A DNA stretch of 39,148 nucleotides from an uncultured Lachnospiraceae bacterium (GTDB lineage Bacteria; Bacillota; Clostridia; Lachnospirales; Lachnospiraceae): NCBI GenBank assembly GCA_902778245.1, contig CACYXH010000016.1:1-39148 (forward strand), in the 5' to 3' direction. The notes beneath the pieces were generated by a model. That model was not told the DNA's origin, did no database searches, and saw only the letters and a list, made by a program, of their open reading frames with translations. The translations under genes were made by a program, and so were the position numbers. Positions 1 to 39,148 of the stretch are shown piece by piece. How positions within the stretch are numbered: position 1 is the first letter of the stretch; every line of letters starts with the position of its first letter.

Positions 1-1262
1 CCGGCGGCGATCAATACAAGATCCGCTTTCACCACTTCCTCGGTTCCTTCCACCGGCATCATCATCATGCGTCCGGTCTTCTCATCTTTTTTGCTCTGAA
101 GTTTCACCAGCTTGGCCTGGCAGATCTCACCGTTTTTGTTCTTCACAAACTCCGTCACGGTAGTGGTGTAGATCCGGGGATCATGCCCCCACAGCGCAAT
201 GGCTTCCTGCTGGCCATAGTCGGTCTTGCAGACTCTCGGCCACTGAGGCCATGGATTGTTCTGAGCCCGCTCATCCGGAGCTTTCGGCATCATCTCAAGC
301 TGCGTTACGCTTGCAGCTCCCAGACGGATGCAAGTTCCCACACAGTCATTTCCCGTATCGCCGCCGCCAATGACGATGACATGTTTGCCCTTGGCAGGGA
401 TAAATTTCTTATCCGCGAAACCAGAGTCCAACAGGCTCTTTGTGGTGGCGGTCAGAAAATCTACCGCAAAGTAGATGCCTTTCGCATCCCGCCCTGGCAC
501 ATTAATATCTCTGGGATTGGATGCGCCGCAGGCCAGAACCACCGCGTCGTACTCTTTCATCAGCTTTTCTGCGCTGACGTTCTCGCCCACATTCGCGTTG
601 GTGACGAATTCGATCCCCTCTGCCTCCATCAGTTCCAGGCGGCGGTCGATCACCTTTTTATCCAGCTTCATATTGGGGATGCCGTATCGCAGCAATCCGC
701 CGATGCGGTCATTTCTCTCATAAACCGTCACCTGATGCCCCCGCTTATTCAGCAGCTGGGCTGCCGCCAGTCCCGAGGGTCCGGAACCTACTACAGCGAC
801 CCGCTTTCCGGTGCGGACCTGGGGCGGACAGGGTTTCACCAGCCCTGTGGCGTAGGCGTTCTCGATAATCGCCCGCTCATTCTCCTTAGAGCAGACCGGC
901 TCGCCATTGATATTGCAGGTGCAGGCCGCCTCGCAGAGCGCTGGGCAGACTCTGGAGGTAAATTCCGGGAAACAGTGGGTCTTCATCAACCGCTTGTAGG
1001 CCTCCTCCCAGTTGCCCAGATAGACCAGATCATTCCACTCCGGCACCAGGTTGTTCAGCGGACAGCCTGAAGCCATTCCGCCGATCATCACTCCGGCCTG
1101 GCAGAACGGCACGCCGCAGGCCATACATCTGGCTCCCTGCTCCCGCTGCTTTTCCAGGGGAAGAGGGATATGAAATTCATCAAAGTTTTTGATCCGCTGT
1201 TTTGGCGGAATTTCTGCGCTTACTTCTCTCTCATATTCTAAAAATCCAGTTGGTTTTCCCAT
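1..1262 (-). CDS. gltD: Glutamate synthase (NADPH) small subunit, 3' end cut by window
   Basis: Small subunit of glutamate synthase. It takes electrons from NAD(P)H and passes them through FAD and Fe-S centres to the large subunit, where glutamine plus 2-oxoglutarate becomes two glutamates. About 420 residues are visible; the C-terminus lies beyond the left edge. The protein starts MGKPTGFLEYERE. It carries the N-terminal cysteine clusters (CMACGVPFC, CPLNN, CPALCEAAC), an FAD-binding GSGPSGLAAA segment and an NADPH-binding GGGDTGNDC segment. The ATG at 1262-1260 has an AGGAGG site overlapping the gltB stop codon. The gap to gltB is 11 bases, so the two are one operon and probably translationally coupled. 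Confidence 0.96.
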   Translation of the reverse strand, partial: MGKPTGFLEYEREVSAEIPPKQRIKNFDEFHIPLPLEKQREQGARCMACGVPFCQAGVMIGGMASGCPLNNLVPEWNDLVYLGNWEEAYKRLMKTHCFPEFTSRVCPALCEAACTCNINGEPVCSKENERAIIENAYATGLVKPCPPQVRTGKRVAVVGSGPSGLAAAQLLNKRGHQVTVYERNDRIGGLLRYGIPNMKLDKKVIDRRLELMEAEGIEFVTNANVGENVSAEKLMKEYDAVVLACGASNPRDINVPGRDAKGIYFAVDFLTATTKSLLDSGFADKKFIPAKGKHVIVIGGGDTGNDCVGTCIRLGAASVTQLEMMPKAPDERAQNNPWPQWPRVCKTDYGQQEAIALWGHDPRIYTTTVTEFVKNKNGEICQAKLVKLQSKKDEKTGRMMMMPVEGTEEVVKADLVLIAA

Positions 1263-1273
1263 ATGGCTCCCTC

Positions 1274-4200
1274 CTACTTCCTGGTGTTGGCGTAGAACGC
1301 TTCAATCTGCGCCTGCTCGCTGCTCAGTCCTTTTTCCTCCATCTGTACGATCATCATCTGCATGCGTTTATACTCATGGGGAATGATCTTCTTAAACTTC
1401 GGCAGATAGGCTTCGAAATTCTCCAGGATCAGTTTTCCTTTTTCGGAATCTGTATAGTTTACGTGATCCTGGATCATTCCTTTCAGCTCAAGGACATCGT
1501 ATTTTGAGGTGATCTTTTCAATGGAAACCATGTTTTTATTTACCTTTGTGTACAGTTCACTCTCCTCGTCCAGAACGTAAGCGATACCGCCGCTCATACC
1601 CGCAGCAAAGTTCTTTCCGGTATGTCCGAGAATTACCACACGTCCGCCTGTCATGTATTCACACCCATGTTCACCGCAGCCTTCTACCACCGCTGTGGCG
1701 CCGGAATTACGGACACAGAAACGCTCCCCGGCCACACCATTAATGTAGGCTTTTCCGCTGGTAGCGCCGTAAAGCGCCACATTACCGATAACAATGTTCT
1801 CGTCTTCCTTGAACTTAACGCCTTCAGGCGGGTAAACGATCAGCTTTCCGCCGGAAAGCCCTTTTCCAAAGTAATCGTTGCTGTCTCCCACCAGTTCCAG
1901 AGTAAGCCCATTCGGGATAAATGCACCAAAACTCTGTCCGCCTGCCCCGTGGCACTTCACCAGATAAGTATCTTCCGGAAGGCCGTCTTTGTACCGCTTG
2001 GTGATCTCTGAACCAAAGATAGTGCCCAGAGCGCGGTCGGTATTCTTCACATCGATCTCAATGCTCTTTTTCTGTCCTTTTTCCAGCGCGGGCTGCAGCT
2101 TCTTCAGCAAGATTCTTTCATCCACCGTCTTTTCCAGCTGGAAATCGTAAGCCTGCGCCTTATCAAAGGTTACGCTCATACCCGGTTTTGCATAGGGATT
2201 ATTCAAAATATTGGTCAGGTCGATCTTGTATCCTCTGGGATTGTCCAGAATCTCTTTCTTTTTCAGCAGGTCACTTCTGCCCACCATCTCATCCAGAGTC
2301 CGGAAACCAAGTTTCGCCATGTATTCCCGCAGTTCCTGTGCCATAAAGCGCATGTAGTTCACCACATACTCCGGTTTTCCTTTAAAGCGCGCGCGAAGCT
2401 CCGGATTCTGGGTCGCCACGCCCACCGGACAGGTATCCAGGTTGCAGACTCTCATCATCACACAGCCCATGGTCACCAACGGGCCCGTAGCAAAACCAAA
2501 TTCTTCCGCGCCAAGCAATGCGGCAATTGCCACATCACGGCCGCTCATGAGTTTTCCGTCCGTCTCGATCCGGACTTTATTTCTCAATCCGTTTTTGATC
2601 AGAGTCTGATGGGTCTCCGCCAGACCAAGTTCCCAGGGCAGTCCCGCGTTTTGGATCGAACTCTTAGGTGCCGCTCCTGTTCCTCCGTCATAACCTGAGA
2701 TCAGGATAACCTGAGCGCCGGCTTTCGCCACGCCGGCAGCTACCGTACCTACGCCGGCCTCAGAAACCAGCTTCACGGAAATGTTGGCCGCCCGGTTCGC
2801 GTTCTTCAGATCATAGATCAGCTGCGCCAGATCCTCGATGGAATAAATATCGTGATGAGGCGGCGGTGAGATGAGGCTCACGCCCGGCGTAGAGTATCTG
2901 GTCTTGGCGATCCAGGGATAAACCTTCTTGCCGGGCAGATGTCCGCCCTCGCCGGGTTTTGCTCCCTGAGCCATCTTTATCTGGATCTCCTGGGCGCTCA
3001 CCAGATATCTGGAAGTCACGCCAAAACGTCCGGAAGCCACCTGCTTGATGGCTGAACACTTATTCTGTCCTTCAGGGCCGCCCTCCAGACGCTCCAGCGT
3101 CTCGCCGCCCTCACCGGTGTTGGACTTTCCGTGAAGGATATTCATGGCGATGGCCAGCGTCTCATGAGCCTCCTGAGAGATCGAACCGTAGGACATGGCT
3201 CCCGTTTTAAATCTGCGGACAATAGAATCCACACTCTCTACTTCCTCCAGGGGCACTCCCTGCTCCGGATAAACGAAATCCATGGTGCTTCTGATATAGC
3301 CGGATTCCTCCCGGTCGATCATAGCGGTATATTCCTTGAACATCTGATAGTCGCCGCGCTTCGTGGACTCCTGCAGCAAATGGATGGTCTGAGGATTGTA
3401 GCGGTGTTTCTCCCCGGCGCTGCGGGAAATGTGGTGTCCCACGCTGTCCAGGGTCAAATCCTCCTGCAGTCCCAGCGGATCAAACGCTTTTTTGTGACGC
3501 TCCGCCACATCTGCTTCAATGTCCGCCATGGTGATGCCGCTGATGCGGCTCACAGTGTTAGTAAAGTATTTATCAATTACCTCTTTGCTGATACCGATCG
3601 CCTCGAAAATCTGAGAACCCATATAAGACTGGATCGTGGAAATACCCATCTTGGAAGCAATCTTCACAATGCCGTCCACCACAGCCTGATTATAATCATT
3701 GACTGCCGCGTAATAATCTTTCTGCAGCATATCCGTGTCGATCAATTGATGAATGGTATCCAGTGCCAGATACGGATTGATGGCGCTGGCTCCATAACCC
3801 AGCAAGGCAGCAAAATGATGCACGTCTCTGGGCTCACCGGATTCCAGGATCACGGAGATGGATGTCCGTTTCTTCGTCTTTACCAGATGCTGATGCACCG
3901 CGGAGACCGCCAGCAGAGACGGGATCGGCGCCTGGAATTCATCCACGCCTTTATCCGTGAGGATCAGCAGATTTGCGCCTTCCCGGTACGCACGGTCCAC
4001 ATCCAGGCAGAGACGATCCAGCGCTTTCTCCAAACTGGTATTTTTATAATAGGTAATGGAAATATCTTCCACCTTGTAACCAGGGATCTCCATGTTGCGG
4101 ATCTTCAGCAGGTCTGTGTTGGTCAAAATCGGATTCTCAATCTTGATCACATTACAGTTCTCCGGTTTTTCCTCCAGAAGATTTCCCTCTTTGCCGGTGT

Positions 4201-5809
4201 AGACCGTCTTAGAGGTAACGATCTTCTCCCGGATCGCGTCAATGGGCGGATTCGTTACCTGAGCAAACAGCTGCTTAAAGTAGTTGAACAGAGGCTGATG
4301 GCAGGAAGAGAGCACCGCCAGAGGCGTATCAATGCCCATTGCACTGGTTCCCTCGCTGCCGGTAGCCGCCATATTCAGGATGGACATCCGGTAATCCTCA
4401 TAGTTGTAACCGAAAGCCTTCATCAGCCGCATTCTCTGTTCCGGCGTGTAAGTCTCCACCTTTTTGTTAGGGATTTTCAGATCCTTCAGCTTCACCATGT
4501 ACTGATCCAGCCACTCGCCGTAAGGCTGATTATTCGCGTATTTTAATTTCAGTTCATCATCATTGATGATCTTGCCCTGAACCGTATCCACCAGAAGCAT
4601 TTTCCCCGGATGCAAACGCTCTTTCAAAACAATTTTCGCCGGATCAATATCCAGCACGCCAACTTCGGAGGAAAGGATCACATAACCGTCATCCGTCACA
4701 TAATAGCGGGAGGGGCGCAGACCGTTGCGGTCCAGAACGGCACCCATAATATCGCCGTCAGTAAACAGGATAGAAGCCGGGCCGTCCCACGGTTCCATCA
4801 TGGTAGCGTAGTACTGGTAGAAATCCCGTTCCTTCTGATTCATCACATCATTGTTCGCCCATGGCTCCGGAATAGTGATCATCACCGCCAGCGGCAGGTC
4901 CATGCCGCTCATGGTAAGAAATTCCAGAGTATTATCCAGCATGGCAGAGTCGGAACCTTCCGCATTGATCACCGGAAGGATCTTATGCAATTCCCCTTTA
5001 AAATAGTGGGAAGCCATGGTCTCTTCCCTGGCCAGCATCTTATCCGCATTTCCACGGATGGTATTGATCTCGCCGTTATGTACCATAAAGCGGTAGGGAT
5101 GCGCCCGCTCCCAGCTGGGATTGGTGTTGGTGCTAAATCTGGAGTGCACCAGGGCAATGGCGGAATCATAGTCCGCGTCCTGCAGATCCATAAAGAAGGT
5201 ACGGAGCTGTCCCACCAGGAACATTCCTTTATAAATAATGGTACGGCTGGACATGGAGACCACATAGGTAGTGTCGTTAGACTGCTCAAAACATCTGCGG
5301 GCCACATACAGCCGCCGATCAAAGGGCAAGCCCTTTTCTATATCCTGAGGTTTCTCAATAAACGCCTGCATAATGCAGGGCATCTTTTCCAGTGCTTTGT
5401 GTCCCAGCACTGCTGGATCTGTGGGAACCTCTCTCCAGCCAAGGAACTTCAGGCCTTCTTTTTTCACGATGCTCTCAAACATCTTTTTCGCCTGACCCTG
5501 CTGAAGTACGTCCTGGGGAAAGAAAAACATACCGATACCGTACTCCCTCTCCTCACCTAACCGGATGCCCAGTTTTTTACAGGTTTTTGAGAAGAACTTG
5601 TGGGAGATCTGAAGCAGGATACCCACACCGTCGCCGGTCTTTCCCTCTGCGTCCTTGCCGGCTCGATGCTCCAGGTTCTCCACGATGCTCAGAGCATTCT
5701 CCACCGTGCGGTGCGTCTTTAACCCCTTCACATTCACCACCGCGCCGATACCGCAGTTGTCATGTTCAAATTCAGGTCTGTATAAGCCTGTGTAATTATT
5801 TGTACTCAT
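1274..5809 (-). CDS. gltB: Glutamate synthase large subunit
   Basis: Large, catalytic subunit of glutamate synthase, 1511 residues, the usual length for the bacterial alpha subunit. The N-terminal class II glutaminase domain begins at Cys19 (DNCGIG), so an 18-residue propeptide must be removed to free the catalytic cysteine. The order is then glutaminase (to about 430), central domain, FMN-binding synthase domain with the GAKPGEGG and SPPPHHD segments, the 3Fe-4S ligands in CVMMRVCNLDTC near 1160, and the C-terminal GXGXG beta-helix (about 1280-1470). It releases ammonia from glutamine and channels it to 2-oxoglutarate. It is the first gene of the gltBD operon, downstream of a strong promoter and a structured leader. 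No lesion is visible. Confidence 0.97.
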   Translation of the reverse strand: MSTNNYTGLYRPEFEHDNCGIGAVVNVKGLKTHRTVENALSIVENLEHRAGKDAEGKTGDGVGILLQISHKFFSKTCKKLGIRLGEEREYGIGMFFFPQDVLQQGQAKKMFESIVKKEGLKFLGWREVPTDPAVLGHKALEKMPCIMQAFIEKPQDIEKGLPFDRRLYVARRCFEQSNDTTYVVSMSSRTIIYKGMFLVGQLRTFFMDLQDADYDSAIALVHSRFSTNTNPSWERAHPYRFMVHNGEINTIRGNADKMLAREETMASHYFKGELHKILPVINAEGSDSAMLDNTLEFLTMSGMDLPLAVMITIPEPWANNDVMNQKERDFYQYYATMMEPWDGPASILFTDGDIMGAVLDRNGLRPSRYYVTDDGYVILSSEVGVLDIDPAKIVLKERLHPGKMLLVDTVQGKIINDDELKLKYANNQPYGEWLDQYMVKLKDLKIPNKKVETYTPEQRMRLMKAFGYNYEDYRMSILNMAATGSEGTSAMGIDTPLAVLSSCHQPLFNYFKQLFAQVTNPPIDAIREKIVTSKTVYTGKEGNLLEEKPENCNVIKIENPILTNTDLLKIRNMEIPGYKVEDISITYYKNTSLEKALDRLCLDVDRAYREGANLLILTDKGVDEFQAPIPSLLAVSAVHQHLVKTKKRTSISVILESGEPRDVHHFAALLGYGASAINPYLALDTIHQLIDTDMLQKDYYAAVNDYNQAVVDGIVKIASKMGISTIQSYMGSQIFEAIGISKEVIDKYFTNTVSRISGITMADIEADVAERHKKAFDPLGLQEDLTLDSVGHHISRSAGEKHRYNPQTIHLLQESTKRGDYQMFKEYTAMIDREESGYIRSTMDFVYPEQGVPLEEVESVDSIVRRFKTGAMSYGSISQEAHETLAIAMNILHGKSNTGEGGETLERLEGGPEGQNKCSAIKQVASGRFGVTSRYLVSAQEIQIKMAQGAKPGEGGHLPGKKVYPWIAKTRYSTPGVSLISPPPHHDIYSIEDLAQLIYDLKNANRAANISVKLVSEAGVGTVAAGVAKAGAQVILISGYDGGTGAAPKSSIQNAGLPWELGLAETHQTLIKNGLRNKVRIETDGKLMSGRDVAIAALLGAEEFGFATGPLVTMGCVMMRVCNLDTCPVGVATQNPELRARFKGKPEYVVNYMRFMAQELREYMAKLGFRTLDEMVGRSDLLKKKEILDNPRGYKIDLTNILNNPYAKPGMSVTFDKAQAYDFQLEKTVDERILLKKLQPALEKGQKKSIEIDVKNTDRALGTIFGSEITKRYKDGLPEDTYLVKCHGAGGQSFGAFIPNGLTLELVGDSNDYFGKGLSGGKLIVYPPEGVKFKEDENIVIGNVALYGATSGKAYINGVAGERFCVRNSGATAVVEGCGEHGCEYMTGGRVVILGHTGKNFAAGMSGGIAYVLDEESELYTKVNKNMVSIEKITSKYDVLELKGMIQDHVNYTDSEKGKLILENFEAYLPKFKKIIPHEYKRMQMMIVQMEEKGLSSEQAQIEAFYANTRK

Positions 5810-5990
5810 ACACCAGTTCCTTTCCTGTTTTTTTAATTATATGAGACGATAAAGTTCAGCCGCTCCGGGCCATCCACACGTCAGCTCCGTTGTAATGGTG
5901 AACCTTTAATAAAATTTCCATACGCGGGCGTACCGCATAAAAAAAGGAATCTACGGGCTAAGCCTGCAGACTCCTTCGTCTCAAATCTTG
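5810..5990 (-). promoter_or_regulatory. Structured 5' leader of gltBD
   Basis: About 180 bases separate the predicted transcription start (near 5990) from the gltB ATG, with no ORF of note. After an early terminator hairpin (5946-5974), the leader can form a closing helix between 5899-5907 and 5851-5858 (AAAGGTTCA with TGAACTTT, one bulge). This would enclose about 40 bases containing further GC-rich pairings. A short alternative helix (AGAC-GAAGGA-GTCT) overlaps the 5' arm of the terminator and could act as an anti-terminator. I do not recognise a known riboswitch class here. The pairings were found by eye, not by folding software. Confidence 0.45.
5939..5974 (-). terminator. Intrinsic terminator inside the gltBD leader (possible attenuator)
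   Basis: On the minus strand, GGAGTCTGCAGGC pairs with GCCCGTAGATTCC around a TTA loop: 13 positions with one A-C mismatch and two G-U pairs. Seven T residues follow directly. It lies only about 16 bases after the predicted start of transcription and upstream of gltB. It therefore cannot be the end of a coding transcript from this promoter; it would cut the leader at about 50 nt. The plus-strand side has no T-tract, so it is not a terminator for a rightward gene. Confidence 0.75.
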
Positions 5991-5996
5991 CTCTAC

Positions 5997-6025
5997 ATTA
6001 TACTTTCTTTTCTTAAAAATTACAA
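5997..6025 (-). promoter_or_regulatory. Sigma-A promoter of gltBD
   Basis: Minus strand: -35 TTGTAA (6025-6020), 17-base spacer, -10 TATAAT (6002-5997). The -10 is perfect and the spacing ideal. It is the only good promoter-like pair upstream of gltB, and it drives the leader with the early terminator. Confidence 0.75.
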
Positions 6026-6113
6026 GTCCTTTTTTTAAAGAAATTATGTTTATCTTTTCTCTCCTGGTTCATAATTATGCGGGGGATTTTTGCGATTATA
6101 ATCTATTAATTTC

Positions 6114-6142
6114 TTGATTTTAGCAAAATTTTGCGATATAAT
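6114..6142 (+). promoter_or_regulatory. Promoter of the DUF4143 ATPase with a palindrome in the spacer
   Basis: -35 TTGATT (6114-6119), 17-base spacer, -10 TATAAT (6137-6142), 23 bases before the chosen start codon. The spacer contains the perfect 12-bp palindrome GCAAAATTTTGC (6123-6134). The motif TTTTGCGAT(T)ATAAT occurs twice, around 6088-6102 and at the -10. The palindrome is a plausible operator, but no adjacent regulator gene exists. Confidence 0.7.
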
Positions 6143-6165
6143 ATTGGAAAATGGAGGTGGTCATT

Positions 6166-7374
6166 ATGATTTACAGGCCAATGTATGTAAATAGAATCAT
6201 GAGATATACAGATACGCCATTTGTGAAAATTCTCACTGGTATTCGCCGCTGTGGCAAATCCACGATTCTGCTTATGATTATGGATAATCTTCGGGAGCGC
6301 GGCATCCCGAAAGAACGAATCGTCAGTTATCGCTTTGACTCTATGGAATACGAGGACATGACTTCAAAACAGATGTACACCGAGCTGAAAAGCCGCCTGT
6401 CCCCAAATGGAAAAACCTACCTTTTTTTGGACGAAGTGCAGGATATTGACGGTTGGGAAAAGGTTGTAAACTCCCTTGCATCGGATTTTGATGTGGATAT
6501 CTATGTGACCGGTTCAAATTCTCGAATGATGTCCGCTGAACTTTCTACCTATCTGACCGGACGGTATGTTTCTTTCAGAATCTACACACTGTCCTTTGCC
6601 GAGTACCTCACGTTCAAAGAGCAGTATGCCCCGCTCAATGATATTCGCCTAGAGCTAGACGCTTATATCCGTCTTGGCGGTTTTCCCGCAACGCACACGC
6701 ACGAATATTCGCAAGACGAGATTTACACCATTGTCCATGACATTTATAGCGCCACCATTTTTACTGACATTGTAAAACGAAATCAGATTCGCAAGGTAGA
6801 CCAGTTGGAACGCATTGCAAAATACACATTTTCCAATGTCGGCAACACATTCTCCGCAAAATCCATTGCCGATTATCTGAAATCTGAGCACCGCAGTTTG
6901 GATAACGAAACGGTATATAGCTATTTAGAAAAACTGGAAAAAGCATTTTTGCTGCACCGCTGCTCCCGCTACGATCTGCGTGGCAAGGAGTTCTTAAAAA
7001 CACTGGAAAAATTCTATCTTGCAGATACCTCTCTGCGGTACAGCGTCCTCGGCTACGATGATGACACGGTTGCTGCCGCACTGGAAAATGTAGTGTATTT
7101 GGAACTCTGCCGCCGTGGTTATACGGTTCATGTTGGAAAATTCGGTGACACCGAAATTGATTTTGTCGCAACCCGCAGGAACGAAAAAATCTATGTTCAG
7201 GTAACGCAGGAGATTTCCTCTGAAAAGACTGAAAAACGTGAGTACCAGCATCTACTTGAAATTCAGGACAACTACCCGAAATATGTACTGCGAACGGACG
7301 TGTTCACCGGCGGCAATTATGAAGGCATCAAATCTATGCATGTGGCAGATTTTCTTCTCAGTGACGAGTATTGA
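6166..7374 (+). CDS. ATP-binding protein, AAA_14 plus DUF4143 family
   Basis: A 402-residue member of the widespread AAA+/DUF4143 ATPases whose cellular role is not established. Visible features are Walker A GIRRCGKS (about residues 26-33), Walker B LFLDEVQ (about 90), a sensor-like VTGSNS segment, a helical DUF4143 middle region, and a C-terminal restriction-endonuclease-like core (ENVVYLEL, then GDTEIDFVA, then YVQVT). In that core the usual catalytic lysine is replaced by glutamine, so nuclease activity is doubtful. The ORF can open at 6151, but GGAGGTGG at 6153-6160 is the ribosome binding site for the ATG at 6166. It is a stand-alone gene with its own promoter and terminator. Proteins of this family are often found in accessory regions of Firmicutes and Bacteroidetes. 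Confidence 0.9.
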   Translation: MIYRPMYVNRIMRYTDTPFVKILTGIRRCGKSTILLMIMDNLRERGIPKERIVSYRFDSMEYEDMTSKQMYTELKSRLSPNGKTYLFLDEVQDIDGWEKVVNSLASDFDVDIYVTGSNSRMMSAELSTYLTGRYVSFRIYTLSFAEYLTFKEQYAPLNDIRLELDAYIRLGGFPATHTHEYSQDEIYTIVHDIYSATIFTDIVKRNQIRKVDQLERIAKYTFSNVGNTFSAKSIADYLKSEHRSLDNETVYSYLEKLEKAFLLHRCSRYDLRGKEFLKTLEKFYLADTSLRYSVLGYDDDTVAAALENVVYLELCRRGYTVHVGKFGDTEIDFVATRRNEKIYVQVTQEISSEKTEKREYQHLLEIQDNYPKYVLRTDVFTGGNYEGIKSMHVADFLLSDEY

Positions 7375-7423
7375 AGATCCTACTCCCGTTCCAAGGATCT
7401 CATCAGATTCTGCAAAAACTTGT

Positions 7424-7452
7424 AAAATGCAGTTGCAATTCTCTGCATTTTT
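7424..7452 (+). terminator. Intrinsic terminator after the DUF4143 ATPase
   Basis: AAAATGCAG (7424-7432) pairs perfectly with CTGCATTTT (7443-7451) around a 10-base loop, and the 3' arm runs into a short T-tract. It lies 50 bases after the stop codon. Confidence 0.65.
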
Positions 7453-7483
7453 GCTCTGCAACTTTCTGTAATTTTATTTTACA

Positions 7484-7760
7484 CTAAACAATGAAGTATC
7501 CTGCGGCCCTCTCCGGTTTTCTTATCTTGTCCGCATCTTTTCCTATGCGAAATTGTTCTCTGGTGATGGGCTTGGTGGACAGATCAAAGAACTCTCCTTC
7601 ACCTGCCATCATACAGAATACTTCCAGAGACTGCCTTGTTTCCGGTTTCGGATAGATCTGCGCCATGTATAGATTTTTCTCAAATATCTCATTCAGCTTC
7701 TCTGAGCCAATACTTTCGATGCTTCCCTGGATAGAGATCGCCTTTTTGTGTATGAAAGTC
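7484..7760 (-). pseudogene. C-terminal fragment of a PNPOx-like flavin-binding protein
   Basis: About 90 codons remain open on the minus strand. The frame reads through KAISIQGSIESIG, then MAQIYPKPETRQSLEVFCM, then GEGEFFDLSTKPITRE. This resembles the C-terminal half of small pyridoxamine-phosphate-oxidase-like (split beta-barrel) flavoproteins; family assignment is from memory. Proteins of this group are usually 130-160 residues and the N-terminal half is missing. The frame stays open back to about 7760, where the hairpin and IS200-like end begin. This suggests that insertion removed the 5' half. The internal ATG at 7666 is not preceded by a convincing ribosome binding site. Confidence 0.6.
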
Positions 7761-7761
7761 C

Positions 7762-7786
7762 TTCTCCCCAGCTATGCTGGGGAGAA
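7762..7786. repeat. Perfect 11-bp inverted repeat (hairpin) at the gene break
   Basis: TTCTCCCCAGC (7762-7772) and GCTGGGGAGAA (7776-7786) form a perfect stem with a 3-base loop. It has no T-tract on either side, so it is not a typical terminator. It sits exactly between the truncated PNPOx fragment and the IS200-like end. Terminal hairpins are a hallmark of IS200/IS605 elements, so it is probably part of that end. Confidence 0.6.
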
Positions 7787-7812
7787 TAGTGTAAGTGGAG
7801 ACGGTGAGGATA

Positions 7813-7868
7813 TTAATTGAAAACCTCCTATGATATATTGAGAATGGTGTCGCAAGCCAAACTCAAAC
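7813..7868 (+). mobile_element. Remnant of an IS200-type left end
   Basis: The plus strand here aligns by eye with the region just upstream of the IS200-like tnpA remnant at 17236-17300 (minus strand). Shared blocks are CTCCTATGATA, TGAGAA, GGTGT, GC.AGC and CTCAAA, at roughly 80 percent identity over about 50 bases. No transposase follows; the similarity runs into the 3' end of the bacteriocin ABC gene. It faces right, toward the bacteriocin/agr block. Confidence 0.55.
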
Positions 7869-8549
7869 ATCAAAAATACTCTTATCCTCTGTGATATGTC
7901 CATCACAGATCTTAATAATACGCTCACATTGCGCTGCAAGGTTGTCATTATGAGTTACCATAACGATGGTCTTGTCCTCTTTCCAAATCTGTTTTAATAG
8001 ACCCATAACAATCTGCCCATTTTTCTGATCCAGCAAACCTGTCGGTTCATCAGCAAATATTACTTCCGGTTCGTTGACAAGGGCTCTGGCAATTGCTACA
8101 CGTTGTTTTTCTCCACCGGAAATATTACGCACACACTTATCCAATAACTTTTCGATTCCTAAACATTCCAAAATCTTTTCGATTCTATATCTCATTTCCT
8201 TTCTGCTGCAAACGTTATTATAAATTAGGGGAATCTCCACATTTTGGAAAACTGTATAATCCTGAATAAGGGCGAAATCTTGCAGGATAAAGCCAAAATG
8301 TTTGTTTCTGAAACAAACACGTTCCCTCCGTGACATACTGAAAATATCTGCCCCCTCATACTCGTACCGGCCATGGGCAGGTTGCAGAATTGCCCCCATT
8401 ATACTAAGCATGGTTGATTTGCCAGATCCCGAGGGGCCAATGACAGCATTTAAGCTTCCTTTATCAATTTTTAAATTGATATCATGGAGAACCGGTGTAA
8501 TAACAGAGTTTTGAGAATAACTGTGCGAAATATGCATTAAATTAATCAA
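7863..8549 (-). CDS. ABC transporter ATP-binding protein, bacteriocin-export type
   Basis: A 228-residue ATPase subunit. It has Walker [10 protein letters not shown] (about 40-48), a Q-loop in GFILQDFALIQDYTVFQN, signature ISGGEKQR (about 143), Walker B VIFADEPTG and a switch histidine in VTHND. The Q-loop neighbourhood resembles the ATPases that accompany lactococcin-972-type bacteriocins; this subfamily assignment is from memory. It overlaps the upstream permease by 8 bases. A TTG start at 8549 has AAAGGA at good distance; an ATG at 8537 is the alternative. It is the last gene of the agrD-bacteriocin-permease-permease-ATPase run and probably energises export of, or immunity to, the bacteriocin. 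Confidence 0.9.
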   Translation of the reverse strand: MINLMHISHSYSQNSVITPVLHDINLKIDKGSLNAVIGPSGSGKSTMLSIMGAILQPAHGRYEYEGADIFSMSRRERVCFRNKHFGFILQDFALIQDYTVFQNVEIPLIYNNVCSRKEMRYRIEKILECLGIEKLLDKCVRNISGGEKQRVAIARALVNEPEVIFADEPTGLLDQKNGQIVMGLLKQIWKEDKTIVMVTHNDNLAAQCERIIKICDGHITEDKSIFDV

Positions 8550-9708
8550 AATTTGTTTCCTTTCTCAATAAAAGATATAGGTCCTCTATATTCATTTTAA
8601 CTAGCGGTAATGCAGGGAGCAAAACGAGAATGACACCGGTTAGTAACTTCGTTGGCCATAAGACATTTTGTTCCCTGAGCAAAAGTTCGCATATGCCATA
8701 ATCCAAAACAAACATTATAAAAAAAGGAAAGTCTAGTCTTATAAATAGGTCGAAAATTGTTGAGCCATATAGCAGATGAACCGCAATCTCTTTTTTATGC
8801 TTGTTCACAAATTGCAGTAACATAGAAACAATAGTTACCGATGTAAGCAAAAACATAAGCACAACAAAACACATACTAATGCCTATAAGCTCCAGATTAT
8901 CCTCCATGATGTAGGCGATCTGTTCTTTCATACTGCGAAAATTATAGTCGGGATGCAACTGCTGCAATTCATCTTGTATCGCATCTTTTGTCTTCCGATC
9001 TGCATTGATATATAGATTATTAAAAAACACACCGTCCCATTGTTCAACTATATAGCCCATGGGGATGACAATATATTGATCTAACCAGATAGCGTTTCCC
9101 GACCACTTTGGATTCAAATAAAAAGTATGCGGGCTTAAAAATCCAATCACCTGATATTGATTATCTATGATCTGATTTAATGTAATCTCTGCAGCGTAAT
9201 CGTTTCCCATGAGAATAGGAATATATCCATCCTCTGTCAGCATATTCTCATACTCGCTCGCAGTGAACAGCCTTCCATCTGAAACTGACCATGAAAAAAA
9301 TTCAGAAAAATAATCTGTTATAAACAGTGTTTGATATTCTCTTAATTTATTTTGCGGGTCAGAATAAGAGAAAGAATCCCCATGATCTACAAAGTCTTCT
9401 AGCATAATGGACGAGTCATCAAAAGAAAAACATTTCCCTCCGGTCCTCTCGTATATATTTTTTTCAATTTCCTGATTTCCTTCCGGCACATAATAAACAT
9501 CATTATTTATCAAATACCATGTCGTGTCCTGAACCATTGAGATTACTTCCAGTTCTTTTTTAAATTCTGACCATGGGGAATAAAATACCCCGGCATACTG
9601 CTGAAGGAACATCACGACTAAAATCTGAATGTTCAAAACAAAATATAATTTCTTTTGTTTCCAAATATCCCGAAATCCTAATTTTAATTGAGTACTTATT
9701 CTTCGCAT
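8542..9708 (-). CDS. ABC transporter permease, FtsX/MacB-like topology (bacteriocin export or immunity)
   Basis: About 388 residues. One membrane helix lies near the N-terminus (FVLNIQILVVMFL). A polar extracytoplasmic domain of about 200 residues follows, then three helices (about 250-275, 300-325 and 340-360). This is the FtsX/MacB arrangement of one plus three helices around an external domain. It is shorter than the long 7TM immunity proteins usually found with lactococcin 972. The ATG at 9708 directly follows the upstream stop codon; a TTG at 9714 would overlap it. The gene is coupled to the short permease before it and the ATPase after it. Exact substrate not shown. Confidence 0.8.
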   Translation of the reverse strand: MRRISTQLKLGFRDIWKQKKLYFVLNIQILVVMFLQQYAGVFYSPWSEFKKELEVISMVQDTTWYLINNDVYYVPEGNQEIEKNIYERTGGKCFSFDDSSIMLEDFVDHGDSFSYSDPQNKLREYQTLFITDYFSEFFSWSVSDGRLFTASEYENMLTEDGYIPILMGNDYAAEITLNQIIDNQYQVIGFLSPHTFYLNPKWSGNAIWLDQYIVIPMGYIVEQWDGVFFNNLYINADRKTKDAIQDELQQLHPDYNFRSMKEQIAYIMEDNLELIGISMCFVVLMFLLTSVTIVSMLLQFVNKHKKEIAVHLLYGSTIFDLFIRLDFPFFIMFVLDYGICELLLREQNVLWPTKLLTGVILVLLPALPLVKMNIEDLYLLLRKETNFD

Positions 9709-9710
9709 AC

Positions 9711-10256
9711 TCAAATGAACTCTTTATGATAAACCCTTTCACAATTAAGCACACATCCTGTAACATACAATAAAACAGACAGTTCCACTTTTATCATCAT
9801 GGGACACCGAAGTTGAATATGCATAAGCAGCATACTCTTTTGCAGCAAATATTCCAAACCGTTTCCGCAAAGAAAAACGGCTATCATCAAAACCATAAAA
9901 CCTATATTAATTCTCAAACATATTTCTATTTTTGATGCACCATAGAAATGGCGAATCGACCATTCTTCGTACTTTGCCTGAATCCAGTAATCTAGAATAT
10001 TCCATACATCAAGGATAAGCAGCCCAAGAACTAAACCAAACACAAAAACAAGGGTAGTAGAATTATCTGGCGCACTACTTGAAATCTGAAATGTTTCATC
10101 TGATACCACTTGTTGAGTAGTCAGGCTAGCTCTGCTCTTTTGCAAATCAATTACTGCCCAACTTGTATATGCGACAGCAGTAATAACAGAATAGAACATG
10201 ATGAGAATAAACGCATTTGTAAACAAATATCTTGTTTTTTTACAGAAACTATTCAT
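9711..10256 (-). CDS. Short membrane protein, second permease-like subunit of the exporter
   Basis: A 181-residue protein with four predicted membrane segments (about 10-35, 65-90, 110-135 and 155-172). A short external stretch lies between the first and second. The topology mirrors a minimal FtsX-type permease with almost no extracytoplasmic domain. I do not recognise the family. Its ATG overlaps the bacteriocin stop (ATGA), and its own stop abuts the start of the larger permease, so all three are translationally coupled. Likely roles are the partner half of a heterodimeric exporter or the immunity protein; neither is proven. Confidence 0.75.
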   Translation of the reverse strand: MNSFCKKTRYLFTNAFILIMFYSVITAVAYTSWAVIDLQKSRASLTTQQVVSDETFQISSSAPDNSTTLVFVFGLVLGLLILDVWNILDYWIQAKYEEWSIRHFYGASKIEICLRINIGFMVLMIAVFLCGNGLEYLLQKSMLLMHIQLRCPMMIKVELSVLLYVTGCVLNCERVYHKEFI

Positions 10257-10532
10257 TGTATATAACTATGATACTTGTAACATGTTTTTAATGGGTTATT
10301 TGTTTTACTTGCACTAACGTGAGTTCCATTCCACCCCGTTTTCCATCCACTATCATATGATCCCTCCTGGATTCTAACTCTGGCACCTCTGTATCCGCTC
10401 TCATTATAAGCCCAGGCCTCAATTCCTGTTGTTATGTTACTCCAAGTATAATATCCGTAAAGAGTTTCGCCAACCACAGGTGTTACACAAGCCAAAGAAG
10501 ATGCCATTATCAGCGCTACTATAGATTTTCAT
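10253..10532 (-). pseudogene. Lactococcin-972-like bacteriocin precursor with a start-region frameshift
   Basis: The 84-residue open frame (from 10507) has a region with GYYTWSN, RGARVRI, SGWKTGW and NPLKTCYKY segments. This resembles the Trp/Tyr-rich lactococcin 972 family; similarity is moderate. The good ribosome binding site (AGGAGG, 10544-10539) precedes an ATG at 10532 that is in a different frame and would give only 31 residues. If the A4 run at 10529-10526 had one A fewer or two more, that ATG would read MK(K)SIVALIMASSLACVTP, a clean signal peptide running straight into the toxin. As written, the toxin frame has no ribosome binding site of its own. It is an indel, a phase-variable start, or a sequencing error. 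It lies between agrD and the exporter genes. Confidence 0.7.
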
Positions 10533-10571
10533 AGTTAACCTCCTAACTCTAGATAAATATTCTAATTTTTA

Positions 10572-10718
10572 TCAGTTCTTTTTTGCTTTAATTACCTCTG
10601 GAATCTTAGGGTCAAATAACCCCGGCACCATACATTTTCCCACTGCTTTTCCGCCCAAAAACACGGCAAAATCACCTAATTCTTTTATAATGACTTTTTT
10701 TACAGATTTATCTTTCAT
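10572..10718 (-). CDS. agrD: AgrD-like cyclic peptide autoinducer precursor
   Basis: A 48-residue ORF too short for standard calling. It has an excellent ribosome binding site (GGAGGAGGTGGTGAAG before the ATG at 10718). It follows the AgrD plan: a basic amphipathic N-terminal helix (MKDKSVKKVIIKELGDFAVF), a glycine-containing turn, a single cysteine at position 29 (GKCMVPGLF), and a C-terminal acidic/proline segment DPKIPEVIKAKK. That tail matches the PK.PE pattern that follows the signal in clostridial AgrD peptides. By analogy AgrB would cleave after the ring segment and the cysteine would form a thiolactone. The ring would lie within CMVPGLF; its exact end is uncertain. It is the first gene of the bacteriocin transcript, and agrB lies 1.6 kb away. 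Confidence 0.82.
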   Translation of the reverse strand: MKDKSVKKVIIKELGDFAVFLGGKAVGKCMVPGLFDPKIPEVIKAKKN

Positions 10719-10808
10719 CTTCACCACCTCCTCCCATTTCAACTCGTAAAACTATTGATACTGCATTTTCATAATATCTCTGTATCTATATGGTTTTATC
10801 TCGAACTA

Positions 10809-10837
10809 ATTATATCAATTCCAAGAATTACTTTATA
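10809..10837 (-). promoter_or_regulatory. Probable promoter of the agrD-bacteriocin operon
   Basis: Minus strand: a perfect -10 TATAAT (10814-10809), 90 bases upstream of agrD, but no recognisable -35 at 16-18 bases. This is what an activator-dependent promoter looks like. Upstream, around 10890-10918, are three ACG-centred 9-base repeats and one TACGTTAAT that fits a LytTR half site. The expected second half site at about 21 bases is not there. Confidence 0.5.
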
Positions 10838-10944
10838 AAAAATGAACAAGCAGAAAAATATCAGTAAAAAGCGTTTTTATTTTTTGATAGAAAACGAAAA
10901 TTACGTCATTAACGTATCATGTTTCTTAAATTTATTTTATTGGA

Positions 10945-10974
10945 TTGACTTTATATCTATGAACTATATATAAT
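10945..10974 (+). promoter_or_regulatory. Promoter of agrC
   Basis: -35 TTGACT (10945-10950), 18-base spacer, -10 TATAAT (10969-10974). The predicted start of transcription falls near 10981, leaving a very short leader with ribosome binding site AGGGGGA just before the gene. It diverges from the agrD promoter. Confidence 0.7.
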
Positions 10975-10997
10975 ATTTCGTAAAGGGGGATTGGGTG

Positions 10998-12305
10998 ATG
11001 ATTTATTTATTGATCTACTGTTTGAACGCGCTTGTTTACTTATTGCCCCTTTTAACTTTTCTCCCTTTCCATATTTCGCTGCTCAACAAGATCAGCATAT
11101 ACATTATTATACTTGGCAATATTTTCATAATGGTTTACTGTATTGGCAACATAGGTGTCGTTTTCCTCCTACTGTCTGTCAGTCTCTTTCTAAGCTTTCT
11201 CGACACCCACAGATTGCGCAATGTATGTCTATTTTTTGCTTCGTATATGTTTTGTGTATTTTGGGATAATTTATTTACTGTTTTATGGAATATTCTGGGA
11301 TTTCCAATCACAGATATTCTCAGGCAGAATACCGCGCTATATATTACTTACACTGTACTATATACCCTGTTGCTTTTCCTCCTCAGCAAACTACTTGTTT
11401 GGGGAATCCACAAAATAATCATCCCAAAAAACTATGCTGTGATTCCAAAAGAAGTCTGGGGGGCTATTTTCATCAATCTCCTTATTTGTCTGATTATTTT
11501 CGTTTTTAATATAGTTGTTGGAGAGCGAATTGGATATAATAAGAATATCATTGTGTTCAACTGCATTCTCTTCGGTTTTTATATGATGGTATCCACTATA
11601 TCAATCCTTAATTCCATAAAAACATACATAGTAAAATCAGATATGCAATCTAAGCAGGATGCATACGATACGCTTCAAAAATATACCCAACAAATTGAAA
11701 CTATGTATTCTGACATTCGGTCTTTCAAGCACGATTATCTTAATATAATGGCTTCCATGTCAGGCTTTATTGAAGAAGGCGATATGAGTGGACTAACACA
11801 GTACTTTTCAAAGAGTATTGTTCCTCTTAGTTCTCAGATAAATAAAAGCAATTATAAACTCAATCAGCTTATGAACATTAAAATTTCTGAAATAAAAAGT
11901 ATTATTTCAGCAAAGATAACTTATGCTCATGAAATAGGTGTTGAAGTAAATGTCGAAATTATCGATCCCATCTACACTATTCCAATGGGGACTCTTGATC
12001 TGGCAAGAGTTCTGGGGATTTTTCTTGATAATGCAATAGAAGGAGCCCTAGAAACAGACACCCCCACAATATCATTTGCCATGATCAACAATATAGGCTC
12101 TGTTACCATTATCATTTTAAACAACTATATCAAGCACAACATCCCTTATTATGATCTCAAAAAAATTTCCATCTCTACTAAAGGAAAGAATCGAGGAATC
12201 GGATTACATAATGCGGAGAATATTTTATCTAAATATCCTAATATCGTTCATGATACAGAAATGAAAGACCATGAATTTATTCAGCGTCTGGAAATTTTCA
12301 AATAG
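10998..12305 (+). CDS. agrC: AgrC-like sensor histidine kinase (GHKL type)
   Basis: Membrane histidine kinase of about 435 residues. The N-terminal 205 residues are almost entirely hydrophobic and form six or seven membrane helices, as in peptide-sensing AgrC/VirS kinases. The H-box is SFKHDYLN with His246 (counted from the GTG at 10995), the N-box is FLDNAIEGA (about 343-351) and the G-box is KNRGIGLHNA (about 398-407). It should sense the processed AgrD signal and phosphorylate the LytTR regulator at 13061. GTG 10995 and ATG 10998 are alternative starts behind AGGGGGA. The last 8 bases overlap the convergent agrB. Confidence 0.92.
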   Translation: MIYLLIYCLNALVYLLPLLTFLPFHISLLNKISIYIIILGNIFIMVYCIGNIGVVFLLLSVSLFLSFLDTHRLRNVCLFFASYMFCVFWDNLFTVLWNILGFPITDILRQNTALYITYTVLYTLLLFLLSKLLVWGIHKIIIPKNYAVIPKEVWGAIFINLLICLIIFVFNIVVGERIGYNKNIIVFNCILFGFYMMVSTISILNSIKTYIVKSDMQSKQDAYDTLQKYTQQIETMYSDIRSFKHDYLNIMASMSGFIEEGDMSGLTQYFSKSIVPLSSQINKSNYKLNQLMNIKISEIKSIISAKITYAHEIGVEVNVEIIDPIYTIPMGTLDLARVLGIFLDNAIEGALETDTPTISFAMINNIGSVTIIILNNYIKHNIPYYDLKKISISTKGKNRGIGLHNAENILSKYPNIVHDTEMKDHEFIQRLEIFK

Positions 12306-12861
12306 CCCACCTTGTCTTTATATGTTGCAGAATTAATGTAACCACCTCAAACAGAGCGGCAAGTGTTATCAGGTCTCTTATTTGGGAACAACAAATAGCG
12401 GTCATCATGTAAGAAAATACAAGAATACAGGAACAATATTTCTGAGATATTCGATTTGACTGGCCAATGGGATTATTCTCTGTTCCTTGTGGTGACAGCC
12501 AATACGTTATTATAATTAATATAATAAACAGAACCACAGTCTGCAGGATATTTAAAGTTAGCATTTCGCTGATCTTTACTCCGCCAATAACCATACATCC
12601 CGTTCCAATCAAGCATCCTATACTGCTTTTCAAGTGTATGCCTCCGGATACCATCCTGAAAATGCCAAAGACTAACATAAAGATCAACGTTTCTGTCAAA
12701 ATCGATAAATACAATGCCAAAAGCAGAATGAGGCCAATCATACATACATCATGCAGCAGAACTTCAATTCCCAGCTTCATTTTTGCAAGTTCAATTTCTT
12801 CACGGGTTATGAATTTAGCAAAGTATTGTGTAATTTTATCTGCAATGTCTTCCAAAATCAT
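12298..12861 (-). CDS. agrB: AgrB-like peptide-processing membrane protease
   Basis: Accessory gene regulator B family protein, about 187 residues with five or six membrane helices. It carries the family motif RMVSGGIHLKSSIGC. The catalytic His and Cys fall at 76 and 83 counted from the ATG at 12861, almost the same spacing and position as in staphylococcal AgrB. It should cut AgrD after the ring segment and close the thiolactone. The frame is open from a GTG at 12867, but AGGTG sits right for the ATG at 12861. It is transcribed alone, convergent with agrC and divergent from agrA, and is not next to agrD, which is unusual for this family. Confidence 0.93.
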   Translation of the reverse strand: MILEDIADKITQYFAKFITREEIELAKMKLGIEVLLHDVCMIGLILLLALYLSILTETLIFMLVFGIFRMVSGGIHLKSSIGCLIGTGCMVIGGVKISEMLTLNILQTVVLFIILIIITYWLSPQGTENNPIGQSNRISQKYCSCILVFSYMMTAICCSQIRDLITLAALFEVVTLILQHIKTRWAI

Positions 12862-12880
12862 TTTCACCTCATGATGTTGA

Positions 12881-12909
12881 ATTATATCTTATCGTCCGTC
12901 TTTATAAAT
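12881..12909 (-). promoter_or_regulatory. Possible activator-dependent promoter of agrB
   Basis: A perfect TATAAT (12886-12881, minus strand) lies 20 bases before the agrB start, with no consensus -35 upstream. Like the agrD promoter, a TATAAAG lies a short distance upstream, but at a different spacing (13 instead of 16 bases). Confidence 0.35.
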
Positions 12910-12995
12910 AAAACTAGAATAAAAAGGGAAATATGAAATCATCTTCGTTTTAGGAAGACAGAAATTATGCAAATTGCTACATTTATTATATTGTC

Positions 12996-13023
12996 TTGCA
13001 ACAAAAATAATATACGGTATAAT
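12996..13023 (+). promoter_or_regulatory. Promoter of the LytTR response regulator
   Basis: -35 TTGCAA (12996-13001), 16-base spacer, -10 TATAAT (13018-13023). It is followed by the ribosome binding site AAGGGAAAGG (13046-13055) and the ATG at 13061. Confidence 0.6.
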
Positions 13024-13060
13024 GAATTTATAATATTGAATATTTAAGGGAAAGGTTATT

Positions 13061-13786
13061 ATGCTCGACATCTATATTTGTGAAGACAATGAACAGCAGT
13101 TAAAGCTGTTTGAAAAATACGTTCGTGATGTGATAATGATTGAAGAATTGGATATGCATATATGCGCTTCCTCTAAAAATCCGTATGAAATAATTGATCA
13201 TGTCAAGACTGCCAAAAATCTAGGTTTATTTTTCTTGGATATTGATTTGAACTCCTCCATCAATGGCCTTCAATTAGCACAGGAAATCAGAAAATATCAG
13301 CCCCGATGTTTTATTATTTTTATTACATCTCACTCCGAAATGAGTTTTCTTACCTTTCAATATAAAGTCGAGGCGCTTGATTACATCATTAAAGATAATT
13401 TTTCAAAAATTCACGAAAAAATTCATGAATGTATGCTCAATGTTAACGAAAAGTATTCATCTGTCAATAATCATATAAATAAGGTATTTACTATAGCGCT
13501 AGGAGATAAAAATCTCAATATTGATTTTGATAATATACTCTTTTTTGAAACATCCTCTAATATTCACAAAATTATCCTTCACGCTAAAAATCGTATGATT
13601 GAGTTTTCCGGTCAACTGAAGGATGTTCAAGCTCAGTTGGACAGCAGGTTTTACAGATGCCATCGTTCCTACATTGTAAACAAGCACAACATCAAAGAAA
13701 TCGATTTCAAGCAGAGTATAGTTTATATGACAAATGGTGAAACATGCCTGTTATCCGTTCGGATGAAAAAAGGTCTTAAACATTGA
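13061..13786 (+). CDS. agrA: AgrA-like LytTR response regulator
   Basis: A 241-residue response regulator. The receiver domain (1-125) has the acidic pair in CEDN (8-9), phospho-acceptor Asp60 in FFLDIDL and a lysine in LDYIIKD. The C-terminal LytTR DNA-binding domain (about 140-241) contains FFETSSNIHKIILH and FYRCHRSYIVN, very like AgrA. It is the expected partner of the kinase at 10998. Its probable targets are the agrD-bacteriocin and agrB promoters, both of which have a good -10 and a poor -35. It has its own promoter rather than lying downstream of agrC, so the classical agrBDCA operon is broken up here. Confidence 0.92.
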   Translation: MLDIYICEDNEQQLKLFEKYVRDVIMIEELDMHICASSKNPYEIIDHVKTAKNLGLFFLDIDLNSSINGLQLAQEIRKYQPRCFIIFITSHSEMSFLTFQYKVEALDYIIKDNFSKIHEKIHECMLNVNEKYSSVNNHINKVFTIALGDKNLNIDFDNILFFETSSNIHKIILHAKNRMIEFSGQLKDVQAQLDSRFYRCHRSYIVNKHNIKEIDFKQSIVYMTNGETCLLSVRMKKGLKH

Positions 13787-13904
13787 GGTTCTATTTACCG
13801 TACCACTGCTTCTACCGGACATTCCCAATAACAGTTTTCGCAGTGCAGGTGCGCTTCTGCTCCACCACATACGCAATTGCGATTCCCCCAATGCAATATA
13901 GAAA

Positions 13905-14027
13905 TGGGGCTGTTGCAAAAAACTGGTAAGGAGTTTCGCATATCCATATGTACGCATCTAATGTCACAAACAGCAAGCGAACATAGGATAACGGAACTCC
14001 GTTAGCCAATATTTTGCAACGGCCCCA
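13905..14027. repeat. Small element bounded by 16-bp inverted repeats (MITE or IS ends)
   Basis: TGGGGCTGTTGCAAAA (13905-13920) and TTTTGCAACGGCCCCA (14012-14027) are inverted copies with one mismatch, 123 bp end to end. A GGG-rich tip followed by TGTTGCAAAA is typical of insertion-sequence termini. No transposase fits inside and I see no clear target duplication. A 65-codon TTG-started minus-strand frame crosses the whole 13787-14033 gap, including one repeat; I do not believe it is a gene. Nothing else is seen in this gap. Confidence 0.55.
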
Positions 14028-14033
14028 CCTTTT

Positions 14034-15725
14034 TTATATCTGAACATTAAACAGGTTTCTCAGCTGATTTGCAATGTCATCGCTGTCCGCCTTAATAAAG
14101 GCTGCCTCGTTAATATTAGAAAGTTTTTCCAGCTCCCCGGTGTTGTCGTAATTGTAAGCGATAGAATAGATCGGCACCTGGAGACCGCCCACGATTCCTG
14201 TGATCCGATCCAGGGTATAACCCTCATTCTGATCGCCGTCCGTGAGCAGAAACAGCATCAGTTTCGCATCCGGCACTTCTTTCGCTTTCTCTTCCAGCAT
14301 CTGCAGCCCGGTCAGCGCCGCATCATAGGTGGCGGTGGATCCGGAAGCGGACAGTCCCTTCACCTCCCCGGAGAAGTAAGCTCTCTGGGTAGCGTCAAAC
14401 TGCGCGATGGGCAGATTGATCTTGACCCTGCTGGAATAACTGATCAGCCCCACATAGTGTTCCGATCCGATATAGGTAGACGCATTGACCAGGGATCGTT
14501 TCAGTGAATTGATGGGTTCTCCGTCCATAGAACCGGAAACATCCGCCACAAACACCGCAATGATGGGTTTTCCACCGTTCTTGTTCTGCTTCCATACCTT
14601 CTGTGCGGCCAGATATCCGGCGCCGTCCAGCCCCGCGTTTCCCGGGTCATAATCATCATGCAGATTAAACCCTTTCTGGGAAGCCAGCTTCTGGCTCTTC
14701 TCATTCTGGCAATACTCCACAAACAGCTTTGCGGCTTCCTTCTCTTCCTCACTGCAGTAATCGAAAGTGTAGACCGGATGGTCATGCCGGATACCTGCCG
14801 GAATATACTCATATCCCTTAAGCTCCGGTGTGTTTACATAGGCCTGCTCTTCCATAACCATGGCATTGATAATACCTTTCGCAGCCTTATTTCGAAGCAC
14901 TGCGGTGGTGTAGGCCGCCGTAGGCGCTACTTTCTGATAGTCCGTCAGTTTTTCTACCGCCTGCTGGGAAAGAGGATCGTTCTCATCAAAAGATTTCAGC
15001 ATCTCTGCCAGAATATTAAGGCCGGTGGAGGAGGTATAGGGATTTGTGTAAGCAAACACCAGATCCTGGTTGATGGTTGCCTCCAGCACATTTCCCACGG
15101 TTGCCTCTTTGTATTTTTCAATAAATTTGTCATAGACGTCTTTTTTGATCAGAATACCCGCCGTATTCCCCGCGATGCGATCCGTCAGCTTCTCTATACC
15201 CACACCGGAAGAGCGCAGCATCTCCCCCCAGGCGTAATTGCTGGGAGCAAAAACCTGCGGCCGGTACCCGCCGGAAACGATATAGGTAAGTCCTTCACCG
15301 GAGGTGATCTTCCGCACAGATACGCTTACCGTCTTATTCCCAATTTTGTAACCTTCCTTATTGAAATCTTTTGCCACCAGATTCATCCAGTCATCCGGCG
15401 CCTCGGCGCTCATCTCCGTTGCAGCCGCAATCTCAATATCAATGTCTCCGCTGCCCGTCACCGTCAGAGGGAATGTACTGATATCCGCCAGGGCATCCGC
15501 CTCGGAAATCTCGTCCGCGTCAATATCCAGCGTGGGATTTTGCTCTGTCGTCACAGCCACCTTTTTCATCAGGGAGGAAAGTTCCGCCTGTGCATCTTCA
15601 TAAGAGAGCGCATCTTTTCTGTCCTCGTTCTCCGTTCTGGTTCCGCCGCTGCACCCGGAAAATGAGCAGGCCATGACCACAGCTAACCCTATACTCGCAC
15701 ACTTCTTTGCAAATCTCGTCTTCAT
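14034..15725 (-). CDS. Lipoprotein with substrate-binding-like and VWA domains
   Basis: A 563-residue surface protein. A lipoprotein signal (VVMACSFSGC, Cys25) anchors it outside the membrane. Residues about 85-380 look like a type 2 periplasmic binding fold, and residues 385-563 are a von Willebrand A domain with an intact MIDAS start, DVSGS at 395-399, then ASGSTATYD and LLTDGDQN. The metal site implies divalent-cation-dependent protein or ligand binding. It is the last gene of a three-gene operon, 1 base after the membrane protein before it. This domain combination occurs in other clostridia; I know of no assigned function. Confidence 0.85.
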   Translation of the reverse strand: MKTRFAKKCASIGLAVVMACSFSGCSGGTRTENEDRKDALSYEDAQAELSSLMKKVAVTTEQNPTLDIDADEISEADALADISTFPLTVTGSGDIDIEIAAATEMSAEAPDDWMNLVAKDFNKEGYKIGNKTVSVSVRKITSGEGLTYIVSGGYRPQVFAPSNYAWGEMLRSSGVGIEKLTDRIAGNTAGILIKKDVYDKFIEKYKEATVGNVLEATINQDLVFAYTNPYTSSTGLNILAEMLKSFDENDPLSQQAVEKLTDYQKVAPTAAYTTAVLRNKAAKGIINAMVMEEQAYVNTPELKGYEYIPAGIRHDHPVYTFDYCSEEEKEAAKLFVEYCQNEKSQKLASQKGFNLHDDYDPGNAGLDGAGYLAAQKVWKQNKNGGKPIIAVFVADVSGSMDGEPINSLKRSLVNASTYIGSEHYVGLISYSSRVKINLPIAQFDATQRAYFSGEVKGLSASGSTATYDAALTGLQMLEEKAKEVPDAKLMLFLLTDGDQNEGYTLDRITGIVGGLQVPIYSIAYNYDNTGELEKLSNINEAAFIKADSDDIANQLRNLFNVQI

Positions 15726-15726
15726 A

Positions 15727-16476
15727 CTAATCCTCCTTTATCGAATCCAGAAGCAGTTTCTTGTAAAGTTCCAGAGAATAGGTGTCCTGGGAGGAGGCCC
15801 CCTGTCTGTTCAGAAATTCCGTCAGTGCAAACACGAATTCCTTCGTTTGCGTGAGCTGCTCCTGATTAGCGTCACGGCACTCTTCTATCAGTTTCTCCAA
15901 TCTCGCAGCGTCTTCCTGTGAAGCGGGATCGTATACCGTCATATAGTTGAGTACTTTTCGGATGTTCCTGCAGATATACTGTTCCACCTGATCCAATACC
16001 TCCTCGGTATCGCCAAGCGTGCTTGCCTGATTGCTGGTAAGAAGATTTGCCAGCCGCTCCTGATAGCTGTCCATCTGACGCATCTGAGCCACCAGGCCTC
16101 CAATGGCATCCTGAAGCGCCTTCCATTTTCCGGAAGCATTCTCTTTCAGCAACTCCCGCACTTTTACGTCCGTAAGACGTCCGTTCACCGGGAGATCCGC
16201 CTCCAGCTTCTTTCTACCGGCGCTTTGTTCCCTCTCTCTTAACTGATTTTCCCTCTCCTCTTTTTTCGCAGCATTCTTTTTGCGGGCGTCCCGCAGGGAT
16301 AAGATCAGGAGTAATACCACCAGAGCCGCCTCAGCAATAAGGCCCCCCTGGTAGAATCCCCGGTAAGAACGGATCCCTATGCTGATCACCACGGAATCCT
16401 TTGACAGCACCAGCATGAGAATGCCGATTCCCACGATCACCAAGAAAACCGATATCGTAATCCTGAGTTTTCTCAT
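15727..16476 (-). CDS. Two-helix membrane protein with a long cytoplasmic helical region
   Basis: 249 residues. Two membrane helices (about 5-24 and 45-62) are followed by a basic linker (RDARKKNAAKKEERE) and a mostly helical, charged cytoplasmic domain to the end. I do not recognise a named family with confidence; XpaC-like proteins have a similar plan but no motif confirms it. Its ATG overlaps the stop of the coiled-coil gene by 4 bases. Its stop lies 1 base before the VWA lipoprotein, so the three proteins are made together and may form one membrane-spanning assembly. Confidence 0.75.
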   Translation of the reverse strand: MRKLRITISVFLVIVGIGILMLVLSKDSVVISIGIRSYRGFYQGGLIAEAALVVLLLILSLRDARKKNAAKKEERENQLREREQSAGRKKLEADLPVNGRLTDVKVRELLKENASGKWKALQDAIGGLVAQMRQMDSYQERLANLLTSNQASTLGDTEEVLDQVEQYICRNIRKVLNYMTVYDPASQEDAARLEKLIEECRDANQEQLTQTKEFVFALTEFLNRQGASSQDTYSLELYKKLLLDSIKED

Positions 16477-17003
16477 TTGTCTACCACCTCTCCCCGTCTT
16501 CTGTAAACCTCTGTCGAAGGAAACGCCTTGATCAGAGTTTCCTTAAATTTTTCCATCAGAAACGCTTCCTGTGCCTTGGCGTTCTGTTTCCACGCAGCTC
16601 CTGCATATTCCATGGACTGCAGGATTTCTTTCGTCAGCTGAATATCGGTCAGTACCTGAGCCAGTTCCTGTTCCAGAACCATAAGGGTTGTCCGGATACG
16701 TAAGACGCGCTCCTCCAAAGCACATCCATTCTCTCCGTCAATCCGTTGTATGATCTCCTCCAGTTCTGTTTTTGTCGTTTCGATACGCTGCTTTAAATTC
16801 TCCCGGCAGGACAACTGATATTCTACTTTTATCTGCAGTAATCCCAGTTCCCGCGCCAGCTGCTCTCCATTCATCTGCTGCAGTTGCAAGGCCAGTGCTG
16901 TTCCCTCTCTGGTCAGCTGCTCCAATTGTTTTGGATATTCCCTGGCTCTATCCTGCAGCGTCATGCTTTTTTGCACATATAATTTTTTTTCAAGTTCCGT
17001 CAT
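16473..17003 (-). CDS. Cytoplasmic coiled-coil protein
   Basis: 176 residues, no signal peptide or membrane helix. It is rich in Glu, Gln, Leu and Lys with heptad-like runs from about 10 to 135 (EKKLYVQKSMTLQDRAREY, then ELEEIIQRIDGE, then VLEQELAQVLTDIQ), predicting a long coiled coil. Family not recognised. It is the first gene of the operon with the membrane protein and the VWA lipoprotein. The start has a weak AAGGCGAG site. The upstream boundary is an IS200 remnant 28 bases away, so any promoter must lie within or beyond that remnant; I see none that is clear. Confidence 0.7.
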   Translation of the reverse strand: MTELEKKLYVQKSMTLQDRAREYPKQLEQLTREGTALALQLQQMNGEQLARELGLLQIKVEYQLSCRENLKQRIETTKTELEEIIQRIDGENGCALEERVLRIRTTLMVLEQELAQVLTDIQLTKEILQSMEYAGAAWKQNAKAQEAFLMEKFKETLIKAFPSTEVYRRRGEVVDK

Positions 17004-17031
17004 CTCGCCTTATCAACCGCCGTTTCAACAA

Positions 17032-17300
17032 TTAATGGCAGTATGTTCCCTCTACATAGCGCAGAATGTCACGCAGACTGCCATCCGAATTTTTCTCTGA
17101 TAAATACGCCCAAAACGGCGCATAGCCTACATCCTCGCTTGTAAACGGTTCGCACTTTGATATCAGCTTGCTGTGGAACATGGCGACTTCGTAGCCGACA
17201 TTCCACCTTGTATGTGATAAACTTTTACTGTCCATTTGGATCGCCTCCTATTCTTTGAGATTGCTCGCAACACCTTTCTCATTGTATCATAGGAGACTTT
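17032..17300 (-). mobile_element. IS200-type element remnant (left end and tnpA start)
   Basis: The minus strand carries a 67-codon frame from the ATG at 17235 that begins MDSKSLSHTRWN, the typical start of IS200 TnpA. It then departs from the family and lacks the HUH motif and catalytic tyrosine, so the transposase is a relic joined to other sequence. The 65 bases upstream (17236-17300) match the remnant at 7813-7868. A good AGGAGG site precedes the ATG. It faces left, toward the bacteriocin/agr block, opposite to the other copy. Confidence 0.6.
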
Positions 17301-17314
17301 TTTATTGTTTATCC

Positions 17315-18341
17315 TTAAAAGCTTCTTTGCAAACTGACGATTATCTGTCTCACGTCGTCATCTAAAATATCTACTCCCTCAAACTCGCTGGAATCGGTAA
17401 TTAGGTCAATGCTGGCACTTGCCGAATCGGAAACAGGCATGAAAATTTTTGTGTGGGTCCAATATACAGGCTTAGATGCCATTTCTTCTTTATATGAGAT
17501 TGCGAAACAGTCTGTTCCACAAATATTTACACTAAGATCGGTTGCATCTTCATTGTACATTCTACTCGTAACACAGGATGTGTACGCATCTTCATCTTTG
17601 TAATAGAGAACGATTGATGGTTTTGAGCCGTAATCATCTTGACTTGTACCGTCCTTGATAACGTATACCCCGTCGTATATTGATGTAAATACCTGCCACT
17701 CATCCGGAACGATGATTGAAAAGAGATGAATCCGCCGATTCCTCTCCTGACAGTGAGCCGGAGTTGCGTCCATTTTCTTCTACAATATCTTTAATGATCT
17801 GCTTTACTTCACCGGAATCCGGATCGAAACTCTGCCGGTTTCCTTTTTTCACAAATATCTTAATCTGGAGACTCTCCTGCGAAGACAAAGGGTAGAACAC
17901 TTTAACCATTGTTGCGTCGAACTTCTCGGAATATTGCTCATATGCGGGGCAAATTACGTTGTTTACCTCATAGTCAAACTCCCGGATCTCTACATTCAGC
18001 ATCGAACTTGTAAGATTCTCCGAGGCGAGCCGGGATTCTTCGGCATTCATAGTGTTAACGTATATGGACATGGTGCTGTCTAATCCATCATAATAATTGT
18101 CCTTATATAGTTCCCAGGACTCCATGAATTGACTATATTCTGCTTTCCAGTCCCCACCGGGCAAGGGTATCTTCCATTCACTTATGGTATCGGTAGCGGA
18201 TAAAGACTCTGTATCCGTGTATGCCGCCTGCTCCCCTGCCTCACTTTCATCGATACTTCCTGCATTTGTTTCAGTACTGTTTCCACATACAACCGCCATA
18301 CTGCAGCAAAGCATAAGCACCAATATCGACCTTTTTCTCAT
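17315..18341 (-). pseudogene. Exported (probable lipo-) protein broken by a frameshift
   Basis: Two overlapping minus-strand frames are halves of one protein. The first starts at the ATG at 18341 (MRKRSILVLMLCCSMAVVC, a signal with an imperfect lipobox) and runs through an acidic linker into DWKAEYSQFMESWELYKDN and FYPLSSQESLQIKIF. The second continues with FSIIVPDEWQVFTSIYDGVYVI and ends at 17315. Removing one base from the T4 run near 17716-17719 joins them into about 340 residues. Two repeated domains of about 130 residues seem to be present, each similar to secreted proteins of unknown role. An ATG at 18386 is open, but GGGAC favours 18341. Confidence 0.7.
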
Positions 18342-18662
18342 ATTGCTTGTCCCTTCTCTATTCTTGTTTGTTATGCTTCCCTGCATTAATCATACCATGG
18401 ATAATAATTTTAGGATGGTTCCGTCCGAAGATACAGGTTCTTTTTCTTCAAGCTTTCTAGTCCCGCCGCTCTCAAACAGGCTGAGTAATTGTATTCGGTC
18501 GTCACCTGAAATCGGGTAATTCGGGAGCTTCTCTTTCAAAACTCTTCAAACTGTTTTTTTGCAAGAAAACAGGATCGACACTACTACTGCCATGAATAGG
18601 ATAGCATTATCCCGTGACTACTTCAAGCAGATTTTATACTTATTTTTAAGGAGGATAACCCA
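18342..18662. other. Non-coding stretch with a C-terminal coding relic
   Basis: Minus strand 18398-18540 is an open frame without a start codon that reads LKEKLPNYPISGDDRIQLL and ends KLLSMV. It looks like the tail of a lost protein, not recognised. The rest shows only a ribosome binding site (AAGGAGG, 18649-18655) for the integrase relic. No convincing promoter is seen. Confidence 0.4.
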
Positions 18663-19009
18663 ATGCCGAAAGCAAAAAACTTCCGTCTGGCTCATGGCGA
18701 TGCCGGGCCTGCTCTCACACGGAAAAGGTTTATGATCCCAAAACCGGCAAAATGAAGGGCAAGAGAATTTACGTTTCTTTCACCAGCGAAAGAGCAGGCC
18801 AAAAACCCTACCCGAAACAGAAAACATCGGATCCCCGAATACATTAAGGCCTTGATTGATGAAGCGCCTGGGGATGGAAATCTGATTATGCGATGAAAAA
18901 AGTCTATCAAAACACCTTTTCCAAGGAAAGAACAAATGTCGATAACATCATTGATGCCTATTTCCGCAAAGCCATGCAACACAAGATGCGACAGGATTTG
19001 AACCTGTGA
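18663..19009 (+). pseudogene. Degenerate tyrosine recombinase (integrase)
   Basis: The ATG at 18663 behind AAGGAGG starts MPKAKK. Adding one A to the A6 run at 18674-18679 gives LPSGSWRCRACSHTEKVYD then GKRIYVSF, the N-terminal arm-binding region of clostridial phage/ICE integrases. After further frame breaks the sequence resumes with DYAMKKVYQNTFSKERTNV then DAYFRKAM, which fits the extreme C-terminus including the catalytic tyrosine (KVYQ). Almost the whole catalytic core is missing. The last codons run into the tRNA-derived repeat and stop at TGA 19007-19009, a common arrangement for integrases next to their attachment site. Confidence 0.7.
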
Positions 19010-19014
19010 CCTCT
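18985..19014. repeat. Attachment-site-like copy of the tRNA-Pro 3' end
   Basis: 30 bases at 18985-19014 match 19191-19220, the acceptor/T-arm end of the tRNA-Pro gene, at 29 of 30 positions, in direct orientation. Combined with an integrase relic ending inside it, this is best read as an att site left by an element that integrated at the 3' end of the tRNA gene. Only 176 bases separate the two copies. Confidence 0.75.
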
Positions 19015-19037
19015 CCTTCGGCCACTTCGTGACCTGC

Positions 19038-19092
19038 GGACGCCGAAGCACTAAGGCTCGCAAGCTTCGCCAAGTGCTTCTGGTGTGCGTCC
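19038..19092. repeat. Imperfect palindrome between the two att copies
   Basis: Nested complementary arms: GGACGC (19038-19043) with GCGTCC (19087-19092), GAAGCACT (19045-19052) with AGTGCTTC (19073-19080), and GGC with GCC inside. No T-tract follows. It has the same general look as the longer palindromes at 23.3-23.6 kb, though not the same sequence. Confidence 0.55.
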
Positions 19093-19146
19093 CCGAACGT
19101 TGCTTTCGCTCCGCTAGAGATCAAAGATACAATTCTTTCAAATTGA

Positions 19147-19188
19147 CTAAGAAAAAACGGACACCTTATGGTATCCGTTTTTTCTTAG
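19147..19188 (-). terminator. Intrinsic terminator of tRNA-Pro (bidirectional)
   Basis: CTAAG + AAAAAACGGACACC pairs with GGTATCCGTTTTTT + CTTAG around a short loop, with T-tracts on both strands. It begins one base after the discriminator base of tRNA-Pro and would stop transcription from either side. Confidence 0.85.
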
Positions 19189-19262
19189 TCGATGCGACAG
19201 GATTTGAACCTGCGACCTCTGCGTCCCGAACGCAGCGCTCTACCAAGCTGAGCCACGCATCG
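19189..19262 (-). tRNA. tRNA-Pro, anticodon CGG
   Basis: Full cloverleaf on the minus strand, 74 nt. The acceptor stem CGATGCG/CGCATCG is perfect. The D arm is GCTC-AGCTTGGTA-GAGC. The anticodon stem is CTGCG/CGCAG with loop TTCGGGA (anticodon CGG), and the T arm is GCAGG-TTCAAAT-CCTGT. The discriminator is A and CCA is not encoded. It reads CCG proline codons. It is followed at once by a strong terminator, and its 3' end is the likely integration target of the degenerate element to the left. Confidence 0.95.
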
Positions 19263-19342
19263 TTATTTTCATTTAGCTTGACTATTGTAACATTGGCTCC
19301 CATAAAAGTCAAGGAAAATTTTATGTTGTTTTTTAAAATAAT

Positions 19343-19373
19343 GTTAGACAAAGCTAACTTTTGGTGATACAAT
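19343..19373 (+). promoter_or_regulatory. Promoter and operator-like palindrome of the ABC transporter operon
   Basis: -35 TAGACA (19345-19350), 17-base spacer, -10 TACAAT (19368-19373). The inverted repeat GTTAG-N6-CTAAC (19343-19358) covers the -35, the usual place for a TetR- or MarR-type repressor. No regulator gene is adjacent. Confidence 0.55.
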
Positions 19374-19432
19374 GGGTTGGGTCAAACTAACGAACCATTT
19401 ATTTCATACATAGCTTAAGAAAGGAAAGTCTT

Positions 19433-20131
19433 ATGTTTCTGGAATTGAAGCAAATTAAAAAATCATTTGGCACCGGACAGAGCCGTGTGCAGGTGCTGAA
19501 AGGCATTGACCTGACACTGGAAAAAGGGGAATTCTGCGTAATGCTTGGGCCATCCGGCTCCGGGAAGTCTACCTTGCTGAATATTATCGGCGGTATTGAT
19601 CAGGCGGATGAGGGAGAAATCCTGATCGGCGGAGACCGCATGGCTGACATGGATGAAAAACAACTCACGCTGTACCGCCGCAGGCATCTGGGCTACATCT
19701 TTCAGATGTACAACCTGATCCCGAACCTCACCGTCAGGGAAAACATTGAGGTTGGCGCTTATCTGGGCACAGATCCCCTGCCTGTAGAGGAACTCCTGGA
19801 CACTCTTGGGCTGACGGAGCATCAGAACAAATTACCCAATCAGCTCTCCGGCGGCCAGCAGCAGCGCACCGCTATCGGCCGGGCCATTGTCAAGAACCCG
19901 GATATCCTGCTGTGCGATGAACCCACCGGCGCTCTGGATTACAATACCTCCAAGGAGATATTGAAACTGATCGAAACTGTCAATCAGAAATACGGAAATA
20001 CTGTCATTCTCGTCACCCACAATGACGCTTTAAAGGACATGGCCACCCGAGTGGTAAAACTGAGAGACGGCGGCATCCGCAAAAACTATCTGAATGAAAC
20101 CCGGATTTTGGCTCAGGATCTGGATTGGTAG
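19433..20131 (+). CDS. ABC transporter ATP-binding protein, MacB/LolD type
   Basis: A 232-residue ATPase with Walker [10 protein letters not shown] (about 39-47), signature LSGGQQQR (about 140-147), Walker [13 protein letters not shown] and switch histidine VTHND. The [17 protein letters not shown]-loop context is typical of ATPases that partner FtsX-family permeases. The start has AGAAAGGAAAG. The downstream permease starts 10 bases after the stop, so the two form one transporter. Such pairs in Firmicutes often work as efflux or antimicrobial-peptide resistance pumps or as mechanotransmission complexes; the substrate cannot be told from sequence. Confidence 0.93.
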
Positions 20132-20141
20132 GAGGTGTCAC

Positions 20142-22463
20142 ATGAAAAATCCTTTGTACAAACGTCTTCTCCGGGAATTGAAAAGCGAATTTGGAAAGTA
20201 TCTGGTGATCTTTCTTCTGATGACACTAACTATCGGGGAAATTTCCGGATTTCTGGTGGCAGATGAGAGCATGATCAAGGCCTATAATGACAGCTTTACT
20301 TTATACAATGTGGAAGATGGCAACTTCGCACTTCAAACCAAGGCAGACAGTGCCTTAAAACAGCAGCTTGAAGCTCTGGATATCACTATCTACGATCTTT
20401 TTTACACGGATCGCATCCTTAGCAATGACAGCACTCTTCGTATCTTTCAAAACCGGGAGCAGGTAAACCTTGCCTGCGTTATGGAGGGACGTCTGGCCAG
20501 TAAGCCGGGGGAAATCGCTATTGACCGTATGTACGCGGACAACAATCAGCTGAAGGTGGGAGATACGATATCGGATGGCAGCAATACCTGGACCATCACC
20601 GGGCTGGCAGCCCTCTCCGACTACAGTACCATGTTTGAGAGCAACAGTGATTCCATGTTTGACGCGGTAAAATTCGGCGTCGCTATGGTGTGCCCGGAAG
20701 AATTTTCAGAGTTTGAGTCAAACAGTCTGGTCTACAGCTATGCCTGGAAATATAACGATGCGCCTGCCGGCGAAAAAGAGGAAATGGAACGCTCCCAGCA
20801 GCTGATGAAAGAGATCAATTCTCTCTCTCCCCTAAAGAAATTTGTTCCCCGCTATCTGAATCAGGCTATCCAGTTTACCGGGGAAGACATGGGAAGCGAC
20901 CGCGCTATGATGACAGTGCTGCTTTACATTCTGATCGCCATCCTGGCTTTTGTCTTCGGCATTACCATCAACAGCACCATCGTCAAAGAAGCGAATGTCA
21001 TCGGTACTCTGAGGGCTTCGGGCTACACAAAGCGGGAGCTGATCCGCCATTATATGGCCATGCCTCTGATCGTCACGCTGATCAGCGCTCTTATAGGCAA
21101 CATCATGGGCTACACCTTTTTCAAAAACTTTAATGCCGGTATGTATTATGGAAGTTACAGCCTTCCCACTTATGTCACTATCTGGAGTCCTCAGGCTTTT
21201 CTGGAAACCACCCTGGTGCCCATCCTGCTGATGCTGGTGATCACCTGGCTGATGCTGCGCCGCAAGCTTTCTCTGTCACCCATCAAATTTTTGCGGCGGG
21301 ATCTTAGAAGCGGCAGACAGCATCACGCATTCCGTTTGAAATCTTCCATACCGGTTTTCTCCCGGTTCCGAATTAGAGTGTTTCTACAGAATTCAGGTAG
21401 CTATCTGCTGATGCTGGTAGGCATTCTCTTTGCCAATCTGCTGCTGATGTTCGGGCTGATTTTCCCGTCTATCCTGGATCATTATCAGGAGACGATCACC
21501 GATAACCTGCTCTGTAATTATCAGTATCTTTTGGAGGTTCCTGTAGAACTTATGGCAGGGGATGATTCACCGGAAACACTGCTTCGCATGCTGGCCTACG
21601 TGTCGCAGGTACAGACAGACAATGAAGACGCAGAAGAGTTTTCCGCCTACAGTCTGAAAACTCTTTCTAAGGGGGCCTACAAAGGAGAGGAAGTTCTACT
21701 GTACGGAATTGTGGATGACAGTCACTATATCACACTGGAATCCGATGACAACGAAGTTTGCATCTCCAAAGCCTATGCGGATAAATTTCATCTGGCAAAA
21801 GGTGACACCATCACACTCAAAGAGCAATACGATGATAAAACTTATACATTCCCCATTGGAGGTATCTATGATTACGAAGGCGCACTGGCCATTTTCATGC
21901 CAAAGTCGCTTCTGAACCACACCTTCGGGCTCAGCGATGGATATTTTTCGGGATATTTCTCAGATACGGAAATCACTGACATTGAAGAACAATACATTGC
22001 CACCGTCATTGATCTGGACGCACTGACAAAGATTTCCCGCCAGCTTAATGTCTCCATGGGCGGAATGATGATTCTGGTGGATGCCATTTCCGTGATCATG
22101 TTCCTGATTCTGATCTATCTGCTGGCAAAGATCGTCATTGAAAAAAATGCCCAGGCTATCTCCATGACGAAGATCCTGGGCTATGAGAACAAGGAGATCA
22201 GCCGGTTGTACCTTCTGCCTACCTCCATTGTGGTAGTAACTCTGCTGCTTCTCTCTCTGCCGCTTGAAACGGCAGTAATGAAATACCTTTTTGAGAGGAT
22301 AGTTATGACCGAACTTTCCGGATGGATACCGATCTACTTCGATCCCATGATGTATGTGAAAATGATTCTGCTGGGCATCGGCGCATACGTCGTCGTAGCC
22401 GTCTTGGAATACCGCAGGATCCGTCGCGTACCCATGGAAGAAGCCCTGAAGAACGTAGAGTGA
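20142..22463 (+). CDS. ABC transporter permease with two FtsX domains
   Basis: About 773 residues. An N-terminal membrane helix (about 21-40) is followed by an extracytoplasmic domain to about 260. Then come the first FtsX unit of three helices (about 265-385), a central helix near 430, a second external domain, and the last FtsX unit (about 640-770). It works with the ATPase encoded just upstream. The frame opens at 20094 inside the ATPase gene, but TAGGAGGTG at 20128-20136 places the true start at the ATG at 20142 (MKNPLYKRLLRELKSEFGKY). It converges with the LUD gene with only 15 bases between stops and no obvious terminator. Confidence 0.9.
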   Translation: MKNPLYKRLLRELKSEFGKYLVIFLLMTLTIGEISGFLVADESMIKAYNDSFTLYNVEDGNFALQTKADSALKQQLEALDITIYDLFYTDRILSNDSTLRIFQNREQVNLACVMEGRLASKPGEIAIDRMYADNNQLKVGDTISDGSNTWTITGLAALSDYSTMFESNSDSMFDAVKFGVAMVCPEEFSEFESNSLVYSYAWKYNDAPAGEKEEMERSQQLMKEINSLSPLKKFVPRYLNQAIQFTGEDMGSDRAMMTVLLYILIAILAFVFGITINSTIVKEANVIGTLRASGYTKRELIRHYMAMPLIVTLISALIGNIMGYTFFKNFNAGMYYGSYSLPTYVTIWSPQAFLETTLVPILLMLVITWLMLRRKLSLSPIKFLRRDLRSGRQHHAFRLKSSIPVFSRFRIRVFLQNSGSYLLMLVGILFANLLLMFGLIFPSILDHYQETITDNLLCNYQYLLEVPVELMAGDDSPETLLRMLAYVSQVQTDNEDAEEFSAYSLKTLSKGAYKGEEVLLYGIVDDSHYITLESDDNEVCISKAYADKFHLAKGDTITLKEQYDDKTYTFPIGGIYDYEGALAIFMPKSLLNHTFGLSDGYFSGYFSDTEITDIEEQYIATVIDLDALTKISRQLNVSMGGMMILVDAISVIMFLILIYLLAKIVIEKNAQAISMTKILGYENKEISRLYLLPTSIVVVTLLLLSLPLETAVMKYLFERIVMTELSGWIPIYFDPMMYVKMILLGIGAYVVVAVLEYRRIRRVPMEEALKNVE

Positions 22464-22478
22464 AGCCGCTTGTGCAGA

Positions 22479-23114
22479 TCAGTACCCCAGCTCTTCTCCC
22501 ACCAGAACTACTTTGATCCGTCCCGGAATCATAGAGGATCTGGTGATCACCGTCTCGCAGCAGATGGTGTGGGGCAGACAATTTGCACAACGCCCGGTTT
22601 TCGCGCAGGGCGTGTCACAGCCAAGCCGTACCGTGTTTGCCGGTGCGGCCATGTTGTGAACACGGTCAATCCCTTCTGTCACATTGGTAACTACCTTATT
22701 CATTCCTGTGATCACGATCACCTGCTCCGGTCCGTAGATCAGGAAGGAGACGCGGTTTCCCCGCCCGTCAATATTGATCAGCTCTCCGTCAAGAGTGATG
22801 GCGTTTGTACTGGTCAAAAAAGTGTCTGCGTTGACCAGCAGCGCGTTGCACTCTTTCTTTTCCTCCGGCGTTTTGTAATCCTCCCTGATGATCAGGTTGT
22901 GACCTGCATTCCGGATCGCTCCCTTCAGACCTATGCCATCAATGGTCATAGAACCTCCATATCCAACATTCTTTTTCTCCTGTCCGATCAGCTCCACAAC
23001 CTTTGTGACAGCGCTCTCCTGGTCGGGACAGTAATACCCTTCCATCTTTCTTGCCTCCAGTTTTTTGATAATGGAATTTGCCTGATTTTCATAAAATACT
23101 TTCTTGGGATCCAT
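22479..23114 (-). CDS. LUD-domain protein (lactate utilization family)
   Basis: A 211-residue protein of the LUD (DUF162) family. Characteristic segments are NVGYGGSMTIDGIG near 49-62, LLVNADTFLTSTNAIT, and the nucleotide/substrate-like IDGRGNRVSFLIYGPEQV. A C-terminal Cys-rich segment CDTPCAKTGRCANC may bind a metal or Fe-S centre. Related proteins take part in lactate oxidation (LutC/LutB-like), but in clostridia single LUD proteins such as this one have no demonstrated reaction. It is a single gene with ribosome binding site GGAGGAG. The promoter is not certain; a TATTAT lies upstream of the hairpin at 23161-23184. Confidence 0.85.
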   Translation of the reverse strand: MDPKKVFYENQANSIIKKLEARKMEGYYCPDQESAVTKVVELIGQEKKNVGYGGSMTIDGIGLKGAIRNAGHNLIIREDYKTPEEKKECNALLVNADTFLTSTNAITLDGELINIDGRGNRVSFLIYGPEQVIVITGMNKVVTNVTEGIDRVHNMAAPANTVRLGCDTPCAKTGRCANCLPHTICCETVITRSSMIPGRIKVVLVGEELGY

Positions 23115-23160
23115 GTTACTCCTCCTTTTCCACTGTTAACCCCGCTTTAGCTGGCTGTAC

Positions 23161-23184
23161 ACGGACCTTTTCTTCACGGTCCGT
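23161..23184. repeat. Inverted repeat upstream of the LUD gene
   Basis: ACGGACC (23161-23167) and GGTCCGT (23178-23184) form a 7-bp perfect stem with a 10-base loop. It is 47 bases upstream of the LUD start and downstream of a possible TATTAT -10. It could be an operator or a leader hairpin; it has no T-tract. Confidence 0.4.
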
Positions 23185-23278
23185 ACCTGGTTACCTACAG
23201 TTTAGCATAATAAAACCGACTTTGACAGAAAAATCTTATGATTTCTGGAACACCCACTACCTTACAGAGGATCGCAGC

Positions 23279-23434
23279 CAGTATGCTTGTACAAAAAATA
23301 CGTCTATCTCGTTCCCCTTGCTGCAAACCTGTCTGCACGCCGCTCAAATGCGATTAAGCCGTATGCATTTTCGCGGCGGCAAGGTTTTTGCAAGAGTTCA
23401 CTTGCACGACGATCGTTTTTGTACAAGCATACTG
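23279..23434. repeat. Long imperfect palindrome A
   Basis: A 156-base dyad. The outer arms CAGTATGCTTGTACAAAAA (23279-23297) and their exact complement (23416-23434) match at 19 of 19. Inside are CTTGC...AAACCT with AGGTTT...GCAAG, then CGCCGC with GCGGCG, then AAATGC with GCATTT, leaving a small central loop. Neither strand holds a credible gene. It could fold as one long hairpin in RNA or single-stranded DNA. Confidence 0.75.
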
Positions 23435-23458
23435 TCCGCAATCCAAAGCGTTATGGCA

Positions 23459-23634
23459 CGGCTTGTGAAGGAATAATGTCTGATGAAAACGATTGGTTTC
23501 TGACTGAGCTTTGCAAGCTACGTGCTCGGACGAGGAGCAAACGCTTTTATCGCGAACGTTGTCCGAGCAAATGTAGCGCAGCAAAGTGAAGATAGGAAGC
23601 TGTGTTTTCATCACACATTATTCCTTACAAGCCG
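23459..23634. repeat. Long imperfect palindrome B
   Basis: A 176-base dyad only 24 bases after palindrome A. Arms 23459-23490 and 23604-23634 pair with two irregularities (core GGAATAATGT and TGATGAAAAC with GTTTTCATCA and ACATTATTCC). Inner arms CTTTGC/GCAAAG, GCTAC/GTAGC and TGCTCGGAC/GTCCGAGCA continue the stem. The same style of structure as A but with a different sequence. No gene is credible inside. The region 23115-23737 otherwise holds only small hairpins and the promoter of the next gene. Confidence 0.75.
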
Positions 23635-23662
23635 TCATTATGTAGTGGATGCTCCAGAAGTC

Positions 23663-23707
23663 ATAGATTCGGAAGCACTTGATGTATTTCCGAATCTATA
23701 CTATTAT
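23663..23707 (+). promoter_or_regulatory. Promoter with overlapping 12-bp palindrome, upstream of the metallopeptidase
   Basis: -35 TTGATG (23679-23684), 17-base spacer, -10 TATTAT (23702-23707). ATAGATTCGGAA (23663-23674) and TTCCGAATCTAT (23688-23699) form a perfect 12-bp inverted repeat. It straddles the -35 and fills most of the spacer, so a bound protein would block polymerase. Confidence 0.55.
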
Positions 23708-23737
23708 ACTACGTATACAGAATAAGGAGGCGCAGAA

Positions 23738-24115
23738 ATGACCTACGATGAATTTGTTGAGATTGCCCGTGAAGAGACCGCTTTGCTCCCCTCCTATGTG
23801 TTTGAGGAGCTGGACGGAGGAGTGGTGGCAGATCCTAATGTCTATCTTCATCCTGGAAGACTGTCCGATGACCTGTATGTCATGGGAACTTACTCCCAGG
23901 GCATCTACGGCAGCCAGATCGTTCTATACTATGGTTCCTTTCAGGCCACCATGCCTTTTGCCTCAACTGAGCAGATGCGTAAGAAGATACGCGAAACGGT
24001 CCGGCACGAATTTCGCCATCATCTGGAAACCAGAGCCGGGATATTTGGAAAAGATTCCCTGATTGAAGAAGATCGGGAAGAAATGAAGAAATACTATGAA
24101 AGGCACGGTGTCTGA
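23738..24115 (+). CDS. Zincin-like metallopeptidase family protein
   Basis: A 125-residue protein with an HExxH zinc motif (HEFRHHLE, about 89-96) near the C-terminus. It matches the size and layout of the small zincin-like metallopeptidase family (PF06262 type) of unknown substrate. The start ATG at 23738 has AAGGAGG at 23724-23730. It is a monocistronic gene. Its stop codon lies in the loop of the terminator hairpin it shares with the convergent rRNA methyltransferase gene. Confidence 0.85.
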   Translation: MTYDEFVEIAREETALLPSYVFEELDGGVVADPNVYLHPGRLSDDLYVMGTYSQGIYGSQIVLYYGSFQATMPFASTEQMRKKIRETVRHEFRHHLETRAGIFGKDSLIEEDREEMKKYYERHGV

Positions 24116-24128
24116 TACCGTGCCTTTC
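24098..24128. terminator. Bidirectional terminator between convergent genes
   Basis: GAAAGGCACGGT (24098-24109) pairs perfectly with ACCGTGCCTTTC (24117-24128) around a 7-base loop that contains the metallopeptidase stop codon. Short T/A runs flank both sides. It serves the rightward metallopeptidase and the leftward methyltransferase operon. Confidence 0.8.
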
Positions 24129-24129
24129 T

Positions 24130-25602
24130 CTATTTCATTCTCCAACCCGGATGGTATTTATTCTTTAACCGTCCGTTTACCAGCTTCCCCCATCCCAGGG
24201 GAAACCCATCCACGCAGAACAGCTGCCATCCGGAATTTCTCGCGGCTTCCTTTTCCGCAATTTCAATCGTTTCTCCCTTCAGATACTGGCAAACCCTCCC
24301 ATCCTCGGACGATAGATCAACTGCATAAGCATAGTCCTGCTTCCGCAGTGCCATAGCAAAAGACTGACTTGGCTCAAATCGGTCTTTTTTTAATTCTCCC
24401 ATATACAGACCATTGCGAAGGAAGGGAATACCGGATACTTCCGGAAGAAGTTCCGACACCTGATAAACCTGATCACCCCGGATCTCCACCCGGGATAACT
24501 CTATCTTCCATGAAACATCCCGGAAAAACCCCTGCAGGGTTCTAAGCTGCGCTTTATCCGGAAATATACTTTTATTTCCACTGTTATGAGAGCGTGGTTT
24601 CCCCATTTTCTCTGTTCTTCGGGTCTCTTGAACTTTTTCTCTTTGGACGTCGTCTTTCCTCAAAAGTGCCAGGAAATGCCCCTCACCGCCCATCTTGTGG
24701 GGCCAGAGGCGTACGCACCGGGTAATTTCCGGCAGACTGCCATTTTCTCCATCTTGCGCCCCTTGGCCCGGGCTGTTTTTGTCAAGATACATCTCTTGTC
24801 TAAGGCCCTGGGAAAATCCCTCCCGATACGGAATTTCCTGCAGTTTCATTTCCGGACGCCGCAGCAGAAGATGAAGAATGACCTCCTCATTTTCCTGAGG
24901 AGCAAAGGTGCAGGTGGAATAGAGAAGCATCCCGCCGGGCCGCAGCATATCCGCAGCCTGCACAATAATATCTTTCTGTACGTTGGCACACTCTTTCGGT
25001 TTCTGGGGATACCATGCTTTTATTGTATTTTCATCTTTGCGGAACATTCCCTCCCCGGAACAGGGAGCATCCACCAATATTTTATCAAAAAAGGATGGAA
25101 ACTGCTCTGCCAGTCTGGCTGGTATCCCATTCGTAACAAAAGAATTGGGGATTCCAAACACTTCGATGTTTTTTAGAAGCGCCTTGGCTCTGGATGCGCT
25201 GATGTCATTGGCCACCAGCAAGCCTTCTCCCTGGAGCTTGCCCCCCAGAGCTGTAGCTTTTCCCCCCGGCGCCGCGCACAGATCCAGAACCCGCTCACCG
25301 GGAGTTACCTCCAGCACACTGGCCGGAGTCATGGCGCTTGGCTCCTGCAGATAGTAAAGTCCAGCATAGTAATAGGGATGCCTCGCAGGGGCATCCTCTT
25401 CCAGATAATAATAACCGCCGGAAATCCATGGGATCCTCGTCAGGTGAAAGGGCGCGATCCGTTCAAATTCCTCCGGGCTGATCTTTTTCGTATTCACGCG
25501 AAGACCGTACTTTCGAACCTCCTCATAGCTCTTTTCGAAAGCGCCGTATTCCTCACCCAGAATACGGCGCATACGGTCGGTAAACTCTACCGGTAATTTC
25601 AT
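24130..25602 (-). CDS. RsmB/NOP-family rRNA (cytosine-C5) methyltransferase
   Basis: A 490-residue SAM-dependent RNA m5C methyltransferase of the NOL1/NOP2/Sun type, RsmF-like by its C-terminal extension. It has SAM-binding DLCAAPGGKATALG (about 108-121), motif IV DAPCSGEGMFRKDE (about 178-191) with one conserved cysteine, and motif VI STCTFAPQENEE (about 229-240) with the catalytic cysteine. The C-terminal 150 residues form an RNA-binding PUA-like extension ending WGKLVNGRLKNKYHPGW. It is the last gene of a run that includes trmL, 12 bases upstream. The exact target base in rRNA cannot be stated. Confidence 0.92.
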   Translation of the reverse strand: MKLPVEFTDRMRRILGEEYGAFEKSYEEVRKYGLRVNTKKISPEEFERIAPFHLTRIPWISGGYYYLEEDAPARHPYYYAGLYYLQEPSAMTPASVLEVTPGERVLDLCAAPGGKATALGGKLQGEGLLVANDISASRAKALLKNIEVFGIPNSFVTNGIPARLAEQFPSFFDKILVDAPCSGEGMFRKDENTIKAWYPQKPKECANVQKDIIVQAADMLRPGGMLLYSTCTFAPQENEEVILHLLLRRPEMKLQEIPYREGFSQGLRQEMYLDKNSPGQGAQDGENGSLPEITRCVRLWPHKMGGEGHFLALLRKDDVQREKVQETRRTEKMGKPRSHNSGNKSIFPDKAQLRTLQGFFRDVSWKIELSRVEIRGDQVYQVSELLPEVSGIPFLRNGLYMGELKKDRFEPSQSFAMALRKQDYAYAVDLSSEDGRVCQYLKGETIEIAEKEAARNSGWQLFCVDGFPLGWGKLVNGRLKNKYHPGWRMK

Positions 25603-25614
25603 ATGGTCTCCTTA

Positions 25615-26112
25615 CTACCATTGCAGGCGGTGCAGATCTCCCTCCAGCTTCATTCCGGAGAAATGGTTCTGCCTCAGTGCTTCATACAGCATAATAGCTA
25701 CAGAATTACTCAAATTCAGCGAACGGGTCTCCCCTATCATGGGAATCCGCACGCAGGTATCCTGATGCTTCACCAGGATCTCCTCCGGTATTCCGGCGCT
25801 CTCTTTACCAAACATCAGATAACAATCCGGTTCGTACTGCACCTGTGTGTACATCTTCTTGGCCTTTGTAGTCGCCATGTAGATCCTGGCTCCCGAATTG
25901 CGCTCCAGAAAATCCTGAAAATCACAGTAACGAGTCACATCCAGCTGGGGCCAGTAATCCATACCGGCACGCTTGATGGCCTTCTCGGTCAGTTGAAAGC
26001 CCAGGGGTTCGATCAGATGCAGCCTGGTTCCCGTTGCCACACAGGTCCGGCCGATATTTCCGGTATTCGCCGGTATTTCCGGCTCAAATAATACAATATT
26101 AAGCTGAGGCAT
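25615..26112 (-). CDS. trmL: tRNA (cytidine/uridine-34 2'-O)-methyltransferase
   Basis: A SPOUT-class methyltransferase that modifies the wobble ribose of tRNA-Leu. The order of motifs is family-typical: NIVLFEPEIPANTGNIGRTC at the N-terminus, LHLIEPLGF, LMFGKESAGIPEE and IPMIGETRSLNLSNSVAI, which forms the SAM-binding knot. The frame opens at 26142, but the family start and the AAGGAG site support the ATG at 26112 (MPQLNIVLF), giving 165 residues. It lies between the aminotransferase (16 bases away) and the rRNA methyltransferase, in one operon. Confidence 0.94.
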   Translation of the reverse strand: MPQLNIVLFEPEIPANTGNIGRTCVATGTRLHLIEPLGFQLTEKAIKRAGMDYWPQLDVTRYCDFQDFLERNSGARIYMATTKAKKMYTQVQYEPDCYLMFGKESAGIPEEILVKHQDTCVRIPMIGETRSLNLSNSVAIMLYEALRQNHFSGMKLEGDLHRLQW

Positions 26113-26128
26113 GCCACCTGCTCCTTCC

Positions 26129-27304
26129 CTATACCTGCCCACTTCTCAGTTTACTGACAAAATTTCCAAGCCGTCCCAGGGCAGCTTTCAGATCCTCCAT
26201 AGAATAAGCGTAAGAAATACGAAGATATCCTTCGCCGCAGTCTCCAAACGCGTCTCCGGGAACCACAGCTACCCGCTCTTCCTCCAGCAGTCTGGTGGCA
26301 AATTCCTCACTGGTCATGCCGAATTCTTTGATGCAGGGGAACACATAAAAGGCGCCAAAGGGTTCAAAGCAAGGTAATCCCATCTCCCGAAACGCATGCA
26401 TCAGATAGCGTCTGCGCTGATTATACGCTTCTTTCATCTTTTCCACTTCCTGATCGCACTCCCGCAGGGCGGCAACTGCAGCATACTGACTGTTAGTGGG
26501 TGCGCACATGATCGCAAACTGATGGATCTTGATCATTTGACGGATGATTTCCTCTGGACCGCAGCAGTAACCTAACCGCCATCCGGTCATCGCATGGGAT
26601 TTGGAAAACCCGTTGATCAAAATCGTGCGCTCCTTCATCCCGGGAAGACTGGCTATACTGACATGCACATCTCCTGTAAACGTCAGTTCCGCATAGATCT
26701 CATCGCTGAGCACATATAGGTCTTTTTCGATAATGACCTGGGCGATCTCCTCCAGATCTTTCCTGTCCATAATGGCTCCGGTGGGATTGTTCGGAAACGG
26801 CAGCACCAAAATTTTGGTTTTGTCCGTGATGGCATCCAAAAGTTCCTGCTTTGTTAGGCGAAACTCATTTTCTTCTTTTAGATCGATCACCACCGGGACT
26901 CCGTCGGCCAGCTGCACACAGGGCAGATATGACACAAAACAGGGCTGTGGTATCAACACCTCATCCCCTGGATTGAGCATGGCGCGAAATGTCAAGTCAA
27001 TACCCTCGCTTCCGCCCACGGTAACAAAAGTTTCCTTCGCGGCATCGTACTCCAGCCCAAAACGTCTCTTTAAATACAGGCTGATTTCCTCCCTCAGCTC
27101 TTTCAGACCGGCGTTGGATGTGTAAAAGGTCTTCCCCCGCTCCAGAGTATAGATACCCTCATCTCTCACCGCCCAGGGTGTATCAAAATCCGGCTCCCCC
27201 ACACCCAGGGAAACCACGTTATCCATCTCGCTTACGATATCAAAAAATTTTCGGATGCCAGAGGGCCTTATCTCTCTGGCTTTATCTGCTATCGGATTTC
27301 TCAC
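26129..27304 (-). CDS. PLP-dependent aminotransferase, class I/II
   Basis: 391 residues of the AspC-like fold I aminotransferases. Features are a substrate loop SLGVGEPDFDTP (about 32-43), PLP-phosphate and ring contacts in SEGIDLTFRAM, NNPTG (about 167-171), SDEIYAELTF, and the PLP lysine in NGFSKSHAMTGWRLGY (about 235). The arginine that binds the substrate carboxylate is in GYLRISYA near the end. The start is GTG at 27304, overlapping the Lrp stop (GTGA), behind AAAGGATG. Being coupled to an Lrp-type regulator suggests an amino-acid-responsive role; the exact amino acid is not evident. Confidence 0.92.
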   Translation of the reverse strand: MRNPIADKAREIRPSGIRKFFDIVSEMDNVVSLGVGEPDFDTPWAVRDEGIYTLERGKTFYTSNAGLKELREEISLYLKRRFGLEYDAAKETFVTVGGSEGIDLTFRAMLNPGDEVLIPQPCFVSYLPCVQLADGVPVVIDLKEENEFRLTKQELLDAITDKTKILVLPFPNNPTGAIMDRKDLEEIAQVIIEKDLYVLSDEIYAELTFTGDVHVSIASLPGMKERTILINGFSKSHAMTGWRLGYCCGPEEIIRQMIKIHQFAIMCAPTNSQYAAVAALRECDQEVEKMKEAYNQRRRYLMHAFREMGLPCFEPFGAFYVFPCIKEFGMTSEEFATRLLEEERVAVVPGDAFGDCGEGYLRISYAYSMEDLKAALGRLGNFVSKLRSGQV

Positions 27305-27792
27305 GGAGTCACCAGCATCCTTTCATCTTTTGTCTTTTTTGCCAGGATGATACCGTCATCCTTATATTTCTTTAAAATAAAGTGTGTAGCGGTGCTGATC
27401 ACCGTATCCAGCGTAGACAGTTTATTAGAAACAAAACTGGACACTTCTTTCAGGGTCTTGCCCTCCAGGATAACCAACAGATCGTAGGCGCCGGAGATCA
27501 GATACACGGACTGAACCTCCGGATAATTATAAATGCGTTCCGCAATGTTATCAAATCCCTGCCCTCTCTGAGGGGTTACCCGCACTTCTATCAGCGCTGT
27601 GGTCTTATCCACCGAGGTTTTATCCCAATCAATCAGGGTATGATACCCGCAGATGATGTGTTCCTGCTCCATCTTCTGCACCTCATTGGCAATAACCTCT
27701 TCGCTGGAGCCCAGCATGATCGCCAGTTCGCCTAAATCTATTTTACTGTTTTTTTCCAGAAAGGTTAAAATCTGTTCCCTCATATCCCACAC
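27301..27792 (-). CDS. Lrp/AsnC-family transcriptional regulator
   Basis: About 160 residues: an N-terminal winged helix-turn-helix (LGELAIMLGSSEEVIANEVQ) and a C-terminal RAM/AsnC ligand-binding domain (VRVTPQRG, VYLISGAYDLLVILEG). It likely senses an amino acid and controls this operon. The start is either GTG 27792 or ATG 27783; the single AAGGAG site is rather close to the first and rather far from the second. The 5' end lies inside the AIR-synthase-like gene (41 to 50 bases overlap) and the 3' end overlaps the aminotransferase start, giving tight coupling. Confidence 0.92.
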   Translation of the reverse strand: MWDMREQILTFLEKNSKIDLGELAIMLGSSEEVIANEVQKMEQEHIICGYHTLIDWDKTSVDKTTALIEVRVTPQRGQGFDNIAERIYNYPEVQSVYLISGAYDLLVILEGKTLKEVSSFVSNKLSTLDTVISTATHFILKKYKDDGIILAKKTKDERMLVTP

Positions 27793-28819
27793 TATCTCCT
27801 TTTCCCTTTTTCAAAGCCCAAAGTGCATCCTGCGCCGGCCGATCCAGAAAACGGATTTCCGAACCGTTCCGGATCACCCGGTCATTTCCTTGGGTAGTTC
27901 GTGCGATAACCGCCGCTGGTATTCCCTTTGATCTAAGTTTTGTAACCAGCGCCTCTCCCCGGTCTGTGCCAAACAGCAGCGCTCCCTGGCCATACATCTG
28001 ATAGGGGTTTATATCAAAATAATTACAGATCTCGATGGTCTCCTGACGCACCGGAATCTTCTTCAATTCTACATGCAGACCTACACCTGCCCGCTCCGAC
28101 ATCTCCCAGAGCGCGCCGAATACGCCGCCCTGAGAAACATCATGCATGGCAGAAACTCCCAAAGTACAGCCTATCCTTGCCGGCTCCAGAACGGATAAAG
28201 CCGTCTCAAACTCTTTTGCCGTATCGATCAATACCGGAGGATAACGCTTTGCCAGTTCCTGCTTCATATTCCTCGCCAGGATAGCTGTTCCTGCCAGCCC
28301 GATCCACCCGCTCATGACCAGATCCTGGTTTGGTTTCAGGTCTTCTGTTCGCAGATACGTGCACTCGAAAACCGTTCCAAACCCGGTTACACATACTACC
28401 GGGCGAGACACAGCCTCACTGATCTCCGTATGTCCGCCTCCCACAGGGATCTGATATGCACTGCAGATCTTTGCGGCTTCCTGCATCAATGCCTTTAAGG
28501 ACTGCTCATCCCAGGTTTCCGGAATAAGGATATCCAGCATGATCCCGTTCATTTCTGCTCCGGAAGCCGCCAGATTATTGGCGGCCCCAAGTACCATCAT
28601 TCCCATGGTACGGTCATACGTTCCGCCCACTGTGCCACAGACCGTTGCGCTCACGATCCGGCCGGGGATTTCCCCTTCTTCTGCCCCATTCTGATGATCC
28701 ACAAAAGCACAGTCCTCACCAAATGCGCCTCCCATGCCGGAGAGAACTCCGGCCATCGCCAGAGGCCGCAGTACAGAACGGTCTAACACCGCCTCTGAAA
28801 CTTTACCGTTTTTCCACAT
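27743..28819 (-). CDS. AIR synthase-related (HypE/PurM-like) protein
   Basis: 358 residues with the two-domain PurM/HypE fold. The N-terminal ATP-binding half contains GEDCAFVD and GAANNLAASGAE. The C-terminal half has MHDVSQGGVFGALWEMSERAGVG, the glycine-rich segment typical of the family. HypE proper ends in a conserved PRIC cysteine motif; here the end is different, so it is not a hydrogenase maturase on sequence alone. The function of this stand-alone clostridial branch is not known to me. The ATG at 28819 has AAGGGA. It overlaps the Lrp gene downstream, which suggests joint regulation. Confidence 0.82.
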   Translation of the reverse strand: MWKNGKVSEAVLDRSVLRPLAMAGVLSGMGGAFGEDCAFVDHQNGAEEGEIPGRIVSATVCGTVGGTYDRTMGMMVLGAANNLAASGAEMNGIMLDILIPETWDEQSLKALMQEAAKICSAYQIPVGGGHTEISEAVSRPVVCVTGFGTVFECTYLRTEDLKPNQDLVMSGWIGLAGTAILARNMKQELAKRYPPVLIDTAKEFETALSVLEPARIGCTLGVSAMHDVSQGGVFGALWEMSERAGVGLHVELKKIPVRQETIEICNYFDINPYQMYGQGALLFGTDRGEALVTKLRSKGIPAAVIARTTQGNDRVIRNGSEIRFLDRPAQDALWALKKGKGDSVGYEGTDFNLSGKKQ

Positions 28820-28870
28820 ATATTCCCTTTATACAAGCATAATGTTTCTTATTTCCTTAGAAACAAATAA

Positions 28871-30454
28871 TTACGGTTCCGGAGGATCCACCATCACCAC
28901 ATCGCCGGCGGTCACTTCATTGCCAACTACCACATTGCCGTTTTGATCCACCGTCTCGCCGCCGGTCTGACCGGTACCATCTGCATTTTGGGCAGTGGTC
29001 TCCGTCTGGTTCGTATAGGTAGAGGCAGACGCGATCACCGCCTGCACCTGAGCTACATCGTTTGATGCAATTGCCGTATTGATGGCCTGATATAGGGCAT
29101 TATTGGTGGTAGCCACCCCCACTTCATAAGTGGTACCCACCGCCTGATAGGTGCTGTTGTTTACCTGAACGGAATCCACCAGCACCCCGTCTTCATAAAT
29201 ATTTTTCCACAGTTCTGCCGTATACCCCGTATGAGGAGACTGCACCTGGTTCAGATATCCTACATTTTCATCCGCCTTCGCGATCAGTTTGACACCGGTA
29301 GGCTCTGTGGTGCTGGTCACTCTGCTCTCAAAAGAAATGCTTCTGTTGGCCGGTCTGGTCTCATGTCCATAGATGGTAAAGGACAGCGTCCCGCCGTAAG
29401 CATAACCCACAATATAGATGGGCGCATCCGTATTGTTCACAAAAGCCATATCCATCACGCCCTCCGCTATAGCAGCATCCTTCGATGGATCCACATAGTT
29501 GACGATCATGGTATGGTTCGATCTTGCTGTCACTTCCAGTTCTGATTTCAGTACCGCGTTATATAGGGTCGTGGACACCTGGCAGATACCCCCGCCATAG
29601 GAATCCACTACACGGTTCTCCTCATAAGAAGGAGCCGGCTCATAGCCGTTCTCCGCAGAAAACGGAGTAACCGCCTCTGTCACAGAAAACCAGTCTCCCG
29701 GAAACAGCAGTGTCCCGCTGATCTTAGAGCATCCGTTCTCCACATTGGTTGCTCTGGCCCAGCTGGACGCGGAATAATCCGTGGTAGCTGTCCCCAGCAC
29801 ATCCTTCACCTTGCTCAGTTCCTCCTGGGTGATATCCGGACTCACGCGTTCCACCGCCAGATCAACCTCCAGATCCCCGCCATGCCAGGACTCAAAGGCA
29901 TCCTGTACAAGCTTTACGGATTCATCCACTTTTAAGGTAAGACCATCCGTACCGCCCTCGACTCCGGGCGTCCCATCATCCTGCGTATAGACCGTACCAT
30001 TGATGGGCTCAGAATTGTAAATACTGCAGCCCTCCACAAGATCACGGATTTTCTTATCATCTACGATAAAACTGATCTCGTATTCCTTGTTCTGCTGCTG
30101 CAGATCCTTCTGATCCTTATAGCGCTGCACAATATTTCCCGTGGTTCCCAGATTCTTCACCTCATCCAGGATTTCCTTGTTCTCCCACTCCAGACCCAGG
30201 CTGTTAAGCGTAGCTGTGACCGGGGTATCTCCCATCGTCAGTGTCACGGTGGCTTCCCCCATTTCATGTACTTTTTGATTCACTGCGTCAGAAGCCTGAC
30301 CGGCCGTCATACCGCTGACATCAATGCCCTCAATAAGAACCCCGTCGCTGATCACCGTATCCTCCGCCGCTATAGCTGCGCCGCTCATAGCCGCAAGCAT
30401 CCCGCAAATAACTGCCGGTATCAGAATATCCCTTATCTGTTTCTTTTTTTTCAT
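28871..30454 (-). CDS. VanW-family cell-wall protein
   Basis: 527 residues. An N-terminal signal/anchor (ILIPAVICGMLAAMSGAAIA, about 10-29) is followed by one or two peptidoglycan-binding-like (PG_binding_4) repeats to about 220. Then comes the VanW domain (about 240-365) with NGCSKISGTLLFPGDWFSV, SYGGGICQVSTTLYNAVLKS and the NHTMIVNYVDPSKDAAIAEG block. The C-terminal region of about 90 residues is rich in Thr, Gln and Asn and ends in a proline-rich tail. It is probably involved in cell-wall interaction; despite the name it does not imply vancomycin resistance. A 35-residue membrane peptide gene lies just upstream. Confidence 0.92.
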   Translation of the reverse strand: MKKKKQIRDILIPAVICGMLAAMSGAAIAAEDTVISDGVLIEGIDVSGMTAGQASDAVNQKVHEMGEATVTLTMGDTPVTATLNSLGLEWENKEILDEVKNLGTTGNIVQRYKDQKDLQQQNKEYEISFIVDDKKIRDLVEGCSIYNSEPINGTVYTQDDGTPGVEGGTDGLTLKVDESVKLVQDAFESWHGGDLEVDLAVERVSPDITQEELSKVKDVLGTATTDYSASSWARATNVENGCSKISGTLLFPGDWFSVTEAVTPFSAENGYEPAPSYEENRVVDSYGGGICQVSTTLYNAVLKSELEVTARSNHTMIVNYVDPSKDAAIAEGVMDMAFVNNTDAPIYIVGYAYGGTLSFTIYGHETRPANRSISFESRVTSTTEPTGVKLIAKADENVGYLNQVQSPHTGYTAELWKNIYEDGVLVDSVQVNNSTYQAVGTTYEVGVATTNNALYQAINTAIASNDVAQVQAVIASASTYTNQTETTAQNADGTGQTGGETVDQNGNVVVGNEVTAGDVVMVDPPEP

Positions 30455-30479
30455 TTTGTGACTCCCCGTAAAATAATTC

Positions 30480-30587
30480 TTAAAGCAACGCAGAAAGTAT
30501 CGTAGAAACGATCATTGCCAAAACGATGACGATCACGATCACTGCCGCAATAATTCTTTTCTTCTTGCTGTTCTTAAAATTCATCAT
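30480..30587 (-). CDS. Small single-helix membrane peptide (35 aa)
   Basis: A short ORF from ATG-ATG at 30587. It reads MMNFKNSKKKRIIAAVIVIV and goes on as one hydrophobic helix to LSALL before TAA. The five-residue basic patch before the helix predicts an N-in orientation. AGAGGTG precedes the start at good distance. It lies 25 bases upstream of the VanW start and is presumably co-transcribed. A possible promoter (TTGAAG, 16 bases, TAAAAT) lies between 30625 and 30655. No family recognised. Confidence 0.7.
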   Translation of the reverse strand: MMNFKNSKKKRIIAAVIVIVIVLAMIVSTILSALL

Positions 30588-30665
30588 AATGATTTCACCT
30601 CTTTTATCTTTTTGCTAAACTGTTTTATATTTTAAAGTATTTTTTTAAAACTTCAAGAGCAATTT

Positions 30666-32417
30666 CTAATTATTAATTATTTTATAAGGAAATGCCGGAA
30701 AAATCAGGGTTTTCGTCCTTGCATCCCTAGTCAATGGGTCTCGTTCCTGATAGTCAAACAGTATCCAGTGTTCCTCTTCTTTCCCATCACGGTAGTAAAA
30801 ATGCTCCAGATGGGTCATTTTCATCAGTTGTTTCCAGTTGTATGCCTCATACCCCGGAAGAAAGACATGAGTTTCCTCTTCCTTCTTATAAAATTGTACC
30901 ATCTGCGGACGGTCTGCCGCCTGCTGCTTCGCCCAGGCCGGCCTGGTTTTTGCGTTCTCCCTCAGATAGAGATCCAGGATCAACTGTTCATCGTACCATT
31001 CACCGCGCTCCGGATCCGTCTCATGGGCAAAGTCCCGAAGCAGTTCCAGCCGCTGCATCCTGGAGTAGCCAGCTCCGCCTTTCCCCTTTTTCTCATAAAA
31101 TTCCGCCAGGGATTCATAGAGCGCAAAGGGAGAGGCAAACTGTTTCTCTAATGCCCGAATGGTGTGGGTAAACTGCTGACTGTTGTGATAGACTTCCAGC
31201 ATTTCCTCCACCGCCTTTAGCTTCAGTATCTCACCATAAGTGAGCCATTCGGTAGACAATACCTCATAAGTAGGTTTCTTACGATAAACAATGCTGTATT
31301 TTTCTGCGTCCTCCTGCATTCCGGATCCCTTTAAAACTTTTAAAAACCCCAGCTGCAATTCCTGGGGGTGCAGCTCATAAACCATGTCAAAGGATCTGCC
31401 AAAACTTCCATAATCCTCATAGGGCAATCCCGCGATCAGGTCCAGATGCTGATGGATGTTGTGTCCCTCTGTGATTCTCCTTGACACACGGGCGATCTTC
31501 TCAAAATCCGTCCTGCGGTGAACTGCCTCCAGCGTCTTTGGATTCGTAGACTGCACACCGATCTCCAGCTGCACCAGTCCCGGCCGCATCTGCGCCAGGA
31601 GTTCCAGCTCATCTTCACGTATCAGATCCGCCTCTATTTCAAAATGGAAATTGGTGACGCCATTGTCATGTTCCAGAATATACCGCCAGATACCCATGGC
31701 ATGCTCATGATTGCAGTTGAATGTGCGATCCACGAATTTTACCTGGGGCACCTGGTAATCCAGAAAGATCTGCAGTTCCTTCGTCACCAGCCCAAGGGCG
31801 CGAAAGCGGACTCTTCGGTCGATGGATGACAGGCAATAGCGGCAGGAAAAAGGGCATCCCCTGCTGCTCTCATAATAAATAATCTTGTTGGCGAACTCCT
31901 CCATATCATTATAGACAAAGGGTAGTTCATCCATATCCAGATATCGGGAGGGATGGGGGAAGCGGCTTGTCCGCACGGTATCTTCCTCCCGGTATATAAT
32001 ACCCGGTATATGCTCCAGCTTACCGTTCCCTTCCAGATAATAATCCATCAGATCAAGAAAAATCTGTTCTCCCTCTCCCACCATGATACCGGTGATCTGA
32101 GGATATTTGCGCAACAGCTGCTCACTGTCGTAGGAAACTTCCGGTCCCCCCAGCCAGATCTTCGTCTCAGGAAGTATCAGCCCCACATTTTCCAGTATAT
32201 CCAGCACATATTCCATATTCCAGATATAACAGGAAAAAGCCAGAATATCCGGCTTTTTCCGATAGATTTCTTCTAAAATGTAATCTTTGTACTGATTGAT
32301 GGTAAATTCTGCTATCTCAATCTGATCTGCATACCTTTCCGCGTAGGAGCGCAGACTGCGGACTGCCAGATTAGAATGAATGTACTTTGCGTTGATGGCT
32401 GTCAGTAAAACCTTCAT
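30666..32417 (-). CDS. B12-binding-domain radical SAM protein (DUF4080 type)
   Basis: 583 residues. The N-terminal cobalamin-binding-like domain starts MKVLLTAINAKYIHSNLAVR (about 1-130, with IWLGGPEVSYD). The radical SAM core follows, with the 4Fe-4S motif CPFSCRYC (about 188-195) and YESSRGC before it. A C-terminal DUF4080 domain spans about 370-560. Family members are widespread in anaerobic Firmicutes and their reaction is unassigned. The start lies 5 bases after the glucokinase stop codon, with TAAGG as ribosome binding site, so it belongs to the uvrC-hprK-glucokinase run. Confidence 0.92.
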   Translation of the reverse strand: MKVLLTAINAKYIHSNLAVRSLRSYAERYADQIEIAEFTINQYKDYILEEIYRKKPDILAFSCYIWNMEYVLDILENVGLILPETKIWLGGPEVSYDSEQLLRKYPQITGIMVGEGEQIFLDLMDYYLEGNGKLEHIPGIIYREEDTVRTSRFPHPSRYLDMDELPFVYNDMEEFANKIIYYESSRGCPFSCRYCLSSIDRRVRFRALGLVTKELQIFLDYQVPQVKFVDRTFNCNHEHAMGIWRYILEHDNGVTNFHFEIEADLIREDELELLAQMRPGLVQLEIGVQSTNPKTLEAVHRRTDFEKIARVSRRITEGHNIHQHLDLIAGLPYEDYGSFGRSFDMVYELHPQELQLGFLKVLKGSGMQEDAEKYSIVYRKKPTYEVLSTEWLTYGEILKLKAVEEMLEVYHNSQQFTHTIRALEKQFASPFALYESLAEFYEKKGKGGAGYSRMQRLELLRDFAHETDPERGEWYDEQLILDLYLRENAKTRPAWAKQQAADRPQMVQFYKKEEETHVFLPGYEAYNWKQLMKMTHLEHFYYRDGKEEEHWILFDYQERDPLTRDARTKTLIFPAFPYKIINN

Positions 32418-32422
32418 GAGCC

Positions 32423-33267
32423 TTACAATACCATCTTGGCCGCGCCGAAGATCCCGGCATCATTGCCCAGAGTAGCCAGAGCAAACGCCGCGTCCTTGCA
32501 GGCGGTAAATGCATATTCCCGATAATATTTCTGAATATAATCCAGAAGGACGGGACCAGCTTTGGATCGCCAGAGCTTCTCCCAGATATTTTCCAAACCG
32601 CTCCGCAATACGAATAGCAAGATCATCCCCCGCTTTTACCGCATCGAATACTGTCTTGGCGGATACCTCGCTCTCTCTCAACACGGAAGCGTCTGCAGAA
32701 GCAGCCAGTTCTTCTTTAGCCAAACGAACAATACCGGTGGCGGAAGCCAATTGCTCCAGGCAGCCGCAGTTACCGCAGTTGCATGGATCTTTGACCGCAT
32801 CCTCCGCATGAGCATGCCCGATTTCTCCCGCCGCACCATGAGACCCAGCAAGAATCTTGTCATTTATGATGATGCCGCCGCCTACGCCGGTGCCGAGGGT
32901 GACCATGATCATATTGTGGTATTACATTGGCGTCATTTCCCGCTTTCACCTTCAATCCGGTCAGAGCTTCCATTTCATTTACAATATGTACCCGGCCCCA
33001 GTGCAGATTCACTGCCACCGGAACTTCGCCCTCATCATTTACCGGGCCGGGAACGCCGATACCAATGCCTGCGATATTTGCCTTGTCCAGACCCCTTTCC
33101 TGGATTTTCCCATTGATTGCCTGTGCCACATCCGGAAGAATATTTTTCCCATTATCTTCCGTCCTGGTGGGAATCTCCCATTTTTCCAGCGCTTCGCCGT
33201 CCGTGCTGAACAGACCACATTTCACCGTGGTTCCTCCAACATCGATCCCAAAACAATACTTGCTCAT
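32423..33267 (-). pseudogene. glcK: ROK-family glucokinase, interrupted by two short deletions
   Basis: The start (ATG 33267, behind GGGAGG) reads MSKYCFGIDVGGTTVKCGLF, the ATP-binding start of ROK glucokinases. A second frame carries MIMVTLGTGVGGG, GEIGHAHAE and the zinc-binding CNCGNCGCLEQ. A third carries SKAGPVLLDYIQKYY to the stop at 32423. Between frames, conserved segments are missing. About 13 codons between GNDANV and NMIMV are lost near 32922, and about 18 codons between EALAI and SKAGP (normally a VDPE...GGGVS segment) near 32565. Lengths are estimated from family knowledge. As written, no active enzyme is made. A complete gene with assembly errors is the alternative. Confidence 0.85.
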
Positions 33268-33310
33268 TTTCTCCAACCTCCCAATCTTCTTTTATAGCAC
33301 CGTTTTACGG

Positions 33311-34255
33311 TTATTCCTCATTTTTCTTCATATTTTTCATCAGACTGTTCTGCACGCGGTTATACAGCTCCTGAGCTGCATTGTATCCCATCTTCTTTTG
33401 TCTGTGGTTGACAGCAGCAGACTCAACGATCACCGCCAGATTACGTCCCGGGCGAATGGGCAGTGAATGGCATACCACCTTGTTTCCAAGAAACTCTGTG
33501 TATTCTTCCTCCAGTCCCAAACGGTCGTATTCCTTGTCCCGGTCCCATTCCTCCAGTTTGATCACCAGATCAATATTTCCGGTATTCTTTACACTCTCCA
33601 CACCAAACAGCGTCTTGACATCTATGATACCGATGCCCCGCAGTTCAATAAAATGTCTGGTGATGTCCGGAGCTGTTCCGATCAGTGTATCATCGCTGAC
33701 CTTGCGGATTTCTACCACATCGTCCGTGATCAAACGATGGCCTCTCTTAATCAGTTCCAGAGCCGCCTCACTCTTACCAATACCGCTTTCTCCCATGATC
33801 AGGATACCCTCGCCGTAAACATCCACCAGTACGCCGTGAATAGAAATGCAGGGTGCCAGCTCCACATTCAGCCAGCGGATCAACTCTGCCATAAAAGCAG
33901 AAGTGGCTTTTTTCGTAATAAAAATAGGAACCTCATACTTTTTCGCAAGCTCGATCATATCCGGATCCGGTGTTGTTAGTGTCGTATAGATGAGGCAGGG
34001 AATCTTGTAGGATAATAGTTTCTCATACACAGAAAGCCTCTGCTCTCTGGTCAGATATTGCAGATAAGTATATTCCACATATCCGATGATCTGTACACGT
34101 TCCGATTCAAAATGGTCGAAAAATCCCGTCAGTTGCAAGGCAGGACGATTGACTTCTGTGGTGATCACCTTTTTCCCGGAGATATCAATTTCCGGAGTCA
34201 GATTCTCCAGTTTCATTTTGTCCACCACTTTGGACAATGCCACGCTATTACTCAT
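33311..34255 (-). CDS. hprK: HPr kinase/phosphorylase
   Basis: 314 residues. HprK phosphorylates HPr on the regulatory serine and removes it again, and so controls carbon catabolite repression in Firmicutes. The C-terminal catalytic domain has P-loop GESGIGKSE (about 154-162), the LITDDVVEI segment and the HprK signature HFIELRGIGIIDV. The N-terminal domain is typical (VNRPALQLTGFFDHF). The ATG at 34255 has GAGGAG at good spacing and overlaps the stop of a 15-codon ORF (ATGA). It lies between uvrC and glucokinase, a sensible place for a carbon regulator. Intact. Confidence 0.97.
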   Translation of the reverse strand: MSNSVALSKVVDKMKLENLTPEIDISGKKVITTEVNRPALQLTGFFDHFESERVQIIGYVEYTYLQYLTREQRLSVYEKLLSYKIPCLIYTTLTTPDPDMIELAKKYEVPIFITKKATSAFMAELIRWLNVELAPCISIHGVLVDVYGEGILIMGESGIGKSEAALELIKRGHRLITDDVVEIRKVSDDTLIGTAPDITRHFIELRGIGIIDVKTLFGVESVKNTGNIDLVIKLEEWDRDKEYDRLGLEEEYTEFLGNKVVCHSLPIRPGRNLAVIVESAAVNHRQKKMGYNAAQELYNRVQNSLMKNMKKNEE

Positions 34256-34299
34256 AGTTTGTACTCCTCGCTCTTGATGATTACCTCTAATTCTTTCAT
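34252..34299 (-). CDS. 15-codon linking ORF between uvrC and hprK
   Basis: ATG at 34299 overlaps the uvrC stop (ATGA), and its own TGA overlaps the hprK ATG (ATGA). It reads [15 protein letters not shown] and has an AAGGAG site 7 bases upstream. The geometry suggests a translational relay from uvrC to hprK, or the relic of a longer gene. The peptide resembles nothing I can name with confidence. Confidence 0.5.
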
Positions 34300-36153
34300 G
34301 TTGTCTGCTCCTTCCTGTGGAAAAATTCGTACACCTGGCGGGCGCTGGCTGCGTTCATGGAGGGGATCCGGGCCAGTTCTTCTTCGCCGGCTTCCCGGAT
34401 AGCCTGCAGGGATTGAAAGGAACGCATCAGCGCCTTTCTTCTTGCGGGGCCAATTCCCGTAATATCATCCAGGATGGAATGCACCTGCTCTTTACTTCTC
34501 AGACTTCTGTGGTATTCGATGGCGAAGCGGTGCGCCTCATCCTGGATCCGGGTGATCAGCTTGAACCCCTCCGAGTGATCATCAATGGGCAGTTCTACAT
34601 TCTCATAATAAAGGCCGCGGGTACGGTGAAAATCATCCTTCACCATGCCACAGATGGGGATATTCAGCCCCAGCTTTTCCATCACTCGAAGAGCCACATT
34701 TACCTGGCCCTTTCCGCCATCCATCAGGATAAGATCCGGGAAGCGGGAAAAACTCCCCAGTTCCTGGTCCATCTGTTTTTCTTTCAGCTCTTTTTGCTCC
34801 TCCAGACCATGGGCAAAGCGCCTGGTCAGAACTTCTTCCAGGCTGGCATAATCATTTGGCCCATCCACAGATTTAATCTTAAATTTTCGGTAATCGCTGC
34901 GCTTCGGTTTCCCTTTTTCAAACACCACCATAGATCCAACAGACTCGAAACCGCTGATATTCGAGATGTCATAGGCTTCCATGCGGCTGATACGGGGCAT
35001 ACCCAGAAGCTGCGCGATCTCTTTTACCGCGCCGATGGTCCTGCCTTCTTCCCGCTTAATGCGCTCCCGATCCTGGTTCAAAACAATGGCGGCGTTTTCC
35101 CTGGCCAGTTCCACCAGTTTTTCCTTTGTTCCCTTTTTGGGTACACGGAGAAAGACCCGCTGCCCCCGCTTTCCGGTAAGCCATTGCTCCCATCAGTTCC
35201 CGGGGGATGAAGGGAGTTCCGGAATAAAACTGTTTGATAAAGCTGTTTAAAATGGTTGCTTTTTTATCATAGAGCCCAATCTTAACGAAAAAGTGATCCC
35301 TCCCGATCAGGCGGCCGCCCCGGATAAAAAATACCTGAACCACAGCGTCTGTCCCGTCTGCGGCCAATGCCAGCACATCCTTATCTTCACCATCCCCGTT
35401 GGTGATTTTCTGCTTCTGGGCCACTTGACGCACACTGCTAAGCAAATCCCGATAAGTAATAGCCTCCTCAAAGTCCATTGCGTCCGAAGCCTGCTGCATC
35501 TTCTCTTCCAACATTTTAAGCACGGGACTATAGTTTCCGTTCAGAAAGTCCAGGGCTTCCTCCACCGATCTGCGATATTCTTCTTTGCTGACGTATCCCT
35601 GGCAGGGCGCATTGCACTGTTTGATATGGTAGTTAAGACAGGGCCGGCCATTGCCGATCTCCTTTGGAAGGCTTCTGTTACAGCTGCGCAGCTTATAGAG
35701 CTTCCGTATAAGATCAATCGTATCTTTCACTGCTCCTGCGCTGGTATAAGGACCATAATATTTTGACTTATCCTTTTTCATGCTGCGGGAAAACAGCACT
35801 CTCGGATAGTCCTCCCCCACCGTCACCTTGATAAAGGGGTAAGTCTTATCATCCTTCAGCATCGTATTATATTTGGGACGATGTTCTTTGATCAGATTAC
35901 ACTCCAAAACCAGCGCTTCCAGTTCTGAATCCGTAACAATGTATTCAAATCTGCGGATTCGAGTTACCATCTGTTCAATTTTCGGACCTTTGTTTCGGCT
36001 GCTTTGAAAATATTGACGCACCCGGTTCTTCAGACTGATAGCCTTACCCACGTAGATAATGGCATCGTTCTCATCGTGCATGATGTAGACTCCAGGCCGT
36101 CCCGGCAATTTTTTCAATTCTTCCTCTATATTAAAGCTAAAATCCACGCTCAT
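34296..36153 (-). pseudogene. uvrC: Excinuclease ABC subunit C, broken by a short internal deletion
   Basis: UvrC makes both incisions in nucleotide excision repair. The first frame (ATG 36153) has the GIY-YIG nuclease ([18 protein letters not shown], about 21-38), CNAPCQGY and the UVR helical hairpin (about 200-235). It reaches [13 protein letters not shown] and then goes out of frame at about 35190. The other frame resumes with [16 protein letters not shown] and contains the RNase H-like nuclease ([18 protein letters not shown]) and the helix-hairpin-helix end ([13 protein letters not shown]) to 34296. About 11-13 codons present in relatives are absent at the join. Without repair of the frame the C-terminal nuclease is lost. 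Loss of uvrC in a free-living bacterium would be surprising, so an assembly error is possible. Confidence 0.88.
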
Positions 36154-36185
36154 AAGTTCCCTCTCTGCTCCCTATTTATCTTTCC

Positions 36186-36191
36186 ATTATA
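36186..36191 (-). promoter_or_regulatory. Possible -10 of the uvrC promoter
   Basis: A perfect TATAAT on the minus strand, 32 bases before the uvrC ATG. The -35 at 17 bases is not recognisable, so the call rests on the -10 and its position. Confidence 0.4.
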
Positions 36192-36236
36192 CTTCATCTC
36201 GTTAAAAAAGGGAACTGCTGTTCGCTCCGGGTTTTC

Positions 36237-36280
36237 AAAAAAAGACTGCCGCAAAACTCTTCATCAGAATTTTGCGACAG
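36237..36280 (-). terminator. Intrinsic terminator after the PAP2 gene
   Basis: Minus strand CTGTCGCAAAA (36280-36270) pairs with TTTTGCGGCAG (36256-36246), with one G-U pair, followed by TC and seven T residues. It starts 3 bases after the PAP2 stop codon. Confidence 0.85.
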
Positions 36281-36283
36281 CAC

Positions 36284-36964
36284 CTAGTATATTCTTCTGA
36301 GATAACTCTTTCGGTACACTTCCGGTTCGCTCTGGAAAATGCGATCCCCAAACGTCTGAAGAGCTACACTCATTAAAATTCCCAGTGACACATCCACCAC
36401 GGAATGTTGTTTTAAGAACATCGTAGAGAGGATGATGGACAAAGTCAGCACTCCTGTAAAAATGCGCGCCCCCATTTTTTCCTTCAGCTGCTGGCTCCCG
36501 TTTATGGCATAGAACAATGCCAGGGAGTTAAATACATGGATACTGGGAAGGATATTCGTAGGCGTATCCGTGGTATAGAGCCACTGTACCAGTCTTGTAA
36601 ATACACTGTCTCCGACAAGGATCGTCGGTCGCAGATCTTGTTTATTCGGATACACACAGCTAACGATCAGGAAAATTGTCATCCCCAGCGCCAATACTGA
36701 TACCAGCTTATAATACTCCCGCTTGTCACGCGCCTTAAATATGAACCAGCAGATCCCCACCACCAGATAAACAAACCATAACAGATACGGCACAATAAAA
36801 TATTCACAAAACGGGATCTGATCATCTAGCCAGCTATGTATCACATGGTAATGCCGATGTCCCGCGTTTTCCAGTATATAAAAACCGATCAGATAGAAGA
36901 TCATATAGGCTAAAATCCAGAAACCATGTTTATAATTACTGATAAAATTCTTCACTGTTTTCAT
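36284..36964 (-). CDS. PAP2-family phosphatase-like membrane protein
   Basis: About 226 residues with five or six membrane helices. The PAP2 lipid-phosphatase pattern is present in variant form: PNKQDLRP for motif 1, NILPSIH for motif 2, and STMFLKQHSVVDV for motif 3 with the nucleophile-type histidine and Asp. The arginine of the usual SRxxxxxH is Thr here and PSGH has become PSIH, as in the PAP2 branch that acts on phospholipid head groups. The frame is open from 36997, but GGGGAG points to the ATG at 36964 (MKTVKNFISNY). A single gene with its own promoter and terminator. Confidence 0.85.
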   Translation of the reverse strand: MKTVKNFISNYKHGFWILAYMIFYLIGFYILENAGHRHYHVIHSWLDDQIPFCEYFIVPYLLWFVYLVVGICWFIFKARDKREYYKLVSVLALGMTIFLIVSCVYPNKQDLRPTILVGDSVFTRLVQWLYTTDTPTNILPSIHVFNSLALFYAINGSQQLKEKMGARIFTGVLTLSIILSTMFLKQHSVVDVSLGILMSVALQTFGDRIFQSEPEVYRKSYLRRIY

Positions 36965-37002
36965 GCTGTCTCCCCATCGCGCAACGGCGCAAAGCATATT
37001 TT

Positions 37003-37030
37003 GCGGTCATAAAATCTCTTTTATGACCGC
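37003..37030. repeat. Perfect 12-bp hairpin in the PAP2 leader
   Basis: GCGGTCATAAAA (37003-37014) and TTTTATGACCGC (37019-37030) form a perfect stem with a 4-base loop. It lies between the predicted PAP2 promoter and start codon. There is no T-tract, so it is a poor terminator for ftsH; it may be a leader hairpin or operator. Confidence 0.55.
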
Positions 37031-37042
37031 TTCCAACCGAAT

Positions 37043-37070
37043 ATTCTACCACTTTTTACCACAATTTCAA
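37043..37070 (-). promoter_or_regulatory. Promoter of the PAP2 gene
   Basis: Minus strand: -35 TTGAAA (37070-37065), 16-base spacer, -10 TAGAAT (37048-37043). It lies in the ftsH-PAP2 gap and 79 bases before the PAP2 start codon. Confidence 0.5.
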
Positions 37071-37116
37071 TTAGCATAATTCCGAATTTTCTATCGGATT
37101 TCTCTTTATTTTATTC

Positions 37117-39069
37117 TTATTGCATAGAAAAATCCACTGGTTTATCCTGGATTCTGCCTCCTGCCTCTTTCGTTTTATCCTCCTCTAAAGTTCCCTCTGC
37201 CTGATGGAATATCTCCATAAATTCTTTTCCGGTAATGGTCTCTTTCTCGATCAGAAACTCCGCTATCTTATCCATCGTATTCCTGTGAGCGGATAGCAGA
37301 CGTTTCGCCTCCTCATAAGATTCTTTCAGGACACGCATTACCTCCTGGTCTACCTGAGCCGCAGTAGCGTCACTGCAATTCAATACCGTTCTGCCTTCCA
37401 AATACTGATTTGCCGCGCTTTCCAGTCCCATCAATCCAAATTTTTCAGACATCCCATACTGGGTGATCATGGCTCTCGCCACCTTAGTGGCTTTTTCTAT
37501 ATCATTGGCCGCCCCGGTGGTCACCGTATCAAACACGATCTCCTCCGCAGCACGGCCAGCCACAAATTCCACCAGCATCGCCCGGATCTCTTTCTCCGTG
37601 TTCAGGAATTTCTCTTCCTCCGGCACATTCATCACATAACCTAAAGCCCCCATGGTTCTGGGTACAATGGTAATCTTCTGCACCGGTTCGGAATCCTTCT
37701 GCAGAGCGCTGACCAGCGCATGGCCTACTTCGTGGTAAGATACGATGCGCCGCTCCTCTTTGCTCATGATGCGGTCTTTCTTTTCTTTACCAACCAGCAC
37801 CACCTCTACCGCCTCAAACAAATCTGCCTGGGAAACTACATTTCTTCCCTTTTTCACTGCCAGGATAGCCGCCTCGTTGATCATATTTGCCAGATCAGAT
37901 CCCACCGCGCCGGAAGTTGCCAGTGCGATAGCCTCCAGATCCACCGTCTCATCCATCCGCACATCTTTTGCGTGAACCTTCAGGACATCGACACGGCCTT
38001 TCAGATCCGGTTTATCTACGATGACACGGCGGTCAAAACGCCCCGGTCTGAGCAGTGCCTGATCCAGCACTTCCGGACGGTTTGTAGCCGCCAGGATCAG
38101 CAGGCCCTTGGAAGTGTCAAATCCGTCCATCTCCGCCAGAAGCTGATTCAGAGTCTGCTCACGCTCATCGTTTCCGCCATAACGATTGTCACGACTCTTA
38201 CCGATGGCATCAATCTCATCAATAAAAATAATACAGGGTGCATTTTTCTTCGCATCCTCAAACAAGTCACGCACACGGGACGCGCCTACGCCCACGAACA
38301 TCTCCACAAAATCGGAACCGGACAGGGAGTAGAACGGGCATTTCGCTTCCCCTGCCACCGCTTTCGCCAACAGAGTCTTACCTGTTCCGGGCGGTCCCAC
38401 CAGCAACGCGCCTTTCGGCAGTTTAGCGCCGATCTTTGTATATTTCCCGGGATTCTCCAGGAAGTCCACCACCTCCTGCAGGGATTCCTTGGCCTCGTCC
38501 TGTCCTGCCACATCCTTGAACAGAACGCCGGTCTCTTTTTGCACATACACCTTTGCTCTGCTCTTGCCGACCCCCATCATACCACCCCCGGAAGACATCC
38601 GGCGCATTACCATGCCAAGCACTACCCAGATCAGTATCAAAGGTGCAAAGGAAAGCAGTATACTGATGATCTGACCCGTGGTGGTGTCCGGGATCTCTTC
38701 CGAAAACTCTACTTCGGCCTTTTCCAGACGGCTCACCAGATACGGATCGTTGCTGATACGTCCGGTATAGTATGTCCTCTGTATTCCATAGACAGCATTT
38801 GGCTGGTTCTTGGGAATGATCGTGAGTTTGTCACTGCTCATGATCACCTGAGCCACCTCGCCGTTATCTACCATTTCCAAAAACTGACTGTAGGAAATTT
38901 CCTCCGAAGTGCTGCTTTTGGTCAGCATGTTGTTAAAGAAACTCATGATCAACAATGTGATCAGCGTCACGATCACGACGATCAGGATCTGGGAATGATT
39001 GTGATTGCCGCCCAGACCGTTATTATGGTTACCGTTGTCGGAACCATCGTTTCTCTGATTGTTTTCCAT
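37117..39069 (-). CDS. ftsH: ATP-dependent zinc metalloprotease FtsH
   Basis: About 650 residues. This membrane-bound AAA+ protease degrades unfolded and short-lived membrane and cytoplasmic proteins as a hexamer facing the cytoplasm. Two membrane helices (about 27-48 and 132-155) flank a small external domain. The AAA domain has Walker A GPPGTGKT (about 222), Walker [11 protein letters not shown], and the second region of homology [20 protein letters not shown]. The zinc site is HEVGH (about 441-445), with a downstream Asp in the IEKATKVAR region. The frame opens with a TTG at 39087, but AGGAGG favours the ATG at 39069. Intact. Confidence 0.97.
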
Positions 39070-39104
39070 TTTATCCTCCTGATGCAAAACTTCTATATAG
39101 ACTC

Positions 39105-39127
39105 GCGAAAATGCTTCGCATTTTTGC
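39105..39127. repeat. Inverted repeat upstream of ftsH
   Basis: GCGAAAATGC (39105-39114) and GCATTTTTGC (39118-39127) pair at 9 of 10 positions around TTC. It lies 36 bases before the ftsH start, at the window edge. It may be the terminator of the next upstream gene or a leader hairpin; context is missing. Confidence 0.4.
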
Positions 39128-39148
39128 TTCTTTCCACTACATGGACTC

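What the first reader, a model, noticed from the sequence alone, without database searches (positions are those of the whole stretch)
7863..13786. Quorum-controlled bacteriocin locus with a scattered agr set
Seen: an AgrD-like peptide gene, a bacteriocin-like gene, two permease-like proteins and an ABC ATPase lie in one minus-strand run with overlapping ends. Next to them lie agrC (plus), agrB (minus) and agrA (plus), each apparently with its own promoter. Known: agr genes normally form one agrBDCA operon, and lactococcin-972-type clusters normally consist of toxin, a large 7TM immunity protein and an ATPase. Inference: the signal precursor was captured as first gene of the toxin transcript, so that toxin and signal rise together when AgrA is active. 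The gene order D, C, B, A on alternating strands and the merged transcript look unlike any agr layout I know.
Basis: partly seen in the sequence, partly recalled or inferred. Interest (0 to 1): 0.78.

Follow-up and report, generated by a model that had tools for sequence, protein, structure and literature searches.

The report
Alternating-strand quorum-sensing module with bacteriocin cargo
A rumen bacterium carries a cell-density signalling system whose signal gene sits apart from its processing gene, at the head of a toxin-and-transporter gene run; relatives share this unusual layout but carry different cargo behind the signal gene.

Summary
On the minus strand an AgrD-like gene, a small toxin-like gene, two permease ORFs and an ABC ATPase form one run; agrC(+), agrB(-) and agrA(+) lie beside it. 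The genome is a Lachnospiraceae MAG (near-identical locus: RUG14788). No second agrB was found, and no second agrD over a cut-off.

The interpretation needs revising. The alternating D-C-B-A layout is not a one-off capture. Of 60 surveyed loci, 9 (six genera) have alternating C-B-A; in 7 of these an agrD is recognised, divergent from agrC. Their AgrC proteins group together (SH-aLRT 93). Behind agrD the cargo differs: a lactococcin-like toxin here; DUF2712 secreted proteins, other secreted proteins with ABC exporters, or lanthipeptide genes elsewhere. Likeliest: an agr variant in which agrB moved between agrC and agrA, leaving agrD heading exchangeable cargo. Five relatives carry 21-bp-period direct repeats in agr intergenic regions (22 overlapping 8-mer pairs; shuffle maximum 6); the window does not, but shares a 17-bp element with one relative.

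Lactococcin-972 membership was tested and not met. In this assembly the toxin's RBS-preceded start is out of frame; the sister copy is intact. Co-transcription, AgrA control and the signal's structure remain inferred.

The parts
10572..10742 (-). agrD-like signal precursor (56 aa as listed from TTG; probable start ATG at 10718 after an AGGAGG, giving 48 aa); core ...GKCMVPGLFDPKIPEV...
   Evidence: PxxP tail and place shared with agrD of relatives; 4 of 5 relatives' agrD tested match TIGR04223, 1 over cut-off; only match in the genome to an AgrD profile that includes it
10253..10507 (-). toxin-like secreted peptide, 84-aa frame from an internal ATG; the RBS-preceded ATG at 10532 reads another frame in this assembly; intact in the sister genome (93 aa)
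   Evidence: homologues L079 and L078 at 48 and 43% identity with a permease behind; no family match over a cut-off
9711..10256 (-). permease half 1 (181 aa), FtsX-like
   Evidence: PF02687 18.3 bits, below cut-off 25.5; tblastn to the L078 permease E 3.9e-5, which matches FtsX at 30.4 bits
8542..9714 (-). permease half 2 (390 aa), MacB-PCD-like
   Evidence: PF12704 25.0 bits (cut-off 27), DUF1430 11.3 bits (cut-off 28.2); tblastn to L079 E 1.5e-39
7863..8549 (-). ABC ATPase; best NCBIfam model TIGR03608 (putative bacteriocin export ABC transporter), under its cut-off
   Evidence: 211.5 bits against cut-off 254.85
10743..10994 (.). divergent agrD/agrC regulatory region; 17-bp element 10889-10905; promoter-like 10945-10974(+) with 18-nt spacer
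10995..12305 (+). agrC, sensor histidine kinase with GHKL domain; FKHDY box
12298..12867 (-). agrB, processing/export peptidase; H78 and C85 invariant in 9 aligned AgrB; 3' end overlaps agrC by 8 nt
   Evidence: PF04647 101.5 bits; alignment A1
12868..13060 (.). divergent agrB/agrA regulatory region; promoter-like 12908-12881(-) and 12996-13023(+)
13061..13786 (+). agrA, LytTR response regulator; D60 invariant in 9 aligned proteins

Best explanation
This is an agr-type cyclic-peptide quorum-sensing module of a lineage found in several Lachnospiraceae genera, in which the four agr genes alternate in strand (D left, C right, B left, A right), agrB is tail-to-tail with agrC, and agrD stands alone as first gene of a divergent run that carries exchangeable bacteriocin or exporter cargo. 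Shown: gene content, layout, its recurrence with different cargo, the grouping of the AgrC proteins, and no second agrB or over-cut-off agrD in the genome. Inferred: AgrB, made from its own transcript, trims and cyclises AgrD at the Cys (six-residue ring CMVPGL most likely, five or seven possible) and releases the signal; AgrC senses it and AgrA acts on the D/C and B/A intergenic regions; signal, toxin and transporter rise together. The toxin is probably Sec-exported (the sister copy has a signal-peptide-like start), with the permease/ATPase serving immunity or export. Origin, inferred: agrB most likely moved from a unit divergent to agrCA into the C/A junction, leaving agrD with the cargo.
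For: Alternating C-B-A in 9 of 60 surveyed loci (sample chosen mostly by AgrB similarity; the 9 include the window's near-copy L042 and two same-genus pairs), agrD recognised in 7 of the 9. AgrC tree: the 9 plus 2 partial loci form one group (SH-aLRT 93), inside an 18-row group (99) whose other 7 rows are B<C>A> loci. 10 of 397 family genomes hold an AgrC of this group. Different cargo behind agrD; the first cargo gene is on agrD's strand in 8 of 8 loci with agrD, within 160 nt in 6 of 8. Period-21 direct repeats in 18 intergenic regions of 9 loci pooled: 22 overlapping 8-mer pairs, shuffle mean 1.16, maximum 6 in 200; a leave-one-locus-out profile is at p 0.03 or better in 9 of 18 regions. 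17-bp element 10889-10905, exact only here in the genome and in the D/C-side region of L098. No terminator-like site on the minus strand between 10742 and 7863 and no promoter-like site between agrD and the toxin.
Against: The window's own intergenic regions have no period-21 pair and no significant profile match (p 0.189 and 0.194); L083 and L098 have none either (p 0.10 to 0.85). A staphylococcal AgrA consensus recalled from memory gave nothing above shuffles in any of 18 regions. No good promoter-like site lies close upstream of agrD. In the two nearest distinct relatives by AgrC, L083 and L098, no agrD was found near agrC and their genomes give no AgrD-profile match better than E 0.365; in L147 agrB too is missing: the agrD link is not kept everywhere. 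The toxin gene is out of frame at its start in this assembly. The AgrC grouping is not a starred branch (93, quick method).
Confidence: 0.6

Rival explanations
1. Capture: a standard agr set lost its own agrD place and a toxin operon picked up agrD in this lineage.
For: Toxin cassettes of the same kind exist without agrD: L079 (toxin, permease, ATPase, no agr match in 16 kb) and L078 (beside another LytTR/histidine-kinase pair).
Against: agrD sits at the same place beside agrC in 7 of 9 alternating loci, 5 of them (L081, L082, L084, L085, L088) with other cargo, so agrD was probably there before this toxin. Cargo exchange behind agrD explains this better.
Confidence: 0.12
2. A decaying locus: agr and toxin genes are chance survivors of rearrangement, the toxin is a pseudogene, and nothing is co-regulated.
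For: Toxin start out of frame; permease in two ORFs where L079 has one; L083 and L098 lack a recognised agrD, L147 lacks agrB.
Against: The other frames are intact in two genomes, with AgrA, AgrB, AgrC, AgrD and the 84-aa toxin frame identical and the permeases and ATPase at 99.1% or more; layout kept across genera; AgrB H78 and C85 and AgrA D60 kept (their roles are recalled from S. aureus); small length errors are common in draft MAGs (general knowledge).
Confidence: 0.18
3. The signal feeds only the regulators, and the toxin run has its own control; the neighbourhood is a hitch-hiking island.
For: No significant AgrA-type repeat in the window's own intergenic regions; 64 nt between agrD and toxin leaves some room for a start.
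Against: No promoter-like site at 9/12 between agrD and toxin; the first cargo gene follows agrD on the same strand in 8 of 8 loci.
Confidence: 0.2

Closest known systems
Clostridial split agr (Clostridium acetobutylicum agrBD + agrCA + CA_C0082; PMC10301443, abstract and passages seen)
   Same: agr genes in more than one transcript; a LanM-like effector gene beside agr, reported there as agr-controlled; predicted six-residue ring AIPs
   Different: There agrB and agrD stay together, agrC and agrA stay together, and the LanM-like gene follows agrCA; here all four alternate in strand, agrD is away from agrB, and the cargo is behind agrD
Staphylococcal agrBDCA / RNAIII (PMC12312760, passages seen)
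   Same: AgrB, AgrD, AgrC, LytTR AgrA; divergent control region; AgrA binds direct repeats (PMC4227749, passages seen)
   Different: One operon plus an RNA effector; here no Rfam family reached its gathering score and the divergent unit is signal gene plus cargo
Enterococcus faecalis fsrBDCA (PMC12312760, passages seen)
   Same: Control through the response regulator without RNAIII; Ser-lactone signal, as predicted for most relatives here
   Different: Locus order fsrBDCA; nine-residue ring
Lactococcin-972 clusters (PMC11161930, passages seen; PF09683 named in PMC13289728, passages seen)
   Same: Small secreted toxin, membrane protein and ABC ATPase in a row; ATPase best matches TIGR03608
   Different: Toxin has no PF09683 or NCBIfam match; membrane protein is FtsX/MacB-like in two ORFs; led by agrD

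Membership tests
agr quorum-sensing system | AgrB peptidase with catalytic His and Cys | tested here: met
   PF04647 101.5 bits; H78 and C85 invariant in 9 aligned AgrB; their catalytic role is recalled from S. aureus
agr quorum-sensing system | AgrD with Cys or Ser ring residue and PxxP tail | tested here: met
   CMVPGLFDPKIP; P-X-X-P as AgrB-binding motif, PMC3901668 passage. The window agrD itself has no TIGR04223 match; 4 of 5 relatives' agrD tested match at E 0.034 or better, 1 over cut-off
agr quorum-sensing system | AgrC kinase and LytTR AgrA | tested here: met
   AgrC 202 and AgrA 233 bits to the NCBIfam equivalog models, under their cut-offs of 500 and 400
agr quorum-sensing system | signal is produced and sensed | not testable with these tools
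   needs culture or heterologous expression
standard agrBDCA operon | agrB and agrD adjacent, all on one strand | tested here: not met
   D and B separated by agrC; strands -,+,-,+
lactococcin 972 family | toxin matches PF09683 or an NCBIfam model | tested here: not met
   no match at E up to 5 for the sister's intact toxin; none at E up to 1 for the window frame; L079 homologue has only weak unrelated matches; no PDB chain better than E 0.66
lactococcin 972 family | ATPase of the lactococcin-972 group (TIGR03608) | tested here: not met
   best model but 211.5 bits under cut-off 254.85
lactococcin 972 family | large DUF1430-type membrane protein | tested here: not met
   DUF1430 11.3 bits, cut-off 28.2; two ORFs of 181 and 390 aa
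lactococcin 972 family | toxin - membrane protein - ATPase order | tested here: met
   (same order in L079)
lactococcin 972 family | Sec-type signal peptide | tested here: inconclusive
   sister copy starts with a short charged and hydrophobic stretch; no signal-peptide predictor was available

The most novel reading that the evidence does not exclude
Gut and rumen Lachnospiraceae hold a distinct agr architecture that works as a plug-in quorum circuit for bacteriocins: the signal precursor is made on the same message as whatever weapon follows it, so signal dose tracks weapon dose, while the processing enzyme is on a separate message that overlaps the receptor message tail-to-tail and so can act as a mutual antisense brake. 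Cargo is exchanged behind agrD while the C-B-A core is kept, and most members would use Ser-lactone rings.
Probability: 0.3. Interest if true: 0.75.

Novelty: new variant of a known kind. Interest (0 to 1): 0.56.

Why it matters
It shows that agr, usually drawn as one operon, has a lineage in gut bacteria where the signal gene is tied to exchangeable antimicrobial cargo instead of to its processing enzyme. That gives a simple way to look for density-controlled bacteriocins (behind a lone agrD divergent from agrC), predicts unusual signals (Ser-lactone, probably six-residue rings), and offers a testable case of convergent, overlapping agrB and agrC.

Tried and rejected
Staphylococcal AgrA-box consensus (recalled) scanned in pairs over 18 intergenic regions: nothing above shuffles. 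A de novo period test was then made; a profile from its 5 contributing loci, leaving the tested locus out, does not find a site in the window. Region limits were taken from longest ORFs, so some regions may hold a little coding sequence: the L088 agrB ORF is only 157 aa, and for L090 the 'B/A' region is just the 126 nt upstream of agrB.

Lactococcin-972 membership: no family match and no PDB chain better than E 0.66. Mobile origin: the sister's toxin was not found in plasmids, agrB not in phage records, agrA relatives on plasmids are all under 60% identity (116 records); against this, agrA and agrB match phage protein families of unknown function (phrog_8810 171 bits; phrog_10353 49.7 bits), so phage-borne relatives exist. 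RNAIII-like RNA: no Rfam match at gathering score. The one AgrB scan of genome contigs found only RUG14788; broader sampling came from the genome search.

Layout count: one further C>B<A> reading (second set of L126) comes from pairing neighbours of two adjacent agr sets and is not counted. L147 was found after the tree and is not in it. One search also flags small ORFs as 'd' that are plainly not AgrD (reverse frames of other genes); those beside agrC or agrB with a PxxP-type tail were taken by eye. In one search only the best 4 first-look candidates of a genome were scored, so its count is a lower bound.

No print was found of the alternating layout in the searches (open-licence PMC only; one search listed 15 of 26 papers and 12 of 31, the others all that matched). 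Passages were read in PMC13289728, PMC11161930, PMC10838665, PMC10301443 (abstract too), PMC4227749, PMC12312760, PMC8748961 and PMC3901668; the rest were seen as listings. This does not exclude description elsewhere.
Full report
What was checked. The window is contig G000:C16 of a 2.96-Mb genome in 180 contigs, 95.4% complete. A public MAG, uncultured Lachnospiraceae RUG14788, carries the same locus (L032); G011 is probably that MAG (contig of 33793 bases in both). The run on the minus strand is agrD, toxin, permease half 1, permease half 2, ABC ATPase, with 64 nt between agrD and the toxin frame and overlaps of 4, 4 and 8 nt after that. agrC(+) and agrB(-) are convergent and overlap by 8 nt; agrB and agrA diverge. 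The island is AT-rich: 30-39% GC in every 400-base bin from 7800 to 13799, against 44-54% in 13 of the 15 other bins from 5000 to 16999.

Only one agr set was found. The own genome gives one AgrB by protein and by PF04647, no TIGR04223 match over its cut-off (three matches at E 0.5 or worse; such weak matches also ring in 10 of 14 control genomes) and one match to an AgrD profile that includes the window's own. No other AgrD-like ORF lies beside agrB.

Relatives. A search of 397 genomes of the family with the window's AgrB found 40 with a match at E up to 1e-6, the own genome included; a profile of nine AgrB over 392 genomes of the order found 94 at E up to 1e-15; four genomes of one genus were added. 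I took 57 loci from these (L081-L137) and added the window, L042 and L041: 60 loci, chosen by AgrB similarity or from earlier calls, not at random and not all that matched. Nine read C>B<A>: window, L042, L081, L082, L083, L084, L085, L088 and L098, from six genera by the tool's genus codes. In seven an agrD stands beside agrC on the other strand; in L083 and L098 none was found. Two more are partial: L089 (C and B, near a contig edge) and L090 (C, B, D; agrA not within the 12-kb locus). Other loci show many other orders, among them A>C>B>, B>C>A> and B<C>A>.

One group. In a quick maximum-likelihood tree of 59 AgrC rows the nine alternating loci and the two partial ones form one group (SH-aLRT 93), inside an 18-row group (99, starred) whose other seven rows are B<C>A> loci; two further B<C>A> loci (L134, L137) lie elsewhere in the tree. 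In those seven, where agrD was recognised (L086, L087, L097), it is on agrB's strand and near it. The simplest story, an inference, is that agrB moved from a unit divergent to agrCA into the C/A junction and agrD stayed. A search with the AgrC profile found this group (E at or below 1.2e-146, next best 1.4e-116) in 10 of 397 family genomes: G011, G237, G141, G061, G103, G431, G118, G206, G021 and G140 (at most 4 candidates per genome scored). G140 keeps C and A but no agrB was found in 17 kb (L147).

Cargo. Behind agrD on the same strand come: window and L042, toxin-permeases-ATPase; L081, a 244-aa secreted protein, two membrane proteins, an ABC ATPase; L082 and L085, a DUF2712 secreted protein (36.8 and 32.1 bits, cut-off 22), lipoprotein-like proteins, membrane proteins, an ABC ATPase; L088, a 356-aa lipoprotein-like protein, membrane proteins, an ABC ATPase; L084, a VanZ/RDD protein, four lantibiotic-like precursors (one tested: salivaricin M family, 100 bits, cut-off 60) and LanM; L090, a LanM gene (DUF4135 337 bits, LANC_like 58 bits) starting at the end of agrD. 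The ATPases of L081, L082, L085 and L088 match ABC_tran at 94-109 bits; three of the four membrane proteins tested (L081, L082, L088) match no Pfam family at E 0.01, the fourth (L085) matches ABC2_membrane_5 at 22.3 bits, under its cut-off of 25. 'Secreted', 'lipoprotein-like' and 'membrane protein' otherwise rest on my reading of the sequences. The first cargo gene lies on agrD's strand in 8 of 8 loci with agrD, and within 160 nt in 6 of 8 (589 nt in L081, 369 nt in L084). The gaps hold no ORF of 30 aa or more in window, L042, L082 and L084; L081 has two opposite-strand ORFs of 34 and 70 aa there and L085 one of 55 aa across its 27-nt gap, none evidence of a gene.

The toxin. A search of 397 family genomes gave 6 at E up to 0.01: own, sister, two good ones (G430 7.4e-17, G139 1.8e-15) and two weak ones with stops inside. 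In L079 the order is toxin, one 536-aa FtsX-like permease, ATPase, with no agr match in 16 kb; in L078 the toxin and permease follow another LytTR regulator and kinase. So the cassette is modular and presumably works without agr elsewhere. It is not a member of the lactococcin-972 family by any model tested. In the window the ATG behind the ribosome-binding site reads a different frame from the conserved toxin; the sister copy is one frame of 93 aa. This may be an assembly error or a real break.

Control regions. A de novo test asked at which distance 8-mers recur (7 of 8 or better, at least two G or C) in 18 intergenic regions of nine loci pooled. Distance 21 gave 22 pairs (overlapping 8-mers, about six sites); 200 dinucleotide shuffles gave mean 1.16 and maximum 6, and no shuffle exceeded 12 at any distance from 12 to 60. 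Distance 38 gave 9 pairs (shuffle mean 1.1, maximum 8), and distances 37, 43 and 53 gave 5 to 7. The period-21 pairs come from L081, L082, L084, L088 and L090 (5 of 9 loci), with units like CCTAAACG. AgrA of S. aureus binds two direct repeats (PMC4227749, passages). A leave-one-locus-out profile reaches p 0.005-0.03 in 9 of 18 regions (D/C of L081, L082, L084, L085, L088, L090; B/A of L084, L085, L088), but p 0.19 in both window regions and 0.10-0.85 in those of L083 and L098. The window, L083 and L098 form their own branch in the tree. The window shares an exact 17-bp element (10889-10905) with the same region of L098 (score 27, best of 40 shuffles 18; of 30 comparisons 7 reached their own shuffle maximum, this by the widest margin). 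It is present without mismatch only once in the genome, with four 2-mismatch places against one for the control pattern, and in 10 of 164 loci, all copies of window or sister except L098. L083 has a shorter form in its B/A region. This is a candidate operator, no more.

Signal. Window core GKCMVPGLFDPKIPEV; relatives KSVVVGVYEPPVP, KSIFWGVYEPPVP, KSTSIFYYEKEIP, KSPICGLFEPRIP, SSLAGLYEPKIP. A ring of six residues ending before F/Y fits best by analogy; Ser in place of Cys would give lactones, known from S. pseudintermedius and E. faecalis, and six-residue rings are known from clostridia (PMC12312760, PMC10301443 passages). All of this is prediction.

Verdict. Observation confirmed, interpretation partly supported. 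It is a new variant of a known kind: an agr lineage with alternating strands and exchangeable cargo behind agrD. Co-transcription, AgrA control, signal structure and toxin activity are not shown.

Noticed in passing
window 10253-10532: The RBS-preceded start of the toxin gene is out of frame with the conserved toxin frame in this assembly, while the sister genome has one intact frame.
   Followed up: partly
window 1-17003 against L042: Identity to the sister is 99.4% or more in the aligned gene stretches from 1 to 13786 (98.7-99.6% in the short spacers listed), then falls to 96.7% in the vWA gene and 94.1% beyond, as if a block including the island had been exchanged between lineages.
   Followed up: partly
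window 13798-13880; L032 13447-13530: A short element right of the island is 80% like one left of the island in the sister genome, where the window has other sequence.
   Followed up: no
window 8542-10256; L079 8083-9693: The permease is two overlapping ORFs here and in the sister, but one 536-aa protein in L079.
   Followed up: partly
L081, L082, L084, L085, L088 agrD: Ring residue appears to be Ser in these five relatives (L085 also has a Cys in the core), Cys in the window, suggesting lactone signals.
   Followed up: partly
L083 and L098: C-B-A alternate with cargo divergent from agrC but no agrD was found there: possible listeners without a signal of their own, or a missed divergent agrD.
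   Followed up: partly
L090 and L034 (G021): agrD runs into a LanM gene at a contig end; agrA with a LanM-like end and lanthipeptide-like ORFs is at another contig end of the same genome: perhaps one cluster.
   Followed up: no
L121, L125: Two agr sets lie side by side in G559 and G572.
   Followed up: no
window 12298-12305 and relatives: agrC and agrB 3' ends overlap in window, L042, L081, L082 and L085 and lie within 4 nt in L084, L088 and L098 (8 of 11 loci of the group).
   Followed up: partly
window 13061-13786: agrA matches a phage protein family of unknown function strongly (phrog_8810, 171 bits).
   Followed up: no
window 7763-7785: Short strong hairpin (CTCCCCAGC/GCTGGGGAG) just beyond the ATPase gene, without a T run (by eye).
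   Followed up: no
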